Shown here: piece by piece, positions 1 to 64,000 of the stretch
Numbering within the stretch: the first letter of the stretch is position 1
How the letters are laid out: each line of letters opens with the position of its first letter
NCBI RefSeq assembly: GCF_007995095.1
Contig: NZ_VOPY01000001.1
Coordinates: 87,001 to 151,000, forward strand
Length of the DNA stretch: 64,000 nucleotides
Direction of reading: 5' to 3'
Source of the DNA: Flavisphingopyxis soli
Lineage (GTDB): Bacteria > Pseudomonadota > Alphaproteobacteria > Sphingomonadales > Sphingomonadaceae
The notes under the pieces: model-generated
The model's database searches: none
Seen by the model: the letters and a program-made list of their open reading frames with translations, nothing else
What the model was told of the DNA's origin: nothing
Position numbers and translations under genes: made by a program

Positions 1-177
1 TCCTGTCTCTGGACAAGGCGGAATTACCCGCCACGATGAGCCCAGGGATTTCTCTAAAAGAAACTAAATTGCGTTGAGGCGGAAGATTATTTCTTCTTCT
101 TCAAAGCCGAAGGAGTGTGGTTTTCCACATGAGGCTCTGCGCCTTCGGGATTTAAATCGGTATGGGAGGGTTGTGGC

Positions 178-789
178 TTGCGCTTACGTTCCAAACACAT
201 CCTGGCAATCGTGTCGGCTGTATCAGCGATAGCAATCGCGGGTCCCGCGGCAGCGCAAACAACGGCTTATGCGGTGGGACAGGGATCGCCCAACGAGATC
301 GCGTTGTCGATTCCGGTCAAGGCATCGGTCGGCGGCCGCTGCGGCTTCAAAGCGGGCACGGCGCCATCGGGAACCTATAACCAGCCCAATTTCGACGTGA
401 CCGGGCTCAACCACGATTTCGTTTTCGAGCTCGACTGCACGGGACCTTCACGGGTAGCGGTCGTTTCGACCAATGGCGGCCTGAAGACCGGCGGAACCGT
501 GCCAGCGGGATATACGACCCTGGCGCCCTATACGGTCGCGCTCAACCTGGTCGGATCATCGACGACGGCGACCGCAAATTGCCTGGCTGCGACGCTGGTG
601 ACAGGGTCGACCTGCAGTTTTCTGGGCACGGCATCGACCACGGTCGGGCTTCGTCTGGCGGCAAGTTCGCTCAACCAAACGGGTTCGTACCTCCGGGTCA
701 CGGCACCGCCCTACACCGCTGCATCGCCGCAACTTGTGGCGGGCAGTTACGCCGACACTCTGACTGTAACGATTAGTGCTTCGCCCTGA
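178..789 (+). CDS. Spore coat U domain (SCPU) pilus subunit, first of seven
   Basis: 203-aa secreted protein, likely a structural subunit of a Csu-type chaperone-usher pilus assembled on the outer surface. Residues 1-26 form a signal peptide ending PAAAQ. The rest is a Gly/Thr/Ser/Val-rich beta-sandwich-type sequence with four cysteines and the SCPU ending SYADTLTVTIS. The start is TTG, chosen because GGAGGG at 165-170 sits 7 nt upstream and the nearby ATGs (129, 162) are out of frame. A terminator-like hairpin follows at 807-842, so this may be the most abundant subunit, as in other pilus operons (inference). Family call is firm; role as major pilin is not proven. Confidence 0.8.
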   Translation: MRLRSKHILAIVSAVSAIAIAGPAAAQTTAYAVGQGSPNEIALSIPVKASVGGRCGFKAGTAPSGTYNQPNFDVTGLNHDFVFELDCTGPSRVAVVSTNGGLKTGGTVPAGYTTLAPYTVALNLVGSSTTATANCLAATLVTGSTCSFLGTASTTVGLRLAASSLNQTGSYLRVTAPPYTAASPQLVAGSYADTLTVTISASP

Positions 790-806
790 TGTCCGGGGCC
801 GGACCA

Positions 807-842
807 GAGCCGCTACGCCCTCCGGGCGGCTCAGGTCTTTTT
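807..842 (+). terminator. Terminator/attenuator-like hairpin after the first pilin gene
   Basis: GAGCCGC at 807-813 pairs with GCGGCTC at 826-832, with an internal GCCC/GGGC pairing in the loop, and a T5 run follows at 838-842. This looks like a Rho-independent terminator lying between the first subunit gene and the rest of the operon. Partial read-through would give more of the first subunit than of chaperone and usher (inference). Confidence 0.55.
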
Positions 843-921
843 CAATCGGCGGGGGCAAAGTGATCGGTCCCGCCACGGGACCATCGCACGCCGAACATAA
901 ATCTCAAGAAGGAAACATGTT

Positions 922-1506
922 ATGAAAAAGCTTGCATATCTGGCCCTCGCTTCGGCCTCGCTGATCGCTTTCGCTTCGCCCGCTGCGGCGCAGGATGTTA
1001 CCGGCACGGTCAACATCACCGGCACCGTTGCCGGCAAATGCCTCGTCCTTCCCGGTTCGGGCTCGACCTTCGGGACGACGGTCGCTCTGGGCGAGCTGGC
1101 GCAAAGCAACGGTTCGCTTGCGACCGACCTTGCAACCCGCTTTTCGAGCATCGGTGGCGCCGGGCTCGACGCCCGGGTCGTCTGCACGACCGCCGCTCCG
1201 ACGATCGCGATCGATGCGACCGAGATCACGTCGGCCACAGCCGCCGTCGCTGGCTATGCCAACCGGATCGATTTCACCGCGCACGTCGCAGTCGACACCA
1301 CGACCACCAACGACATCGATTTTTCGAACAGCAGCACGGTCGCTCCTTTGGCAGCGACTCTGATCGGCGGTCGTCTGGCCAATAATGGCGGCGCCAACAT
1401 TACCGTTTCAGCATCCAATTTCGCCACGCCCAACGTCACCGACCTGCTCGTCGCGGCGACCGATTACACAGGCAAGATCGTCGTGGTCATCGGCCCCGGG
1501 GTCTGA
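922..1506 (+). CDS. SCPU-domain pilus subunit (second)
   Basis: 194-aa secreted protein with a signal peptide of about 23 residues (MKKLAYL...ASPAAAQ). The mature part begins DVTGTVNITGTVAGKC and resembles CsuA/B-type SCPU subunits. Two cysteines, in GKC and VVC, probably form the conserved disulfide. The end, TDYTGKIVVVI, has the C-terminal strand pattern of the family. An AAGGAAA ribosome-binding site lies just upstream of the ATG. Paralogous to the next gene (shared TGTV.I.G.VA..C). It sits after the hairpin at 807-842 and probably depends on read-through or on its own promoter. Confidence 0.8.
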   Translation: MKKLAYLALASASLIAFASPAAAQDVTGTVNITGTVAGKCLVLPGSGSTFGTTVALGELAQSNGSLATDLATRFSSIGGAGLDARVVCTTAAPTIAIDATEITSATAAVAGYANRIDFTAHVAVDTTTTNDIDFSNSSTVAPLAATLIGGRLANNGGANITVSASNFATPNVTDLLVAATDYTGKIVVVIGPGV

Positions 1507-1542
1507 CCCCGGGCAACCGACCGACGCAATTGGAGAATGATC

Positions 1543-2094
1543 ATGCGTAAACTTATCTACCTCGCGGGGCTGCCGATTCTGGCGCTTGCCTCGCCCGCCT
1601 TTGGCCAGGTGACCGGCACAGTCGACATCGATGGTTCGGTTGCCGACAGGTGCCTGTTCACGACCGACAACGCGGTCATCTCGGTAGGCGAGTTGACGCT
1701 GTCAGGATCGGGAACGACGGCGGGCAAACTCGATGCGAGCAAGCTCGACGGTGAAACCCGCACGCTCGTCGGCTGGTGCAACGGAACCGCTGCAACGATG
1801 GAAGTCGAGGCACTGCCCCTGCTCAACACCGATTTCGTCGGTGTTGTTCCAGCGGGCTTCGATACAAGAGTCGATTATACGGCCACCGCCGACGCCAACT
1901 CGCTGTCGGGCGACGACACGTCTCTTTCTGCAGGCAAGGGTTCGGCGGTCGCGGTCGGCCTGTTCTCGGGCAATATCGATGTCACGCTTTCGGCATCGTC
2001 GTCGCCGACAAACGGCCTTCTGGTCGCTGGCGGCTACGTTGGGCAAGTCATTGTAACCCTGACCCCGAATATCAGCTTCGGCAGTCCAGAATAA
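1543..2094 (+). CDS. SCPU-domain pilus subunit (third)
   Basis: 183-aa secreted protein. The signal peptide is residues 1-22 (MRKLIYLAGL...ASPAFGQ). Its mature start VTGTVDIDGSVADRC closely parallels the preceding gene, suggesting a recent duplication. Two cysteines are in ADRC and GWC. It ends GGYVGQVIVTLTP, the usual last beta strand. An in-frame ATG also exists at 1537, but GGAGA at 1532-1536 is correctly spaced (6 nt) only for 1543, so 1543 was chosen. Predicted structural or minor subunit of the same pilus. Confidence 0.78.
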   Translation: MRKLIYLAGLPILALASPAFGQVTGTVDIDGSVADRCLFTTDNAVISVGELTLSGSGTTAGKLDASKLDGETRTLVGWCNGTAATMEVEALPLLNTDFVGVVPAGFDTRVDYTATADANSLSGDDTSLSAGKGSAVAVGLFSGNIDVTLSASSSPTNGLLVAGGYVGQVIVTLTPNISFGSPE

Positions 2095-2129
2095 GTCCCG
2101 CCAGCAAAGCCATTTCGGAGAATTTGACG

Positions 2130-2708
2130 ATGACCTACGCTAGACTGATATTGTGTTTGGGCTTGATGGCGGGCGCTAGTCCGGCGTTTGCTCAGACCGA
2201 TACCGATTCCGCCGATGTCTCGGTCAATGGCAACGTTGCGCCGCTCTGCATACTTGGTTCGCCCAGTCCCGCAGCGGTCGATTTGGGGCAGATGGTGGCG
2301 ACTTCGGGCACGCGCATCGGAAAGATCGCGGTCCTTCCGAACCGCGTCGTCAGCCTGCCTGGTTCGTTCTGCAACTTTGCCGGATCGGCGATTAACGTCT
2401 CTGTCACCGCACTGGTCGCCAGCGACGTATCGACTTTGCAGCCAGGCTTCGCACGGGCGGTCAACTACACTGCCAGTGTCGGCAACTGGGCTTCGTCAGC
2501 GGCGTCGGCAACGAGCGCTGCGACCACTAACGGCAGTTCACCCACCGCCACGGGGACGAGCAGCACCCAACCGCTGCCCCGGATCGCCGATGTCGCCGCG
2601 ACCCTTTCGAACTTCACCGTTCCGTCCGACCTTTTGCTGGTAGCCGGAGGCTATCAGGGTCTGGTCATCATAACGCTTGGCCCTGCGGCGAGCGGAGGAG
2701 ACCTATGA
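2130..2708 (+). CDS. SCPU-domain pilus subunit (fourth)
   Basis: 192-aa secreted protein with a signal peptide of about 22 residues (MTYARLILCLGL...SPAFAQ). Cysteines occur in PLC and SFC. The ending GGYQGLVIITLGP matches the family's last strand. The open frame extends far upstream into the previous gene, but the signal peptide, the CGGAGA at 2116-2121 and the previous stop place the start at 2130. The stop overlaps the next ATG by 4 nt, showing translational coupling. It has a Ser/Thr/Ala-rich stretch near residues 120-140 not seen in its neighbours. Confidence 0.78.
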   Translation: MTYARLILCLGLMAGASPAFAQTDTDSADVSVNGNVAPLCILGSPSPAAVDLGQMVATSGTRIGKIAVLPNRVVSLPGSFCNFAGSAINVSVTALVASDVSTLQPGFARAVNYTASVGNWASSAASATSAATTNGSSPTATGTSSTQPLPRIADVAATLSNFTVPSDLLLVAGGYQGLVIITLGPAASGGDL

Positions 2709-3268
2709 TGAATAAAGCCATTCCCCTCGCGCTGGTTTTGACCAGCGGATTGGCCGTGTCGACGCCCGCGTTCGCGCAATCGACAAGCGACGCCAAGCAA
2801 TTTGCAGTGATCGGCAACGTCCCGGCTCTTTGCGCCGGCGGCACGATAGACGGTGCAAATGCTACCTTTGACCTCGGCGTCCTGGTCGATACCAGCACCG
2901 GGTTCCTGCGGACCGACCTGTCGGCTCCCGCCAAGACGATCTCCGGGTCGTTTTGTTCGATCCGCAGCACCATCCGCGTCGATGCCACCCCGATTGCCGC
3001 GCAGACCTTCACTGCCGCGCCGCCTGCAGGATTCGCGCGGACGGTGGACTTTACCGCGACCGCATCGGGCTGGACGACGACGCCCGCGCGCTATGCAACA
3101 GGTTCAGCGACGCATCCCGACGCCACGCAGACCCGATCGACCGCGTTCACCGGCGATATCAGTGTCGCGCTCAGCCAGTTTGCAACGGGCGGCGGCGCCA
3201 CCCTGCGCCTGGTCGCCGACCCGACCTATTTGGGCACCGTCACGGTCACCCTGACGGCAGTGGATTGA
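2705..3268 (+). CDS. SCPU-domain pilus subunit (fifth)
   Basis: 187-aa secreted protein. The signal peptide is residues 1-25 (MMNKAIPLAL...TPAFAQ). Closest in layout to the preceding gene: cysteines in ALC and SFC, an insert around the centre, and the ending YLGTVTVTLTAVD. It starts at the first of two adjacent ATGs (2705, 2708) after GGAGGAG at 2694-2700, overlapping the previous stop. Predicted structural subunit of the pilus. Confidence 0.78.
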   Translation: MMNKAIPLALVLTSGLAVSTPAFAQSTSDAKQFAVIGNVPALCAGGTIDGANATFDLGVLVDTSTGFLRTDLSAPAKTISGSFCSIRSTIRVDATPIAAQTFTAAPPAGFARTVDFTATASGWTTTPARYATGSATHPDATQTRSTAFTGDISVALSQFATGGGATLRLVADPTYLGTVTVTLTAVD

Positions 3269-3272
3269 TCCA

Positions 3273-3869
3273 GTGCGCAATTCGGCACCCTCGCTCATTG
3301 TATTCATCGCCGGCCTTGTCGCCGCAAGCCCTGCACTCGCGCAATCGACCACGGTAAGCCGAACAATGCCCGTCACCGGAAGCGCGCCGCAAATATGCGC
3401 GATCGAGCAGGCGACACTCGCCGCCGGGAGCCAGGATAATTTTCGTACTCTGGCAGGAAACCTGTTGCAGATCGATACGCTGGTCGATCCCCGGACACTC
3501 GCGGCGAACGCCGCGACCGCGCAGATCGAATTCGCCGCGGTGTGTAACTTTCCGCATCGGATCCGGCTTGAATCGGAGAACAACGGATTGTGGCAGACCG
3601 ACGGCAGCATGAACCAGCCGGCCGAAGGCTTTGCTTACGCGCTGCCTTATCAAGCGGCGCTGACATGGGGCGAAGTCAACGGCGTCCTGTCCGCCGATGC
3701 CAACGTCCGTCGCATCTCCGAACGGCGTTTCAACATCGACCAGGCAACCGCCGGCGCGATCGAACTGAGCATAACGATTGAACCGGGCGCGTCTAACACC
3801 CGCGCCAACGCGCCTGTCCTGGCAGGCTATTACGGCGATACGTTACGCATATTCCTGGAGCCGCGCTGA
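3273..3869 (+). CDS. SCPU-domain pilus subunit (sixth, CsuA/CsuB-like)
   Basis: 198-aa secreted protein starting with GTG only 4 nt after the previous stop. The signal peptide is about 24 residues (ending SPALAQ). The mature protein contains ICAIEQ near its start and a block VCNFPHRIRLESENNGL that is closely matched in the next gene (ICNASHRIVVRSQNGGL), so these two form a distinct subfamily from the four before them. Ends YYGDTLRIFLEPR. Its stop overlaps the next start (TGATG). Likely an adaptor or minor subunit by position next to the chaperone (inference). Confidence 0.75.
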   Translation: MRNSAPSLIVFIAGLVAASPALAQSTTVSRTMPVTGSAPQICAIEQATLAAGSQDNFRTLAGNLLQIDTLVDPRTLAANAATAQIEFAAVCNFPHRIRLESENNGLWQTDGSMNQPAEGFAYALPYQAALTWGEVNGVLSADANVRRISERRFNIDQATAGAIELSITIEPGASNTRANAPVLAGYYGDTLRIFLEPR

Positions 3870-4453
3870 TGCATAAGACACTCCTGTTAGGCCTTGGCGC
3901 AGCGGCGATCGCCTGTTTTCCCGCAAGTGCTTCTGCACAGCAATTTAGCGAGGACAACCAGCGCCTCGAAATCGCCGGAATCGCACCTGCGGCCTGCGTT
4001 CTGAACGCGCCCGTTGCGACGAACGGGACCAATACCGATTTCAATCCAAGCGGATCGGGCAGCGGCGAGGTGCGCATTATCCAGTTGGTCGGAGCCTCCG
4101 ACGCCGAACCGCTTCCGGCCTCGATCAACCTTTCGATTCCCGTGATCTGTAACGCATCGCATCGCATCGTGGTGCGAAGCCAGAATGGCGGATTGCTCCG
4201 CGATGGAGGCAATGTTGCCAGTCGTCAGGGCGGCGGAGGGTTTGGCGAGTTCCTACCCTATCAATTATCGCTCGACTGGGCTGGACGCGAGCGCGACGCT
4301 TCGAGCGAGACGGCGCAGAACCTGGCGATCGATACCGCGCGGGGCGCGGCTGGTCAGGCAATATTGGTCGTGAACGTACCGGGCGGTGGCGGTCCTCTTG
4401 TCGCGGGACGCTATTTCGATGCGATCATTGTCGAATTCAAAGCCGCCAATTGA
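3869..4453 (+). CDS. SCPU-domain pilus subunit (seventh, CsuA/CsuB-like)
   Basis: 194-aa secreted protein with a signal peptide of about 23 residues (MHKTLLLGLG...ASASAQ). It shares the CN..HRI....NGGL block with the preceding gene and ends RYFDAIIVEFKAAN. Start overlaps the preceding stop by one base, so the two are probably translated together. Predicted minor or adaptor subunit of the Csu-type pilus; exact place in the fibre cannot be told from the sequence. Confidence 0.75.
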   Translation: MHKTLLLGLGAAAIACFPASASAQQFSEDNQRLEIAGIAPAACVLNAPVATNGTNTDFNPSGSGSGEVRIIQLVGASDAEPLPASINLSIPVICNASHRIVVRSQNGGLLRDGGNVASRQGGGGFGEFLPYQLSLDWAGRERDASSETAQNLAIDTARGAAGQAILVVNVPGGGGPLVAGRYFDAIIVEFKAAN

Positions 4454-4482
4454 GCGGAAGTCATAGTTATCTGGGGGTTTGA

Positions 4483-5232
4483 ATGTTCAGAACGATAAAA
4501 CTGGCCTTTATGGCAGCACTGGCGTTAACCATGAATCCGACCCCTGCGGTCGCGATGACGGTGCAACCGGTGGTGATCAACCTGACCACCAGCGGGCGCG
4601 GCATGACGCAGGTGATCACGGTCGAAAACACGTTCGCGACCACGCTGCCCGTCGAGCTGCGGATCCAGGAACTGATCGTCAACGAAGACGGCGTGACCCT
4701 GACCGGCAACGACCCCGGCGACTTGCTGGTTTTCCCGCCCCAAGCGCTCATCGAGCCCGGACAAACCCAGTCTTTTCGCGTCCAATATGTCGGCGATCCT
4801 GATCTGGCGGCGAGCAAGCATTACTACATCACCGTCGCGCAGTTGCCGGTCAAGCTACCCGAAGGCCAGTCGGCGATCCAAATCCTGTACAATTTCCAGG
4901 TTCTGGTCAGCGTTGCGCCGACCGGCGCGAAACCCGACTTGTCGGTCAAGAGTGCCGAGGTAGGCCACAACGCCGACGGCAAGCCCATTCCGATCATCGT
5001 GCTGAGTAACGCGTCGGCAGCCCATGGCTATCTGTCCGACGGTCGGCTTCGCATCATCCAGCGTGATGCGTCGGGGACCGAGGTATTCCGCCAGTCGCTC
5101 TCTGGTCCCGAAGTCCAGCAGACAATCGGTTTCGGTCTCGTCGGAGCCAATCAGACGCGCCGCATCTCGGTGCCGATCGTCCTGCCGCTCGACGGCGGAA
5201 CGGTTGAAGCCAGCTATTCGCCAGAGAGGTGA
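4483..5232 (+). CDS. Periplasmic pilus chaperone (PapD/CsuC family)
   Basis: 249-aa periplasmic chaperone of the chaperone-usher pathway. It folds the SCPU subunits by donor-strand complementation and hands them to the usher. Residues 1-24 are a signal peptide. The N-terminal immunoglobulin-like domain carries VQPVVINLTTSG and the hallmark block VFPPQALIEPGQTQSFRVQY (about residues 86-105). A second domain runs to about 245. Length is normal for the family. It lies 29 nt after the last small subunit and 4 nt before the usher, in the classic order subunits-chaperone-usher-tip. Confidence 0.92.
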   Translation: MFRTIKLAFMAALALTMNPTPAVAMTVQPVVINLTTSGRGMTQVITVENTFATTLPVELRIQELIVNEDGVTLTGNDPGDLLVFPPQALIEPGQTQSFRVQYVGDPDLAASKHYYITVAQLPVKLPEGQSAIQILYNFQVLVSVAPTGAKPDLSVKSAEVGHNADGKPIPIIVLSNASAAHGYLSDGRLRIIQRDASGTEVFRQSLSGPEVQQTIGFGLVGANQTRRISVPIVLPLDGGTVEASYSPER

Positions 5233-5236
5233 TCCG

Positions 5237-7741
5237 ATGATCCGGACCCATTTTCGATCGGCGTTGTTGCTGGGGGTCGGCTCGGCCCTTTTGCCGACAG
5301 TCGCCTGGGGCGCAGACGAACCGCTCGAAATCCCCGAAACGGCTGCGCCGACCCAGAGCAATGCGGATTCGGCTCAAATCGGTTCTCGGCTCAATACGAC
5401 GGGACGCCCGATCATACTTACGGTCCCGGCCAAGGACGGCGCCAATTATCTCGGCGATATTGCCCTGACGATCCAGGTTGACGACACGCTCGAATTCCCG
5501 ACGCAGCGCGCGTTACAACTGCTGAGCCAGGTCCTCAGCCCCGATTATTTCCTGACTCTGGAAAAAAGTCTTGGCCTGCAGCCATCCCTGTCGCCCAACG
5601 ATTTCGTGTCGTCGGGGATCAAGGTCAGCTACAATCCGAGGACGCTCGAGCTTAACTTCATCATTCCTGCCGAACTGCGCATATCGCGCTCGGTGATCGT
5701 CAGCCCGCTCGATCGCGATCGCATCGGCAGCGTGATCGAGCCCGCCGGTTTCAGCGCCTATCTCAATATCCGCGCGACCGCCGACTATATCCATGCCGGC
5801 GGGCCGACCGGATTCAATGAACCGCTGATGATATTGGACGGTGCCGCACGATTGGGCGGCGTCGTCGCCGAATCCGAGGCAATCTGGCAGCCGGGCGTCA
5901 CCGGCGTCGATTTCCAGCGGCTCGGATCGCGTTTTGTTTACGACGACCTCAAGAACCTGGTGCGCTGGACCGCCGGCGACCTCCAGCCGCTGGCCCGCGG
6001 ATTTCAGAATTCACCCGATATTGCGGGCCTGTCGATCTTCCGTTCGTACAGCGTCCTGCAGCCGCAACAGATCATCCGGCCGCGCGGCGATCGCAGCTTC
6101 CGGCTCGACCGGCCGTCGACGATCGAGGTCGAGATTAACGGCCAGATCATCCGCCGGCTCGAGCTCGCGCCCGGCAACTACAACCTGCGCGATTTTCCGT
6201 TCGCCCAGGGAGCGAACAACATTCGCCTGTCGGTGCTCGACGACAGCGGGCGGAGCGAAGTGCTCAATTTCAGCCTGTTTCTCGACCAGACGCAGCTGGC
6301 CAAGGGGCTAAGCGAATTCGGCCTCTATGCCGGCGTCAAAGCGCCGCTCGGGCTGCGCGGGCCGCATTATACCAACGATTATATCGCCAGCGGATTCTAC
6401 CGTCGCGGGATTAGCGATTTCCTGACGGTCGGCGTCAATGCGCAGATCGACAAGGACTCGCGCCTACTCGGCACAGAGGCGGTCGTCGCGACATCGGTCG
6501 GTACCTTTGCCACCAACCTCGCGCTGTCGGATATCGATGCCTATGGCAGCGGCTATGCCGGCACATTGACATTCCAGCGCCTGATCCAGCGCGCCAACGG
6601 ACAGGCTGATACGCTCAACCTGTTCGCCGAGACGCGCAGCGCCAAATTCGGGCCGGTCAGCAGCTTCTATGTCTCCAATCCGTATGATTTCGAAGTCGGC
6701 GGCGGCTATTCCCACGCATTCACCGACCAGTTCTATGCCGGTTTCGACGCGCGCTATTCGCATGGGCGCGGCGCCGAAATCGACCTTCACAGCTATCGAT
6801 TGAGCGGCGGGTTTCGCATTTCGCCGACCGCCAACCTGACCGGCGATGTTCGCTATGAAAAGGACACCCGCGGATCACGCATCGGCGCATTCGCGTCGCT
6901 GACGATCCGTTTCGGCCGCTATACGACCGCGCGCGCCGATTACGACACCCGCGACAATCGCGCCCGCGTCTCGTTCCAGACGCTTCATGGACAGGGGGTC
7001 GGTTCGTACAACATCACCGCCGATATCGATCGGTCGGACAACAGTTCCGGGTTCAATTTCAACGGCAATTACATCGCCAACCGGGCCGAACTGGGGCTCA
7101 GCCATTTTGGCTCCTTCACCGACGATTTCGGCCAGCGCACCAGCGAACGGACGAGCTTGCGCGTAGGCACATCGCTGGCCTTCGCCGACGGCGCGTTTTC
7201 GGTCGGCCGGCCGATTTACGACAGCTTTGCGATCGTCTCACCGCATCGCAAGCTGGATGGGACCGACGTGCTGCTTGATCCAACCCCCTATGGCTATACC
7301 GCCAACAGCGGAATGTTGGGCGCAGCTACGCACCCCAGCCTGAGCTCCTATGCCGACCGAACAATTACAGTTGATGCCCCCGATGCCAAGGCAGGCACCG
7401 ACCTAGGCCAAGGGTCTTTCCACCTCTTCCCGCCTTATCGCAGCGGCTATCGCCTTGTCGTGGGGTCTGAATACGGGGTCACGGCAGTCGGCACGATGGT
7501 CGATGTCGATGGCGAGGTCGTCTCGCTGGTCACCGGCACCGCGACCGAGCTGGCACATCCCGAACTACCACCGGTGACGATCTTCACCAACCGCCAGGGA
7601 CGTTTCGGTGCGACGGGCCTGGCACCGGGCAAATGGCGGATCGAAATGCTCGACTCCAAGCAATCGGTGTTCGAGATTGATATCCCCGACAATGGCGAAA
7701 ACATCGTCCGTTTCGACCAAATTTCGCCAGTAAGGAATTGA
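5237..7741 (+). CDS. Outer-membrane pilus usher (FimD/PapC/CsuD family)
   Basis: 834-aa outer-membrane usher that forms the pore for pilus secretion and assembly. The signal peptide is residues 1-25 (MIRTHFRSALL...AWGAD). An N-terminal chaperone-binding region follows, then a plug and 24-strand beta-barrel type sequence rich in aromatic strand ends (for example FYRRGISDFLTVGVNAQID). The C-terminal domain contains FTNRQGRFGATGLAPGKWRIEM, typical of ushers. The frame is open further upstream inside the chaperone gene, but the signal peptide fixes the ATG at 5237, 4 nt after the chaperone stop. Ends just before the tip gene. Confidence 0.92.
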   Translation: MIRTHFRSALLLGVGSALLPTVAWGADEPLEIPETAAPTQSNADSAQIGSRLNTTGRPIILTVPAKDGANYLGDIALTIQVDDTLEFPTQRALQLLSQVLSPDYFLTLEKSLGLQPSLSPNDFVSSGIKVSYNPRTLELNFIIPAELRISRSVIVSPLDRDRIGSVIEPAGFSAYLNIRATADYIHAGGPTGFNEPLMILDGAARLGGVVAESEAIWQPGVTGVDFQRLGSRFVYDDLKNLVRWTAGDLQPLARGFQNSPDIAGLSIFRSYSVLQPQQIIRPRGDRSFRLDRPSTIEVEINGQIIRRLELAPGNYNLRDFPFAQGANNIRLSVLDDSGRSEVLNFSLFLDQTQLAKGLSEFGLYAGVKAPLGLRGPHYTNDYIASGFYRRGISDFLTVGVNAQIDKDSRLLGTEAVVATSVGTFATNLALSDIDAYGSGYAGTLTFQRLIQRANGQADTLNLFAETRSAKFGPVSSFYVSNPYDFEVGGGYSHAFTDQFYAGFDARYSHGRGAEIDLHSYRLSGGFRISPTANLTGDVRYEKDTRGSRIGAFASLTIRFGRYTTARADYDTRDNRARVSFQTLHGQGVGSYNITADIDRSDNSSGFNFNGNYIANRAELGLSHFGSFTDDFGQRTSERTSLRVGTSLAFADGAFSVGRPIYDSFAIVSPHRKLDGTDVLLDPTPYGYTANSGMLGAATHPSLSSYADRTITVDAPDAKAGTDLGQGSFHLFPPYRSGYRLVVGSEYGVTAVGTMVDVDGEVVSLVTGTATELAHPELPPVTIFTNRQGRFGATGLAPGKWRIEMLDSKQSVFEIDIPDNGENIVRFDQISPVRN

Positions 7742-7743
7742 CG

Positions 7744-8805
7744 ATGAAGACGATTTCTCTCGTATTACGTTCGGCCGCAGCGTTGCTCGCCACTGTCGCA
7801 GCGACGAGCGCCGCGCAGGCCGCAACATGCGGCATTTCCGGAAACGCCACGGCCTCACCCGTGCTCTACGATCCGTTCAATCCGGCTGGTCTGCCGCAAA
7901 CGAATGTCCAGCTGAACCTTACGCGTATCAATGGTGCTGGCGGTCAGAAAACCGACATCGTCAGTTTTTACCTCAAATCGAACAATTCGGCGGCCGATGG
8001 TACGTCGATCATTCCGGTCTCGGTCACCGGCGACGTCAACACTGCCGGCACCGGGCTTGAGATTTTCTATAACTACGCGGCGACTCCACCGACGGTTGCG
8101 CCGACCTCGCTCAATCCAACGGGAGCCAACCGCTTCCTCAAGATCGAGTTCACCGGCAACAATGCGGCGTCGGACACTGCGGTGGTCAATTTCAAGATTA
8201 CCCTGCCGGCCAATCTCGATCTTACTGCTACGACAAACCTGCCATTCGATGCGATATTCGCATGCAGCACCACGGGTGGCGGATCGCCCACGCAGCAGAC
8301 CGGCCAGATCAGCAATGCGGTTCAGTTCCCGGTCACCGTCCTAAGCGCCTTGCAAGCGAGCTATGCCGGCACGGCGCTCGATTTCGGGGAAGTCGGCGAC
8401 AAGACGACGACGCAAGTGCTGGCGACGCCGGCAAGCTATACGACGCCCAGTATCAACCGTGTCAGCGTCCGCAGTTCGGGGCCCTATTCGGTCACCCTGT
8501 CGTCGCAAAATTCCTATCGGCTCACCTATCCGGGCGGCAATCTCGCGATGCCCAACCAGGTCCTCAACTACAAGCTGATGTTCCTGGGACAGACAAGGAG
8601 CAATGCCAGCCCCAGTTTCAGCCCAGTCACCTGCTTGCGCGCCGGCGTGCCGGCGAGCGAGGCCGATCTGTTACCTGTCGTCGCAACGCTGCTGGAAGGC
8701 GGCTTCGGCAAATTGGTTTCGGCCAACTATGCCGACACGCTCACGGTGACGATTGCCCCGCTATTGTCGGGTGCCCCATCGCAACAAAACTGTCCTGCCC
8801 TATAG
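7744..8805 (+). CDS. Two-domain SCPU tip protein (CsuE-like)
   Basis: 353-aa secreted protein, the probable pilus tip adhesin. Signal peptide 1-24 (MKTISLVLRS...SAAQA). Two tandem SCPU-type domains can be seen, about 25-190 and 195-353. The second ends NYADTLTVTIAP, the same closing strand as the small subunits, followed by a short tail ending C-P-A-L. ATG at 7744 was chosen over the TTG at 7738 because AAGGA at 7732-7736 is well spaced. The length and double domain match CsuE, known as the hydrophobic tip of archaic pili. The last 6 nt overlap the convergent gene at 8800. Confidence 0.82.
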   Translation: MKTISLVLRSAAALLATVAATSAAQAATCGISGNATASPVLYDPFNPAGLPQTNVQLNLTRINGAGGQKTDIVSFYLKSNNSAADGTSIIPVSVTGDVNTAGTGLEIFYNYAATPPTVAPTSLNPTGANRFLKIEFTGNNAASDTAVVNFKITLPANLDLTATTNLPFDAIFACSTTGGGSPTQQTGQISNAVQFPVTVLSALQASYAGTALDFGEVGDKTTTQVLATPASYTTPSINRVSVRSSGPYSVTLSSQNSYRLTYPGGNLAMPNQVLNYKLMFLGQTRSNASPSFSPVTCLRAGVPASEADLLPVVATLLEGGFGKLVSANYADTLTVTIAPLLSGAPSQQNCPAL

Positions 8806-9225
8806 CGGGTCAATCCGGAACGAAATCGTGCCGCTTTCGACGCCTTCGGGAAGATCGAGAACGATGTCACGTGTCGCGATGGCAGCATGGGTTGACTCGA
8901 CGATCTGAGTCGAACCGGCAGCATCAAGGCCAATTTCGCGACCATCGACAATGATTTTCGCCGACGCGAGAGATGGCGAATAATCGGCATGGATCGCATA
9001 GCCGTTCGGGCTATTGCAGAACTCCTTGAGCGAGCCGAGGCTGACCTGACCCTGCTCGGGAGCGACCATCGACGCGCCAACCGACGCTCGGCAAATAACC
9101 GGAACAAATCCGCTGATGCCCAGAGTGAAGGTGCTCGATGCAATTTCGACATTGGGGACATTGCCGGTTGCCGGCGCTGACAGCATGGTCAATGCCGCCA
9201 ATCCCAGATAAAATGATTTGTTCAT
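8800..9225 (-). CDS. Small secreted protein, SCPU-like, unknown role
   Basis: 141-aa protein with a signal peptide of about 21 residues (MNKSFYLGL...APATG). One cysteine pair (in VICRAS and EFCNSPNGY) and a beta-rich pattern resemble a single SCPU domain, and it lies next to the pilus operon, so a pilus-related role is plausible but unproven. GGAGA lies 8 nt before the ATG. It is convergent with the tip gene and their ends overlap by 6 nt, so expression of one could affect the other. No confident family assignment. Confidence 0.6.
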   Translation of the reverse strand: MNKSFYLGLAALTMLSAPATGNVPNVEIASSTFTLGISGFVPVICRASVGASMVAPEQGQVSLGSLKEFCNSPNGYAIHADYSPSLASAKIIVDGREIGLDAAGSTQIVESTHAAIATRDIVLDLPEGVESGTISFRIDPL

Positions 9226-9588
9226 GCTCGGTCTCCAGATAGGAGATCGGGTGATACGGCATATGGTTTGAAGATATGGTGGATGTGGTTAGTTAATCGA
9301 CGGTTATCCTTGGCTCGATGGTCGATCGAATCATGCAGATCCGCTAGCCTAGCTTAACAATATGCCCCCGATTTCGGCCAAGTGCAGCTCACTTTCTCGC
9401 CAAACTCGGAACGGCAGCTGACAGCCCGACAGCGCGCATTTCACTTCGACGATTCCTGCCGTCTTGATGCCCATATTTGACTGTTCGACGTGTGGCCAAT
9501 AGATGCATTTATGACGATCAGATCCGGCAGCATAAATCCTACCGAAAATTCACTGTTTTAGAATGGTTTAAGGAAGCGTGATCAAGCC
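9226..9588. other. Intergenic region between the secreted protein and the PilZ-HTH gene
   Basis: About 360 nt, visibly richer in A+T than its neighbours, between divergently transcribed genes. It must hold the promoters of both. AGGAAG at 9571-9576 is the probable ribosome-binding site of the PilZ-HTH gene. No small gene, repeat or RNA gene was recognised. Confidence 0.5.
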
Positions 9589-10299
9589 ATGCCGATAAAT
9601 GCTGCGATTGTGCGAGAGGATGCGGAAACCGGACAGCGGCGTGACGAGCGAATCCAGGTCTTGTTTGAAGTGCCGGGGTCGGGTGCGCCAGAGGACGGTA
9701 TAAGGGCTATCGTCCACAATCTTTCTGTTTCCGGTCTGTTGTTGGAAACCGAATTTGCCTTGGTCCTCGGACAAACATTCCAGGTTACCTTGCCCGAGGC
9801 GGGCAATGTTGCAGCGACGGTTGTTTGGCAGAGTGAGGCGTACGCCGGATGCAGCTTTGATCGGCCCCTGACAGCCGCTGAATTAGAAGCGGTACAGTTG
9901 CATTTTCCGCCGCCTGAAAAAGGGGATTCCGAATCCGAAGCGCAAGCCGATCAGGCGCTCGAGACTTTGGCGGGCAATTTGCAAAGGCTGAGAGAAGATC
10001 GCGGTCTGAGCCGCGCCCAGCTTGCTGGTTTCTCGGGATTGAGTACGCCTTCGATTTGGGCTTGGGAAAATGGCCGGACAGTTCCTCGCAAAAAGAGCCT
10101 GCTTGCCTTGGCGATCGCGCTTGGCATCTCGGAAAACGATTTCTCCGAGCGCAAGGATTTCAGACTGGAAGAAACAACAGCGTCGCAGGAATGGCTCGAG
10201 GAAAGCGAACTCCGGAAATCTGTGGAGAGCAGCAAAGAGCGGATCGCAAAGGTGGCGGGCGTCTCGGTTTCCAATATAAGGATTCACATCGAATATTAA
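9589..10299 (+). CDS. PilZ domain - XRE-type helix-turn-helix fusion protein
   Basis: 236-aa cytoplasmic protein. The N-terminal PilZ domain (about residues 15-105) shows both c-di-GMP-binding signatures: R17-x3-R21 and N44-x-S46-x2-G49. Residues about 131-183 form an XRE/Cro-type helix-turn-helix (LREDRGLSRAQLAGFSGLS..). The C-terminal part (about 190-236) is charged and unassigned. The predicted role is a DNA-binding regulator responding to cyclic di-GMP. It lies just downstream of the pilus cluster, whose product is a surface structure commonly controlled by c-di-GMP, so it is a candidate regulator (inference). The 287 nt after it hold no recognised gene. Confidence 0.82.
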   Translation: MPINAAIVREDAETGQRRDERIQVLFEVPGSGAPEDGIRAIVHNLSVSGLLLETEFALVLGQTFQVTLPEAGNVAATVVWQSEAYAGCSFDRPLTAAELEAVQLHFPPPEKGDSESEAQADQALETLAGNLQRLREDRGLSRAQLAGFSGLSTPSIWAWENGRTVPRKKSLLALAIALGISENDFSERKDFRLEETTASQEWLEESELRKSVESSKERIAKVAGVSVSNIRIHIEY

Positions 10300-10586
10300 T
10301 GGTGCTCGTGTGCGCCCGATTCGATGCCGGAGAGTCTGTTCGGCCGAGGTGACCAAGGCGAGCAATGCGATCAACGCATCGAAGCGGGAGGGTCAGGACG
10401 CGTCGTCGGCGCTTCGAATCGCGCCTCTGTTCCATCGTCGGCTTTCCTCCCCGCCCAGGTTTTAACAACTTTGCCAGCTCTCGCGCGGCGCAACCCTTAT
10501 CGAACCGGTTTGACGATGTGCGGCCTTCGCCATAGAGCCCATGTTCAGGCCCATTGCGTGCCAGCTTGACGAAGGATCGCGATTCT

Positions 10587-11177
10587 ATGGGGGCGAGCGC
10601 GGCGACAGTCGCAAAACCTGACGGCGTGCTGGAATTGTGTCCGGTGGACATCGGTCCGTTGCTGGCGCGGGTCAGCGCAATTTCGGAGAGAGTCTGGAGG
10701 GGCGAAGACGCGCTCAAGGAAAACGATTTTGCAGTTTTCCATCACACGCAGCACATCGTCTTTCGCTTTATCGAAGGCAATCGCGATCCCGAGACCTTCT
10801 ATTCCAACCCCGCGTGGATGGCCTGGCAGAGCCTCCTTTTGCCCGTGATGGAACAGGCAATCGCGCCATACGGTTTCCGCGCGCCGCAATTTCCCAAGGC
10901 AATGCTCGCGCGGCTTGCCGCCGGCCAGGTCATCGATCTGCATCGCGACGGCGCCGGATCGAACCTCCTGACGCACAAGATCCACGTCCCGCTGATCACC
11001 AACCCGCAGGCGTTCTTCGTTTCCGAACAGCGCCGTTTCCATCTCGCCACCGGCCATGCCTATGAGGTCGACAACATCAAGCCGCATGGCGGGATCAACC
11101 GCGGCGCGGACGACCGCATCCATTTCATCTTTGAAGTGTACGATAGCGCGAAGACAGCTGGCGCGCCCGATCGATGA
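10587..11177 (+). CDS. Aspartyl/asparaginyl beta-hydroxylase-like dioxygenase (lasso cluster)
   Basis: 196-aa cytoplasmic Fe(II)/2-oxoglutarate oxygenase of the AspH type. Visible motifs: iron ligands in DLHRDG (H119, D121) and KPHGGIN (H167), and the 2-oxoglutarate-binding arginine in DRIHFIF (R177). The core HKIHVPLITNP is also typical. ATG 10587 with GAAGGA at 10571-10576 was preferred over a TTG at 10554. The stop overlaps the kinase gene by 4 nt (ATGA), so it opens the plus-strand arm of the lasso cluster. It probably hydroxylates the peptide. The predicted core lacks Asp and Asn, so the target would have to be another residue such as Pro, or a non-core substrate. Confidence 0.8.
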   Translation: MGASAATVAKPDGVLELCPVDIGPLLARVSAISERVWRGEDALKENDFAVFHHTQHIVFRFIEGNRDPETFYSNPAWMAWQSLLLPVMEQAIAPYGFRAPQFPKAMLARLAAGQVIDLHRDGAGSNLLTHKIHVPLITNPQAFFVSEQRRFHLATGHAYEVDNIKPHGGINRGADDRIHFIFEVYDSAKTAGAPDR

Positions 11178-12139
11178 CCGCCAGCGTTCGCGATCAAACG
11201 CATGACTATTGCGTTTACGGCCTGACGATCGCCTCGGTGCTGCGGCTGCCGCATCTGTTGCCCGCGACGCTCGTCGGGAAGCCCGCCGATGTCACGATCG
11301 ACTTTGCCGACCTTTCGTTCGATGAATTCGGAGACGGGTTGAGCTTTCGCAACTGGCAGGCCCGCGAGGGGAGGCTGCTGTTCCACGCGCACGCCATCGG
11401 CCTGTTCGAAATCAGTGACGGCAACCGCATCCTGGTCGATCGCACGGCCATCGCGACCGATGCCGATGTCGTATCGATCGTGCTCGGCACGTGCATGGCG
11501 GCGCTGTTACAGCAACGCCGGATCCTGCCGCTGCATTCGAGCGCAATCGTCACCGATCGCGGTGCGGTGCTGACGATCGGGCGCTCCGGCGCGGGCAAGT
11601 CGACGCTGCTGGCCGGGTTGCTGCAGGCGGGCTGCACGATGATGGCCGACGACGTGACCGGGATCGTCTTCGACGAAAGCGGTACGCCGATCGCCCTGCC
11701 CGCCTTTCCCGCAATGCGCCTGTGGGGCGATTCGCTTGGCATGATCGGGCACGACAGCGCTCCGCTGGCGCGCGTGCGTGACGACATCGAGAAATTCTAC
11801 CTGCCGGTCGAGCGGTTCCGGGCCGATCCCTTGCCGGTCCACATGGTCATCCTGCTCACCAGCAACAACGATACCGAAACCGTAGTCCGCCCAGTCCCGC
11901 TCGCGCAGCGCGTCGAGTGTCTTGCACGCTATGTCCATCGCAAGAATTTCCTGCGCGGCCTCGGTCTCCAGCAATACGGCTTCAACACGGTGACGCGGCT
12001 CGCACAGAGGATCGAGATGGTATCGATCAGCCGCCCGTCGCTCAACCCGCGCCCCGGAAAAATGGCACGCCATGTCCTCGATCACCTCGCCGCTGCGGAT
12101 GTAGGGGTATCGAAAGATGCGGCCGTAGTGGCGAGGTGA
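11174..12139 (+). CDS. HPr kinase-like peptide kinase (lasso tailoring)
   Basis: 321-aa cytoplasmic kinase of the HprK-like family found in lasso clusters of the paeninodin type, where it phosphorylates the C-terminal Ser of the precursor. The P-loop G136-R-S-G-A-G-K142-S-T144 is intact. H121 in LPLHSSA and the acidic pair D159-D160 (MMADDVTGI) match the HprK active-site layout. The N-terminal 120 residues are the variable recognition part. Overlaps the hydroxylase by 4 nt and the next sulfotransferase by 4 nt (GTGA). The predicted precursor ends in Ser, as required for such a kinase. Function in this strain is inferred. Confidence 0.82.
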   Translation: MTASVRDQTHDYCVYGLTIASVLRLPHLLPATLVGKPADVTIDFADLSFDEFGDGLSFRNWQAREGRLLFHAHAIGLFEISDGNRILVDRTAIATDADVVSIVLGTCMAALLQQRRILPLHSSAIVTDRGAVLTIGRSGAGKSTLLAGLLQAGCTMMADDVTGIVFDESGTPIALPAFPAMRLWGDSLGMIGHDSAPLARVRDDIEKFYLPVERFRADPLPVHMVILLTSNNDTETVVRPVPLAQRVECLARYVHRKNFLRGLGLQQYGFNTVTRLAQRIEMVSISRPSLNPRPGKMARHVLDHLAAADVGVSKDAAVVAR

Positions 12140-13020
12140 GCGCAGAGTCGCCCCCACCGCAGTCCATCGTCTGGCTCGCCTCCTATCCCAAATCGGGCAA
12201 TACCTGGTTGCGCGCGATGCTGACTCACCTGCTCGATCCGGCGGATCGACCGCTCGACCTGTCGGACCTTGTCGGCGGTGCCGTTGCCGAGAATCGCCAT
12301 GCGTTCGACGACATATGCGGCATCGATTCGGCCGAATTCAGCTATGCCGAACTGTTGCCTTATCGATCGATATTTCATCATCATCTGGCGTTGGAAAACC
12401 CGCATCCGTGCTTTGTGAAGACGCACGACATGCTCGTCGCCGACGACAGGGCGGCGCCAATGTTTCCTGCCGCGGCCAGCGCAGCGGTGATTTACCTCGT
12501 CCGCGATCCTCGCGATGTCGCCGTGTCATTCGCCCACCACGCCGTCGCGAATATCGAGACGACCATCGAGCGCATGGCCGACTCTTCGGCGATGCTCAAC
12601 CAGTGGCCCGACCGGATCAGTCCCTTCCTGCCCGTCCGGCTGGGCAGCTGGAGCGATCATGTCGAAAGCTGGACCGGGCAGAACGATATTCCGCTGCTGT
12701 TGCTCCGCTATGAAGACATGCTCGCCGACCCGGTCGCATCGCTCGGTCGGGTCACCGCGATTGCCGGGCTCGACGTCACCCCGGCGCAATGCGCCGCCGC
12801 GGTCGAGGCCACAAGCTTCGAACGCCTGCAATCGATCGAACGGGCGACCGGCTTCGTCGAGAAACCGGCCAATGCACCCCGTTTCTTTCGCGCCGGCAAA
12901 AGCGGCGGCTGGCGTGATGTCCTGACACCGAACCAGGTCGAACGGATTGTCTCGGACCATCGCGCGACGATGGAACGATGTGACTATCGCACCGATTTTG
13001 GCACAACCATAAGTCGCTAA
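12136..13020 (+). CDS. Sulfotransferase 1 (lasso cluster)
   Basis: 294-aa PAPS-dependent sulfotransferase. The 5'-phosphosulfate loop YPKSGNTW is at residues 17-24. The 3'-phosphate motif YLVRDPRDVAVSF is at about 120-132, with R123 and S131. GTG at 12136 is chosen because it overlaps the kinase stop (GTGA) and puts the PAPS loop near the N terminus, as usual. It is the first of four sulfotransferases in the cluster. In the predicted core peptide, Tyr13 and the Ser/Thr hydroxyls could accept sulfate, as could a hydroxyl created by the hydroxylase (inference). Confidence 0.82.
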   Translation: MSAESPPPQSIVWLASYPKSGNTWLRAMLTHLLDPADRPLDLSDLVGGAVAENRHAFDDICGIDSAEFSYAELLPYRSIFHHHLALENPHPCFVKTHDMLVADDRAAPMFPAAASAAVIYLVRDPRDVAVSFAHHAVANIETTIERMADSSAMLNQWPDRISPFLPVRLGSWSDHVESWTGQNDIPLLLLRYEDMLADPVASLGRVTAIAGLDVTPAQCAAAVEATSFERLQSIERATGFVEKPANAPRFFRAGKSGGWRDVLTPNQVERIVSDHRATMERCDYRTDFGTTISR

Positions 13021-13024
13021 ATAC

Positions 13025-13054
13025 TTGCCAATGCGCCGCAAATCATCTGATAAT
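13025..13054 (+). promoter_or_regulatory. Candidate promoter before the PqqD-like gene
   Basis: TTGCCA at 13025-13030 and GATAAT at 13049-13054, 18 nt apart, each match the sigma70 consensus at 5 of 6 positions. They stand 28 nt before the TTG start of the B1 gene. Prediction from sequence only. Confidence 0.45.
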
Positions 13055-13082
13055 TCGCGTTCAATCGGAAGAGGAAATAGTT

Positions 13083-13367
13083 TTGGCAGATCTGGATATC
13101 CAACACACCGTCATTTCGCGCGCGGCCTCCGTCCTGTTCAACGATTTCGACGATGGCCTAATGATGATGGACATCGACAGCGGCAATTATTTCGACATCG
13201 ATTCAGTGGGTGCGAGCGTGTGGGCCATGCTTGAGACACCCAAGACGATCGACCAGATATGTCGCACCCTAACCGCCGAATACGATGTTGATCTCGAGAC
13301 ATGTCGTCAACAAACGTCCGACTTTATTGGCGTTTTGCGTGCCCAAAAGCTGGTTGATTTGGCCTGA
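13083..13367 (+). CDS. PqqD-like RiPP recognition element (lasso protein B1)
   Basis: 94-aa PqqD-family protein that binds the leader peptide of a RiPP precursor and delivers it to the protease and cyclase. The typical pattern is visible: FNDFDDGLMMMDIDSGNYFDID, then SVGASVWAML and a helical end DFIGVLRAQKLVDL. The start is TTG 13083; AGAGGAAA lies about 7 nt upstream. Length is normal for a stand-alone RRE of lasso clusters, where B1 and B2 are separate genes. It lies 86 nt upstream of the precursor gene. Its B2 partner is 10 kb away on the other strand. Confidence 0.88.
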   Translation: MADLDIQHTVISRAASVLFNDFDDGLMMMDIDSGNYFDIDSVGASVWAMLETPKTIDQICRTLTAEYDVDLETCRQQTSDFIGVLRAQKLVDLA

Positions 13368-13383
13368 CGAATCGATTCCTCGC

Positions 13384-13412
13384 TTGACCAAAGAACAAAA
13401 CAAAGGTTAAAT
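13384..13412 (+). promoter_or_regulatory. Sigma70-like promoter for the lasso precursor gene
   Basis: TTGACC at 13384-13389 (5 of 6 to consensus) and TTAAAT at 13407-13412 (4 of 6) are separated by exactly 17 nt. An A+T-rich stretch, unusual in this GC-rich region, covers the element. The predicted start point is near 13419, giving a leader of about 35 nt before the precursor ATG at 13454. It would let the peptide be made in excess over its enzymes. Confidence 0.6.
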
Positions 13413-13453
13413 TCTGATCAACCTGTTTCAATAACCGGACTAGGGGAACGATT

Positions 13454-13597
13454 ATGAGCGACAAGAAAAATTCCGCCGGGTCGGCGCCGCGCAAGACTTG
13501 GTCGCCTCCGCAGATACGAACGGTCATTCCCGTGCGCCGCACGCGTGGTGGGCCGATCACTTCGGCTCCCGAGCAACCCTTCTATTCCGTCTCCTGA
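13454..13597 (+). CDS. Lasso peptide precursor (47 aa)
   Basis: Small gene between B1 and the cyclase, with AGGGGA at 13442-13447, 6 nt before the ATG. The leader is residues 1-31. It contains K14-T-W16-S-P-P19-Q-I21, matching the K-x-Y-x-x-P-x-L leader motif read by B1 proteins, with Trp for Tyr. Thr30 stands at position -2 to the predicted cleavage after Arg31, the conserved hallmark of lasso leaders. The core is residues 32-47, GGPITSAPEQPFYSVS. Gly1 (residue 32) and Glu9 (residue 40) would form a nine-residue macrolactam, leaving the tail Q-P-F-Y-S-V-S. The ring GGPITSAPE resembles the paeninodin ring AGPGTSTPD, and the C-terminal Ser fits the HprK-like kinase nearby. Predicted, not shown experimentally. 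Confidence 0.88.
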   Translation: MSDKKNSAGSAPRKTWSPPQIRTVIPVRRTRGGPITSAPEQPFYSVS

Positions 13598-13683
13598 TAT
13601 TTTGAGACTGACCGATTCGTTCGCCTAGCGTCCGAGGGCCAACGTCGGTTTTCGGGATCATATCCTAGTAAAAAGCAGAGCCA

Positions 13684-15492
13684 ATGCACGATATTTGCGG
13701 TGCATTCGGGCGTCGCTTGCTTCAGACGACAGACGGCATCGAAGCCGTTATTCTTGCTCAAGCGACGAACTCACCGGGCCCATTTTCTCGCGAAGCGACC
13801 GGCCCGGCGACCTTTGCCGCGTTTCCTACAAAGTCCAACAGCTGCGGCAGCGATGGGCTTCGCTGCGATGGCGATCTCATGATCGTGGCCGACTCCCGTA
13901 TCGATGATCGGGATCGGTTGCTCGATACGCTCGGGCTGACAGCAGCAGACGATCTCGCGCTCATCGCCGCCGCCTATCGCCGATGGGGCGAAGAATGCCC
14001 ACATCACCTGTTGGGTGATTATGCATTCGCGATTTACGACGCCGCCCGGAACCGGACGTTCTGCGCGCGCGATCATATCGGCGCACGTCCGTTTTTTTAT
14101 GCGCTCGACGATCAGCAGTTTCTGTTCGCCAGCGACAGCAAAGCGCTGCTTTCATCGCCAGCGGTCTCCGATGAACTCGATGACGACTTTGTCGCGAGCG
14201 CGCTGCTCCAGCGCCGTTTTGCGCCGCGCGACCGTAGTTTTTATCGTGCCATCCGCCGGCTGGAAGCCGGACACTGCCTGACGGTTTCAACCGAATTCTG
14301 CCAGCTGCGCCGCTATTGGCGACCCGAAAATGTCGCGCCGATCAACCTGCCCGACGATGACGCGTATGTCGCCGCCGCGCGCGATATGCTCGACCGGGTG
14401 ATGGACGATGCCGTGGCCGGTATTGAAACGCCTGCCGTCCATTTGAGCGGCGGCCTCGATTCGTCGCTCGTCGCCGCGCTTGCCGTGCCCAAGCTGCGGC
14501 GGAATGCCTGGTCCGATCCGGTTGGCTATTGCTGGCACCAGCTTCGCCCCGATGCTCTACCCCAGGAGGAGGCGGGCTTGACCGAGGCCATTCGCGCGCG
14601 GCTCGGGCTGCGCGTCGAGTCGCCCGAACTTAGCGCTGCGGAAATGGCAGACCTGTTCGGACGCGACTGGACGTGCGAACCCGACATCCGAAACCTGCTC
14701 CATGAAGCCGCGATCCAGCGCGATGCCAGCGCCGATGGCGTTGACGTTATCCTGTCGGGTTGGGGCGGCGACGAAGGCATTTCGTTCAATGGGCGGGGTC
14801 GTATAGCCGAATTACTCTGGCAAGGCCGGTGGTCGCGTTTGTTTAACGAGGCTGACGGTCCCGGTCCAAAACAACGCTTGCGCGTTTTCTACCACGCTTT
14901 GCGCCAGCTGATCTCGGGCGTCCTCCCGAAAGGACTTTCAAGCCCGCGAGGCCGAACTGGCCAAAGCTTTGTTGATCCCGCTTTGCTGACCCGAACGAAC
15001 CCGTTTCCCACTCTTCGAATCCGCGAAACGAGCGTCCGGCAGGTTCTCCATGACCAGCTCGAAGTCAATGCAACGACCCAACGGATTGAAGACTGGGCGT
15101 TAAGCGGTCGCCGGCATGGCATCGAATATCGCTACCCTCTGCTCGATCGCCGCATACTCGAATTCATCTATGGCCTGCCGCCGCACCTGTTCCGCCAGAA
15201 TGGAACGCGGCGTTGGCTGATGCGAGAGGTCTCAAAGGGCCTGCTCCCGGACTCGATTCGCCTCAACGACAGCAAGTTGGAACCGATCCGGTGCGCCTGG
15301 CTCGAACAGGCCCTGACCGACGCGATGGTTATCGTTGCCGATCGCCTCGATACGCGTGCGACAGAGCCGAGTAGGGCGCGGTATCTCGACATGCCGCGGC
15401 TGCGCGCACGCCTCGCCGCAATCCGCGCGGGCACGATGACCGGGCGCCCCCAGGCGTTGCGTCTGGCGCTCCAGTTCCTCGACTTCGCATGA
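13684..15492 (+). CDS. Asparagine synthetase-like lasso cyclase (protein C)
   Basis: 602-aa lasso cyclase, homologous to class B asparagine synthetases. It adenylates the side-chain carboxylate (here Glu9) and joins it to the core N terminus. The N-terminal glutaminase-like domain runs to about residue 210. Its Cys is at position 5 (ICGAFG), not at 2 as in true AsnB, which argues against a processed N-terminal nucleophile. The ATP-pyrophosphatase motif SGGLDS is at 255-260, and the synthetase domain continues to about 560. It lies 86 nt after the precursor stop, with only a weak hairpin in the gap, and overlaps the next gene by 4 nt. It is not a housekeeping asparagine synthetase, by context. 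Confidence 0.88.
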   Translation: MHDICGAFGRRLLQTTDGIEAVILAQATNSPGPFSREATGPATFAAFPTKSNSCGSDGLRCDGDLMIVADSRIDDRDRLLDTLGLTAADDLALIAAAYRRWGEECPHHLLGDYAFAIYDAARNRTFCARDHIGARPFFYALDDQQFLFASDSKALLSSPAVSDELDDDFVASALLQRRFAPRDRSFYRAIRRLEAGHCLTVSTEFCQLRRYWRPENVAPINLPDDDAYVAAARDMLDRVMDDAVAGIETPAVHLSGGLDSSLVAALAVPKLRRNAWSDPVGYCWHQLRPDALPQEEAGLTEAIRARLGLRVESPELSAAEMADLFGRDWTCEPDIRNLLHEAAIQRDASADGVDVILSGWGGDEGISFNGRGRIAELLWQGRWSRLFNEADGPGPKQRLRVFYHALRQLISGVLPKGLSSPRGRTGQSFVDPALLTRTNPFPTLRIRETSVRQVLHDQLEVNATTQRIEDWALSGRRHGIEYRYPLLDRRILEFIYGLPPHLFRQNGTRRWLMREVSKGLLPDSIRLNDSKLEPIRCAWLEQALTDAMVIVADRLDTRATEPSRARYLDMPRLRARLAAIRAGTMTGRPQALRLALQFLDFA

Positions 15493-16118
15493 TCCTCTCG
15501 TTCAGCCGCAATTTCGCGTTCGTCGCAATTCCCAAGACGGCAGGCCATGCGATCCGCAATGCGATCCGGCCGCTGCTCGCGCCCAACGACTGGGAACAGT
15601 GCACGCTCTACGAAACGCGGCTGTTCCCTGTCTCGGCGCTCGCCGCAATCGGCCACGGCCATCTCGGATGGGACGACGCTGCCCCGTTCCTGTTGCCCGG
15701 CCAGTGGGACGCGATGTTCAGCTTTGCCGTCGTGCGCGATCCCTACGACCGCTTCGTATCCTATGCGCATTTCCATTTTCGCGAGACGACGGCAATGCGC
15801 GACGATCCGCTCGGCACGATGAAGGCGGTGCTCGGCGATCCGGTTCGCAGCCGCCATATCCTGCTCCGCCCGCAGCATCGCTTCGTCTGCGACGAGGCCG
15901 GCGCGCTGCGCGTCACGCGCCTGTTGCGCCATGAGACGCTCGACGTCGATTTTGCCGCGATAGCCCCCCGGCTCGGCGCGGACCCCGGTTCGCTGCGCCG
16001 GGTCAACGCCGTGCCGCGCATCGCGGGCGTCGAACTCGACAGCGAATTGCGCCAGATGATAAACGAACGCTATGCGCGCGATTTCGCGCTGTTTGATTAT
16101 CCGGTCGAGGACCGCTGA
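15489..16118 (+). CDS. Sulfotransferase 2 (Sulfotransfer_2-like)
   Basis: 209-aa sulfotransferase of the carbohydrate type (PF03567-like). The 5'-PAPS loop is IPKTAGHAIRNAI (residues 14-26), and the 3' motif VVRDPYDRFVSY is at about 81-92 (R83). Near the short end for the family but with both motifs intact. Overlaps the cyclase stop by 4 nt, so it is surely part of the lasso operon. Substrate unknown: the lasso peptide or a sugar placed on it are the obvious candidates (inference). Confidence 0.8.
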   Translation: MILSFSRNFAFVAIPKTAGHAIRNAIRPLLAPNDWEQCTLYETRLFPVSALAAIGHGHLGWDDAAPFLLPGQWDAMFSFAVVRDPYDRFVSYAHFHFRETTAMRDDPLGTMKAVLGDPVRSRHILLRPQHRFVCDEAGALRVTRLLRHETLDVDFAAIAPRLGADPGSLRRVNAVPRIAGVELDSELRQMINERYARDFALFDYPVEDR

Positions 16119-16122
16119 GCCG

Positions 16123-17013
16123 ATGCCACAACGCTGCGCCAAGCCATCGATCGCTCTTGCCACCGTCACCTCGCCCTCGTTCCTCGTCGGGACGCAGGTC
16201 ATGATTCACTCGTTCCTCGCGCACAATCGCTGGTTCGATGGCGATATCATCGTCTTCTGCGCCGATCCCGACGATCGCGTCGCGCCCACGCTCGAGGCGC
16301 AATTCCCGCGCGTGTCGTGCCGCCGGGCCTCGGCCGAACTTGACGCAGCAATCGATCACCTCGTTGCCGCGCGTCCAGACCTTGCCACCCGACGCGATCG
16401 TTTCCTGTCGCTCGAAAGCTTCGCGCTGACCGGTTATGACAAGGTCCTGTTCTGCGACAGCGACCTGCTGTTCCAGGGCGATGTCGCCGGACTGCTCGAT
16501 GGCGAAACCCGGCTCGTCGCCTGTCCCGATGGCGCGATGCTGCGCGGCAACCGGCGCGACCGCATGACGCTCGAGGAAATCGCCGCGGACGATGGTGACC
16601 CGTTGGCGACCAGCTTCAACGCCGGCCTGATGCTGATCGACGCCGCGCTACGCGGTCCGGCGATCGCCGAGGCGCTGCGCGCGCGGCTCGCGCCCACGGC
16701 ATGGCAAGCAGTTCTGTCGCAGCATACCGACCAGGCCGTGCTCAACCTCGAATTCCACGAATGCGTCACGCTGGTCAGCACCGCCTACAATTTGATGATC
16801 GGCCACCGGATCGATTCGCATGCCAGCGAGCCGGTCCGGCTCAGTGAGGCCAAGGTGCTGCATTTCAACGGCCAGGCCAAGCCATGGCGGATGGACCGGC
16901 AGCTGGCAGGCGCAAGTCGCGACGCAGCGCTTATCGAGGCGCTGCGCTATTGGTACGACGCCTATCTGGCGATGCTCACCGCGCACCATTTCAACCAGGG
17001 GCGGACCGCGTGA
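16123..17013 (+). CDS. GT8-like glycosyltransferase (lasso cluster)
   Basis: 296-aa protein with a GT-A type nucleotide-sugar fold. An N-terminal strand-helix (SIALATVTSPSFLVGTQVMIHSFLAHN) is followed by the metal-binding D112-S-D114 in VLFCDSDLLF and a later acidic block FNAGLMLID, as in glycosyltransferase family 8. C-terminal residues VLHFNGQAKPW match the GT8 H..G..KPW signature. ATG 16123 (5 nt after the previous stop) was chosen; the frame is open upstream. It overlaps the next gene by 4 nt. Predicted to transfer a hexose to the lasso peptide or to its phosphate (inference). Confidence 0.8.
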   Translation: MPQRCAKPSIALATVTSPSFLVGTQVMIHSFLAHNRWFDGDIIVFCADPDDRVAPTLEAQFPRVSCRRASAELDAAIDHLVAARPDLATRRDRFLSLESFALTGYDKVLFCDSDLLFQGDVAGLLDGETRLVACPDGAMLRGNRRDRMTLEEIAADDGDPLATSFNAGLMLIDAALRGPAIAEALRARLAPTAWQAVLSQHTDQAVLNLEFHECVTLVSTAYNLMIGHRIDSHASEPVRLSEAKVLHFNGQAKPWRMDRQLAGASRDAALIEALRYWYDAYLAMLTAHHFNQGRTA

Positions 17014-17828
17014 ACGACCGGGTCGTACGCGACGACGGAGCCCCTTCGGGCGGCAGCACGGCGAACCTGTTCATCCTGGCACCCAACAACAGTGGATCGA
17101 CCTTTCTGGCGCGTGCGCTCGCGCAGTCGAGCGGTGCATTGTCGTTGCCGCGCGAAGGGCAGCATGTCCCGGGCTTTCACGGGCCGAGCACGCGCGGCAC
17201 GGGTACGCGGCTGCTCTGGGCGGCGGACCCCGGCGCGATTGCCCTGTTCCGCGACCCGACTGCGTTCGATTGGATCCGCACGCAGCGCGCCTGGCTCTTC
17301 CACGCCGAGGCTGCGAGCCCCGACGCGTCGATCCTCGTCGTCGCGAGCCCGCCCTTCGTGCTTTATGCCGACCAGCTGCGCGCGCATTTCCCCGACGCGA
17401 AGTTCCTCATCATGGTGCGCAATCCTTATGCTGTCGTTGAAGGCATCTGCCGGCGCGCGGATCCTGGACCGATCCCGCCGGGTGAAGACCGTCGCGTGGT
17501 CGCGGCACGCCATGTCATCACCGCGATGCGGTACCAGCGCGACAACGTCGCCGCGCTGGGCGATCGCTCGACCTGTTTCACCTATGAGGCGATGTGCGAT
17601 ACGCCCGGCGCAATCGAACACGCGATCGCGGCGCTCATTCCCGCGCTTGGCGACGTCACGCTCGATCAGAGGATCAAGGTGAAGTCGCTCTACGACGAAC
17701 CGCTGCGCAACATGAACGCCGATCAGATCGCCCGCCTGTCGCGCGACGATATTACCGCGATCAACAGCGTCTTTGCGAGTGATCACGAGCTGCTTGAAAG
17801 CTTTGGCTATCGGCTGATCGAAGCATGA
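17010..17828 (+). CDS. Sulfotransferase 3 (divergent)
   Basis: 272-aa sulfotransferase-like protein. The PAPS loop is variant, LAPNNSGSTFLARAL (residues 23-37), and the 3' motif MVRNPYAVVEGI has Asn in place of the usual Asp. It keeps the family's C-terminal helices. GTG at 17010 overlaps the glycosyltransferase stop (GTGA), and the stop overlaps the next start by 4 nt. More divergent than the other three, so activity and substrate are less sure. Confidence 0.7.
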   Translation: MNDRVVRDDGAPSGGSTANLFILAPNNSGSTFLARALAQSSGALSLPREGQHVPGFHGPSTRGTGTRLLWAADPGAIALFRDPTAFDWIRTQRAWLFHAEAASPDASILVVASPPFVLYADQLRAHFPDAKFLIMVRNPYAVVEGICRRADPGPIPPGEDRRVVAARHVITAMRYQRDNVAALGDRSTCFTYEAMCDTPGAIEHAIAALIPALGDVTLDQRIKVKSLYDEPLRNMNADQIARLSRDDITAINSVFASDHELLESFGYRLIEA

Positions 17829-18589
17829 GTTCGCCGGACATCCCCCTGCCACCCTTGTGGATATTCCTGCACGTCTCCAAATGCGGGGGAACGACGCTCC
17901 AGGCGCATCTCGAAAACCATTTCTCCATGGACGAGAGCTTCATCACGTTTTCAAACTGGGGTCGCCAATATCGCAAGCGCCTGGGTCGCCCGGAATTTGC
18001 TGATCGACCTGCTGACGAGCGGATCAAGGCCAAGGTCCTGAGCGGACATCAGACGTATTACGGGATCGACGCATTGGTCCCCGAACCACGCGACGTGCGG
18101 TATTTCACCGTCGTGCGCGACCCGGCCGAACGCTGCGTCTCATTGTACAATTTCCGGCGCAGCCGCGGCAAGGCGGCGGGCAGTTTCGACGAATGGTACG
18201 AAAGCTATTACGACGTCGAGCATCGCAATTTCATCGTCGAGCATTTTGCCAGATGCCTTGCCGGAGCCGACCTCCCCGACCCTCCCGAGCGAAGGCTCGC
18301 GCTGGCCAAGATGCTGCTCGAACGCTGCTGGTTCGTGACGACGACCGATGCTTGGGACGCCGGCCTGGCGCTGGTCAGCGATGCCATGGGCATCGCGCAC
18401 GATTGGCGTCATTATCGCCGCGCCGACAAGGCTATCCCCTTGCCGTCGTCGCATCCGACCCAGACCGAGAGCCTGCAGCGCCATTTCACCCTCGATGAGG
18501 CGACCCGCGCGCGGATCTATGCCGACTCGGCGCTCGATCTCGATCTCTATCGCTGGGTCCAGGCCAATCACTGGCCGCGCACCGACTAG
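17825..18589 (+). CDS. Sulfotransferase 4 (Sulfotransfer_2-like)
   Basis: 254-aa sulfotransferase. The PAPS loop is HVSKCGGTTLQAHL (residues 16-29), and the 3' motif FTVVRDPAERCVSLYNF is at about 94-110. The K-C-G-G-T-T loop is of the PF03567 type. Last gene of the plus-strand arm. Its stop codon (18587-18589) directly abuts the stop of the convergent membrane fusion protein, leaving no room for a terminator. Confidence 0.8.
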   Translation: MSSPDIPLPPLWIFLHVSKCGGTTLQAHLENHFSMDESFITFSNWGRQYRKRLGRPEFADRPADERIKAKVLSGHQTYYGIDALVPEPRDVRYFTVVRDPAERCVSLYNFRRSRGKAAGSFDEWYESYYDVEHRNFIVEHFARCLAGADLPDPPERRLALAKMLLERCWFVTTTDAWDAGLALVSDAMGIAHDWRHYRRADKAIPLPSSHPTQTESLQRHFTLDEATRARIYADSALDLDLYRWVQANHWPRTD

Positions 18590-21500
18590 TCAGCCCTTGC
18601 TGCGCCGTACGACGAGTTCGGCATTGGCCGGGATCGGGCCGTCGATCCTCGTCCGTGCGCCATCGCGCCAGACGACCTCGATCCGGCGCACCGAATTCGC
18701 CTTGCCGAGGCCAAAGTGCGCCTGAGGTGCATCGGCGGAAGCAAAGCCGCCGCTCTGGCGGATGTCGCGCATCTGGCGCGTGCCGTCGGTGTTGGTGACG
18801 ACGATCTTCGCGCCGATCCCGGCCGAATTGCCGATCGCGTCAACCAGCCTGATCCATAACGCGCTGCCTGCAGGATGATCATTGCGATGAACGATCGGCT
18901 GCGTCGTCGCCGACGCACGGATGATGTCGACATCGCCGTCGCGATCGTAATCGAGCAGCAGGTAGGTCGATGTCGGCACCGTATCGGCCAGCCCTGCGCG
19001 ATCGGTCGCGTTCCCGAACCCGAGGCCACGATGATTGCGGTAGAAGGTGTTGGGCATATAGCTGCGATGAACGAGGAAACCCGTCGCGACGAACAGGTCC
19101 TGCCAGCCGTCCTGGTCGAGATCGACGAACTTGGCATTCCACGCCCAGCCGGGCTGATCGACATGGAGCGCCTTGGCACGGTCTTCATAGCTGCCGTCGG
19201 CGCGGTGCTCGAGAAAGACGTTGCGCCCCCTCACGCCGCCGACATAGCCGCGCGCGATCAACTGGTCGGCACCGTCTTTGACACGCGGCCCGTTGGCCAA
19301 TTCGCACATCTGGCGCCAGTCGCTCCATCGCGCGGGCATTGCCTCGCATGCCGACGCGTCGGCGCGATATCCTGACGCCATGATCGCACTGCGCAGCGCA
19401 CAGGCCGTGCGATATTGCGTTTCGCCAATCTCGTCACAACGAGCATAGAGCCCGTTCGCAGCGCGATAGGCAGCAACCCGGTTACGCAAATCGATGAAAC
19501 AGCGACTGCGGTCGTCGGGCGCGGTGCCTACGTCGCTGCAATAGGTTTCGCCGATCTTCCATTGCTCCTTCTTGCGCCTGAAGGCGATCTGCGCGGCATA
19601 GAGATCCGGCGAAAGATCATTGTCGAGATCGCCGGCATCGAGGCTCATGGTCGTCGAGGTCAGCCAGGGAATCAGCCCATCTTCCTTTTTCGTCAGAACG
19701 AAGCGGCGATCGCCGCGGTTGAGATAGACCTTGTCCGATGTCGAAACATCGTCGCCGATCAGGATGTCGGGGCGGCCGTCGGCATTGATATCGGTAATCA
19801 GCGAGGTGAGCGATTCGCCGGGCAGGCCGTCGAGCAATTGCGGCGTGAACCGACCCCCATCGTTCCACAGGATGCGGTCGCGCGACGACAGCAGGAAGGG
19901 CGCGTGATTGTTCCCCGTCGTTCCGATCGTCCAGTTGGCGGCAAGGATATCGACATCGCCGTCGCCGTCGAGGTCGGCAAAACCCGGCGCGCCGATCATC
20001 GCGGCATCGCCGTTGGGCAGGCGGACAAAGTCGGCGACGTCAAAGCCGCCGTCATGGTTCCAGAAAACATAGGCGCCGTGAAGATAGCTTGATGCAAACA
20101 GGTCGGGGCGATCGTCGCCGTTAAGATCGACGAACGCGAGCGCGTTGATGAAATGTCCTTCGAGCGGACCCAGGTCGACCGCCTGCCGGACAAAGCGGCC
20201 CCCGTTATTGGCGAACAGCGAGATGCCGCCATGCGATGCATCGCGCGCGATCGCGACATCGGTCCAGCCATCACCCTGGATATCGCCCGCCGCTATGCCC
20301 GCGTACATTGTATAGGGCTCGACCATCTCGGTGCCCGACAAAAACGGCGGCACGTCGATGCCGATTCCCGGACCGGACAGGCGCGTGAACGCCGCACTTC
20401 CGGCCGTCCCGGCCGTCCCCGCCATCGATGCCACAGCGGGCGCGATCGCCAGTCCGATTTGGCCAGCGCCGTCATGCGCGACCGGTCGGTCAAATGGCGA
20501 ATAGCCAATCGCCCCGGCGGAAAGTTTCTGGGTCATGCTCGCGCGGCTGTTTATCTCGGCGCGATCGGCCGGCGCATTGGCAAAATCCTTGGCGTCGTGC
20601 AGCGTCGCGATCGTATTGGCATGCGCTGCGGTGCGGATGCTGCCGTCGATCAGCTGCGCAGCGACGCCGCCAAGCGCCGCGATGATCGCGAGGATCGCCA
20701 TCATCGTCGCTGCCACGCGGACCGATATCGCGCGCGCAATGATGAAGAAGGAGTAGATGCTGAACGACCCCAGGCCGAGCAGCATCGGCACGACGAACTT
20801 TGCCGGCCAGCCCGAATTGAGCAGGACGACGGCCATGATAACGTCGAACGCGATCGGTACCGGCAGGAAGATCGCGACCGCAGCAACGACGCCAACCAGG
20901 AACAACGTCTTGGCCAGCGGACCCGACAACTCGATATGATAAAGCAGTTCGCTGAACGGGAAGATCGAGACCAGGATCGACCCCAATATGCCGGCGATGA
21001 GCATCAGCGGTACGGTCACCGCGGCGATGAAAGCGAGGTTGCGCAGATAGGTCCGCGCCAACCAGCCGAGCGCAGCGATCCATCCCAGACCGGGCGCCCA
21101 CAGTTCCTGTTCGGGACGCAGCCGTTCGAGCGTCCGTATGATCCAGCTGCGTGGCTGGTCGTGTTCGAGCTTTGCAACGGCGCCCGGGCTCGTCGCCGCG
21201 GCTTCGCGAACGAAGACATAACGCGTCAGCAGCGGGATGCCGACCAGGATAAAGCCGAGCATCGCTATGAGCTTGATAGCCGCCATATAGGTCGGCAGCA
21301 GCGCGAACGACATGCTGACCACGATGACATTGAGCGTCGGCGAGGCGATCAGCGCCGCGAGCGTCGTTTCGAGCCGCATGCCCGCGCCGTGCAGTCCGCG
21401 CGCGATCGGGGCAGCGCAATTGACGCAGACACCGAGCGGTGCGCCGATGACCGCGCCGAGCGCAGCATTGGCGAACGGATGCTGGAACTGACGCCGTTCG

Positions 21501-21826
21501 ATCAGGCCCAGCAGCGTCAGCGCGCAGGCCGCGAACAACACGCCGAAGGTCATTCCGCGCCAGTTTGTATAGCCCCAGTTGATCGCGTTGGCGGTGATGT
21601 CCCACCACAGGCTGCTGTTGGGCAGGACCTCGACCAACGTATCGAACGAGATGCCTGTCAGTGGAGAATCGCCGCCCATCGAGGCCTTGAGATTGAGCGA
21701 AGGGTAACGCGATTGCGTCCAGAAATAGAGAGCGATGACCAACGTCAACGCAGCAATCAGGATGAAGCGACGGTCGCGCAGAACGGCCCGCCCGGCCGGC
21801 GAGCTTGTCACAGTATCCATCGCCAT
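18590..21826 (-). CDS. Permease - FG-GAP/VCBS - ASPIC/UnbV fusion membrane protein
   Basis: 1078-aa protein with two very different halves. Residues 1 to about 400 hold many membrane segments of the ArsP/DUF318-type permease family, with C134-V-N-C137 followed by a conserved ARGLHGAG...SPTLNV block. Residues about 480-970 carry six D-x-D-x-D-G-type calcium-binding repeats (for example DLDGDGDVDIL, DINADGRPDIL) of a beta-propeller. The C terminus (about 985-1070) is an ASPIC/UnbV domain with GIGAKIVVTNTDG and GFASADAPQAHFGLG. The propeller is presumably outside the cytoplasm. It starts 49 nt after the ABC exporter in the same direction, so it likely belongs to the minus arm of the lasso cluster. 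Role unknown: transport, surface binding or immunity. Confidence 0.78.
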   Translation of the reverse strand: MAMDTVTSSPAGRAVLRDRRFILIAALTLVIALYFWTQSRYPSLNLKASMGGDSPLTGISFDTLVEVLPNSSLWWDITANAINWGYTNWRGMTFGVLFAACALTLLGLIERRQFQHPFANAALGAVIGAPLGVCVNCAAPIARGLHGAGMRLETTLAALIASPTLNVIVVSMSFALLPTYMAAIKLIAMLGFILVGIPLLTRYVFVREAAATSPGAVAKLEHDQPRSWIIRTLERLRPEQELWAPGLGWIAALGWLARTYLRNLAFIAAVTVPLMLIAGILGSILVSIFPFSELLYHIELSGPLAKTLFLVGVVAAVAIFLPVPIAFDVIMAVVLLNSGWPAKFVVPMLLGLGSFSIYSFFIIARAISVRVAATMMAILAIIAALGGVAAQLIDGSIRTAAHANTIATLHDAKDFANAPADRAEINSRASMTQKLSAGAIGYSPFDRPVAHDGAGQIGLAIAPAVASMAGTAGTAGSAAFTRLSGPGIGIDVPPFLSGTEMVEPYTMYAGIAAGDIQGDGWTDVAIARDASHGGISLFANNGGRFVRQAVDLGPLEGHFINALAFVDLNGDDRPDLFASSYLHGAYVFWNHDGGFDVADFVRLPNGDAAMIGAPGFADLDGDGDVDILAANWTIGTTGNNHAPFLLSSRDRILWNDGGRFTPQLLDGLPGESLTSLITDINADGRPDILIGDDVSTSDKVYLNRGDRRFVLTKKEDGLIPWLTSTTMSLDAGDLDNDLSPDLYAAQIAFRRKKEQWKIGETYCSDVGTAPDDRSRCFIDLRNRVAAYRAANGLYARCDEIGETQYRTACALRSAIMASGYRADASACEAMPARWSDWRQMCELANGPRVKDGADQLIARGYVGGVRGRNVFLEHRADGSYEDRAKALHVDQPGWAWNAKFVDLDQDGWQDLFVATGFLVHRSYMPNTFYRNHRGLGFGNATDRAGLADTVPTSTYLLLDYDRDGDVDIIRASATTQPIVHRNDHPAGSALWIRLVDAIGNSAGIGAKIVVTNTDGTRQMRDIRQSGGFASADAPQAHFGLGKANSVRRIEVVWRDGARTRIDGPIPANAELVVRRSKG

Positions 21827-21875
21827 CCCCCCCGCGCGTATCGCCGCTAATGCCTAAAGTGGATTAACTCTTTAA

Positions 21876-23633
21876 TCAAACGCTTCCGCCTGCCACTCCG
21901 TCCTCCGCTATCACGATGCGATAGTCGGCCATCGCGTTGAGCGCGGTCGAGTGGCTGATGCAGATGATGCACTTTGTTTCCGCCAGGGTGCGCAAACGTT
22001 CGAATATCTCGGCCTCGAGCGCGGCATCGACCGCCGACGTCGCCTCGTCGATGATCAATATCGCCGAGGGACGCAGCAACGTGCGGGCAAGGCACAGCCG
22101 CTGCCGCTCGCCACCCGACAACCGGCTGCCGCCGTCGCGGATCGAATGGTCGAGCCCTTCGGGCAGGTCGGCGACGAGATCCTTTGCTCCCGCCGTCGCC
22201 AGCGCATCCCACAACGCCGCATCGCTCGGCGCGAGATTGGGCCAGCAGAGATTTTCGCGAACGCTGCCATCGAACAGGAACGGCTCCTGCGGTGCAAAGG
22301 CGATCCGCGCCTGCCACGCCGGGCACTGCGATGCGGTGAGCGCCAGCGGCCCCGCCACGACCGTTCCCGCGCTCGGCAGGTAAAGTCCGGCGAGGAGCTC
22401 TGCCAGTGTCGACTTGCCCGCCCCCGACGGACCGCCGACATGGACCAGGCCGGTTGCCGGGATGTCGATATGCGCGGCCGACAGCAGCGTCTTTTCGGCG
22501 CCTTCCTCTCGCGTCGTCACCGTCACGTCGCGCAGTGAAATCGGGTAAGGCGTCGCATCGAACCGCGCGGGCGGCTGGTCGATCTCACGGCCATTGGGGC
22601 GCTGGCGCTCCATGTCGCGGCGCAACCGTTCGGCAACCGCATAAGCGGGCAAGGCGAAGGCAACCGACTGGAGACCCGACAGCGCGGTCGAAAGCGTCGG
22701 CACCAGCCGGATGATCACCGCTCCCATGACGAGCAGCTCGGCGCCCTTGAGTCCGACCAATCCGTAGCCGATCATCAGCAGCGCGACCGCGGCCGCCGCG
22801 CCGAGCAATTCGATCGCGCGGCGCATGCGCCCCTGCTGTGTCGCAAAGTCGATAGAGATCGCGCGCGTATCGGCAATCGCGGCATCGAACCCGCCAATAA
22901 AAACCGTCTCTGCGCCATAGACCTTGGCCGCCTTCAGTCCTTCGAGGAAGCGCGTGGTCCAGTTCATGACCTTGCGGTTGCGCAGGCTCAACGTTTCACC
23001 CAGCCGTCCGCTGCGACGGCTCCAGACCAGCGCCGTCGCGGTCGCCAGCGCGATAACGCCGAGCAGGATCAGGCCGATCGCGGGGCTGACCACGAACCCC
23101 GAGACGACATAGGCGGCAACCAGCGTCACGGTGACGAGCAACCGTGTCAGGAACTGGATCGCGACCGATATCCGGGCGATGTTCGTCGTCATGTTGTTGA
23201 GCAGATCGGCGCGTTGCATGCGCCGGATGACGGGCCAGTCGGCATAGGCGATCGTCGCGAACAGGCGGCTGCGCAGGTAATCGACATAGCCTTGCGTCAG
23301 CAGCGCCATGCGCCGGTCGCGGTGGATCAGGACGACCGATCGGACGAGCATCACCACCAGGAAGATGGCGCACAACAGCGCCATCTTCTCGATCACCTGA
23401 TCGAATCCCCATGCGTTCAGCTGCACGTCCATCTTGGCTGAAAGCGACCCCGGCCTGGTTTCGCTGGCAAAAACGAGCTGTGAAATCGGCAGCAGCATGA
23501 CGAGGCCGATCCCCTCGAGCACGCTCGCAATCGTGACGACCAGGATCGCAACGGGCAACCGCCGCCCGGCATAGCGATGGATCGACGCGATCAGCTCTCG
23601 CCAGTCTCCCGCAGATTCGATCGGCTCTTGCAC
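21876..23633 (-). CDS. ABC exporter with fused membrane and ATPase domains (lasso protein D)
   Basis: 585-aa half-transporter. Membrane segments run to about residue 335. The ATPase domain has Walker A G401-T409 (GPSGAGKST), signature LSGGERQ 505-511 and Walker B ILIIDE 525-530. This type (D) exports mature lasso peptides and confers self-resistance in known clusters. Start is GTG 23633, 6 nt after the B2 stop, so B2 and D are one operon. Export of the local lasso peptide is an inference from context. Confidence 0.88.
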   Translation of the reverse strand: MQEPIESAGDWRELIASIHRYAGRRLPVAILVVTIASVLEGIGLVMLLPISQLVFASETRPGSLSAKMDVQLNAWGFDQVIEKMALLCAIFLVVMLVRSVVLIHRDRRMALLTQGYVDYLRSRLFATIAYADWPVIRRMQRADLLNNMTTNIARISVAIQFLTRLLVTVTLVAAYVVSGFVVSPAIGLILLGVIALATATALVWSRRSGRLGETLSLRNRKVMNWTTRFLEGLKAAKVYGAETVFIGGFDAAIADTRAISIDFATQQGRMRRAIELLGAAAAVALLMIGYGLVGLKGAELLVMGAVIIRLVPTLSTALSGLQSVAFALPAYAVAERLRRDMERQRPNGREIDQPPARFDATPYPISLRDVTVTTREEGAEKTLLSAAHIDIPATGLVHVGGPSGAGKSTLAELLAGLYLPSAGTVVAGPLALTASQCPAWQARIAFAPQEPFLFDGSVRENLCWPNLAPSDAALWDALATAGAKDLVADLPEGLDHSIRDGGSRLSGGERQRLCLARTLLRPSAILIIDEATSAVDAALEAEIFERLRTLAETKCIICISHSTALNAMADYRIVIAEDGVAGGSV

Positions 23634-23639
23634 GAGGCC

Positions 23640-24173
23640 CTAGCTATCCGACCGGCGATTGGTGAACGCGCGATAGCTTGCAAGCTCTTCCTGGCCGGTC
23701 AGGCAGACGCCGCCGAGCATCAGCCAGGCATGGAGGTCGAACGGCTGAGCATCCTGGCCCGGGCGCGCGCCGAAATGGATCTGGGTCGCGATGTTGCGGC
23801 GCCGGAGCATCCAGCGCGCGGCCATCGCCTGCGGCAGGCAGACCGCTTCGAACGGCATTCGCGAGGCCGTCCGACGGACGTGCCGGCCGACCGACCTGGC
23901 CCGTGCCAACGTCGCGTTATCGGTTGCCAGTGGCGCCTCGTCGCCTTCCGGTGGGGCGATCGGACCGATCGTCCGCCGCCAGAAGCGGAACGGCACGAAC
24001 CTGACGAGCAGCCGCGCGACCGCGAGCGCCGATACCGCCTCGACCCATGCTCCGCTGCGTCGTACGACCTTGCTGATTGCGCCCACTCCCATGGCGATCA
24101 CTATGGACGAGACGGTGCGATTGGCAAGATACGCGCCCTCGCGCCCGCGCTGGCGAAATCGCGCCCGGCTCAT
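23640..24173 (-). CDS. Lasso leader protease B2 (transglutaminase-like, Transglut_core3)
   Basis: 177-aa protease that, with B1, removes the leader peptide. Catalytic residues of the transglutaminase-like fold are visible: C112 in EAVCLPQAMAARWML and H148 in FDLHAWLML, with D146 beside it. The spacing and the LPQAMA...R motif are typical for B2 proteins. The open frame runs upstream, but the ATG at 24173 overlaps the nucleotidyltransferase stop (ATGA) and gives a normal length. Together with B1 (13083-13367) it completes the split protease. Confidence 0.88.
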   Translation of the reverse strand: MSRARFRQRGREGAYLANRTVSSIVIAMGVGAISKVVRRSGAWVEAVSALAVARLLVRFVPFRFWRRTIGPIAPPEGDEAPLATDNATLARARSVGRHVRRTASRMPFEAVCLPQAMAARWMLRRRNIATQIHFGARPGQDAQPFDLHAWLMLGGVCLTGQEELASYRAFTNRRSDS

Positions 24174-25273
24174 TGCAGCAGTCGTTCGAATTGCGTCAGG
24201 CTCGCCATCGCCACGCGCCGCGCGAGGATCGACGGGCGAGGAATGGCGCCCGCGAAGACATGCCACGACGCGGTCGGAAAGCTGTCCTTGCGCAATGGCT
24301 GCGACGGTGCGGCGGGATCGCTGCCGCACAGCGAGGCGCGATAGGCGACGACCAGCCTTTGCGCTGCGGCATGCGAACCCTGGTCTTCGACCCAGTCTTT
24401 CCAGGCGTCGTGCAGGCTGCCGGCAAAAACCTCTTCGACCAGCCGCAGGCTGGCAAGGATCGCGGGGGTGCACTCATAGCTCTCGGCAAGGCTGCGCAGC
24501 GCGGCGACCCGATCATCGTCGACCGTTCGGAGCAGCGCGCTCAGGTCGGCGAGCCATTTGAGTCGCGGCCAATAGCCCATCGCGCCATGGAGGATCAGGT
24601 AGAGGACATAATGGTTGTTCGCGATGCTCGCGACGGTTTCGTCGCGCGTTGCCGAGATGAAGTCCGGCGTCAGCGTGCGCGGCTCGATCGGGAACAGCCT
24701 TTGGTGCAGTTCGATTGTCCGCCCCGTCCCCGGCTCGTCAAACCCGGTATCCTTGAGGACGCGCATCCGCCAGGCCGGCCAGCGCGATCTCATGGCGCCG
24801 ATATCGAAACAGTGGAGATACCCCGCCGCGCGCATCACGTCGCACGCCGCGCGCGCATCTGCCGGGGCGATCAGGATATCGATGTCCTTCGCATGGCGCG
24901 CCGCACTATCGCCGTAGAGCTGCTCGCCGAGCTGCGCTCCCTTGATCGCCACCGAGGCGATGCCATGCGCCTCGAGCAACGCGGTCGCGTCGGTGAGCGC
25001 CGCGCGCTGCGTCAGCGTGCGTTTCGCATTGTTGCGATAGAGACCAGTCAGCGCGCGCGCTGCGGCCTCGTCGACCCGCTCGGGATCGGCGCGCCTGGCG
25101 GCGAGGTGGAGCAGCGGCCCGACGCGATGGCGGCTGCGCGCGAATTCGACCATCGCCGCATCGACCTGCGGCGGCTCACCGCGCGGATCGAGCCCGAGCG
25201 CCGGCCGCAACAGGTCGGCAAGCGCCTCGACCGTCGGATCGCAGGATAATGCCACGCTGATCGCATCCCCCAT
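24170..25273 (-). CDS. Nucleotidyltransferase (NTP_transf_5 type) of the lasso cluster
   Basis: 367-aa protein of the family found in kinase-bearing lasso clusters (as in pseudomycoidin, where it attaches hexoses to the phosphorylated Ser). The nucleotidyltransferase core is visible: IKGAQLGEQLYGDSAARHAKDIDILI with K111-G112 and catalytic D130, D132. The ATG at 25273 is preferred because a G-rich GGGGCAGG lies about 8 nt upstream. In-frame ATGs at 25303 and 25357 are alternatives. First gene of the minus-strand arm, overlapping B2 by 4 nt. Confidence 0.82.
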   Translation of the reverse strand: MGDAISVALSCDPTVEALADLLRPALGLDPRGEPPQVDAAMVEFARSRHRVGPLLHLAARRADPERVDEAAARALTGLYRNNAKRTLTQRAALTDATALLEAHGIASVAIKGAQLGEQLYGDSAARHAKDIDILIAPADARAACDVMRAAGYLHCFDIGAMRSRWPAWRMRVLKDTGFDEPGTGRTIELHQRLFPIEPRTLTPDFISATRDETVASIANNHYVLYLILHGAMGYWPRLKWLADLSALLRTVDDDRVAALRSLAESYECTPAILASLRLVEEVFAGSLHDAWKDWVEDQGSHAAAQRLVVAYRASLCGSDPAAPSQPLRKDSFPTASWHVFAGAIPRPSILARRVAMASLTQFERLLQ

Positions 25274-25390
25274 AGTGTCGACCTGCCCCCATTGCGGTCG
25301 CATCGTCGTAGCGCCTCGCCGGCCCGACGCCAACGCCCATCGCCCGCGATCGACCATGGACTTCGCCCCACCAGCGGTTAGGCTGGCGGC

Positions 25391-26218
25391 ATGCGTATCG
25401 CCCTTTTGCAAATGACGAGCGGCATCGATCCGGTCGCGAATACCGCGGCGATCGTCGATGCGATCGGCGCGGCGAAACGCGGCGGCGCCGACATGCTGTT
25501 CGCGCCCGAGATGGCGGTGCTGCTCGATAGCGACCGGGTGCGATCGGCATCGGGAATCGTTGTGGAGAGCGATTCGGATGCTCTGAAGGCGATTTGCGAT
25601 GCCGCGCGCGACGAGGGCATCTGGGTCCATCCGGGGTCGCTGCCCCTGCTGTCCGAAGGGGACGAAGGGCGGCGGGTCAATCGCAGCTTTGTCATTGATA
25701 ATACGGGTAAAATCCGCGCGCACTATGACAAGATCCACCGTTTCGACGTGACGCTGGCGAGCGGCGAGAGCTGGCGCGAATCGAACGTCTATGACGGCGG
25801 CACGCGCGCGGTGGCGGTCGATACGCCGTGGGGGGGGCTGGGCCTCGCGATCTGTTACGACCTGCGCTTCCCCGCATTGTTCGATGCGCTGGGCAATGCC
25901 AGGTGCGACATGATCGCGCTGCCGAGCGCATTTACCGTGCCGACCGGGCGCGAGCACTGGCACGTCCTCATCCGTGCGCGCGCGATCGAGAGCGCGTGCT
26001 TCATGATCGCGCCCGCGCAGACGGGCGAACATGAAGACGGGCGGCGCACCTATGGCCATTCGCTCGTCGTCGACCCGTGGGGCCGCGTCGCGCTCGACAT
26101 GGGCGAGGAGGCGGGGCTCGGCTTCGCCGACATCGATATGCAGCTCGTCGCCGATGCGCGCGCGCAGATCCCCGTGCTCGACCATCGCCGGACGATCGGC
26201 GAGGCCGAGATTTATTGA
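25391..26218 (+). CDS. Carbon-nitrogen hydrolase (nitrilase superfamily)
   Basis: 275-aa cytoplasmic amidase. The Glu-Lys-Cys triad of the superfamily is present: E40 (FAPEMAVLL), K114 (YDKIHRFDV) and C155 (AICYDLRFP). The pattern LGLAICYDLRFPALF and the total length fit the Nit1/NitFhit-like branch, which includes deaminated-glutathione amidases. Divergent from the lasso minus arm with about 117 nt between. Probably the first housekeeping gene after the cluster; exact substrate not determined. Confidence 0.88.
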   Translation: MRIALLQMTSGIDPVANTAAIVDAIGAAKRGGADMLFAPEMAVLLDSDRVRSASGIVVESDSDALKAICDAARDEGIWVHPGSLPLLSEGDEGRRVNRSFVIDNTGKIRAHYDKIHRFDVTLASGESWRESNVYDGGTRAVAVDTPWGGLGLAICYDLRFPALFDALGNARCDMIALPSAFTVPTGREHWHVLIRARAIESACFMIAPAQTGEHEDGRRTYGHSLVVDPWGRVALDMGEEAGLGFADIDMQLVADARAQIPVLDHRRTIGEAEIY

Positions 26219-26283
26219 GTCTTTCCTGGCTTCCGCCAGACCCAGCGCGAAGGGACAGCTTTCTGCTGTCCCGACTCAACGCA

Positions 26284-27279
26284 TCACATCGTCACGACCA
26301 GCTTGCCGACCGCCTGACGCGAGGCGAGCTTGGCGATCGCATCGCCGCCCTGTTCGAGCGCATAGGTTTCAGTGACGCGCGGCGAAATCTTTCCCTTGGC
26401 CCACAGGTCGAACAGGCGTGCGATGTGCGCGGCGTTTGCCTTTGGATCGCGCGCGGCGAAGGCACCCCAGAAGACTCCGCAGATGTCGCAGCCCTTGAGC
26501 AGGGCGAGATTGAGCGGCGGCGCGGGGATGCCGGCGGGGAAGCCGACGACGAGATAGCGCCCCTGCCACGCCATCGATCGCAGCGCGGGCTCGCAATAAT
26601 CGCCGCCGACGATGTCGAAGACGATATCGGCACCATGGGGGCCGAGCGCGTCCTTGAATGCGCCCGCCAGTGCCTTCGACGCATCCTTGTCGAACGGCGC
26701 GCGCGGATAAACGACGACGTCGTCGGCTCCGGCTTCGCGCGCGATTTCGCCCTTGGCCTCGCTCGACACGCCCGCGACGACGCGGCCGCCGAACGCCTTG
26801 GCCAGTTCGATCGCGGCGATGCCGACGCCGCCGGCGGCACCGAGGATCAGCACGGTCTCACCATCGCTCATCCGGCCGCGGTCGAGCAGCGCATGGATCG
26901 CGGTGCCGTAGGTCATCAGCAGCGCTGCGCCCTGTTCGAACGAGAACCGGGCGGGCAGCGCATAGGCCGAGGCTGATGCGACCGCGACGGTTTCGACAAG
27001 GCCGCCAAAGCCGGTCGCGGCGATGACGCGGTCACCGACGGCAAAGCCGCTGACGCCTTCGCCCAACGCGCTGACGACACCCGCGATTTCGCTCCCCGGC
27101 GCGAAGGGGCGCGGCGGCTTCAACTGGTATTTATCCTCGATGATCAGCACGTCGGGAAAGTTGATCGCGCACGCCTTCACGTCGATCAGCAGCTGGCCGA
27201 GTCCGGCAACGGGCGGATCGATGTCCCTGAAGACAAGCGTCTCGGGCCCGCCGGGCGCTTCGCTGAGCAGTGCCCTCAC
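26284..27279 (-). CDS. NADPH:quinone oxidoreductase family protein (MDR)
   Basis: 331-aa medium-chain dehydrogenase/reductase without structural zinc. The nucleotide-binding loop ILGAAGGVGIAAIELAKAFG is typical, as is the N-terminal INFPDVLIIEDKYQLKPPRPFAPGSEIAG. GTG at 27279 is chosen because it overlaps the stop of the lactonase-like gene (GTGA), making a two-gene operon. Predicted quinone or enone reduction with NADPH in the cytoplasm. Confidence 0.88.
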   Translation of the reverse strand: MRALLSEAPGGPETLVFRDIDPPVAGLGQLLIDVKACAINFPDVLIIEDKYQLKPPRPFAPGSEIAGVVSALGEGVSGFAVGDRVIAATGFGGLVETVAVASASAYALPARFSFEQGAALLMTYGTAIHALLDRGRMSDGETVLILGAAGGVGIAAIELAKAFGGRVVAGVSSEAKGEIAREAGADDVVVYPRAPFDKDASKALAGAFKDALGPHGADIVFDIVGGDYCEPALRSMAWQGRYLVVGFPAGIPAPPLNLALLKGCDICGVFWGAFAARDPKANAAHIARLFDLWAKGKISPRVTETYALEQGGDAIAKLASRQAVGKLVVTM

Positions 27280-28151
27280 TTGGCCGACGCCCTGGCGGCG
27301 GGGACGAGGCCGATATCGGCGGGGTCGTGCTGGATAACGACGGTCGCGCCAGCTTCTTCGGCAATGCCCTTGAAGCGCTTGAGCGATTCGACGCTCGCCG
27401 CCTTGTCGGTGTTCCACGTCGGCACGTCGTCGGCGTCGTAATTGGCGTGAAAATGCGCGACGTCGCCGGTGAGGAGATAGGTCTTGCCGGGCGTGACGAC
27501 CTTCAGTCCCGTGTGGCCCGGCGTGTGGCCGGGCAAATCGAGCATCACGACGCTGCCGTCGCCGAACACGTCATGATCGCCCGAGACCGGCTCGACGCTG
27601 CCGCCGTCCTTGGCCCAGTGCGCATAGGGCGCGACGTTGAGCCCCGCGTCGGGCTGGGCTGCGGTGATCGCGTCCCAGTCGCCCTTGCCGGTGAGGAGCT
27701 TGGCATTGGGGAACATCGCGAGCTGGCCGGTGTGGTCATTGTGGAAATGGCTGATCCCGACGATGTCGATATCGGCAGGTTTGATGCCGAGATCGGCGAG
27801 CTGATCGACCAAGCTCCGCGCGAGCTCCATCGTCCAGCCCGCGTCATGCTGTGGCCCCTTGCCCGCGAGATCGCCCGGCAGACCGGTATCCCACAGCATC
27901 AGCTGGTCGCCGTGGCGGATCAGGTAGCAGCTGTCGGTCAGCGTCTTGTGGACGCCCTTGTAACTGCCCGCGACCGAGAAGACCGACAGGTCGGAGACCT
28001 CGATCGTGCCGCAATCGAGCCGAGCAAGCGTAACGCTCTCTGCTGCATCGGCGGTCTTACCGGCTTCGTTGGCGCGGGCGTCGGTCGGGGCGCTCTGCGA
28101 GCAGGCGGCGAGAATGGCCAGAAACGTTAGGGTAAGTGGCAATCGGGTCAT
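27276..28151 (-). CDS. Metallo-beta-lactamase-fold lipoprotein, AHL-lactonase-like
   Basis: 291-aa lipoprotein. The lipobox LAAC puts the lipidated Cys at residue 17. The metal-binding motif HFHNDHTGQ and later GHTPGHTGL and LTGDVAHF define a binuclear-zinc hydrolase fold. The layout (DCGTIEVSDLSVF...SCYLIRHGDQLMLWDTGLPGDLAG) is that of the N-acyl homoserine lactonase-like family. Ends overlapping the quinone reductase start. Likely periplasmic, anchored to a membrane. Lactonase activity is an inference; other lactones are possible. Confidence 0.82.
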   Translation of the reverse strand: MTRLPLTLTFLAILAACSQSAPTDARANEAGKTADAAESVTLARLDCGTIEVSDLSVFSVAGSYKGVHKTLTDSCYLIRHGDQLMLWDTGLPGDLAGKGPQHDAGWTMELARSLVDQLADLGIKPADIDIVGISHFHNDHTGQLAMFPNAKLLTGKGDWDAITAAQPDAGLNVAPYAHWAKDGGSVEPVSGDHDVFGDGSVVMLDLPGHTPGHTGLKVVTPGKTYLLTGDVAHFHANYDADDVPTWNTDKAASVESLKRFKGIAEEAGATVVIQHDPADIGLVPAARASAK

Positions 28152-28250
28152 GGTCACGGTCTCCAGTCGGGGCAGGTTCGGGCGCACGCTAACATCGGCG
28201 CGGCGGCTGGCAAGCTTCCAATCGCACCGGCGCGCGCCTATCTTGATAGC

Positions 28251-28763
28251 ATGTCCCCACTCGCCGCCCTGTCGATCATTCTTGTCACCGTGCTCGCCAT
28301 GGAGGGCGTCGCCTGGGCGAGCCACAAATACATCATGCACGGCTTTGGCTGGGGCTGGCACCGCGACCATCACGAACCGCACGACAATATGTTCGAAAAG
28401 AACGATCTCTATGGCATCGTCGGTGCGGCGATTTCGATATCGCTGTTCGCCTATGGCCGCTGGGGAAACAGCGGCGCGGGCTGGGAGCCGGCGACGTGGA
28501 TGGGGGTCGGTGTCCTCATCTACGGCATCATCTACACCGCGATTCACGACGGGCTGATCCATCAGCGCTGGTTCCGCTACGTGCCCAAGCGCGGCTATGC
28601 CAAGCGCATCGTCCAGGCGCACAAGCTGCACCACGCAACGCTGAGCAAGGAAGGCGGGGTGAGTTTCGGCTTCGTGGTTGCAAGGCGTCCCGAGGCGCTC
28701 AAAGCCGACCTCAAGCGCCAGCGCGAGGCGGGGCTGGTGACGCTGAGGGATTCCGAGGTTTAG
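28251..28763 (+). CDS. crtZ: Beta-carotene 3-hydroxylase
   Basis: 170-aa integral membrane di-iron hydroxylase that converts beta-carotene to zeaxanthin. The histidine motifs HKYIMH, HRDHH, HDGLIHQRW and HKLHHA are all present, and the length is normal. Carotenoid hydroxylation fits a yellow-pigmented sphingomonad. It stands alone, divergent from the lactonase-like gene; no other carotenoid genes are in the window. Confidence 0.95.
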   Translation: MSPLAALSIILVTVLAMEGVAWASHKYIMHGFGWGWHRDHHEPHDNMFEKNDLYGIVGAAISISLFAYGRWGNSGAGWEPATWMGVGVLIYGIIYTAIHDGLIHQRWFRYVPKRGYAKRIVQAHKLHHATLSKEGGVSFGFVVARRPEALKADLKRQREAGLVTLRDSEV

Positions 28764-28790
28764 TCCCCCCGTTTTCGCGCACTCCATATT

Positions 28791-28929
28791 CGTCATTGCG
28801 ACCCCGGACTTGATCCGGGGGAAGCAAGCTCCGCGAAGCTGCCACACTATCCGTAATGGCCAGCGCCGCCTGCTCGGCCATCTCATCCTCGCGATAGATT
28901 GCCGCGCGGCTGCGCCGCTCGCAATGACG
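28791..28929. repeat. Intergenic inverted-repeat element, copy 1
   Basis: The element begins CGTCATTGCG (28791-28800) and ends CGCAATGACG (28920-28929), perfect 10-bp inverted ends. Its last 39 nt (28891-28929) match 37 of 39 positions of copy 2 (30655-30693) in the same orientation. Looks like a REP/MITE-type element common between genes in sphingomonads and relatives. No coding sequence inside. Confidence 0.75.
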
Positions 28930-28945
28930 GAATTGCGCGTGGACG

Positions 28946-30598
28946 CTATGTCTTTCCCCGCAACGCGGTGATCGTCGTGCCGAAGCTGATCCGGTCGGGG
29001 TCGGTCTTGAGGTGGAGCAGGCGGACGCCTTTTTCTGCCTGCGCGCGCTTGAGCGCGGGGGCGAAGTCGGCGGTCGCATCGACGGTTTCGGCCCAGCAGC
29101 CGAAGCTCTTCGCAAAAGCGGCGAAATCGGGATTGGCGAGACTGGTCGCCGAAACGCGGCCGGGATATTCGCGCTCCTGGTGCATCCGGATCGTGCCGTA
29201 GATGCCGTTGTCGACGACGATGACGAGCATGTCGCAATCGTGCGCGACCGCGGTCGCCAGCTCCTGCGCATTCATCAGGAAACAGCCGTCGCCGGCGAGT
29301 GCGACGACCTGGCGGTCTTTGTGGCGTAGCGAAGCGGCGATCGCGGCAGGCAGGCCATATCCCATCGAACCCGCGGTCGGGGCGAGCTGTGTGCCGTAGC
29401 CGGCGTAATGCCAATAGCGGTGCCACCAGCCCGAATAATTGCCCGCGCCGTTGCAGATGATGCTGTCGGCAGGCAGCGTGTCGCGCATGGCTTTGACGAC
29501 CATGCCGAGATCGAGCGGCGTGTCGGTCGGTTCGGGCGTCGACCAGGCGAGGAAATCGTCGTGCGCCTTTTTACCGCAGTCGAAATCGATCAGCTCGTCT
29601 GGCCACAAGGCGGCGGTCTCGGCGAATTCGCGCATGTCGGCGCAGATCGCGAGGTCGGTGCGATAGACGCGGCCAAGCTCGTTGGGATCGGGATGGACGT
29701 GGACCAGCAGCTGGTCGGGATGGTCGGGGGTGATGACGCTGTAACCGTCGGTCGTCGCCTCGCCGAGCCGCGCGCCGACGACGAGGACGAGGTCGGCGGT
29801 CCTGACGCGCTCGACGAGCTTCGGATTGGGCCCGTAGCCAAGGTTGCCGGCATAGACCGCGCAATCATTGGGCATGGCGTCCTGGCGCCGGAAAGCCGCT
29901 GCCACCGGAATCCCGATCCGTGTCGCAAATTCGCGCAAATAATGCGTCGCACCCGCGTCCCAGCCCGCCCCGCCGATGATCGCCACCGGGTCGGTCGCAT
30001 CCTCGAGCAGCTTCATCAGCGCGTCCATCGCCTCTGGTGCGGGCGATTGCGCAGGCGGCGCGACGCGCGGACGATCGATCGCCTCGGCGGTTTCAACGAG
30101 CATGTCCTCGGGTAGCGCAAGCACGACCGGGCCGGGCCGCCCCGACATCGCGACGCTATAGGCGCGCGCGACATATTCGGGGATGCGTTTAGGGTCGTCG
30201 ATCCGCGCCGCCCATTTGGCGAGCGGGGTGAACATCGCGGCGAAATCGACCTCCTGGAATCCCTCGCGGTCGCGCATGCCGCGATCGACGTCGCCGATGA
30301 ACAGGATCATCGGCTGCGAATCCTGCATCGCGACATGGACGCCGATGCTGGCGTTGGTCGCGCCGGGTCCGCGCGTGACGAAGGCAATCCCCGGCCGACC
30401 GGTCAGCGCGCCATCGGCGCAGGCGGAATAGGCGACGCCGCCCTCCTGCCGACAGACGACGGTCTCGATGGCAGGCGTGTCGTGGAGCGCATCGAGCACC
30501 GCGAGGAAGCTTTCGCCCGGCACGGTAAAGATGCGGTCGCAGCCCTGTTCGACAAGCTGATCGACGAGAATACGGCCGCCGGTGCGCGATTGGGTCAT
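28946..30598 (-). CDS. Thiamine-pyrophosphate enzyme, acetolactate synthase-like
   Basis: 550-aa ThDP-dependent enzyme. The catalytic Glu29 is in FTVPGESF, and the diphosphate-binding GDGCFLMNAQELATA lies in the C-terminal domain. N-terminal pyrimidine-binding, central and C-terminal ThDP domains occur in normal order. No small regulatory subunit gene is adjacent, so it is more likely a catabolic or specialised ALS/benzoylformate-decarboxylase relative than the branched-chain amino-acid enzyme. ATG at 30598 was chosen because the frame upstream runs into repeat copy 2. The gene is flanked on both sides by the two repeat copies. Confidence 0.85.
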   Translation of the reverse strand: MTQSRTGGRILVDQLVEQGCDRIFTVPGESFLAVLDALHDTPAIETVVCRQEGGVAYSACADGALTGRPGIAFVTRGPGATNASIGVHVAMQDSQPMILFIGDVDRGMRDREGFQEVDFAAMFTPLAKWAARIDDPKRIPEYVARAYSVAMSGRPGPVVLALPEDMLVETAEAIDRPRVAPPAQSPAPEAMDALMKLLEDATDPVAIIGGAGWDAGATHYLREFATRIGIPVAAAFRRQDAMPNDCAVYAGNLGYGPNPKLVERVRTADLVLVVGARLGEATTDGYSVITPDHPDQLLVHVHPDPNELGRVYRTDLAICADMREFAETAALWPDELIDFDCGKKAHDDFLAWSTPEPTDTPLDLGMVVKAMRDTLPADSIICNGAGNYSGWWHRYWHYAGYGTQLAPTAGSMGYGLPAAIAASLRHKDRQVVALAGDGCFLMNAQELATAVAHDCDMLVIVVDNGIYGTIRMHQEREYPGRVSATSLANPDFAAFAKSFGCWAETVDATADFAPALKRAQAEKGVRLLHLKTDPDRISFGTTITALRGKT

Positions 30599-30615
30599 GC
30601 TATTCTTCCCTCGGT

Positions 30616-30693
30616 CGTCATTGCGGGCGCAGCGACGCAATCTCTCTTGGTCTGGCGATAGCTTGCCGCGCGACTGCGCCGCTCGCAATGACG
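30616..30693. repeat. Intergenic inverted-repeat element, copy 2
   Basis: Shorter copy (78 nt) with the same terminal 10-mers, CGTCATTGCG at 30616-30625 and CGCAATGACG at 30684-30693. Same orientation as copy 1, so the two are also direct repeats bracketing the ThDP-enzyme gene. It ends 4 nt from the stop of the aldehyde dehydrogenase. Confidence 0.75.
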
Positions 30694-30697
30694 AATA

Positions 30698-32134
30698 TTA
30701 CGCCTGGTGCACCGTCTTGCTGACCATGAACGCCTTCAGCCCCTCGGCGCCGTCTTCGAGGCCGTGGCCCGAATCCTTGATGCCGCCGAACGGCGCGTCG
30801 ATCGCCGAGACGCTGCCGTGGTTGACCGCGACCATGCCCGCCTCGATCAGATCGGCGACGCGGTTCGCCTGGCGGCCGTTCTCGGTAAAGACGTAGCTCG
30901 CCAGTCCGAAGGGCAGGCGGTTGGCCTGTTCGATTGCCTGGTCGGGCGTGTCGAACGGGCAGAACAGGGCGACCGGGCCGAACGGTTCGTCGTTCATGAT
31001 GTCGGCCTCGATCGGCACGTCGGCGAGCACGGTCGGCTGGAAGAACATGCCCGGCCCGTCGATCCGCTCACCGCCCGAGACGACACGCGCGCCTTTCGCT
31101 TTGGCATCGTCGACCATCCTGCCAACGGCTTCGGGGCGGCGCGGATTGGCGAGCGGGCCCATCGTCGTCGCATCGTCGAGCCCGTTGCCGACCTTCATCG
31201 CGGCGACGCGTTCACCGAACGCCTTTACGAAACGGTCATAGACGCCCGACTGGACATAGAAGCGCGTCGGCGAGACGCAGACCTGGCCCGAATTGCGGAA
31301 CGCATTGGGCGCGATGAGGTCGAGCGTGCGGTCGATATCGGCATCGTCGAACACGAGCACGGGGGCGTGGCCGCCGAGTTCCATCGTCGTGCGGATGGCA
31401 TGGTCGGCGGCGAGCTTCATCAGGTGCTTGCCGACCGGGACCGAGCCGGTGAACGACAGCTTGCGGATGATCGGGCTGCCGAGCAGGTGGCCCGATACCT
31501 CGGCAGGATCGCCGAACACCATCTGCGCGGCACCGGCGGGGAGGCCGGCATCGATCAGCGCCTGCAGGATCGCGAGCGCGGTGGCGGGCGTTTCCTCGGC
31601 GGGTTTGACGATGATCGCATTGCCTGCCGCGAGCGCCGGGGCGAGCTTGCGCGCGACGTTCAAGGCAGGGAAATTCCACGGCGCGAAGGCGGCGACGGGA
31701 CCGACGGGCTCATAGGTCACGCGGGCGAGCTGGCCCGGCGGGCGGACGAGCACGCGGCCATAAGTGCGGCGCGATTCCTCGGCCATCCATTCGAACAGGT
31801 TGGCGGCGTAGAGCGTCTCGCCGATCGCCTCTTTGAGAGGCTTGCCCTGTTCGCGCGTCGCGATGCGGCCGATGTCCTGCGCGCGCTCACGGATCAGCGC
31901 GGCGGTTTTCTTGAGGATGCCGACGCGCGTGTCGAGCGGCGTCGCGCGCCAGTCGCGGTGGCTGCGCTGTGCGGCATCGAGCGCGCGGTCGAGATCGGCG
32001 CGGGTCGCCTTGGGCAGGACGCCGAGCGTGTCGCCGGTGGCGGGATCGATGACGTCGATACCGTCGCGCGCGCCGGCGCCGATCACCTCGCCGTCAATCA
32101 CCAGGGCTAGATCGGGATAGGCGGTATCGGTCAT
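30698..32134 (-). CDS. NAD(P)-dependent aldehyde dehydrogenase, succinate-semialdehyde type
   Basis: 478-aa ALDH. The catalytic Cys is in SGQVCVSPTRF, the general-base Glu in MELGGHAPVLVFDDAD, and the cofactor part includes FTGSVPVGKHL. The whole sequence resembles GabD-type succinate-semialdehyde dehydrogenases. ATG 32134 with AAGGAA just upstream was chosen. It may share a transcript with the ThDP-enzyme gene downstream, although the repeat element separates them. Substrate not proven. Confidence 0.88.
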   Translation of the reverse strand: MTDTAYPDLALVIDGEVIGAGARDGIDVIDPATGDTLGVLPKATRADLDRALDAAQRSHRDWRATPLDTRVGILKKTAALIRERAQDIGRIATREQGKPLKEAIGETLYAANLFEWMAEESRRTYGRVLVRPPGQLARVTYEPVGPVAAFAPWNFPALNVARKLAPALAAGNAIIVKPAEETPATALAILQALIDAGLPAGAAQMVFGDPAEVSGHLLGSPIIRKLSFTGSVPVGKHLMKLAADHAIRTTMELGGHAPVLVFDDADIDRTLDLIAPNAFRNSGQVCVSPTRFYVQSGVYDRFVKAFGERVAAMKVGNGLDDATTMGPLANPRRPEAVGRMVDDAKAKGARVVSGGERIDGPGMFFQPTVLADVPIEADIMNDEPFGPVALFCPFDTPDQAIEQANRLPFGLASYVFTENGRQANRVADLIEAGMVAVNHGSVSAIDAPFGGIKDSGHGLEDGAEGLKAFMVSKTVHQA

Positions 32135-32297
32135 CGGGTATTCCTTTGGCTGCGGCAGGTGACAGCGGGCAAAAACGTCGCTGCGTGCCAGCGCACATAA
32201 GTCTCGCCGACACGCTTTGCCACCCTTGCGAGCCGCCAACCGAGGCCTTAGAGCTTTTCGACCGAACCTATGCCCCTATCGAAGGACTTGATCGCCG

Positions 32298-33017
32298 ATG
32301 AAGAAACGCTTCCCCGACGCTGCCGCGGCCCTCGACGGATTGCTCTTCGACGGGATGACGATCTGCGCCGGCGGCTTCGGCCTGTGCGGCATTCCCGAAC
32401 GGCTGATCGACGCGATCCGCACATCGGAGGTCAAGGACCTCACGCTGGTTTCGAACAATGCCGGAATCGACAATGAAGGGCTCGGCAAGCTGCTGCGATC
32501 CAAGCAGGTCAGGAAGATGGTCTCGTCCTATGTCGGCGAGAACAAGGAATTCGAGCGCCAGTATCTCGCCGGCGAGCTCGAGGTCGAATTCTGTCCGCAG
32601 GGCACGCTGGCCGAACGCTGCCGCGCGGGCGGCGCGGGGATCCCCGGTTTCTACACCAAGACCGGCGTCGGCACGCTCGTCGCCGAGGGCAAGGAGACCA
32701 AGCAATTCGACGGGCCAAATGGACGAGAGGAGTATATCCTCGAGCGCGGAATCTTCGCCGACCTTTCCATCGTCAAGGGCTACAAGGCCGACGCGGCGGG
32801 CAACCTCGTGTTCCGCAAGACCGCGCGCAATTTCAACCAGCCGATGGCGACCGCGGCCAAGGTCTGCGTCGCCGAGGTCGAGGAGATCGTCGAGGTGGGC
32901 AGCCTCGATCCCGACTGCATCCATTTGCCGAGCATCTACGTCAAACGCATGATCGTCGGCGCGCCGTACGACAAGCGCATCGAGTTTCGCACCGTGCGCG
33001 AGCGCGAGACCGCCTGA
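32298..33017 (+). CDS. scoA: 3-oxoacid CoA-transferase subunit A
   Basis: 239-aa alpha subunit of succinyl-CoA:3-ketoacid CoA-transferase, which activates acetoacetate for ketone-body or PHB-derived carbon use. Typical blocks: [16 protein letters not shown] at the start, [14 protein letters not shown], and [22 protein letters not shown]. Normal length. The beta subunit (34814-35473) is not adjacent as usual but two genes downstream, separated by two phosphatase-like genes. One-base overlap with the next gene suggests all four are one operon. Confidence 0.93.
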
Positions 33018-33883
33018 TGAAAGCCGCCGCCAATGCGATGCTCGCAATGCTGTCGGCGACCGCGTTGAGCGGCTGTATCGCCGCCGCCGCGATCCCGCTC
33101 GGCGCGGCGGGCCTGATGGGGCGCGAACAGATCAGCAAGGGCGACAAGCGGCCCGACGCATCGGTAGCGCCCCCCGAACAGCGGATCGACGCGATCCCCA
33201 AGGCGCGCGCGACGAGCCTGCCCAACGTGCGCGTCGAGGACGTCGCGCCGAGCGTCGCACCAACCGCGACACCCGCCGTCATCCCGATCGCGCGCCGCTC
33301 GCTCGCCGCCAAGGGCAGCTATGGCGACAGCTATGACGGGCTGACGCGATATCTGTTCGCCAAATCGCAGGCGCGCGAGCGCGGCGCGGCGGTCCAGTCG
33401 GTCGTCCTGTTTCCCAATACGCAGGTCGAACATCCCGATTTCACCGTCTGCGCCGACATGCCGCTGGCGATGGTCGTCGATCTCGGCAATGCCGATGCGC
33501 AAGCGATTGCACGCAGCCAGCCCGATCTCGTCGAAGCGGTGACGACTGCGCGGATGGCCGGGGTGGCGGTGAATTTCACCTCCGACCGGCCGGCTGTCGA
33601 TGCCGCAGCATTGGCGAGCGCGCTCGACACCGCAGGGCTTGGCCCGGTCAGCCACGGACGCGATTTGTGGATGGCGGGCGACCGGGCAAGCACCGGCAAG
33701 GATTCGCTGCGCTGGAAGATCGCCAGCAACCAGTGCGTCATCGCGCTGGTCGGCCATCGTCCCGGTGATTTCAGCCAGATTTACGACGACCCCGCAACCG
33801 CCAGCGGATCGCCTGCGCTCGATGCGCTGCGCGGCGACGGCTGGTTCCTCTATCCCGACAGCGCAGGGGACAAGGGTCAATGA
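33017..33883 (+). CDS. Acid phosphatase-like (HAD) lipoprotein, probably inactive
   Basis: 288-aa lipoprotein (lipobox ALSGC, Cys20). Homologous along its length to the next gene, a class B/C-type HAD acid phosphatase, with shared block YCVIAL/QCVIAL..GDFS. The catalytic motif I, DVDET in the neighbour, is replaced by VVDLGNAD. Motif [10 protein letters not shown] has become GHRPGDFS. It therefore looks like a pseudoenzyme paralog. Residues about 30-90 are a low-complexity linker. Overlaps scoA and the next gene. Confidence 0.75.
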   Translation: MKAAANAMLAMLSATALSGCIAAAAIPLGAAGLMGREQISKGDKRPDASVAPPEQRIDAIPKARATSLPNVRVEDVAPSVAPTATPAVIPIARRSLAAKGSYGDSYDGLTRYLFAKSQARERGAAVQSVVLFPNTQVEHPDFTVCADMPLAMVVDLGNADAQAIARSQPDLVEAVTTARMAGVAVNFTSDRPAVDAAALASALDTAGLGPVSHGRDLWMAGDRASTGKDSLRWKIASNQCVIALVGHRPGDFSQIYDDPATASGSPALDALRGDGWFLYPDSAGDKGQ

Positions 33884-34809
33884 TGCTGCGATCGAAAGCC
33901 CTGATGACAATAGCCGCGGCGGCGCTGGCCGGCTGCGCGCTACAACCCGTCGCGACGCCGCCGGTCGCGGCCCCCGCCATCCCGCCAGCCGCCACGGCGA
34001 GCAACGCCGCGCCCGACTCGATGCGCTGGCTCTACGGTTCGGGCGAAGGCGCGGCGGCGTCGATCCAGGCGTTCCGCGCACTGGCCGATTATGTCGAACA
34101 TGGCACCGCGCGAGCGACGGGCAAAAGCCCGCCGCTGTCGGCGCGCATGTCGGTGCCGATGGGAATCGGCGGCGACGGCGAGCAATCGGTCGGCTGTGGA
34201 TCGCGGCCCGAGGCGGTGGTATTCGACGTCGACGAGACGCTGTTGCTCAACCTCGGCTATGAATACTGGCAGGCGGCGACGCACAGCGGCTATTCGAGCA
34301 GCGTGTGGGACGAGTGGGAGCAAACCGGCGCCGATCATGTCGCGCCTGCGCCCGGCGCCATCACCGCATTGAAGCGCATCCGCGCGGCGGGGGTAACCGT
34401 CGTGTTCAACACCAACCGCAATGCCGCGAACGACGCGGAAACGATTTCCGCGCTGAAGACGGCGGGCCTTGGCGATGCGGTGCATGGCGAGACGCTGTTC
34501 CTCAAGGGCGACGATGGCACGGGATCGGCCAAGGACGGCCGCCGCGCAATGATCGCCGCGAAATATTGCGTTATCGCGCTCGCAGGCGACAATCTCGGCG
34601 ATTTTTCCGATCGCCTCAATGCGCGTGACCTGACAACGGCGCAGCGCCGCGAGCTGGCCGCACGCGGCCCGCTCGCCGCACTCTGGGGCAATGGCTGGTT
34701 TATCCTGCCCAACCCGGTTTACGGCGCATCGATCGCCGGCGATGTCGAAGATGTTTTTCCCCCATCCGCGCGCTGGATGCCGCGCGCACCCCAAACCGAA
34801 GGCAAGTGA
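33880..34809 (+). CDS. HAD-family acid phosphatase lipoprotein
   Basis: 309-aa lipoprotein (lipobox LAGC, Cys19) of the class B/C acid phosphatase group (PF03767-like). Motif I is D116-V-D118-E-T, motif II FNTNR, and motif [11 protein letters not shown]; all key residues are intact. Expected to dephosphorylate nucleotides or sugar phosphates in the periplasm. Overlaps its degenerate paralog by 4 nt and is followed by scoB 4 nt later. Confidence 0.85.
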
Positions 34810-34813
34810 CCCG

Positions 34814-35473
34814 ATGAGCGATAGCGAGACCAAGATCGGCTGGAGCCGCGACGAGATGGCGGCACGCGCCGCGCGCGAACTGAAGGACGGATATTACGTC
34901 AACCTGGGCATCGGCATCCCGACTTTGGTCGCCAACCATATTCCCGACGGCATCGAGGTCACGCTGCAGTCGGAAAACGGCATGCTCGGCATCGGCCCCT
35001 TCCCCTATGACGAGGATGTCGATCCCGACCTGATCAACGCCGGCAAGCAGACGATCAGCGAGCTGCCATCGAGCGTTTATTTCAGTTCATCGGACAGTTT
35101 CGCGATGATCCGCGGCGGCCATATTGACCTGACCGTGCTGGGCGCGATGGAGGTCAGCGAGGGCGGCGACATCGCCAACTGGATGATCCCGGGCAAGATG
35201 GTCAAAGGCATGGGCGGCGCGATGGACCTCGTCGCCGGAGTCAAGCAGATCATCGTCGTCATGGAACACACCTCGAAGCACGGCGACCCCAAGTTCATTC
35301 CGGCGTGCACCCTGCCACTGACGGGCAAGAACGTCGTCGACATGATCATCACCGACCTCGCGGTGTTTCGCCGCGACGATCACGCATCGCCATTCCGCCT
35401 GATCGAATGCGCGCCCGGCGTCAGCGCGGCCGACATCGCGGCCAAGACCACCGCGCATTACATCACCGACTGA
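34814..35473 (+). CDS. scoB: 3-oxoacid CoA-transferase subunit B
   Basis: 219-aa beta subunit. The catalytic glutamate is E54 in [12 protein letters not shown], which forms the enzyme-CoA thioester. Other family blocks: [15 protein letters not shown] and [19 protein letters not shown]. Pairs with the scoA product. The frame is open upstream inside the phosphatase gene, but the ATG at 34814 gives the usual N terminus. Confidence 0.93.
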
Positions 35474-35507
35474 GCGCATGACCGACCGCAAAGGAGCCCG
35501 CTGACCG

Positions 35508-36785
35508 ATGGCGGTTGGCGAGATCAGGCTGCGCGGCAAGGCGCTGGCGATTGCCGCAATCATCCTGTTCGCGCTGGTCGCGTGGTGGGGCAGCAGCTGG
35601 CGCGATACCAGCGCGCCCGCCGAGCAGGCGCGGCTGACCGCACCGCTCGACAACCCCGAAAAACTGCACAACCTCAAGATCGATTACCGCGCACTCGACG
35701 ACCGGATCGGCGCGCTGATGCGGCGCAAGGACATGACCGGCCTGTCGGTCGCGGTCGTCGAACAGGGGCGGCTGACCTTTGCCAAGGGCTATGGCACGAC
35801 GATTGCGGGCGGCGGCGAACCGGTCAGCCCGGCAACGGTGTTCCGCTGGGCCTCGCTGTCGAAGGGCGTGGCGAGCACGCTCGTCGCCAAGATGGTCGCC
35901 AAGGGCCAGCTCGATTTCGTCCACTCACCCGCCTTTTACCGATCGAGCCTGCGGCTGCCCGATCACGCCGAGGAGCGCGTCACGCTGCTCGATATCCTGT
36001 CGCACCGGCTCGGCCTGCCCAAGAATGCCTATGACGGGCGGCTCGAGGGCGGCAAGTCACCGCGCGAGATCCGTCGCTCGCTCGCCGACGTTTCGCCGGT
36101 CTGCCCGCCGGGCACGTGTCACAGCTACCAGAACGTCGCGTTCGACAGCGTGTCCGAGATCGTCGAGCGGGCGAGCGGGCGCCGCTATGCCGCAATGGTC
36201 CGCGACACGCTGTTCCGCCCGCTCGGCATGACATCGGCGAGCATCGGCAGTGCCGGGATCAAGGCTTCGGAGCATTGGGCGCGCCCCAGCCATAACGAGC
36301 GCGAGCTCGAGCTTGCCGAAGCCTATTACCGCGTCCCCGCCGCCGCCGGGGTCAATTCGAATATCGTCGACATGGCGCGCTGGATGACCGCGCAGATGGG
36401 CGAGACGCCGCGCGTCCTGTCGCCCGCGGTGCTCGACGTCATCCACCGTCCGCGCGTCGCGACCGCGCGACCCTATGGCGGATCGACCTTCGGCCGCGCG
36501 CTCGACCATCCCGCTTATGGCCTTGCGTGGCGCAGCTTCGATTTCCGCGGCCACCATCTCGTCGGCCACAGCGGCGCAGTGGCAGGCTATCGATCGACGC
36601 TGATCTTCGATCCGAAAGCCAAGGTCGGCATCGCGATGCTGTGGAACAGCGACAGTTCGGTGCCGTTCCGCCTGCCCGGCGAAGTGCTCGACGATTATTA
36701 TGGCGAGCCGTTCACCGATTTCCTCGATCTGGGCGACGCGCCCGCCAAGGCGCGCGAGCGCCCGGCGGCGAAATCCGAACTTTAG
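35508..36785 (+). CDS. Beta-lactamase-fold serine hydrolase, membrane anchored
   Basis: 425-aa protein with one N-terminal membrane segment (residues 11-28), then a class C beta-lactamase/penicillin-binding fold. Active-site motifs: S116-L-S-K119, Y207-Q-N209 and a later H-S-G in LVGHSGAVAGY. Probably an esterase or peptidase acting in the periplasm. It lies just after scoB in the same direction, and converges with the tryptophan dioxygenase gene with 21 nt between. Confidence 0.85.
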   Translation: MAVGEIRLRGKALAIAAIILFALVAWWGSSWRDTSAPAEQARLTAPLDNPEKLHNLKIDYRALDDRIGALMRRKDMTGLSVAVVEQGRLTFAKGYGTTIAGGGEPVSPATVFRWASLSKGVASTLVAKMVAKGQLDFVHSPAFYRSSLRLPDHAEERVTLLDILSHRLGLPKNAYDGRLEGGKSPREIRRSLADVSPVCPPGTCHSYQNVAFDSVSEIVERASGRRYAAMVRDTLFRPLGMTSASIGSAGIKASEHWARPSHNERELELAEAYYRVPAAAGVNSNIVDMARWMTAQMGETPRVLSPAVLDVIHRPRVATARPYGGSTFGRALDHPAYGLAWRSFDFRGHHLVGHSGAVAGYRSTLIFDPKAKVGIAMLWNSDSSVPFRLPGEVLDDYYGEPFTDFLDLGDAPAKARERPAAKSEL

Positions 36786-36806
36786 CCGCGTATAGCGCCC
36801 GACACA

Positions 36807-37580
36807 TCAGCCGTGGCCGTGGCCGGGCGCGCGGCGACCCGCTTCGAGATCGGACAGGCTGTCGCGCTTGCGGCCGTATTCGCTCCCCCATTCGTCGGTC
36901 ATCTCGCCGCGCACCTGCCACAGATCGGGGAAGAAGCGGTGCCGCGCACCGGCGGTAAGCAGGTCGACCGAGCGCCCCTTGATCGACACCGAACCCAGGC
37001 CGATCGAGCGGTTGACGAGAAGGATGTGCGACGAGCGGAATTTCTGGAACTGTTCGTCGAATTCGATCAGCGCCTCGGCAAGGACATAGGCTTCGTCATG
37101 GTTGTAACCGGTATCGTAGACGTCGCGGACGCTGCGCCCGGCGCCATCGAGATAGCGTTTCTTGTACGTCGCCCAGAGATGCGGCGGCATTTCGAGCAGG
37201 ACGCGAAAACCGGGCGATTCCTGACCGCTGCCATTGCCGAGATTGAGCCGGATCTGCTGATAGGCCTTGGGCGACATCGTCTCGATCAGGTCGAGCTGCG
37301 CCGTCATCAGGCGCTGGATGACATGGACGCGCCGCAGCAACGTCAGCGCGAGCAGCGCATCGCCCGCCGCCATTGCCTCGTCGGCGTCGAGCAAGCTCGC
37401 CGCCATCAGCTTCATCCACAATTCCTCGACCTGGTGGACGATCATGAATTGCAGCTCGTCGCCGTTGACGAGGTCTTCGAACGGTTTCTGGCAGGCGAGC
37501 AGGCGGTCGCAATTGAGGTAAATGCCGTAGTCGAGCTGTTCGGGGCAGGTCAGGCGGGCTTCGATGGCTTTGCGGTCCAT
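36807..37580 (-). CDS. kynA: Tryptophan 2,3-dioxygenase
   Basis: 257-aa haem enzyme opening the indole ring of tryptophan to N-formylkynurenine. Family blocks: YLNCDRLLACQKP, FMIVHQVEELWMKLM, ESPGFRVLLEMPPHLW and SSHILLVNRSIGLG. ATG at 37580 gives the usual N terminus, and an in-frame ATG also exists at 37628. A short C-terminal tail ends GHGHG. Other kynurenine-pathway genes are not in the window. Confidence 0.92.
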   Translation of the reverse strand: MDRKAIEARLTCPEQLDYGIYLNCDRLLACQKPFEDLVNGDELQFMIVHQVEELWMKLMAASLLDADEAMAAGDALLALTLLRRVHVIQRLMTAQLDLIETMSPKAYQQIRLNLGNGSGQESPGFRVLLEMPPHLWATYKKRYLDGAGRSVRDVYDTGYNHDEAYVLAEALIEFDEQFQKFRSSHILLVNRSIGLGSVSIKGRSVDLLTAGARHRFFPDLWQVRGEMTDEWGSEYGRKRDSLSDLEAGRRAPGHGHG

Positions 37581-37903
37581 AAGGGGGCTTTCGATAGGGA
37601 TGCGGAGGGACAGGCGGTACGCGGACAATCGCCCGCGCCGTTGTCAGCCGCGCGGACGCACCCCCGCGGGCGGCCGCGTCGGCGATCCGCTCTGCCCCAG
37701 CCAGCGCGTGGCGAGCCTTCCATGATGGCGATTACCGGTCGTCATTGCGTGGCAGGATTGCCGCCTGGGCGCGCGCAAAGCAAGGCGTAACGCACGCTGG
37801 CCGAACTGGTAATCGCGCGGGCGAGGGGTTAAGGCCCAATTCAGCGCGCGGCAGCGATTGCCGCGATTGCGCCGACACAAATCAGGTTCGCGAACACACG
37901 ACC
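37581..37903. other. Intergenic region with a partial repeat
   Basis: About 320 nt between divergent genes. It includes CGTCATTGCG near 37739, the left end of the element seen at 28791 and 30616, without a clear right end, so it may be a decayed copy. No gene, RNA or strong promoter was recognised. Confidence 0.4.
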
Positions 37904-39193
37904 ATGGCCAGACCCGTTTCCACCCTTTGCCTTCGCTGCGCAGCCGGCGCGCTGATGCTCGCCGCGACCGCTGCGTTACCCGCGGCGGCGCAGCAGGCCG
38001 ACACCGCCAGCCCGCCCGCGAGCGGGGGTTTCAGCCTCGAGAATATCGGCAAGCCGAAGCAGGAGCCGGCGGCACCGCGCGTCGAAGGGCCGATCAACCC
38101 CGACGCACCGATCGCCACGCGCCCCAGCGCGCCCCGCACGTCCAGCCCTACGCCGAGCCCGAGCCAGACCGCGCAGCCACAGCGCAGCACGGCGACCCCG
38201 GCGATCACATTGCCCCAGCCCACGGCTACGCGTCCGCCTGCGCAAAATGGCACTGCACAGCGCCAGCCGATGCCGACGACCGCCAGCCGCGCTGCGCCCG
38301 GCATCGTGCCTTCGGGCGCGCAGACGCCCACGCCGCCAGCGTCAGCTGCGGCCACAGCGACAGCATCCGCCGCATCCACGGCGATTCCCAAACTTCCCGA
38401 TCCGCTGGCCAATACGCCGATCGTGCACAGCGACAACGGCTCGGACAGCTTTCCCTGGGCATGGCTGCTCGCCGCGCTCGCGCTGCTTGGCGGGCTGGTT
38501 TATTATCTGCGCAGTCGCAAGAGTCGCTGGCAACCGGCGGTCGGCGTGCCGCTGAACGAGGTGAAGCCCGACGCCGCCGGGGACACCGCGCGACGCGATA
38601 CAAGCCCCGAAAAGGCCACGCCGGCGCCGACCCCGCCAGCCGCTGCGCCGCCGCCAGCCCCCGCCGTCGTCGCCGCGCCGATTGCGCAGAGCGGCGAAGG
38701 CATCGAAGTGACCTTCCTGCCCGATTATGCCGCCGCGACCTTTACCCGCGTGGCAATGCGGTATGCGGTGACCGTTCGCAACACCGGGGCCGAGCCCGTG
38801 GCGGGCCTTACCCTGCATGCCGCGATGATCCCCGCGAGCGCCGGACAGGATGCCGAAGTCGCCGCCTTCGTCGCAGATGACAGCGCCGAGGTGGTGCATC
38901 GCATCGAATCGCTCGCCCCCGGCGAGGCTATCGAGATCGAAGGCGAGATGGCGCTGCCGCTCAACGAAGCGCGCGCGGTCCGCTATGGCCAGCGCCTATT
39001 GTTCGTTCCGGTCGCCGCATTTGCCTTTCGCTTCACCCGCGACACGCGCGCCTGCCTGGTCCCGCTCGCCTATATGGTCGGGGTCGATAGCGGCGGCGCA
39101 CAGGGCAAGATGGGGCCATTGCGGCTCGATCTCGGACCCAAGACATATAGCCAGGTCGGCCAGCGCCCGCTTGCCTTGGCATCGGCGGCCTGA
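37904..39193 (+). CDS. Envelope protein with Pro/Ala/Thr-rich region, one TM segment and C-terminal beta domain
   Basis: 429-aa protein of unknown function. Residues 1-30 are a signal peptide. About 35-180 are low-complexity Pro/Thr/Ala/Ser. A membrane segment is at 184-203 (WAWLLAALALLGGLVYYL), followed by a basic stretch. The C-terminal part (about 265-429) has alternating hydrophobic residues like a beta-sandwich (VAMRYAVTVRNTGAEPVAGL..), resembling conserved hypothetical domains after a pilin-like TM. It is followed by two lipoprotein genes on the same strand, suggesting an envelope complex (inference). Confidence 0.7.
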   Translation: MARPVSTLCLRCAAGALMLAATAALPAAAQQADTASPPASGGFSLENIGKPKQEPAAPRVEGPINPDAPIATRPSAPRTSSPTPSPSQTAQPQRSTATPAITLPQPTATRPPAQNGTAQRQPMPTTASRAAPGIVPSGAQTPTPPASAAATATASAASTAIPKLPDPLANTPIVHSDNGSDSFPWAWLLAALALLGGLVYYLRSRKSRWQPAVGVPLNEVKPDAAGDTARRDTSPEKATPAPTPPAAAPPPAPAVVAAPIAQSGEGIEVTFLPDYAAATFTRVAMRYAVTVRNTGAEPVAGLTLHAAMIPASAGQDAEVAAFVADDSAEVVHRIESLAPGEAIEIEGEMALPLNEARAVRYGQRLLFVPVAAFAFRFTRDTRACLVPLAYMVGVDSGGAQGKMGPLRLDLGPKTYSQVGQRPLALASAA

Positions 39194-39244
39194 CACACAG
39201 GAGCCAAGCATTGCAGGCGCGACTTCGCGCGACAGGAGAGCATC

Positions 39245-39790
39245 ATGAAATCGTCGTTGATCTTGGCCATGGCCGTGCTGACACTCGGGGCGTGCGCACA
39301 GCGCGAGGATCCAAGCGACGTCGCCGCCGCACAGGGTGATCGCGAAGCGACGCTGATCGCCAACGAAGCCAGCGCGGCGCGCGCGACCGCCAAGATGGAG
39401 GCCGACAACGTCGCCACCGAGCAAGCCGCATGGTCGGTCAAGGGTGACGAGAGCGAACGGACGATCGCCTTTGGCCCGCCCGAGGGCGATGCCCTGTTCA
39501 CCGCGCAATGCGACGCCACCAAGCGCGAGATCGTTTTCAATCGCGCGGTCCAGGTCGGGGCGGGTCAGATCGACATGAAGGTCGGCACCGGCGCACAGAT
39601 CAAGGTTTTCCAGGCCGATACGATCAGCGGTCCCATCCCGCAAGTGAGTGGCCGACTGCCCTCGACCGATCCAGTGGTCCAGGCGATCGCCGCGAGCAGC
39701 GAGCCGATGTCGATCCAGGTCGGCGACGGCGCGATGCTGCTGGTGCCTGCCGACGGATTGTTCAAGCAGCTGGTCGAAAAGTGCATCTGA
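39245..39790 (+). CDS. Hypothetical lipoprotein (tandem paralog 1)
   Basis: 181-aa lipoprotein with lipobox LGAC (Cys17). The C-terminal part is related to the next gene: FTAQCDATKREIVFNR aligns with FSIRCDRTARRIELAR, and both end in a cysteine (VEKCI, IEDCR). The two cysteines probably pair. A good ribosome-binding site (ACAGGAGAG) precedes the ATG. The stop overlaps the next ATG by one base. Function unknown. Confidence 0.75.
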   Translation: MKSSLILAMAVLTLGACAQREDPSDVAAAQGDREATLIANEASAARATAKMEADNVATEQAAWSVKGDESERTIAFGPPEGDALFTAQCDATKREIVFNRAVQVGAGQIDMKVGTGAQIKVFQADTISGPIPQVSGRLPSTDPVVQAIAASSEPMSIQVGDGAMLLVPADGLFKQLVEKCI

Positions 39791-40368
39791 TGCCGCAGGT
39801 TGCAACCCGTTCGGGTCGGGCGCCGCGTGCCGGATCGACCCTCTCGGCAGCGGCGTTCGCCGCGCTTCTGTCGGCATGCGCAGGAACCCCGCCGCCAGCA
39901 CCAGCGCCGGCGGTTCGACCCGCCACGCCCGCGCCGGTGACCGTCGCGCCGGTTGCGACCCCCTATCAGGGCGACTGGGTCGACTGGCCGCTGACGCCGG
40001 GCGACTGGCGCTATGCGAGCGCGCAGCGTGGTTCGATCGCGCGATTCGGATCGCACGACGCGACCCAGTTTTCGATCCGCTGCGATCGTACGGCGCGACG
40101 GATCGAACTCGCCCGTCCGGGCATGCTCGAAGCCGGCAACAGCGCGACGATGACGGTGCGCGCATCGGCCGGTGCGGCGAGCTATCCGGTCGCCAACAGC
40201 GCAAGCGAGCCGGGCTATGTCGCCGCGACGCTGGCGACCAACGACCCCGAGCTCGACCGCATGGTGTTCAGCCGTGGCCGCTTTATCGTCGAGGTCAATG
40301 GCGCGCCTGCACCGCTCGTCCTGCCGGCCTGGCCCGAAGTGGCGCGCGTCATCGAGGATTGCCGCTAG
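39790..40368 (+). CDS. Hypothetical lipoprotein (tandem paralog 2)
   Basis: 192-aa predicted lipoprotein with lipobox LLSAC (Cys30), a Pro/Ala-rich linker to about residue 57, then the same C-terminal fold as the preceding gene. The open frame extends upstream within the preceding gene; ATG 39790 overlaps its stop (TGATG). Function unknown; the pair may be envelope proteins working with the membrane protein upstream. Confidence 0.72.
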   Translation: MPQVATRSGRAPRAGSTLSAAAFAALLSACAGTPPPAPAPAVRPATPAPVTVAPVATPYQGDWVDWPLTPGDWRYASAQRGSIARFGSHDATQFSIRCDRTARRIELARPGMLEAGNSATMTVRASAGAASYPVANSASEPGYVAATLATNDPELDRMVFSRGRFIVEVNGAPAPLVLPAWPEVARVIEDCR

Positions 40369-40410
40369 GCCCAAGCCCAGCCTTCGCCGCGGCCCGAGAA
40401 AAGGCATGAC

Positions 40411-41481
40411 ATGACGATGCCCGACGATCCCGGTTCGCCCCAGCCCGATCGCGGATTCCTGTTCGGCGAACAGCGTATCGCGCCGGGCACGCAACGATCG
40501 TTCGACCTGCCGATCAGCCGCCTGTCGTCGGGCCAGTCGGCGACCATGCCGGTGCGCATCGTCCATGGCACAAGGCCCGGCCCGACCCTGTTCGTCAGCG
40601 CCGCGATCCACGGCGACGAGATCGCCGGCGTCGAGATCATCCGCCGCCTGCTCAAGCGCGTGTCGCCCAAGGCGCTATCCGGCACGTTATTGTGCGTGCC
40701 GATCGTCAACATCTACGGTTTTGTCAGCAACAGCCGCTATCTGCCCGATCGCCGCGATCTCAACCGCAGCTTTCCCGGATCGCCGCGCGGATCGCTCGCG
40801 TCGCAACTGGCCTATATCTTTCGCACCCAGGTGATCGAGCGCGCCGATTTCGGCATCGACCTCCATTCGGCGGCGATCCACCGCATGAACCTGCCGCAGG
40901 TTCGCGTCAGCCACGACAGTCCGCGCGCGCAGGAGCTGGCGCTGGTGTTCGGCGCGCCGGCAGTCATCACCGCCCAGCTGCGCGACAATTCGCTGCGCAA
41001 GGTGGCGGCCGATAGCGGAGTCGAGATGCTGCTCTACGAGGCGGGCGAGGGTCTGCGCTTCGACGACCTGTCGATCCGCACCGGGCTCAACGGGATCCTG
41101 CGCGTGATGGCCGCGATGGGCATGATCAAGCCCAAGCGCCTGCCCGCCGCGCTGCCCGTATCGGCGCGCTCGAGCAGTACCGCCTGGGTCCGCGCGCCGC
41201 GCGGTGGCATCTGCCTGATGGAAAAAAGATCGGGCGATGTCGTCACCGAGGGACAGGCGCTGGCGATCGTCACCGATCCATTGAGTACCGAAGAGGAAAT
41301 CGTCCGCGCCCCGTTCGACGGGGTGATCATCGGCCATGCGACGCTGCCGATCGTCAACCGCGGCGACGCGTTGCTGCATATCGCGATGGTCGAGCGGCAC
41401 GACACCGTCGAACACCGCGTCAACGCGATTTCGGACACGATCCTGGGCGACGTGATGCTCGACGAGGACGAGATTCTCTAA
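40411..41481 (+). CDS. Succinylglutamate desuccinylase/aspartoacylase family (AstE-like) deacylase
   Basis: 356-aa zinc carboxypeptidase-like enzyme. The zinc ligands are H67 and E70 (IHGDEIAGVEI) and H152 (IDLHSAA); R and N residues in DRRDLNRSFPG bind substrate. The C-terminal part (about 250-330) is a biotinyl-lipoyl-like beta domain (GGICLMEKRSGDVVTEGQ). It faces rimK and the rimB-like protease, a gene grouping seen repeatedly in proteobacteria, so the three probably act together on glutamylated targets. Confidence 0.87.
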   Translation: MTMPDDPGSPQPDRGFLFGEQRIAPGTQRSFDLPISRLSSGQSATMPVRIVHGTRPGPTLFVSAAIHGDEIAGVEIIRRLLKRVSPKALSGTLLCVPIVNIYGFVSNSRYLPDRRDLNRSFPGSPRGSLASQLAYIFRTQVIERADFGIDLHSAAIHRMNLPQVRVSHDSPRAQELALVFGAPAVITAQLRDNSLRKVAADSGVEMLLYEAGEGLRFDDLSIRTGLNGILRVMAAMGMIKPKRLPAALPVSARSSSTAWVRAPRGGICLMEKRSGDVVTEGQALAIVTDPLSTEEEIVRAPFDGVIIGHATLPIVNRGDALLHIAMVERHDTVEHRVNAISDTILGDVMLDEDEIL

Positions 41482-41521
41482 CCCGCCCTGGCGGTGCCGG
41501 ACGGCACGCGCGTCGGATCGA

Positions 41522-42427
41522 TTAGCCCTGGCCGCGCGTCTTGGTCTTGCCCGCCTTGGCGTGCGTCTCGATGAATTCGATGATCAGCCCGGCAATGTCC
41601 TTGCCGGTCGTGTTCTCGATGCCTTCGAGCCCCGGCGACGAATTGACCTCCATGATCACCGGCCCGTGGTTCGAGCGCAGGATGTCGACGCCGGCGACGT
41701 TGAGGCCCATGACCTTGGCCGCGCGAACCGCGGTCGAGCGCTCTTCGGGCGTGATCTTGACCTGTTTGGCCGACCCGCCGCGATGGAGGTTCGAGCGGAA
41801 ATCGCCCGCCGCGCCGGTGCGCATCATCGCCGCCTGGACCTTGCCGCCGATGACGAAGATGCGGATGTCGGTCGAGCCGGCTTCCTTGATGAATTCCTGG
41901 ACGAGGATGTTGACGTTGGCGCCGCGAAACGCCTCGACGACCGATTTGGCCGACTTCTCGGTCTCGCCGAGGACGACGCCGATCCCTTGCGTGCCTTCGA
42001 GCAGCTTGATCACCGCGGGCGCACCGCCGACGATCTTCAGGACCTCGTCGGTCTGCTTGGGATCATGGGCAAAGGCGGTGACGGGCAGGCCGAGGCCGTG
42101 CTTGGCGAAGATCTGCATCGAGCGCAATTTGTCACGGCTGCGGCCGATCGCGACGCTTTCGTTGAGCGGCCAGACCCCCATCATCTCGAACTGGCGCAGC
42201 ACGGCGAGGCCGTAATGCGTGATCGACGCGCCGATGCGCGGGATCACCGCGTCGTAGCCGGTCAGCGTCTCGCCATTGTAGAGAATGCTGGGGCGATGTG
42301 AGGTGATGTTCATCGTGCAACGCAACGTGTTGATGATATCCAGCGTGTGTCCGCGCGCCTCGGCGGCTTCGACCAGCCGCTGATGCGAATAGAGCCTGGG
42401 GTTGCGCGCAAGCATCGCGATTTTCAT
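41522..42427 (-). CDS. rimK: ATP-grasp ligase RimK (ribosomal protein S6 glutamate ligase)
   Basis: 301-aa ATP-grasp enzyme that adds glutamate to the C terminus of ribosomal protein S6. Typical blocks: [50 protein letters not shown] and the metal-binding [14 protein letters not shown]. Length is normal. It lies downstream of the zinc-protease gene on the minus strand with 24 nt between, so probably the same operon. Confidence 0.9.
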
Positions 42428-42451
42428 GGAAATTCTCCTGGAGCGGACATG

Positions 42452-42940
42452 TCAGAGACCCTTGTCCGCCATGCTGTAAGGGTGCGCGATCGGGCGAGTC
42501 GCATATTTGCGGCGACAGTTGATGAGATAGTGGCGTTTAAGCGTTGAACGCCCGACGAGCATCGGAAAGGCCATCGTGCCGCGATGCGTCAGGGTGATTT
42601 CGACGAGCTGGGTTATATCACCAAGAACGAGCGGTGTCCTGATTACCGGTCGATCCTCGAGCGCGCCGTTCGAACTGCGCACGATGCGGTTTTCGAACAG
42701 CGGCATGTCGAACACGCGCGATTTAGACGTCCGCCCCTTGCGTACGCGAAACGATACGCGGCGATCGTCGCCCGCACCGATGATCCGGATATGCGTCGCG
42801 TGGAGCGACGATGTCCGCGCGCCGCTATCGATCTTGGCGGGCAGGTCGAGCAGGCCGAGATCGGGCAGATCAACGAGTTCGGCCCAGCCAAGTTCGATCC
42901 GGGGCTTGGCGGGACGCTTGGCCGGTTTCGATTCGGTCAC
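42452..42940 (-). CDS. ATP-dependent zinc protease/RimB-like (RimK-associated)
   Basis: 162-aa retropepsin-like aspartic protease of PF05618, long annotated as an ATP-dependent zinc protease. The catalytic block is LPAKIDSGARTSSLHA, with D-S-G-A. In Pseudomonas the rimK operon encodes a similar protease (RimB) that controls RimK activity. Adjacent to rimK here, so the same link is likely. The extra basic N-terminal stretch is short. Confidence 0.87.
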   Translation of the reverse strand: MTESKPAKRPAKPRIELGWAELVDLPDLGLLDLPAKIDSGARTSSLHATHIRIIGAGDDRRVSFRVRKGRTSKSRVFDMPLFENRIVRSSNGALEDRPVIRTPLVLGDITQLVEITLTHRGTMAFPMLVGRSTLKRHYLINCRRKYATRPIAHPYSMADKGL

Positions 42941-43058
42941 AGCGCGGGAGTCTCGCCATCGATCGGCAAGGCCAGCTCGCGGCCCGGGAAAGAGACGGCC
43001 TTGGTCATAACCATATGTCTATACGCGCGAGCGCAGTCAGGCAATTGCGTGGGCGGGA

Positions 43059-43715
43059 TCAGGCGTCGGACAGAACGGCGTCGATCGCGGCCGCGACGCT
43101 TTCGATGCTGGCCATGCCGTCGACCCGGCTGACGATGCCACGCGCGTCGTAGAGCGGCAGGATCGGTGCGGTCTTGGCGCGGTATTCGGCCATCCGCGTG
43201 CGCACCGTTTCCTCGTTGTCGTCGGGGCGGCGCTTGAATTCGGTGCTGCCGCAGACATCGCAGACACCCTCCTTGGCCGGGAGCTTGTAGCGGTCATGAT
43301 AGCCCGCGCCGCAATTGGCACAGGTAAAGCGGCCGGTAATACGATCAACCAACGCGTCTTCGTCGACCATCAGTTCGATGACGTGGTCGAGCGTGCGTCC
43401 GCGTTCCTTCAGCAGGCCGTCGAGCGCATGCGCCTGTGCCTCGGTGCGGGGGTAACCATCGAAGATGACGCCGGTATCGTTGCCAAGTTCATCGAGGCGT
43501 TCGCCGATCAGGCCAGAGACGATGTCATCGGAGACGAGCTCGCCCGCCGCCATGACCGCTTTCGCCTTGAGGCCGATTGGCGTTCCCGCCTTGACCGCGG
43601 CGCGCAGCATGTCGCCGGTCGACAGCTGCGCCATGCCGCGTTCGCGTTCGAGCCGCGCCGACTGCGTGCCCTTGCCCGCCCCCGGAGGACCAAGCAGAAT
43701 CAGATTGATAGGCAT
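43059..43715 (-). CDS. adk: Adenylate kinase
   Basis: 218-aa adenylate kinase (ATP + AMP = 2 ADP). P-loop G9-PPGAGKG-T17, NMP-binding region with LSTGDMLR, and the long LID with a four-cysteine zinc site (C132, C135, C152, C155). Last gene of the spc-type operon here, 55 nt after secY. The next genes downstream on this strand are not the usual rpsM-rpsK-rpoA-rplQ. Confidence 0.95.
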   Translation of the reverse strand: MPINLILLGPPGAGKGTQSARLERERGMAQLSTGDMLRAAVKAGTPIGLKAKAVMAAGELVSDDIVSGLIGERLDELGNDTGVIFDGYPRTEAQAHALDGLLKERGRTLDHVIELMVDEDALVDRITGRFTCANCGAGYHDRYKLPAKEGVCDVCGSTEFKRRPDDNEETVRTRMAEYRAKTAPILPLYDARGIVSRVDGMASIESVAAAIDAVLSDA

Positions 43716-43770
43716 GCGGTCGTTTCCCCTTCGGCCGTTGGCCAGCCGTCGTGCACGGCGCCTGACGTCC

Positions 43771-45141
43771 TTAGCGCCGGACGACGCCGCCCTTCAACTT
43801 CGATTTCTTGATGAGGTCGGCATATTGATGCGCGAGCAGGTGGCTCTGGATCTGCGCGACGGTGTCGATCGTCACGTTGACGACGATCAACAGGCTGGTG
43901 CCGCCGAGATAGAGCGGGATGCCCGCCTGAGCGATGAAATATTCGGGAACGAGGCAGATCAGCGCGAGATAACCGGCACCGACGACGGTAATCCGCGTCA
44001 GGACGTAATCGAGATAGGTCGCGGTGTTCTTGCCCGGACGGATGCCGGGGATGAAGCCACCCTGGCGCTTCAGATTGTCGGCGGTTTCCTCCGGATTGAA
44101 GACGACCGCGACGTAGAAGAAGCAGAAGAAGATGATGCCGAGGCCGTAGAGCGACATATACAGCGGCGAACCGTGCTGGAGCAGCTGGTTGAGGCGCAGG
44201 ACGAAATCGCCCCAGGTGCTGTCGCCCGCGACGGTGTTGCCGGCAAACTGCGAGATCGTCAGCGGCAGCAGCAGCAACGACGAGGCGAAGATCGGCGGGA
44301 TGACGCCGGCGGTGTTGACCTTGAGCGGCAGATGGCTGCGATCGGCCTGCATCACGCCGCGCTGCGTCGCGCGCTTTGGATACTGGACGAGGACGCGGCG
44401 CTGGGCGCGCTCCATGAAGCAGATGAAGGCGATCAGGCCGAAGGCACCGAGCAATACGGCGGCAATCGTCAGGCCCGACAGCGAGCCCGAGCGGCCCTGT
44501 TCGAACATCTGGGCAAGACCGCGCGGCAGTTGCGCGACAATGCCCGCCATGATGATCAGCGATACGCCGTTGCCGACGCCGCGGCTGGTGATCTGTTCAC
44601 CGAGCCACATGAGGAACATCGTGCCGCCGACGAGGCTGATCACCGCGCCGATGCGGAACGCCATGCCGGGATCGACGACCGCGGCAATGCCCTGGCTTGC
44701 GCCAAGCGTTTCGAGCCCGGCGGCGATCGCATAGCCCTGCACCGCGGTCAGCGCGACGGTGCCGTACCGGGTATACTGGTTGAGCTTCATCCGCCCGCTC
44801 TCGCCCTCTTTCTTGAGCGCGCCGAGCTGCGGTGACAGCGCCGAAGCCAGTTGGACGACGATCGAGGCGGTAATGTAGGGCATCACGCCGAGCGCGATGA
44901 GGCTCATGCGCTGCAGGCTGCCGCCCGAAAAGGTGTTGAAGATGTCGGCGATACCGCCGCCCGCCGCCTGGTCATACAGCCTGGCGAGCGCGACCGGGTC
45001 GATCCCCGGCAGCGGCACGAACGAGAGGAAGCGAAAGACGATCAGCGCGCCGATCGTGAACCAAAGCCGCTTGCGCAGTTCGGTCGCCTTGCCGAATTTC
45101 GACAGGTTGAGGTTCATCGACGGATCGGCTTTCGAAGCCAT
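43771..45141 (-). CDS. secY: Protein translocase subunit SecY
   Basis: 456-aa polytopic membrane protein, the core of the Sec channel. Ten hydrophobic segments, the plug region after TM1 and the conserved QRRVLVQYPKR cytoplasmic loop are visible. ATG 45141 was chosen; an internal ATG at 45117 gives MNLNLSKFGKATELRKR as an alternative start. It is separated from rplO by a terminator-like hairpin, so it may need its own promoter or read-through. Confidence 0.95.
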   Translation of the reverse strand: MASKADPSMNLNLSKFGKATELRKRLWFTIGALIVFRFLSFVPLPGIDPVALARLYDQAAGGGIADIFNTFSGGSLQRMSLIALGVMPYITASIVVQLASALSPQLGALKKEGESGRMKLNQYTRYGTVALTAVQGYAIAAGLETLGASQGIAAVVDPGMAFRIGAVISLVGGTMFLMWLGEQITSRGVGNGVSLIIMAGIVAQLPRGLAQMFEQGRSGSLSGLTIAAVLLGAFGLIAFICFMERAQRRVLVQYPKRATQRGVMQADRSHLPLKVNTAGVIPPIFASSLLLLPLTISQFAGNTVAGDSTWGDFVLRLNQLLQHGSPLYMSLYGLGIIFFCFFYVAVVFNPEETADNLKRQGGFIPGIRPGKNTATYLDYVLTRITVVGAGYLALICLVPEYFIAQAGIPLYLGGTSLLIVVNVTIDTVAQIQSHLLAHQYADLIKKSKLKGGVVRR

Positions 45142-45287
45142 AATTGCGTATCCCAGTTCGCTGCGGCCCAAGGGCCGCGAAAAAATCATCTCGGCGTCGT
45201 TCGCACGCGTGGGACGGTCAGTCGGATGTTTCGCCCCGCTCGCCCGTCCCCGTTATTGCGTCCCCGTCATAGCGACTAACGCCAAAT

Positions 45288-45327
45288 GGAAAACCCCGCC
45301 ACCGCCTTCAAGGGGCCGGGCGGGGTT
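45288..45327 (-). terminator. Terminator-like hairpin between rplO and secY
   Basis: On the minus strand AACCCCGCC (45327-45319) pairs with GGCGGGGTT (45300-45292), followed directly by TTTT (45293-45290). A 9-bp G+C-rich stem with a T-run is a good Rho-independent terminator, unusual inside the spc operon. Confidence 0.6.
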
Positions 45328-45358
45328 CGTCCAATTCATGCCTGTCGCCAGGTCAGCC

Positions 45359-45910
45359 TTACTTGCCCGACTTCTTGGCCTTGGCCTCAGCCTTGGCAGC
45401 GCGTTTCGCCGCAGTCTTTTCAGCCTTGTCGACGTCGGCCTTGAGGATCTTCGGCGCGATCAGTTCGACCTTGCCGCCGGCCTTTTCGACCGCCTCGAGC
45501 GCGCCCTTCGACGCGCCGTTGACCTTGAAATTGAGCTTTGCCGAGAAATCGCCCTTGGCAAGCAGGCGGACGCCGTTCTTGCCGCCGCGCGCTACGCCCG
45601 CAGCCTTGAGTGCGGCGTGATCGATCACGGCCTTGGCGTCGAGCGTCTTGGCATCGACCAGCTTCTGGATCATGCCGAGGTTCACGATTGCGAAGTCCTT
45701 GGCGAAGATGTTGTTGAAGCCGCGCTTAGGCAGACGCATGTGGAGCGGCATCTGGCCACCCTCGAAGCCGTTGATGGCGACGCCCGAGCGCGCCTTGGCG
45801 CCCTTTTGGCCGCGACCGGCGGTCTTGCCCTTGCCCGAGCCGATGCCGCGTCCGACGCGCATCCGGCCCTTGCGGGCGCCATCGTTGTCCTTGATTTCGT
45901 TCAGTTTCAT
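45359..45910 (-). CDS. rplO: 50S ribosomal protein L15
   Basis: 183 aa; longer than the usual ~145 because of a C-terminal Lys/Ala-rich tail (about 155-183, [18 protein letters not shown]). The N terminus shows the typical glycine-rich loop [19 protein letters not shown]. Start at ATG 45910, giving MKLNEIK; longer upstream frame rejected. It follows rpmD after an unusually long 190-nt gap. Confidence 0.95.
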
Positions 45911-46075
45911 AGTGTGCACTCGCTTTCGCTTTGTTCGCGCTGGATAGAGCCTCGCCCGCTTGGAGGAGAGGATAGGAAGGTTTGGGCCGCATAGCCCCAA
46001 CCGAACTTGGTGAGGGCTCGCGTCTATACGCGCCCCTCTCCGCTGCGACTAGGCCCGCTGGGCCAAGTCTCGCTG

Positions 46076-46097
46076 CCTCTCCCCTGAAGGGGAGAGG
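46076..46097. repeat. Perfect 9-bp hairpin, repeat-like, between rpmD and rplO
   Basis: CCTCTCCCC (46076-46084), loop TGAA, GGGGAGAGG (46089-46097). It starts 3 nt after the rpmD stop on the minus strand. A related CCCCTCTCC occurs near 46033. No T-run follows, so it is more like a mobile intergenic palindrome, or an mRNA-stability element, than a terminator. Confidence 0.6.
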
Positions 46098-46100
46098 GGT

Positions 46101-46298
46101 TTAGCTGTCGATGACTTCGACCATGTGCGGCAGTTTCTTGATCATGCCGCGGATTTCGGCGGTGTCCTGCAGCTCGACTTCGCGACGCATTTTCCCGAGG
46201 CCGAGGCCGATCAGGATCTTGCGCTGCGATTCGGGCCGGCGGATCGGCGAACCGATCTGGCGGAGACGGATCGTCTTCTTCTTGTCAGCTTTTACCAT
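46101..46298 (-). CDS. rpmD: 50S ribosomal protein L30
   Basis: 65 aa, normal length. Typical sequence: [28 protein letters not shown] and an ending PHMVEVID. Only 4 nt after rpsE, so in the same transcript. Followed by a palindrome at 46076-46097. Confidence 0.95.
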
Positions 46299-46302
46299 CG
46301 TC

Positions 46303-47160
46303 TTACTCCGTCACCGCTGCGGCGTCGGCTTCGGCAACCGAATCGGTCGCTCCGCCACGCTTGAGCAGATCGGCGACCTTCTTGCCGCGGCGTTGCGCCA
46401 CCGACTTGGGGCTGGTCTGATCGGTCAGCGCTTCGAACGTCGCACGGACCATGTTGTAGGGGTTCGACGAACCGACCGACTTGGTCACGACGTCAGCGAC
46501 ACCGAGCGATTCGAACACGGCGCGCATCGGGCCACCGGCGATGATGCCGGTACCTGCGGGCGCGGTGCGAACCGTGACGTTGCCGGCGCCAAAGCGACCC
46601 TTGCCGTCATGATGCAGCGTGCGGCCTTCCTTGAGAGGAACGCGAACCATTGCCTTCTTGGCAGCGGCGGTTGCCTTGTTGATCGCCTCGGGCACTTCGC
46701 GTGCCTTGCCGTGGCCGAAACCGGCGCGGCCCTTGCCGTCGCCGACGATGACCAATGCTGCGAAACCGAAGCGCTTGCCGCCCTTGACGGTTTTCGACAC
46801 GCGGTTGATGTGGACGAGCTTTTCGATCAGCTCTTCGCCGCCGTCATTGTCACGACCGCCGCGTCCGCCGCGGTTGTTGTCACGACCGCCGCGACCGCCA
46901 CCGGGACCGCCGCGATTGTCACGACCGCCGCCGCCGCCGCCGCCGCCAGGGCCGCCGCGTCCACGACCGCCGCCGGGGCCACCAGGACCGCGACCGCCAC
47001 CGGGGCCACCGCGTCCACGCGGAGCATCACCCGAGGGCGAACCGCTGTTGGTGACATCGGCATTGGTCGTTTCGGGCGCGAGCGTGGCGACGGGCTGGTT
47101 GCCCTCGCCAGTCGTGCCGGGCTGCGCTGCGCCGTCGGGCGTCTTGTTGTCGTCAGCCAT
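46303..47160 (-). CDS. rpsE: 30S ribosomal protein S5 with long RGG-rich N-terminal extension
   Basis: 285 aa against about 166 for Escherichia coli. The normal S5 begins near residue 108 ([23 protein letters not shown]) and includes the double-stranded RNA-binding fold with [14 protein letters not shown]. Residues about 45-105 are almost only Gly, Arg, Asp, Asn and Pro ([21 protein letters not shown]), an RGG-type low-complexity stretch. Residues 1-45 are polar and disordered. Extended S5 proteins occur in sphingomonads, but this one is very long. Essential for small-subunit function; the extension's job is unknown. Confidence 0.95.
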
Positions 47161-47162
47161 GA

Positions 47163-47513
47163 TTAAAACTCCAATCCGCCGTCGCGCGCGGCATCGGCCA
47201 GCGCCTTGACTCGTCCGTGAAACAGGAAGCCGCCGCGATCGAACACGACCTTGCTGACGCCGGCCTTCTTGGCCGCCGCAGCGACGCGCTTGCCGACCTC
47301 TTCAGCCGCCTTGATGGTAGCGCCAATGCCTTCGATACCCTTGTCGATCGACGAGGCCGAAGCCAGCGTCTTGCCGGCACGGTCGTCGATGACCTGAGCA
47401 TAGATGTGACGTCCGGTGCGATGCACCGAAAGACGCGGCGTGGTCGCGTTGCGCGCCCGGAGTGCGGTGCGCACGCGCTGACGGCGGCGCGCGAAAAGAC
47501 TGAGTTTCGCCAT
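47163..47513 (-). CDS. rplR: 50S ribosomal protein L18
   Basis: 116 aa, normal length. 5S rRNA-binding protein; sequence [36 protein letters not shown] and final [23 protein letters not shown] are typical. Two nt separate it from rpsE. Confidence 0.95.
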
Positions 47514-47516
47514 GGC

Positions 47517-48050
47517 TTACTTCTTCTTTCCTTCTTTGCGGAAGATGTACTCGCCGCGATATTTGATGCCTTTGCCCTTATAGGGTTCGGGCTTGCGCCA
47601 ACGGCGGATTTCCGCCGCGACCTGACCGACCTGCTGCTTGTCGTTGCCGCTGATCTCGATCGTCGTGTTGTCGGGCGTCTTGATCTCGATCCCTTCCGGG
47701 ATCGCGAAGTCGACGTCGTGGCTGTAGCCGAGCTGCAGCTTCAGGTTCTTGCCCTGCGAATTGGCACGATAGCCGACGCCGTTGATCTCGAGCACCTTGG
47801 TGAAGCCGTCGGTGACCCCGGTGACGAGGTTCTGGACGAGCGTCCGCTGCATGCCCCAGAAATCACGCGCACGGCGCGACTTGTTGGCGGGCGTGACGGC
47901 GATGGTATCGCCTTCGACCTTATACTCGACATCGTCGGCGAGCGGCATCGTCAGGGTGCCCTTGGGACCCTTGACACTGAGTTCGCCCTTGTCGATCGTC
48001 GCGGTGACCCCGTTGGGGACCGCGACCGGTTTTTTACCGATGCGTGACAT
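47517..48050 (-). CDS. rplF: 50S ribosomal protein L6
   Basis: 177 aa, normal length. Begins [15 protein letters not shown] and ends [23 protein letters not shown], both conserved in the family. Start overlaps the rpsH stop by one base. Confidence 0.95.
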
Positions 48051-48466
48051 TAGAATACCTCCGCCAGCACTTCGCCGCCGACATTATGCTCGCGAGCCTC
48101 GCCGTCCGACAGGACGCCGCGCGGGGTCGACACGATGGTGATGCCAAGGCCGTTGCGCACGATCGGCAGCTCTTGCGAGCCCGAATAGACGCGGCGGCCA
48201 GGCTTCGAAACGCGTGCAACGTGCTGGATCGCGGGCTGGCCCTCGAAATATTTCAGCTCGATGCGCAGGCCCTTGTGCTGCGTACCCTTGCCGCTCGTGT
48301 TGGCGAGCGCCTCTTCGGAATAGCCGCGGATATAGCCTTCGCGCTGGAGCACGTCGAGGACGCGCACGCGCAGCTTGGAAGCCGGCGAGATCACGCTGTC
48401 CTTCTTGGCGCGCTGGCCATTGCGGATGCGGGTGAGCATATCACCCAGGGGATCGGTCATTGCCAT
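48050..48466 (-). CDS. rpsH: 30S ribosomal protein S8
   Basis: 138 aa, slightly longer than E. coli S8 by insertions in the middle. Begins [18 protein letters not shown]; ends [33 protein letters not shown]. In E. coli S8 is the autoregulator of the spc operon. Start at 48466 has AAGGGAC upstream; an ATG two codons later is possible. Confidence 0.95.
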
Positions 48467-48478
48467 GTTTCTTGTCCC

Positions 48479-48784
48479 TTACCAGCTCGACTTGGTGACG
48501 CCGGGGATAAGGCCTTTATTGGCCAGATCGCGCAGCTGGATGCGGCAGAGCCGGAATTTGCGGTAGTAAGCGCGCGGACGGCCGGTCAGTTCGCACCGGT
48601 TACGGATGCGGGTCGGATTACCGTTGCGCGGAATTTCGGCCATCTTCAGGCGCGCGATCAAACGCTCGCCTTCGTCGAGCGACTTGTCAGCCGCCTTTGC
48701 CTTGAGCTTCGCATACTGACCGGCGTACTTCTTCACCAGCCGCTTGCGACGTTCGTTTTTGTTTACGGAACTCAGTTTCGCCAT
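48479..48784 (-). CDS. rpsN: 30S ribosomal protein S14
   Basis: 101 aa. Zinc-free long type (no CxxC pairs), with [31 protein letters not shown] typical of proteobacteria. 12 nt before rpsH, 49 nt after rplE. Confidence 0.95.
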
Positions 48785-48833
48785 GACTTAAGTTCTCTTC
48801 CTTCGTTGCTCGAATGGAAGAGAAGGGGGGCTG

Positions 48834-49433
48834 TTAGGCCGCCGCCTTCTCTTCGGTTGCTGCTTCTTCCACCGGGAACGGGAAACCGAACAGGCGGAGC
48901 AATTCGCGTGCTTCGTCGTCGGTCTTCGCGCTCGTCGTTACGATCACGTCCATGCCGCGCACCGTGTCGATGCGGTCATAGTTGATCTCGGGGAATACGA
49001 TCTGCTCTTTCATGCCCATGGCATAGTTGCCACGGCCGTCGAAGCTCTTGGGGTTGAGGCCACGGAAATCCCGGATGCGCGGCATCGCGATCGTCACCAG
49101 ACGATCGAGGAATTCGTACATCCGTTCGCGCCGCAGCGTGACCTTTGCACCGATCGGCATGCCTTCGCGCAGCTTGAACTGGGCGATCGACTTCTTGGCG
49201 ATCGTGATGACGGGCTTCTGACCCGCGATCAGGCCGAGCTCTTCAGCGGCAACCTGGACCTTCTTCTTGTCCTGGGTCGCTTCGCCGACGCCCATGTTGA
49301 GCGTGATCTTTTCGATCCGGGGCACTTCCATCGCGTTCTTGTAACCGAATTTCTCGATCATCCCCTTCACGACGGTCTCGTCGTAAAGCTTCTTCGCGCG
49401 GGGCGTGTATTTGCTGGTGTCGGCCTTAGCCAC
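48834..49433 (-). CDS. rplE: 50S ribosomal protein L5
   Basis: 199 aa, about 20 longer than E. coli L5 because of an acidic/Ala C-terminal tail ([14 protein letters not shown]). Core motif [22 protein letters not shown] is conserved. GTG at 49433 was chosen: it overlaps rplX by 8 nt and gives the normal N terminus; a longer open frame lies within rplX and is not real. Confidence 0.93.
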
Positions 49434-49746
49434 TGATCGTCTCCCCGGACTTGACGGCGACGCGGATACGCTTGCCATCCTTGGTTTCGATGCGAACGCG
49501 GGTCGGCTTGCCGGTCTTGGGATCGGCAATCGCGACCTTCGAAATCGCCATCGGTGCAGGAACGCGCTCAATGCCGCCCTGCGGGTTTTCCTGGGTCGGC
49601 TTGCGGTGGCGCGTGATGACGTTGAGGCCATCGACGACCAGCTTGCCGTCCTTGGGCAACACGCGAGTAACCTCGCCGGTGCGACCCTTGTCCTTGCCGG
49701 ACAGGACGATCACATTGTCGCCCTTGCGGATTTTTGCGGTAGCCAT
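49426..49746 (-). CDS. rplX: 50S ribosomal protein L24
   Basis: 106 aa, normal length. KOW motif near the N terminus ([22 protein letters not shown]) and [21 protein letters not shown] are typical. 1 nt after rplN. Confidence 0.95.
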
Positions 49747-49747
49747 G

Positions 49748-50116
49748 TTACAGGACCTCCGGAGCCAGGCTGATGATCTTCATGTGCTTGCGGGCGCGCA
49801 GTTCGCGCACCACGGGGCCGAAGATACGCGTGCCGATGGGCTCTGCGTTGTTGTTGACGAGCACCGCGGCGTTGCTGTCGAAGCGGATGACCGAACCGTC
49901 GGGACGACGAACGTCCTTGCGGGTGCGGACGATGACGGCCTTGTGGACGTCGCCCTTCTTCACCTTGCCGCGCGGTGCAGCTTCCTTGACCGAGACGACG
50001 ATAATGTCGCCGACGCCGGCGACGCGGCGCTTCGACCCGCCGAGCACCTTGATGCACTGCACGCGCTTCGCGCCCGAGTTATCGGCGACCTCAAGGTTTG
50101 ATTGCATCTGGATCAT
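49748..50116 (-). CDS. rplN: 50S ribosomal protein L14
   Basis: 122 aa, normal length. Begins [21 protein letters not shown] and ends [24 protein letters not shown], strongly conserved. A 73-nt gap separates it from rpsQ. Confidence 0.96.
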
Positions 50117-50189
50117 CGATCCGGTTCCTTCTCAACTGGCTTGCCGAGACGCGCTCGGCAGTTCCAAAATTATGTGGCGTTGCGAGCGT

Positions 50190-50453
50190 TCAGCTCGCCT
50201 TCGCGGGCGAAACGTGGGTGTCGACGCGCTCGGTGACCTTCCAGGTCTTGAGCTTCGACATCGGCCGCGTCTCTTCGATACGGACGGTCTCGCCGGCCTT
50301 GTATTCATTGGCCTCGTCGTGCGCATGGTACTTCTTCGAGCGCCGGATGATCTTCCCGTAGAGCGGGTGCTTCACCTTGCGCTCGACCTTGACCACAACG
50401 GTCTTGTCGGGCTTGTCGGACACGATGGTGCCGGTCAGGATACGTTTAGGCAT
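50190..50453 (-). CDS. rpsQ: 30S ribosomal protein S17
   Basis: 87 aa, normal length. [27 protein letters not shown] and [20 protein letters not shown] are the family's conserved parts. 12 nt after rpmC. Confidence 0.95.
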
Positions 50454-50465
50454 ATCGGTTCGTCC

Positions 50466-50771
50466 TTACTTCTTCTTCGGCGCGCGCTTGCTGCGCGAAG
50501 GCTTGGGAGCGGCTTTTTTCGGCGCGGCCTTTTTCGCCGTCGGCTTCTTGGCAGCGGCCTTCACAGGCGCGTCGCCATTGGCGCGTTCGGCCTGCAGCGT
50601 CTGGATCCGGGCGATGCCGCGGCGCACTTCGCGAATGCGCGAAGGACGCTCGAGCTGGCCGGTGGCCGACTGAAAACGCAGGTTGAAAGCCTCGCGACCG
50701 AGTTCGCCGAGCTGTTCGCCCAGCTGATCGTCGCTCTTGGCGCGAAGGTCTGAAATCTTGTCGAAACCCAT
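50466..50771 (-). CDS. rpmC: 50S ribosomal protein L29 with Lys/Ala/Pro-rich tail
   Basis: 101 aa against about 63-67 usual. Residues 1-65 are a normal L29 ([17 protein letters not shown]). Residues about 68-101 form a histone-H1-like tail of Lys, Ala and Pro ([17 protein letters not shown]..). Tail would be near the exit tunnel, where L29 sits (family knowledge); its effect is unknown. 2 nt after rplP. Confidence 0.94.
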
Positions 50772-50773
50772 GA

Positions 50774-51205
50774 TCAGGCTCCCAAATGCGAGGTGTCGCC
50801 GAGACGGGCAACGACCTTTGTTTTGATCGGCAGCTTCATCGCGGCACGCTCGAAAGCGACTGCGGCGAGCGGGCCGGGAACGCCGTCGAGTTCGAACAGG
50901 ATGCGGCCCGGCTTAACCCGTGCTGCCCAATATTCGACCGAACCCTTGCCCTTGCCCTGGCGGACTTCTGCAGGCTTCTTCGACACCGGGACGTCGGGGA
51001 AAATACGGATCCACAACCGGCCCTGGCGCTTGATGTGACGCGTGATCGCGCGGCGAGCCGCTTCGATCTGGCGAGCGGTGAGGCGTTCCGGCTCCATCGC
51101 CTTCAGCCCGTACGAGCCGAAGTTGAGCGTCGTGCCACCGGGCGCATCGCCCTTGATCCGGCCCTTGAAGGCTTTGCGGAACTTGGTTTTCTTAGGTTGC
51201 AGCAT
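50774..51205 (-). CDS. rplP: 50S ribosomal protein L16
   Basis: 143 aa, normal length. Begins [19 protein letters not shown], with the conserved [29 protein letters not shown] block. 16 nt after rpsC. Confidence 0.96.
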
Positions 51206-51221
51206 GTCTCTGTCCTAATCC

Positions 51222-51920
51222 TTAGCGATGCGGCGGGCGAACGCCCGAGGTCTGCGATTCAACCATCAGGCGATCGGTCGCCATCGGGTCGTGACCCAGG
51301 ATCTCGCCCTTGAAGATCCAGACCTTGATGCCGCACACGCCATAGGCGGTGTGCGCTTCGGCTTCGGCGTAATCGACGTTGGCGCGCAGCGTATGAAGCG
51401 GCACGCGGCCTTCGCGATACTGTTCAACGCGGGCGATTTCAGCGCCGCCGAGACGGCCGCCACACATGATCTTGATGCCTTCGGCACCGAGACGCATCGC
51501 CGACTGCATCGCGCGCTTCATGGCGCGACGGAAGGCAACACGGCGTTCGAGCTGATCGGCGATCCCCTGGGCGACGAGCTTGGCGTCGACTTCGGGCTTG
51601 CGGATCTCGACGATGTTGAGCGACACGTCGCTCGACGTCATCGCGCCGAGCGCCTTGCGCAGCTTCTCGATGTCGGCGCCCTTCTTGCCGATGATGACAC
51701 CGGGGCGCGCGGCATAGATCGACACGCGGCACAATTTGGCCGGACGATCGATGACGACCTTGCTGATCGCTGCCTGCGGCAGTTCCTTGACGATGTACTG
51801 GCGGATCTTGAGATCTTCCATCAGGAGACGGCCATAGTCGGCGCCTTCGGCGTACCAGCGGCTGTCCCAGGTACGGTTGATCTGCAGACGCAGGCCGATC
51901 GGATTGGATTTATGACCCAT
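51222..51920 (-). CDS. rpsC: 30S ribosomal protein S3
   Basis: 232 aa, normal length. [24 protein letters not shown] is the conserved N terminus. The KH domain contains [15 protein letters not shown] (about residues 74-88). 2 nt after rplV. Confidence 0.96.
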
Positions 51921-51922
51921 AA

Positions 51923-52300
51923 TTAAGCCTCTTCGCGTTCTTCGACGATGATCCGGACCCGGCTGAAGGGCTTGAGGATCTGGGTGGACTTGCCGCGACC
52001 GCGCGTATGGAAGCGCTTCATGGTCAGCGACTTGCCGACGCTGGCCTCGGCAACGACGAGCGCGTCGACGTCGAGGTTGTGGTTGTTCTCTGCATTGGCG
52101 ATCGCCGAGGCGAGCACCTTGCGGACGTCGACGGCCATCGCCTTGGTCGAGAACTTCAGGATGTTGAGCGCGTCCTCGGCCTTCTTGCCACGGATCAACG
52201 CCGCCACGAGGTTCAGCTTCTGGGCCGAACCACGAACGTTGGTGTTGGTCGCCAGCGCCTGATTATCGGCGACGCGACGCGGAGATGATGGCTTGCCCAT
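51923..52300 (-). CDS. rplV: 50S ribosomal protein L22
   Basis: 125 aa, slightly extended N terminus. Conserved [23 protein letters not shown] and [20 protein letters not shown]. Start overlaps the rpsS stop by one base. Confidence 0.95.
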
Positions 52301-52575
52301 TAGCGCTTGCCCTTCTTGTCGGCTGCATGACCCGGGAAATAGCGGGTCGGCGCGAATTCACCGAGTTTGTGGCCAACCATGTCCTCATTGACCGAAACGG
52401 GCACATGCTTGCGACCGTTGTAGACATTGAAGGTCAGGCCGACGAACTGCGGCAGAATGGTCGAACGACGCGACCAGGTCTTGATCGGCGAACGCGCACC
52501 AGCTTCCTGGGCGTCTTCGGCTTTTTTCAACAGGCTCAGTTCGACGAACGGGCCTTTCCAGACGGAGCGGGCCAT
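52300..52575 (-). CDS. rpsS: 30S ribosomal protein S19
   Basis: 91 aa, normal length. Begins [21 protein letters not shown]. Contains the conserved [18 protein letters not shown] near the end. 3 nt after rplB. Confidence 0.96.
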
Positions 52576-52578
52576 GAC

Positions 52579-53415
52579 TTACCTCTTCTTCTTCGCGTGA
52601 CGCGACCGGATGATCATGCGATCGGTCTGCTTGTTCTTGCGGGTGCGGGCACCCTTGGTCGGCTTGCCCCATGGGGTGACCGGATGACGGCCGCCCGAGG
52701 TCCGGCCTTCGCCGCCACCATGAGGGTGATCGACCGGGTTCTTGGCCACGCCGCGAGTCAAAGGACGACGGCCCTTCCAGCGGGTGCGGCCGGCCTTGGC
52801 GAAATTCTGGTTGGCGTTGTCGGGGTTCGACACCGCGCCGACCGTGCCCATGCAGGTACCCAGCACATAGCGCTGTTCACCCGAATTGAGCCGGACGATG
52901 ACCATGCCGCGATCGCGACCGACGAGCTGGGCATAGGTGCCAGCCGAACGGGCGATCTGACCGCCCTTGCCGGGCTTCAGCTCGATGTTGTGGATGATCG
53001 TGCCGATCGGCATCTGCGACAGCTTCATCGCGTTGCCGGGTTTCACATCGCACTTTTCAGCGGCGATCACGGTGTCACCAACGGCGAGACGCTGCGGTGC
53101 CAGGATATAGGCCTGCTCGCCGTCCTCATAGGTGATGAGGGCGATGAACGCGGTCCGGTTGGGATCGTATTCGAGCCGCTCCACGGTCGCGGGGGCGTCG
53201 AACTTGCGGCGTTTGAAATCGATGTAACGATAACGCTGCTTGTGACCGCCGGCGATGCCGCGCGAGGTCACGTGACCCTTGTTGTTGCGACCACCGGTCT
53301 TGCGCTTGCCTTCGGTCAGCGCCTTGACGGGCTTGCCCTTCCACAGGCTCGACCGATCAACGAGGATCAGGCCGCGACGTGCGGGGCTAGTCGGTTTGTA
53401 ACTCTTGAGTGCCAT
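52579..53415 (-). CDS. rplB: 50S ribosomal protein L2
   Basis: 278 aa, normal length. Conserved blocks: [30 protein letters not shown], and near the C terminus [24 protein letters not shown], which contains the functionally important histidine region of the peptidyl-transferase centre. 14 nt after rplW. Confidence 0.97.
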
Positions 53416-53429
53416 CGGTTCCTAGCCCC

Positions 53430-53744
53430 TCAAATACCGGTTGTGACGTCGATCGATTGGCCTTCGGCCAACGTCACAACGGCTTTTTTAATGTCGGAGC
53501 GGCGGTAGGGCCTGCCCTTCCAGCGCTTGGTCTTGCCCTTGACGACAAGCGTGTTGACCTTGGTCACGGTGACGTCGAACAACGCCTCGATCGCTTCCTT
53601 GATCGCGGGCTTGGTCGCGTCGTTGGCAACACGAAAGACGACCGCGTTATGCTCCGAGAGCATGGTCGACTTTTCGGTGATCACGGGAGAGACCACCGTC
53701 GTGTAATGCCGCGCGGCGACTTCCTTTTTCTGCTTTTTAGCCAT
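53430..53744 (-). CDS. rplW: 50S ribosomal protein L23
   Basis: 104 aa, normal. Conserved [15 protein letters not shown] near the N terminus and [22 protein letters not shown]. Its start overlaps the end of rplD by 8 nt. Confidence 0.95.
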
Positions 53745-54369
53745 TGAAGCGCGCCTCCAGCTGTTCGATGCCGGCGCGGGTCAGGACCAGCGTGTCGGCA
53801 CGAAGGATGTCGTAAACATTGGCGCCGATCGCGGGCAGCGTATCGATACCGATGAGGTTGGCCGAAGCCTTTTTGAACGCTTCGTTGGCCGCATCGCTGC
53901 CATCGATGAACAGCGCACGTCCGGCGAAACCGAACTGTTCGAGCTGTCCCTTGAGCGACTTGGTCTTGGCGTCCTTGATGTCGAGGTTGTCGAGCACGAC
54001 GAGCTTGCCGTCCTTGGCTTTCGACGACAGCGCCATCTTGAGGCCGAGCGTGCGGATCTTCTTGTTCAGCGACGGGTTGAAGTCGCGGACCCGAGGACCG
54101 TGCGCCTTACCACCGCCGATGAAGATCGGGGCACGACGATCGCCGTGACGAGCGGTACCGCCGCCCTTCTGCTTGCCGAACTTCTTGCCGGTGCGGGCAA
54201 CGTCCGAACGCTCACGAGCGCCGCGAGCGGTGCCGCGACGGCTTTCGAGCTGCCAGGTGACGACGCGGTGGAGGATATCCGCCCGCGGTTCGATACCGAA
54301 CACGGCATCATTGAGATCGACGTCCGACTTTGCAGCCTTGCCGTCGAGGGTTTGAACCTTCGCCTTCAT
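53737..54369 (-). CDS. rplD: 50S ribosomal protein L4
   Basis: 210 aa, normal length. Conserved [39 protein letters not shown] loop in the middle that reaches the exit tunnel. ATG at 54369, 2 nt after the rplC stop, is preferred over a TTG two codons upstream. In E. coli L4 represses the S10 operon; whether this holds here cannot be seen. Confidence 0.95.
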
Positions 54370-54371
54370 GT

Positions 54372-55130
54372 TCAAGACTCCTGCGCTGGGGCCGCGTCGG
54401 TCGCCGGCGCCTGGTCGGCGGGCGTATCGGCGGGAGCGGATGTATTCTGGTTGGCAGCCTGCTTGATGCCGGCGGGATATGGCGCATCGGCATGACGCGC
54501 GAGCTTGACCGCATCGCGAACGACGAGCCAGCCACCCTTCGAGCCGGGCACCGAGCCCTTGACGAAGAGCAGGCCGCGTTCGACGTCGGTACGGACGATC
54601 TCGAGGTTCTGCTGGGTGCGCTGACGGTCGCCCATGTGGCCGGCCATCTTCTTGTTCTTGAACACGCGGCCCGGATCCTGGCGGTTACCCGTCGAACCGT
54701 GCGCACGGTGGCTGACCGAGACGCCGTGCGTCGCGCGCATGCCGCCGAAGTTCCAGCGCTTCATGGCGCCGGCAAAGCCCTTGCCCTGCGTGTGGCCGGT
54801 GACGTCGACGATCTGGCCGGGGACGAAATGGTCGGCGGAAATTTCCGCGCCCACGTCGAGCACCGCATCGTCGGCGACGCGGAATTCCGCGACGCGCATC
54901 TTGGGCTCTACCTCGGCAAGGCCGAAGGCAACGCGCTGTGGCTTGTTGACATTCTTTGCCCGCGCCTTGCCGGCGCCGAGCTGGACGGCGACATAGCCGT
55001 CACGTTCCTGTTCACGAACCGAGACCACCTGACAGCCTTCGAGGCTGAGGACGGTGACGGGCACGTGCCGGCCGTCGTCCTGAAACAGGCGGGTCATCCC
55101 GACTTTCTTCGCGATCACGCCAGTGCGCAT
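54372..55130 (-). CDS. rplC: 50S ribosomal protein L3 with C-terminal extension
   Basis: 252 aa against about 209. Residues 1-222 are a standard L3 ([39 protein letters not shown]). Residues about 224-252 are a Pro/Ala/Thr tail ([22 protein letters not shown]). GGAAGGAAT precedes the ATG, and a 9-bp hairpin lies just upstream (55153-55174). Confidence 0.94.
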
Positions 55131-55152
55131 GATGCAATTCCTTCCAACAGAG

Positions 55153-55174
55153 GCACGCGGACCATTCCGCGTGC
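55153..55174. promoter_or_regulatory. Perfect hairpin just upstream of rplC
   Basis: GCACGCGGA (55153-55161), loop CCAT, TCCGCGTGC (55166-55174). It lies about 23 nt before the rplC start in a 219-nt rpsJ-rplC gap, which also has a GC-rich CCCGCC/GGGCGGG palindrome near 55295-55310. Could be a regulatory leader or processing site; no T-run is seen. Confidence 0.4.
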
Positions 55175-55349
55175 TTGTCAGCCCATATGTATTGCATCGC
55201 CCCGTCCGGGCTGAACGTCTCGCTGGTGAAGCGAAACTAGACGGGGGACGCTGCCCGGAAGACCGGCGGTATCCACCTATTCGATTAACTCCCCGCCGAG
55301 GGCGGGAACCCGGAGCCGCCCAGAGGGGCGATCGTGCTCCGAAACCGGC

Positions 55350-55661
55350 TTACGCCAGCTTGATCTCTACGTTGACGCCAGCGGCCAGATCGAGCTTCAT
55401 CAGCGCGTCAACCGTCTGCGGCGTGGGCTGCACGATGTCGAGCAGCCGCTTGTAGGTACGAACCTCGAACTGCTCACGCGACTTCTTGTCGATGTGCGGG
55501 CCGCGGTTGACCGTGAATTTCTCGATACGCGTAGGCAGGGGAATGGGCCCGCGGATCAAAGCTCCCGTACGACGCGCCGTTTCGGCGATGTCGCCCGTTG
55601 CCTGGTCGAGCACCCGATGATCGAATGCCTTCAGGCGAATGCGAATGTTCTGCGTTTCCAT
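55350..55661 (-). CDS. rpsJ: 30S ribosomal protein S10
   Basis: 103 aa, normal length. Begins [25 protein letters not shown]; contains [29 protein letters not shown]. Also NusE, part of antitermination complexes (family knowledge). Follows tuf after its terminator, so the S10 part probably has its own promoter in the 235-nt gap. Confidence 0.96.
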
Positions 55662-55854
55662 AACCGTCTACCGATGCGAAAGAGCCCGCCTTCGCGCCAG
55701 CTTCGGCGGGTAAACCCGCACCAAGCCAACGCTCTGGCAAAATTCTAGTTGTGACACCCTCGTCCGCCGAAGCCTCGGCGTAGGAGGAAAAACAAATCGC
55801 CCCGTATCCTTGCGGATGGCCGAGGCGACCGTTGAATTTATGTAGCGAAAACTA

Positions 55855-55886
55855 CCAGCCGCCCGAATCACGATCCGAGCGGCTGG
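55855..55886 (-). terminator. Rho-independent terminator after tuf
   Basis: On the minus strand CCAGCCGC (55886-55879) pairs with GCGGCTGG (55862-55855), followed by TAGTTTT. Hairpin begins 11 nt after the tuf stop. It separates the str operon from the S10 operon. Confidence 0.75.
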
Positions 55887-55896
55887 CAGTCCTATA

Positions 55897-57087
55897 TTAC
55901 TTGGTGATCGTGCTGACAACCCCTGCACCGACGGTGCGGCCGCCTTCGCGGATTGCGAAGCGCAGACCCTGGTCCATGGCGATCGGTGCGATCAGCTTGA
56001 CGCCGATCGTAACGTTGTCGCCAGGCATGACCATTTCGGTGCCCTCGGGGAGAACGACTTCACCGGTCACGTCGGTCGTGCGGAAGTAGAACTGCGGACG
56101 GTAGTTGGCAAAGAACGGCGTGTGACGGCCGCCTTCGTCCTTCGACAGAACGTAAACTTCGGCATCGAAATCGGTGTGCGGCGTGATCGAGCCGGGCTTG
56201 CAGAGAACCTGGCCGCGTTCGACGTCGTCACGACCGATGCCGCGGATCAGCGCACCGACATTGTCGCCAGCTTCGCCGCGATCGAGCAGCTTGCGGAACA
56301 TTTCGACGCCGGTGACCGTGGTCTTGGCGGTGTCCTTGATGCCGACGATCTCGACTTCGTCGCCAACATTGACGATACCGGTTTCGATACGGCCGGTGAC
56401 GACGGTACCGCGACCCGAGATCGAGAACACGTCCTCGATCGGCATCAGGAAGGGACGATCGAGCGGACGCTCGGGCTGCGGGATGTAATCGTCGACAGCC
56501 TTCATCAGCTCGAGAATCGAGTTCTTGCCGATTTCGTCGTCGCGGCCTTCGAGAGCGGCGAGAGCCGAACCCTTGATGATCGGAATGTCGTCGCCGGGGA
56601 ACTCGTACGAGCTGAGGAGTTCGCGAACTTCGAGTTCGACGAGCTCGAGCAGCTCTTCGTCGTCGACCTGGTCGACCTTGTTCATGTAGACGACGAGCGC
56701 CGGAACGCCGACCTGCTTGGCGAGCAGGATGTGCTCGCGGGTCTGCGGCATCGGGCCGTCAGCAGCGTTCACAACCAGGATCGCGCCGTCCATCTGGGCG
56801 GCACCGGTGATCATGTTCTTCACGTAATCGGCGTGTCCCGGGCAATCGACGTGCGCATAGTGGCGCCCGGCGGTTTCGTATTCGACGTGTGCCGTCGAAA
56901 TCGTGATGCCGCGCTCGCGCTCTTCGGGAGCCTTGTCGATGTTCGCGAAATCAACCGCTGCACCGCCGAATGCCTCAGCCATCACCTTGGTGATTGCTGC
57001 GGTCAGCGTGGTCTTGCCATGGTCGACGTGACCGATGGTGCCAACGTTGCAATGCGGCTTGTTCCGCTCAAATTTTGCCTTAGCCAT
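55897..57087 (-). CDS. tuf: Elongation factor Tu
   Basis: 396 aa, normal length. GTPase motifs: [18 protein letters not shown] and NKVDQVDD. Delivers aminoacyl-tRNA to the ribosome. 81 nt after fusA in the str operon, with a clear terminator downstream. No second tuf copy in the window. Confidence 0.97.
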
Positions 57088-57168
57088 AACTCAAACCCTT
57101 CACATCAATATCGCTATTTCGCGTGACCCGCGGTCCGCACCGCGGGCGCTCATAGCACCAAAATCAAA

Positions 57169-59262
57169 TTATGCCAGCTTCGCCTTCACTTCGTCGGCGA
57201 CGTTCTGTGGCACTTCCTCGTAATGCGAGAACTGCATAGTGTACTGCGCCCGTCCCTGCGTGAACGAACGCAGCTGATTGACGTAACCGAACATATTCGC
57301 AAGCGGCACCATCGCATCGACGACCTGGGCATTGCCGCGGCTGTCGGTACCCTGGATCTGTCCACGGCGCGAATTCATGTCGCCGATGACGTCGCCGAGA
57401 TACTCCTCGGGGCTGACGACTTCAACCTTCATCACCGGCTCGAGCAGCTTGATGCCTGCCTTCTGAGCCGCTTCGCGCATCGCACCGCGACCCGCGATCT
57501 CGAACGCCAGCGCCGACGAATCGACGTCATGGTAGGCGCCGTCGGTCAGGCGGATGTCGAAATCGATAATCGGGAAGCCGATCATCGAGCCGCCTTCGGC
57601 GGTTTCGCGCATGCCCTTTTCGACCGAGGGGATATATTCCTTGGGAATATTGCCGCCCTTGACCTCATCGATGAAGTTGATGCCCTGGCCGCGTTCGCCA
57701 GGCGTCACGGTCAGCTTGACGCGGCCGAACTGGCCCGAGCCACCCGACTGCTTCTTATGCGTGTAATCGATCGCGACTTCCTTCGCGAGGCTCTCGCGGT
57801 ACGCCACCTGCGGCGCGCCGACATTGGCCTCGACCTTGAATTCGCGCTTCATGCGATCGACCAGGATGTCGAGGTGAAGCTCGCCCATGCCCTTGATGAT
57901 CGTCTGGCCCGATTCGTGATCGGTCGAGACGCGGAACGAGGGATCCTCGGCGGCCAGACGGTTGAGCGCGACGCCCATCCGTTCCTGGTCGGCCTTGGTC
58001 TTGGGCTCGACGCTCAATTCGATAACCGGATCGGGGAATTCCATCCGTTCGAGGATGATCGGCGCGTTCGAGGCACACAGGGTGTCGCCCGTCGTCGTGT
58101 CCTTCATCCCCGCGATCGCGACGATGTCGCCGGCGAACGCTTCGTCGATGTCTTCACGGCTGTTGGCATGCATCAGCAGCATGCGGCCGATCTTTTCCTT
58201 CTTGTCCTTCACCGAGTTGAGGACGATGCCCTTTTCGAGCTTGCCCGAATAGATGCGGGCGAAGGTCAGCGTACCGACGAAGGGATCGTTCATGATCTTG
58301 AACGCGAGCGCGCTGAACGGCGCATTGTCGTCGGCGTCACGCGTTTCTTCGATATCGGTGTCGGGCTTAATGCCGTTGATTGCCGGCACGTCGAGCGGGC
58401 TCGGCATGTAGTCGACGACGGCGTCGAGCAGCGGCTGGACGCCCTTGTTCTTGAACGCCGAGCCGCACAATACGGGGACGAACGCCTGTTCGAGCGTGCC
58501 CTTGCGGATCAGGCGCTTGATCGTCTTGGCATCGGGTTCGGTGCCGTCGAGATAGGCCATCATCACTTCATCGTCATGTTCGACGATGGTTTCGAGCAGG
58601 TCGTGGCGATATTTGGCGGCCTTTTCGACCATGTCCTCGGGAATGTCGATGTAATCGAACTTCGCGCCGAGATCCTCGTTCTGCCACACGATGCCGCGCA
58701 TGTTGACGAGATCGACGACGCCCCGGAGGCCGCCTTCGATGCCGATCGGGAGATAAAGGACGAGCGGCGTCGCGCCGAGACGATCGACGATCGACTGAAC
58801 GCAGTAATAGAAATCGGCGCCGGTGCGGTCGAGCTTGTTGATGAAGCACATCCGCGGAACCTTGTACTTGTCCGCCTGGCGCCACACCGTTTCCGACTGC
58901 GGCTCTACGCCGGCAACGCCGTCGAACACCGCGACCGCGCCATCGAGCACGCGGAGCGAACGCTCGACTTCGATCGTGAAGTCGACGTGTCCGGGGGTGT
59001 CGATGATGTTGATGCGGTGCTTGGGGCCTTCGCCGTCATCGGCCGACCAGAAGGTCGTCGTGGCAGCCGACGTAATCGTGATCCCGCGCTCCTGCTCCTG
59101 TTCCATCCAGTCCATCGTCGCGGCGCCGTCATGGACTTCGCCGATCTTGTACGATTTGCCGGTGTAATAGAGGATGCGCTCGGTCGTCGTCGTCTTGCCG
59201 GCGTCGATGTGCGCCATGATGCCGATGTTACGATAACGTTCGAGCGGATATTCGCGGGCCAT
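57169..59262 (-). CDS. fusA: Elongation factor G
   Basis: 697 aa, normal length. GTPase motifs: [24 protein letters not shown] and NKLDRTGAD. Domain IV and V are complete to [18 protein letters not shown]. Drives translocation. An inverted repeat (59320-59391) fills the gap before it. Confidence 0.97.
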
Positions 59263-59319
59263 GTGCTTTGCTCCGTGGGCGCGAGGGCGTCAGCACCCCG
59301 CTTGTGAATCTAAGAAAGT

Positions 59320-59391
59320 CCGTAGGTCTGGGCCGGCCGGACGCGATCGCGCGTCATCGACAAGCGGGCTTCGACCGGTCCAGCCCTACGG
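59320..59391. promoter_or_regulatory. Long imperfect inverted repeat between rpsG and fusA
   Basis: CCGTAGGTCTGGGCCGG at 59320-59336 faces CCGGTCCAGCCCTACGG at 59375-59391, complementary at 15 of 17 positions. In RNA it could form a long stem in the 147-nt rpsG-fusA spacer. It may control fusA translation or mRNA processing; no T-run suggests it is not a terminator. Confidence 0.5.
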
Positions 59392-59409
59392 TTATATAAG
59401 TATCGTGCG

Positions 59410-59880
59410 TTACCAGCGGTAGTGGCTGAACGCGCGGTTGGCTTCGGCCATGCGGTGCGTGTCTTCGCGCTTCTTGACCGCGTTGCCGCGATTGTTCGAA
59501 GCGTCGAGCAATTCACCCGACAGGCGCGCGGCCATCGTCGTTTCGCTGCGGTTGCGCGACGCGGTGATGAGCCAGCGAATGGCGAGCGCCTGGGCACGGT
59601 CGGGGCGAACCTCGACCGGGACCTGGTAGGTCGCACCACCGACACGGCGGCTGCGGACCTCGATGCCCGGCTTGATGTTGTTGAGCGCGTCATGGAAGAC
59701 CAGGATCGGGTCTTTCTTGGCCTTGGCCTCGACGCTGTCGAGAGCGCCATAGACGATCTTCTCGGCGATCGACTTCTTACCGTCGAGCATGACCGAGTTC
59801 ATGAATTTCGAAAGGACCAGATCGCCAAATTTGGGATCGGGCAGGATGACCCGCTTTTCGGGACGACGACGACGTGACAT
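59410..59880 (-). CDS. rpsG: 30S ribosomal protein S7
   Basis: 156 aa, normal length. Begins [28 protein letters not shown]; ends NRAFSHYRW. In E. coli it regulates the str operon through its mRNA. Follows rpsL by 49 nt. Confidence 0.96.
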
Positions 59881-59929
59881 GGATAAATTTCCTTAAAACT
59901 TCAGCCGATTGACCAGATAACTGGCCGGC

Positions 59930-60301
59930 TTACTTCGGACGCTTGGCGCCGTATTTCGAGCGAGACTGCTTGCGGTCCTTGACCCCCTGCGTATCGAGCA
60001 CGCCGCGCAGGACGTGGTAGCGAACGCCGGGAAGATCGCGGACACGACCGCCACGGATCAGCACGACGCTGTGTTCCTGGAGGTTGTGGCCTTCGCCCGG
60101 GATGTAGGAAATGACCTCGCGCTGGTTGGTCAGGCGAACCTTGGCCACCTTGCGCAGAGCCGAGTTCGGCTTTTTCGGGGTCGTCGTGTAGACGCGGGTG
60201 CAGACACCGCGCTTCTGCGGGTTCTGTTCCATCGCAGGGACCTTGGACTTGGCCTTCTGCGGGACGCGGCCCTTGCGGACCAGCTGGTTAATCGTAGGCA
60301 T
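59930..60301 (-). CDS. rpsL: 30S ribosomal protein S12
   Basis: 123 aa, normal length. Conserved [12 protein letters not shown] start and [17 protein letters not shown], with the decoding-centre loop containing the lysines involved in streptomycin response. First gene of the str operon; promoter must lie in the 321-nt region upstream. Confidence 0.97.
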
Positions 60302-60622
60302 GAATGCTTCACCTGATGAGTGGCGACCGGCCCCCGAAAGGGTCTTGCGCCACGGTTACTTTACGTCCCGCACACAGGGTGGCCCGACGAAGGACCGTCC
60401 AATAGAAAAAGACCCTGAGAGCGGCATATCTGCCCCCCAAGGCCCTGTGTGCGAACCGGCAATGTTCAGCTCTATTTGACCGGACGGGGGAGCGACCCTT
60501 CCGCCGGATGCGCGCCCTCTACCTGCGATTGCCGATTCGGTCAAGCGGTGGGACAGGGCCGCAATGAGGGCTTGCGATTCCTCTTTTGTCGCGGCAGTTT
60601 CGTGGCAATACAGGGGGATGAC
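60302..60622. other. Divergent intergenic region with a leader inverted repeat of rpsL
   Basis: CGCACACAGGG at 60369-60379 and CCCTGTGTGCG at 60443-60453 are perfect inverse complements 63 nt apart. They could form a long stem in the leader of the str operon mRNA, possibly regulatory. The region must also hold the promoter of the divergent peptidase gene. No gene or RNA family was recognised; no convincing -35/-10 pair was found. Confidence 0.45.
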
Positions 60623-62581
60623 ATGAAAATAGGGGCAATATTTACCAGTCTGGCGCTGATCGTGGCGACCACGCTTGGGGCGACACCGGCCGCGGCGCAG
60701 GCAACCGGGGCAGCCGCAACGCCACCGCGACCGCCACGGATCGATTCGACCTTGTTTTCCGCCCCGTCGCAGTTTTCGCGGCCGAGCATCTCGCCCGACG
60801 GGACGAGGATTGCCTATATCGCGAACACCGACGGCCGGGACAGGCTCGTCGTCAAATTTATCGACACCGGCGAACGCGCAATTTTTCAATACCCTGAAGG
60901 GTCCGACCTGGAATGGTTCCGCTGGGCGGGTTCAGGGCGGTTGCTGTTCTCGATGTCGGGCGAGGTCAAATTTCTCGGCGAGGAGGCCCAGCGAACGGTC
61001 CTGTCCGTGATCGATGTCAAAACTCGCCAAATCCTTACGCTCGCTGACGAGAAACAGGGGCTGCGGGGCGACAACGTGATCTACGTCGATCCCGCGGGCG
61101 AGTATGTCCTGCTCAACAGGCAAAAGACGATCTACGATTATCCGTCGGTCTTTCGCATCATGCTTGCCGACAACACGACGACCAAGGTCGTCGGTGAGAA
61201 GGACAATGTGTGGGACTGGGTTGCCGACGACAGCGGCGTTGTCCGACTGGGCGTGGGCTCGAGGGGTAGCGCTACTTTGGTCTATTACCGCCCGGATGCA
61301 GAGCAATCGTTCAAGATGATCGGCCGGATCAAGGACGACGACGAGGATCGCGAGGTGCTCGACGGACTGTTGCGGATCATCACGGGATCGGACGACGGCT
61401 TCATCCTTACCAACAAGAAGACCGGACGAGACGCGCTTTACAGATACAATTATGCCACGCGGGCGATCGGTGAGCTGGTCGTCGGCGATCCGACCTACGA
61501 CATCACCGATTTCGCGCTCGATCGCAAAACCGGCGCGGTCACCGCCGCATATCTGACCGACGATCGCTTCCGGGCGCTTTGGCTCGACCCGAAGATGAAC
61601 GCCGAACAGGCCAAACTCGAGCGCGCCTTACCCGGCATGGACGTTTGGATATCATCGCGCAGCGCCGATGACAGCCGGATGATCGTCTTCGTCGCGTCCC
61701 CAAACGATCCGGGCAGCTTCTATCTCTACGAACCCAAGGCGCGGAAGCTCGACAGGATTGCGGGGCCCGCCGATTCGCTCGATCCCGCGCAACTCGCGGT
61801 GACGAAGCCGGTCCGCTACAAGGCGCGCGACGGACTGATGATTCCGGCCTATTTGACGTTGCCCGTCGGACGGGCGCCAACCGGGCTGCCGCTGATCGTG
61901 ATGCCGCACGGCGGCCCGTTCGGCGTGCGTGACACAATGGAATTCGATGCCGATGTGCAGTTTCTAACCAACCGCGGTTATGCCGTGTTGCAGCCGAATT
62001 TCCGTGGCTCGTCGAGCTATGGCGAGGATTTCTATAAACAGGGCGTCGGCTCGGTTGGTCGCGCGATGCAGGACGATCTCGACGACGGGGTCGACTGGCT
62101 GGCGAGCGAGGGGACGATCGATTCGCACCGCGTGTGCATTCTGGGAGCGAGCTATGGCGGTTACGCTGCCTTATGGGGTGTTATCCGCAATCCCGAACGA
62201 TACCGCTGCGCGGTAAGCCTGGCGGGAGTCACCGACTTGAAAAGGCAGTTGCGTTACGATTCCAAGTTTTTCTCACGCAAGGGTGCGCGCGGCTGGCGTA
62301 GCAAGATCGAGGGCGAAGAGCGGTTCGATCTCGACGAGGTCTCACCGGTCGGTCACATCGACCAACTCACGCGACCGGTTTTAATCGCGCATGGCGATGC
62401 CGACGGCACCGTACCGCAAAGCCAATACGACCGGTTTATCGAAGCGGCGAAAAAGGCGGGAAAGCCGGTCGAGGCAAAATTATACAAAGGCGAAGGACAC
62501 GGACTCTCAGATCCCAAGAATCGAGCCGACTATTACGACCGGGTCGAAGCCTTCCTTGCCAAATACAACCCGGCCGACTGA
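60623..62581 (+). CDS. S9 family (prolyl oligopeptidase-type) peptidase, exported
   Basis: 652-aa serine peptidase. Signal peptide 1-26 (MKIGAIFTSL...PAAAQ). N-terminal beta-propeller-type part (about 40-390), then an alpha/beta-hydrolase domain with catalytic S510 (GASYGGY), D592 (HGDADG) and H626 (GEGHGL). The frame is open 58 codons further upstream, but the signal peptide and AGGGGGA near 60611 fix ATG 60623. Likely a periplasmic dipeptidyl- or oligopeptidase. Divergent from rpsL. Confidence 0.88.
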   Translation: MKIGAIFTSLALIVATTLGATPAAAQATGAAATPPRPPRIDSTLFSAPSQFSRPSISPDGTRIAYIANTDGRDRLVVKFIDTGERAIFQYPEGSDLEWFRWAGSGRLLFSMSGEVKFLGEEAQRTVLSVIDVKTRQILTLADEKQGLRGDNVIYVDPAGEYVLLNRQKTIYDYPSVFRIMLADNTTTKVVGEKDNVWDWVADDSGVVRLGVGSRGSATLVYYRPDAEQSFKMIGRIKDDDEDREVLDGLLRIITGSDDGFILTNKKTGRDALYRYNYATRAIGELVVGDPTYDITDFALDRKTGAVTAAYLTDDRFRALWLDPKMNAEQAKLERALPGMDVWISSRSADDSRMIVFVASPNDPGSFYLYEPKARKLDRIAGPADSLDPAQLAVTKPVRYKARDGLMIPAYLTLPVGRAPTGLPLIVMPHGGPFGVRDTMEFDADVQFLTNRGYAVLQPNFRGSSSYGEDFYKQGVGSVGRAMQDDLDDGVDWLASEGTIDSHRVCILGASYGGYAALWGVIRNPERYRCAVSLAGVTDLKRQLRYDSKFFSRKGARGWRSKIEGEERFDLDEVSPVGHIDQLTRPVLIAHGDADGTVPQSQYDRFIEAAKKAGKPVEAKLYKGEGHGLSDPKNRADYYDRVEAFLAKYNPAD

Positions 62582-62596
62582 GCCAAGCGAAAGCGT

Positions 62597-63601
62597 TCAA
62601 CGCGGTTCGTCGCCGTAGATCGCGACCTCGTTGAGGCCCTTGGCGTCGGCGCGGGCGCGGTACATTCCGGGGGTGTTGAAGACGAAGGCAGTGGCGCCGT
62701 CGGGGGCGGCGACGATGACGCCGCCATCGCCGCCCATCTCACCGAGTTCGGCGATGACGTGGTTCGCGGCGGCGTCGGGGCCTTCGCCGGTGAAACGCAT
62801 CCGCGCGCAGATCTCGTGCGCGACCCCTAGCCGAATGAAATATTCGCCCGATCCGGTCGCGCTGACCGCGCAGGCGCGATCGTCGGCATAGGTGCCCGCG
62901 CCGATAATCGGCGAATCGCCGATCCGGTCCCATTTCTTGCCGGTCATGCCGCCGGTCGAGGTGCCCGCCGCGACATGGCCGTTCGCGTCGCGCGCGACCG
63001 CGCCGACGGTGTCGTATTTCATGTCGATATCATACGAGCTGGTCTTGCTCGCCTTCATCCGCTCGAGCGCGTCGCGGCGGAATTCGGTCGCGAAATATTC
63101 GGGCGGGGCCTGCTCGAGTCCCTGCTCGCGACTGAACTGGTCGGCGCCCTTGCCCGCCAGCATGACGTGCGGGCTGCGTTCCATCACCGCGCGCGCAGCG
63201 AGGATCGGGTTCCTGGTCGCCGACACGCCGGCAACCGCGCCCGCTTCGCGCGTATCGCCGCGCATGATCGACGAATCCATCCGGTTCTCGCCGTCCCAGG
63301 TGAACACCGCGCCCTTGCCGGCGTTGAAATTGGGGTCGTCCTCGAGCACCATGATCGCGGCCTGGACCGCGTCGAGCGCCGCGCCGCCACGGCTGAGAAC
63401 CTTCGATCCCGCCGCGAGCGCGCGGCCCAGCGCGGCGCGGATGTCGCGATCCTGTTCGGGGGTGATGCGATCGCGCTCGATCGTCCCGGCCCCGCCGTGG
63501 ATTGCGAGCGACCATGTCGGCGGCGCCTCCTGGCCCTGAACGGGTGCGGTCATCGCGAAACCTCCGGCTAAAAGGACGAACAGACATGAGATGATGCGCA
63601 T
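62597..63601 (-). CDS. Isoaspartyl peptidase/L-asparaginase (Ntn-hydrolase type 2)
   Basis: 334-aa exported enzyme. A signal peptide (1-24, ending PVQGQ) precedes WSLAIHGGAGTIERD, the family's start. The autocleavage site and nucleophile Thr198 is in YDTVGAVARD, followed by GTSTGGMTGKKWDRIGDSPIIGAGTYA, typical of type-2 asparaginases. Likely processes isoaspartyl dipeptides in the periplasm. Convergent with the peptidase gene, 15 nt apart. Confidence 0.9.
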   Translation of the reverse strand: MRIISCLFVLLAGGFAMTAPVQGQEAPPTWSLAIHGGAGTIERDRITPEQDRDIRAALGRALAAGSKVLSRGGAALDAVQAAIMVLEDDPNFNAGKGAVFTWDGENRMDSSIMRGDTREAGAVAGVSATRNPILAARAVMERSPHVMLAGKGADQFSREQGLEQAPPEYFATEFRRDALERMKASKTSSYDIDMKYDTVGAVARDANGHVAAGTSTGGMTGKKWDRIGDSPIIGAGTYADDRACAVSATGSGEYFIRLGVAHEICARMRFTGEGPDAAANHVIAELGEMGGDGGVIVAAPDGATAFVFNTPGMYRARADAKGLNEVAIYGDEPR

Positions 63602-63693
63602 CGAACGGCTCCCCCGAGTGATGGGAGGTGTGATTGCGCTTTCCCGGGCGCTTGTCAAAATTGCCCGATCGACGCCGATCGCGCCGCCGGGCG

Positions 63694-64000
63694 TCAGAAG
63701 CCGAGCGTAAAGCGGATCGCGCCGCCGATATCGTTGCCGAGCGCGGCGATGTTGCCGGGATCTTTTCGATAATAGGCGTTGGCGGTGAGGCGTGCGGTTG
63801 CACCAACGGGGACGCCATAGACGCCCTCTATATCGACCTCTCGCCCGGTCGGCGCGAGGTTGAGCGTGCGCACGCCATATTCGGTCGCCAACGTCGCGTA
63901 ATCGTAACCGACCGGCAGGTTGAGCCGCAGTCCGCCCGCCGAAACGCGCAGCGGCTGCGCGATGCGCAACGCGAAGCTGTCGCTCGAGCCGAAGACACCC
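63694..64000 (-). CDS. C-terminal end of an outer-membrane beta-barrel (autotransporter/S8-type) protein, partial
   Basis: The frame is open to the window edge, with 102 codons seen; the gene continues beyond 64000. The visible part has alternating aromatic/hydrophobic strands (RVSAGGLRLNLPVGYDYAT; ARLTANAYYRKDPGNIAAL) and ends IRFTLGF, with a C-terminal Phe, typical of an outer-membrane beta-barrel. It resembles the ends of sphingomonad S8-peptidase autotransporters, but the passenger domain is outside the window. Confidence 0.65.
   Translation of the reverse strand, partial: GVFGSSDSFALRIAQPLRVSAGGLRLNLPVGYDYATLATEYGVRTLNLAPTGREVDIEGVYGVPVGATARLTANAYYRKDPGNIAALGNDIGGAIRFTLGF

Follow-up and report, generated by a model that had tools for sequence, protein, structure and literature searches.

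A lasso-type peptide precursor of Flavisphingopyxis soli, its conserved tailoring cassette and probable sister substrates encoded elsewhere in the genome

The small open reading frame at 13,454 to 13,597 of the 64,000-nucleotide stretch of Flavisphingopyxis soli DNA analysed here (the window) is, judged by its sequence and setting, a genuine lasso-type RiPP precursor, and at a probability of roughly 70% the enzyme set encoded around it also matures two precursors whose genes lie about 490 kb away. Our verdict is a phosphorylation-linked, paeninodin-like lasso system with trans-encoded precursors and possibly non-canonical rings; what appears to be new is the trans-encoded substrate set, the tailoring cassette and the free ring spacing in relatives. 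The genes, their conservation, their co-occurrence and the signs of selection on the precursors were observed directly.

The precursor gene

The genes that concern us are the following.

10587..11177, plus strand: aspartyl/asparaginyl hydroxylase-like tailoring enzyme (PF05118, E 1.3e-8)
11174..12139, plus strand: HprK-type kinase (TIGR04352, E 7.1e-7, far below cut-off; predicted fold matches PEPCK and HprK/P)
12136..13020, plus strand: sulfotransferase ST1 (the candidate start, GTG, overlaps the end of the kinase gene; PF00685, E 1.1e-28)
13083..13367, plus strand: B1, PqqD-like leader-binding protein (TTG start; PF05402, E 1.6e-17; lasso_PqqD_Bac NF033536, E 5.5e-19)
13454..13597, plus strand: precursor A (47 aa; leader of 31, predicted core of 16, GGPITSAPEQPFYSVS)
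13684..15492, plus strand: C, asparagine-synthetase-like macrolactam synthetase (PF00733, E 3.3e-25; PF13537; NF033535, E 2.6e-73)
15489..16118, plus strand: sulfotransferase ST2a (PF03567, E 6.5e-10)
16123..17013, plus strand: GT8-family glycosyltransferase (start picked among several; PF01501, E 3.6e-19)
17010..17828, plus strand: sulfotransferase ST3 (candidate GTG start; PF13469, E 1.8e-10)
17825..18589, plus strand: sulfotransferase-like ST2b (PF03567, E 4.6e-5)
18590..21826, minus strand: ArsP_1-like permease fused to FG-GAP and UnbV_ASPIC (1078 aa)
21876..23633, minus strand: ABC exporter (PF00005, PF00664)
23640..24173, minus strand: B2, transglutaminase-like leader peptidase (PF13471; NF033537, E 1.8e-20, above cut-off)
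24170..26185, minus strand: nucleotidyltransferase-like gene, a PsmN-like candidate (start uncertain; PF14907, E 5e-40)

Precursor A runs from the ATG at 13,454 to a stop ending at 13,597, is preceded by a purine-rich ribosome-binding site (AGGGGAACGATT-ATG), and translates as the leader MSDKKNSAGSAPRKTWSPPQIRTVIPVRRTR followed by the core GGPITSAPEQPFYSVS; a gap of 86 bp separates it from B1 on the upstream side, and another of 86 bp from C on the downstream side. The leader contains W-x-x-P and a Thr at -2 (T-R before the first Gly), whereas the 16-residue core begins with Gly, has Glu at position 9 and, like both of its sisters, ends in Ser. A preliminary description had read the 47-codon gene, its ribosome-binding site, these leader and core features and its PqqD-like and asparagine-synthetase-like neighbours from the letters alone, and all of this was borne out: the neighbours match PF05402 and PF00733, and B2 and an ABC exporter also lie in the window. 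Its hand-calculated masses of 1635.78 (linear) and 1617.77 (lasso) were right, recomputation giving 1635.778 and, for the macrolactam, 1617.768, and its suggested shifts of +79.97, +15.99 and +162.05 fit the kinase or sulfotransferases, the hydroxylase and the glycosyltransferase present. It went too far in demanding exactly these features of every lasso precursor, as W/Y-x-x-P is not known from the precursors of microcin J25 (MccJ25) and capistruin, and in naming this ORF the true substrate it overlooked two further precursors in the same genome. The parallel it drew to the paeninodin ring is weak on its own; the HprK-type kinase together with the C-terminal Ser makes the better link.

Homologues of the precursor occur in many genomes, mostly at the equivalent site between B1 and C. 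A precursor regular expression, composed after members had been seen and therefore partly circular, gave 67 matches (62 unique) in 66 cassette or array loci totalling 1.21 Mb, several of these loci coming from a genome fetched twice, and none over 628 kb of control sequence (34 loci). Because it demands Ser, its matches are no independent test of the terminal Ser. In a descriptive comparison on few sites, the 21 codons spanning Arg13 to Gly33, pS/pN between the window precursor and its two remote sisters was 0.64/0.18 and 0.60/0.13, and between the precursors of genomes G290 and G120 it was 0.76/0.03; synonymous change per site exceeded nonsynonymous change in 8/8 precursor pairs compared, again over few sites. 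These values point to purifying selection on the precursors.

Lasso-type enzymes and the tailoring operon

B1, B2 and C are encoded together and the catalytic residues of B2 and C are kept, as lasso criteria call for, and B2 alone scores above its curated cut-off; B1 reached 68 bits against NF033536 (cut-off 80) and C 248 bits against the lasso cyclase NF033535 (cut-off 525). SGG-x-D of C is nearly invariant (>=92%) in 32 rows, and C112 and H148 of B2 are kept in 16/16; both sets are presumably catalytic. Since genes for B1, A, C, B2 and an ABC exporter were found together, all of the lasso functions are represented in the window. A single lasso B2 match was found in this genome, and its candidate ATG at 24,173 falls on the end of the NTP transferase gene.

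The order on the plus strand is hydroxylase, kinase, ST1, B1, A, C, ST2a, GT8, ST3, ST2b. Starts and stops overlap from hydroxylase through kinase to ST1 and from GT8 through ST3 to ST2b, and the ST2a start lies within the C stop, all with candidate starts. Between 10,300 and 18,700 there are five promoter-like sites against 1.7 expected, two of them ending at 13,054 (before B1) and 13,413 (before A), all being consensus matches only. Intrinsic terminators numbered four, fewer than shuffled sequence would give (6.9). The stretch separating A from C has no special RNA structure (z -0.14), and Rfam at gathering scores gave no match over the whole window. Directly upstream of the operon (9589-10299, plus strand) is a PilZ domain fused to a helix-turn-helix, possibly a c-di-GMP-responsive regulator. 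Further upstream, 2705-8805 (plus strand) has, by eye, the look of a chaperone-usher-type pilus or spore-coat operon, with a Pfam match in one of six ORFs submitted (chaperone-like, 4483-5232, PapD_N).

The kinase has no match in Pfam. Its predicted structure (pLDDT 93) matches PEPCK (best E 1.3e-7) and HprK/P (5.6e-6) structures, with TM scores by query length of 0.55 and 0.33, respectively. H121, K142, D159 and D160 are invariant in 32/32 rows, and we equate them, by residue places and not by alignment to PadeK, with the His-Lys-Asp-Asp motif reported for lasso kinases (PMC9266682). The kinase would be expected to phosphorylate the C-terminal Ser. Solved structures related by sequence numbered 0 for the kinase and 0 for the hydroxylase. 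The best solved matches of ST1 were 5x2b ('Sulfotransferase'), TEG12 and SULT1-type enzymes, whose phenol-type acceptors suggest, without proving, that a Tyr would be a suitable target.

Over a set of 34 hand-chosen loci, ST1 residues S20, G21, T23, H97, R123 and S131 are invariant in 30/30 and K19 and W24 are kept in >=92%, which we take to be the motifs of a PAPS-dependent sulfotransferase; hydroxylase H119, H167 and R177 are invariant in 34/34 and GT8 D112 and D114 are kept in 32/32, and the B2 count given above comes from the same set. By these residues, the cassette enzymes look active.

Spread of the cassette

A collection of 84,980 species genomes was scanned with the hydroxylase alignment, and 80 of 145 confirmed relatives were kept. 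Classed after inspection, 46 of the 80 are cassette-type loci, in which we found the kinase in 40, C in 39, ST1 in 36, GT8 in 34, ST3 in 33 and B1 in 30; all seven genes, the hydroxylase included, are present in 23/46. Among the 46 are several short contigs and a few loci (L133, L141 and L146, for example) with few cassette genes. The kinase, ST1, B1, C, GT8 and ST3 were found in 0/34 of the remaining loci, and an ST2a-like gene in 33/34. This second locus type, a hydroxylase relative with an ST2a-like gene (L149 and L152-L184; Lysobacter, Caulobacter, Brevundimonas and others), may serve a further peptide or protein that becomes hydroxylated or sulfated.

Hosts of the cassette include Sphingopyxis, Pontixanthobacter, Parerythrobacter, Citromicrobium, Aurantiacibacter and Amylibacter, and metagenome-assembled genomes labelled, perhaps wrongly, as Acidobacteria, Pyrinomonadaceae, Verrucomicrobia, Gemmatimonadetes, Anaerolineales, Saprospiraceae and Gammaproteobacteria. 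On gene content, hydroxylase, HprK-type kinase, sulfotransferases and GT8 make the operon a conserved tailoring cassette. Copies of the permease/FG-GAP protein, 51-54% identical and convergent to the cassette, occur in seven related clusters, and copies of 39% and 33% identity lie in the other orientation in two further clusters; a receptor, export or immunity partner is a possible role. In Amylibacter marinus (L142, 14221-17119), a single cassette is accompanied by four distinct precursor-like ORFs in a 3-kb stretch, and the leaders of two lack the usual Thr spacing.

Within the family, a three-row precursor profile matched 27/298 genomes at E <= 0.01, and the pattern was present on reading in nine, including that of the window; the other 18 were dropped as weak matches (E 3e-4 or worse) in which it was absent. 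A profile of 15 of the 16 precursors then known, from eight genomes and leaving out the near-duplicate from G120, matched 13/397 family genomes, the window's included and G321, G342, G357 and G376 being new, and 6/396 genomes in an order-level draw, all six among those 13. All 15 of its rows carry Phe-Tyr and a final Ser, neither of which had been required in finding them. The window kinase matched 68/397 family genomes at E <= 1e-15, and the best 13 are exactly the 13 precursor genomes, counted among related genomes, eight of which supplied the profile rows, and with the cut at 13 set afterwards: the 14th, G089, is close (7.2e-42 vs 4.2e-42), and its precursor match is weak (E 6.2e-4). A lasso B2 is present in 13/13 precursor genomes and in 3/3 others tested (G026, G037 and G044); lasso B2 genes are common in the family, and its presence is thus no special link.

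Three gammaproteobacterial MAGs (G624, G626 and G633) gave 13, 15 and 16 precursor-like matches at E <= 0.01, which were not used as evidence because several cassettes may be present, weak matches are numerous and stops occur in a few. On gammaproteobacterial MAG chromosomes (these genomes and L126, L131 and L132), precursors in some loci have a VDGEV motif replacing T-x, and hydroxylase loci number two on some of the chromosomes.

Precursors away from the cluster

Searching the window's genome with the 47 amino acids yielded two more precursors at C1:591459-592090 (E 1.4e-10 and 1.1e-9), with cores GGGGTGPESPFYAAS and GGFASRAENGPFYSVS. Both share leader and tail with precursor A, both have Glu at position 8, and the 18 kb inspected around them held no other cassette gene. 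A tRNA-Arg, a common insertion site, is close by, and translations read by eye place the pair between purQ-like and malate-synthase-like genes. Insertion at tRNA genes was rejected as a general pattern: of eight loci checked, two of them from the fragmentary genome G342, one had a tRNA.

Over 12 of the 13 precursor genomes of the family, a count that omits G342 (a fragmented MAG with three precursors), 11 of 26 precursors are in the cluster and 15 are remote, at distances of 0.36 to 1.35 Mb. The remote genes are in 5/12 genomes, each of which gave one B2: two in the window's genome (G000), one each in G015 and G290, four in G221 and seven, in two arrays, in G321. Apart from a weak ABC-ATPase likeness, the remote loci held no cassette genes, and by eye no promoter motif common to in-cluster and remote precursors was seen. 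In G221, the cluster is without its own precursor and a four-gene precursor array lies 1.19 Mb away; the B1 stop (L054:2659) and the C start are separated by at most about 60-90 bp, leaving no room for one (C aligns from 2565, with its reading frame open at 2628). Because the sister genes are distant and have no enzymes beside them, a single enzyme set probably yields several peptides.

We infer the reactions, their order, the processing of the remote precursors, the threading and the product from the gene set as follows. B1 would bind the W-x-x-P-x-[ILV] motif of the leader, and the C-terminal Ser would be phosphorylated, perhaps several times, by the kinase. Further decoration of the core, most probably at or close to the conserved Tyr-x-x-Ser tail, would fall to the hydroxylase, the sulfotransferases and the GT8/NTP transferases. 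B2 would cut after T-R, C would join Gly1 to Glu9, and the ABC pump would export the product. The same set would mature the two remote cores, making them part of a dispersed substrate library with shared leader and tail.

Core anatomy

Lasso rings are described as having 7-9 residues (PMC8498205, PMC9266682). We aligned 44 of 58 listed precursors, matches from L122, L133, L138 and L143 having been dropped earlier and one double-W sequence re-cut; the 41/44 with Thr at W+13/14, which are related and hand-chosen sequences, are counted here. The typical precursor ends E-x-x-Phe-Tyr-x-x-Ser. After T-x, residue 1 is Gly in 28, Ala in 7, Ser in 5 and Thr in 1, and residue 2 is Gly in 37 and Ala in 4. 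Defined as the first acid in the five residues preceding the last Tyr, the acid is at position 8 (2), 9 (16), 10 (12), 11 (9), 12 (1) or 13 (1), with a mean of 9.85; it is followed by 6-8 residues in 40/41, and three residues follow the Tyr in 32/41.

Asp or Glu at core positions 7-9 is present in 22/41, the window core with its E9 among those that obey, and absent in 19/41, which weakens the word "lasso" for the family. As the acid lies at 10-13 in 23/41 precursors, the ring rule cannot be presumed here. A predicted start one residue later would raise the fit to 31, and two residues later to 37, so that a later cut becomes an alternative. The E10 core GGPGNIRPVENAFYATS is identical in G290 and G120 despite 24 synonymous vs 3 nonsynonymous differences over the whole gene, and is thus not decay-like. 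G221 and G321 each contain cores of several spacings, and one B2 was found in each. Kinase-type lasso clusters of relatives were considered as a ring-size control and rejected: the regular expression gave seven rows in four loci, none credible by eye, leaving no same-family control for the rule.

Alternative readings

Ring closure might follow the tail, with C measuring from that end and closing at the tail-proximal acid whatever its spacing, which would give 8- to 13-residue N-terminal macrolactams, many of them lariats or lassos outside 7-9. The [GAST] and [GA] residues at positions 1 and 2 in 41/41, the near-constant distance from acid to C-terminus over a spread of 8-13, the 19 precursors with no acid at 7-9, the unchanged E10 core, and the several spacings with one B2 in G221 and in G321 all argue for this. 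We nevertheless consider it doubtful: reviews state rings of 7-9 (PMC8498205, PMC9266682), a one-residue change is said to cut production significantly (PMC13352647), the window core needs no such rule, the acid near Tyr may be a sulfotransferase recognition residue, and the 41 rows are related and hand-chosen. Moving the cut one or two residues beyond T-x, within or after the GG (GPITSAPE... or PITSAPE...), would instead bring most rings to 7-9, as the rise from 22 to 31 and 37 indicates; part of that gain follows from the mean spacing, however, and four of 41 still fail. A cut two residues later would also leave the [GAST][GA] pair in the leader and make many cores begin with residues such as Pro, Phe, Val, Ile or Thr, and the microcin J25 precursor is cut between T-K and GG. 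We judge such a shift unlikely, the fixed T-x cut being the likelier. A broader proposal, which we make tentatively, is a separate, widespread RiPP class with lasso-type B1/B2/C acting in trans on a constant leader, a constant acid-x(2,3)-[Phe]-Tyr-x-x-Ser tail and hypervariable N-terminal segments of free length, yielding 8-13-residue macrolactams with phosphate, sulfate, hydroxyl or sugar on the tail.

The remaining readings touch the genes themselves. In an ordinary lasso cluster, the remote genes would be unprocessed relics of lost clusters; the absence of enzymes at remote loci and the tRNA-Arg by the sisters in the window's genome are in line with that. We hold it to be very unlikely, as the remote ORFs are intact, show signs of purifying selection and match the resident set in leader and tail, while G221 has a cluster without its own precursor and remote genes recur in 5/12 genomes counted. 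That the window ORF is not a gene at all could be argued from its small size and its lack of a match in Pfam or NCBIfam, but it is barely conceivable in view of the homologues in many genomes, mostly between B1 and C, the selection signs and the 34 control loci free of regular-expression matches. We retain the lasso-type precursor, matured together with its remote sisters, as the best explanation.

Relation to known systems

Lasso kinases act on a C-terminal Ser, to which an NTP transferase (PsmN) adds hexose; kinase systems are described in Firmicutes and in Sphingobium yanoikuyae (SyanK), and some Firmicutes lasso clusters contain a putative sulfotransferase gene (PMC8498205, PMC9266682). 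The window has in common with the paeninodin-like systems (PadeK, ThcoK, SyanK and pseudomycoidin PsmK/PsmN) an HprK-type kinase, a C-terminal Ser, split B1/B2, C, an ABC exporter and an NTP transferase. Relative to them, it adds the Asp/Asn-type hydroxylase, four sulfotransferase-like genes and GT8; moreover, the tail is short (7-8 residues), the sister precursors are distant and the spacing of relatives extends beyond 7-9.

The microcin J25 precursor resembles the window family in being cut at T-x-G-G and in carrying Phe-Tyr towards its C-terminus; unlike the family, microcin J25 is not known to have a kinase or sulfotransferases, and its tail is longer. Prochlorosin precursors are scattered genome-wide and have a conserved leader. 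One promiscuous enzyme, ProcM, acts on these many substrates (PMC10783134), but it is a lanthionine synthetase, of a chemistry unrelated to the lasso-type cyclase of the window. In the caulosegnins, one enzyme set serves three precursors with rings of 8 and 9 (PMC13352647); those precursors are within the cluster, whereas 15/26 counted here lie 0.36 to 1.35 Mb away. The Lpp-type RiPPs of Bacillota (2026) combine a separate RRE, an HprK-like kinase placing several phosphates on Ser, an NTP transferase and an MsbA-like transporter (PMC13381572); about one-third of their loci are linked to a lasso cyclase/B2, cleavage is signal-peptidase-like, and the available part of the text names no cassette hydroxylase or sulfotransferases. 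The 'unprecedented ring' of metanodin, considered as a ring-size precedent, was set aside since it concerns Asn1 and not ring size. Among the matches listed in open-licence PMC papers, there was no sulfated lasso peptide, lasso ring >9 or unlinked lasso precursor.

Significance

The filters of lasso genome mining, which look for precursors beside their enzymes and for Asp/Glu at 7-9, would miss many members of this family, 15/26 being remote and 19/41 lacking the acid. If rings of 10 or more residues are real, the best-known structural rule of lasso peptides is broken, and should the remote precursors prove to be processed, the chemistry of lasso-type systems is combinatorial, like that of the prochlorosins. 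Sulfated lasso peptides, too, would come within reach through a lasso-type system whose sulfotransferases are conserved.
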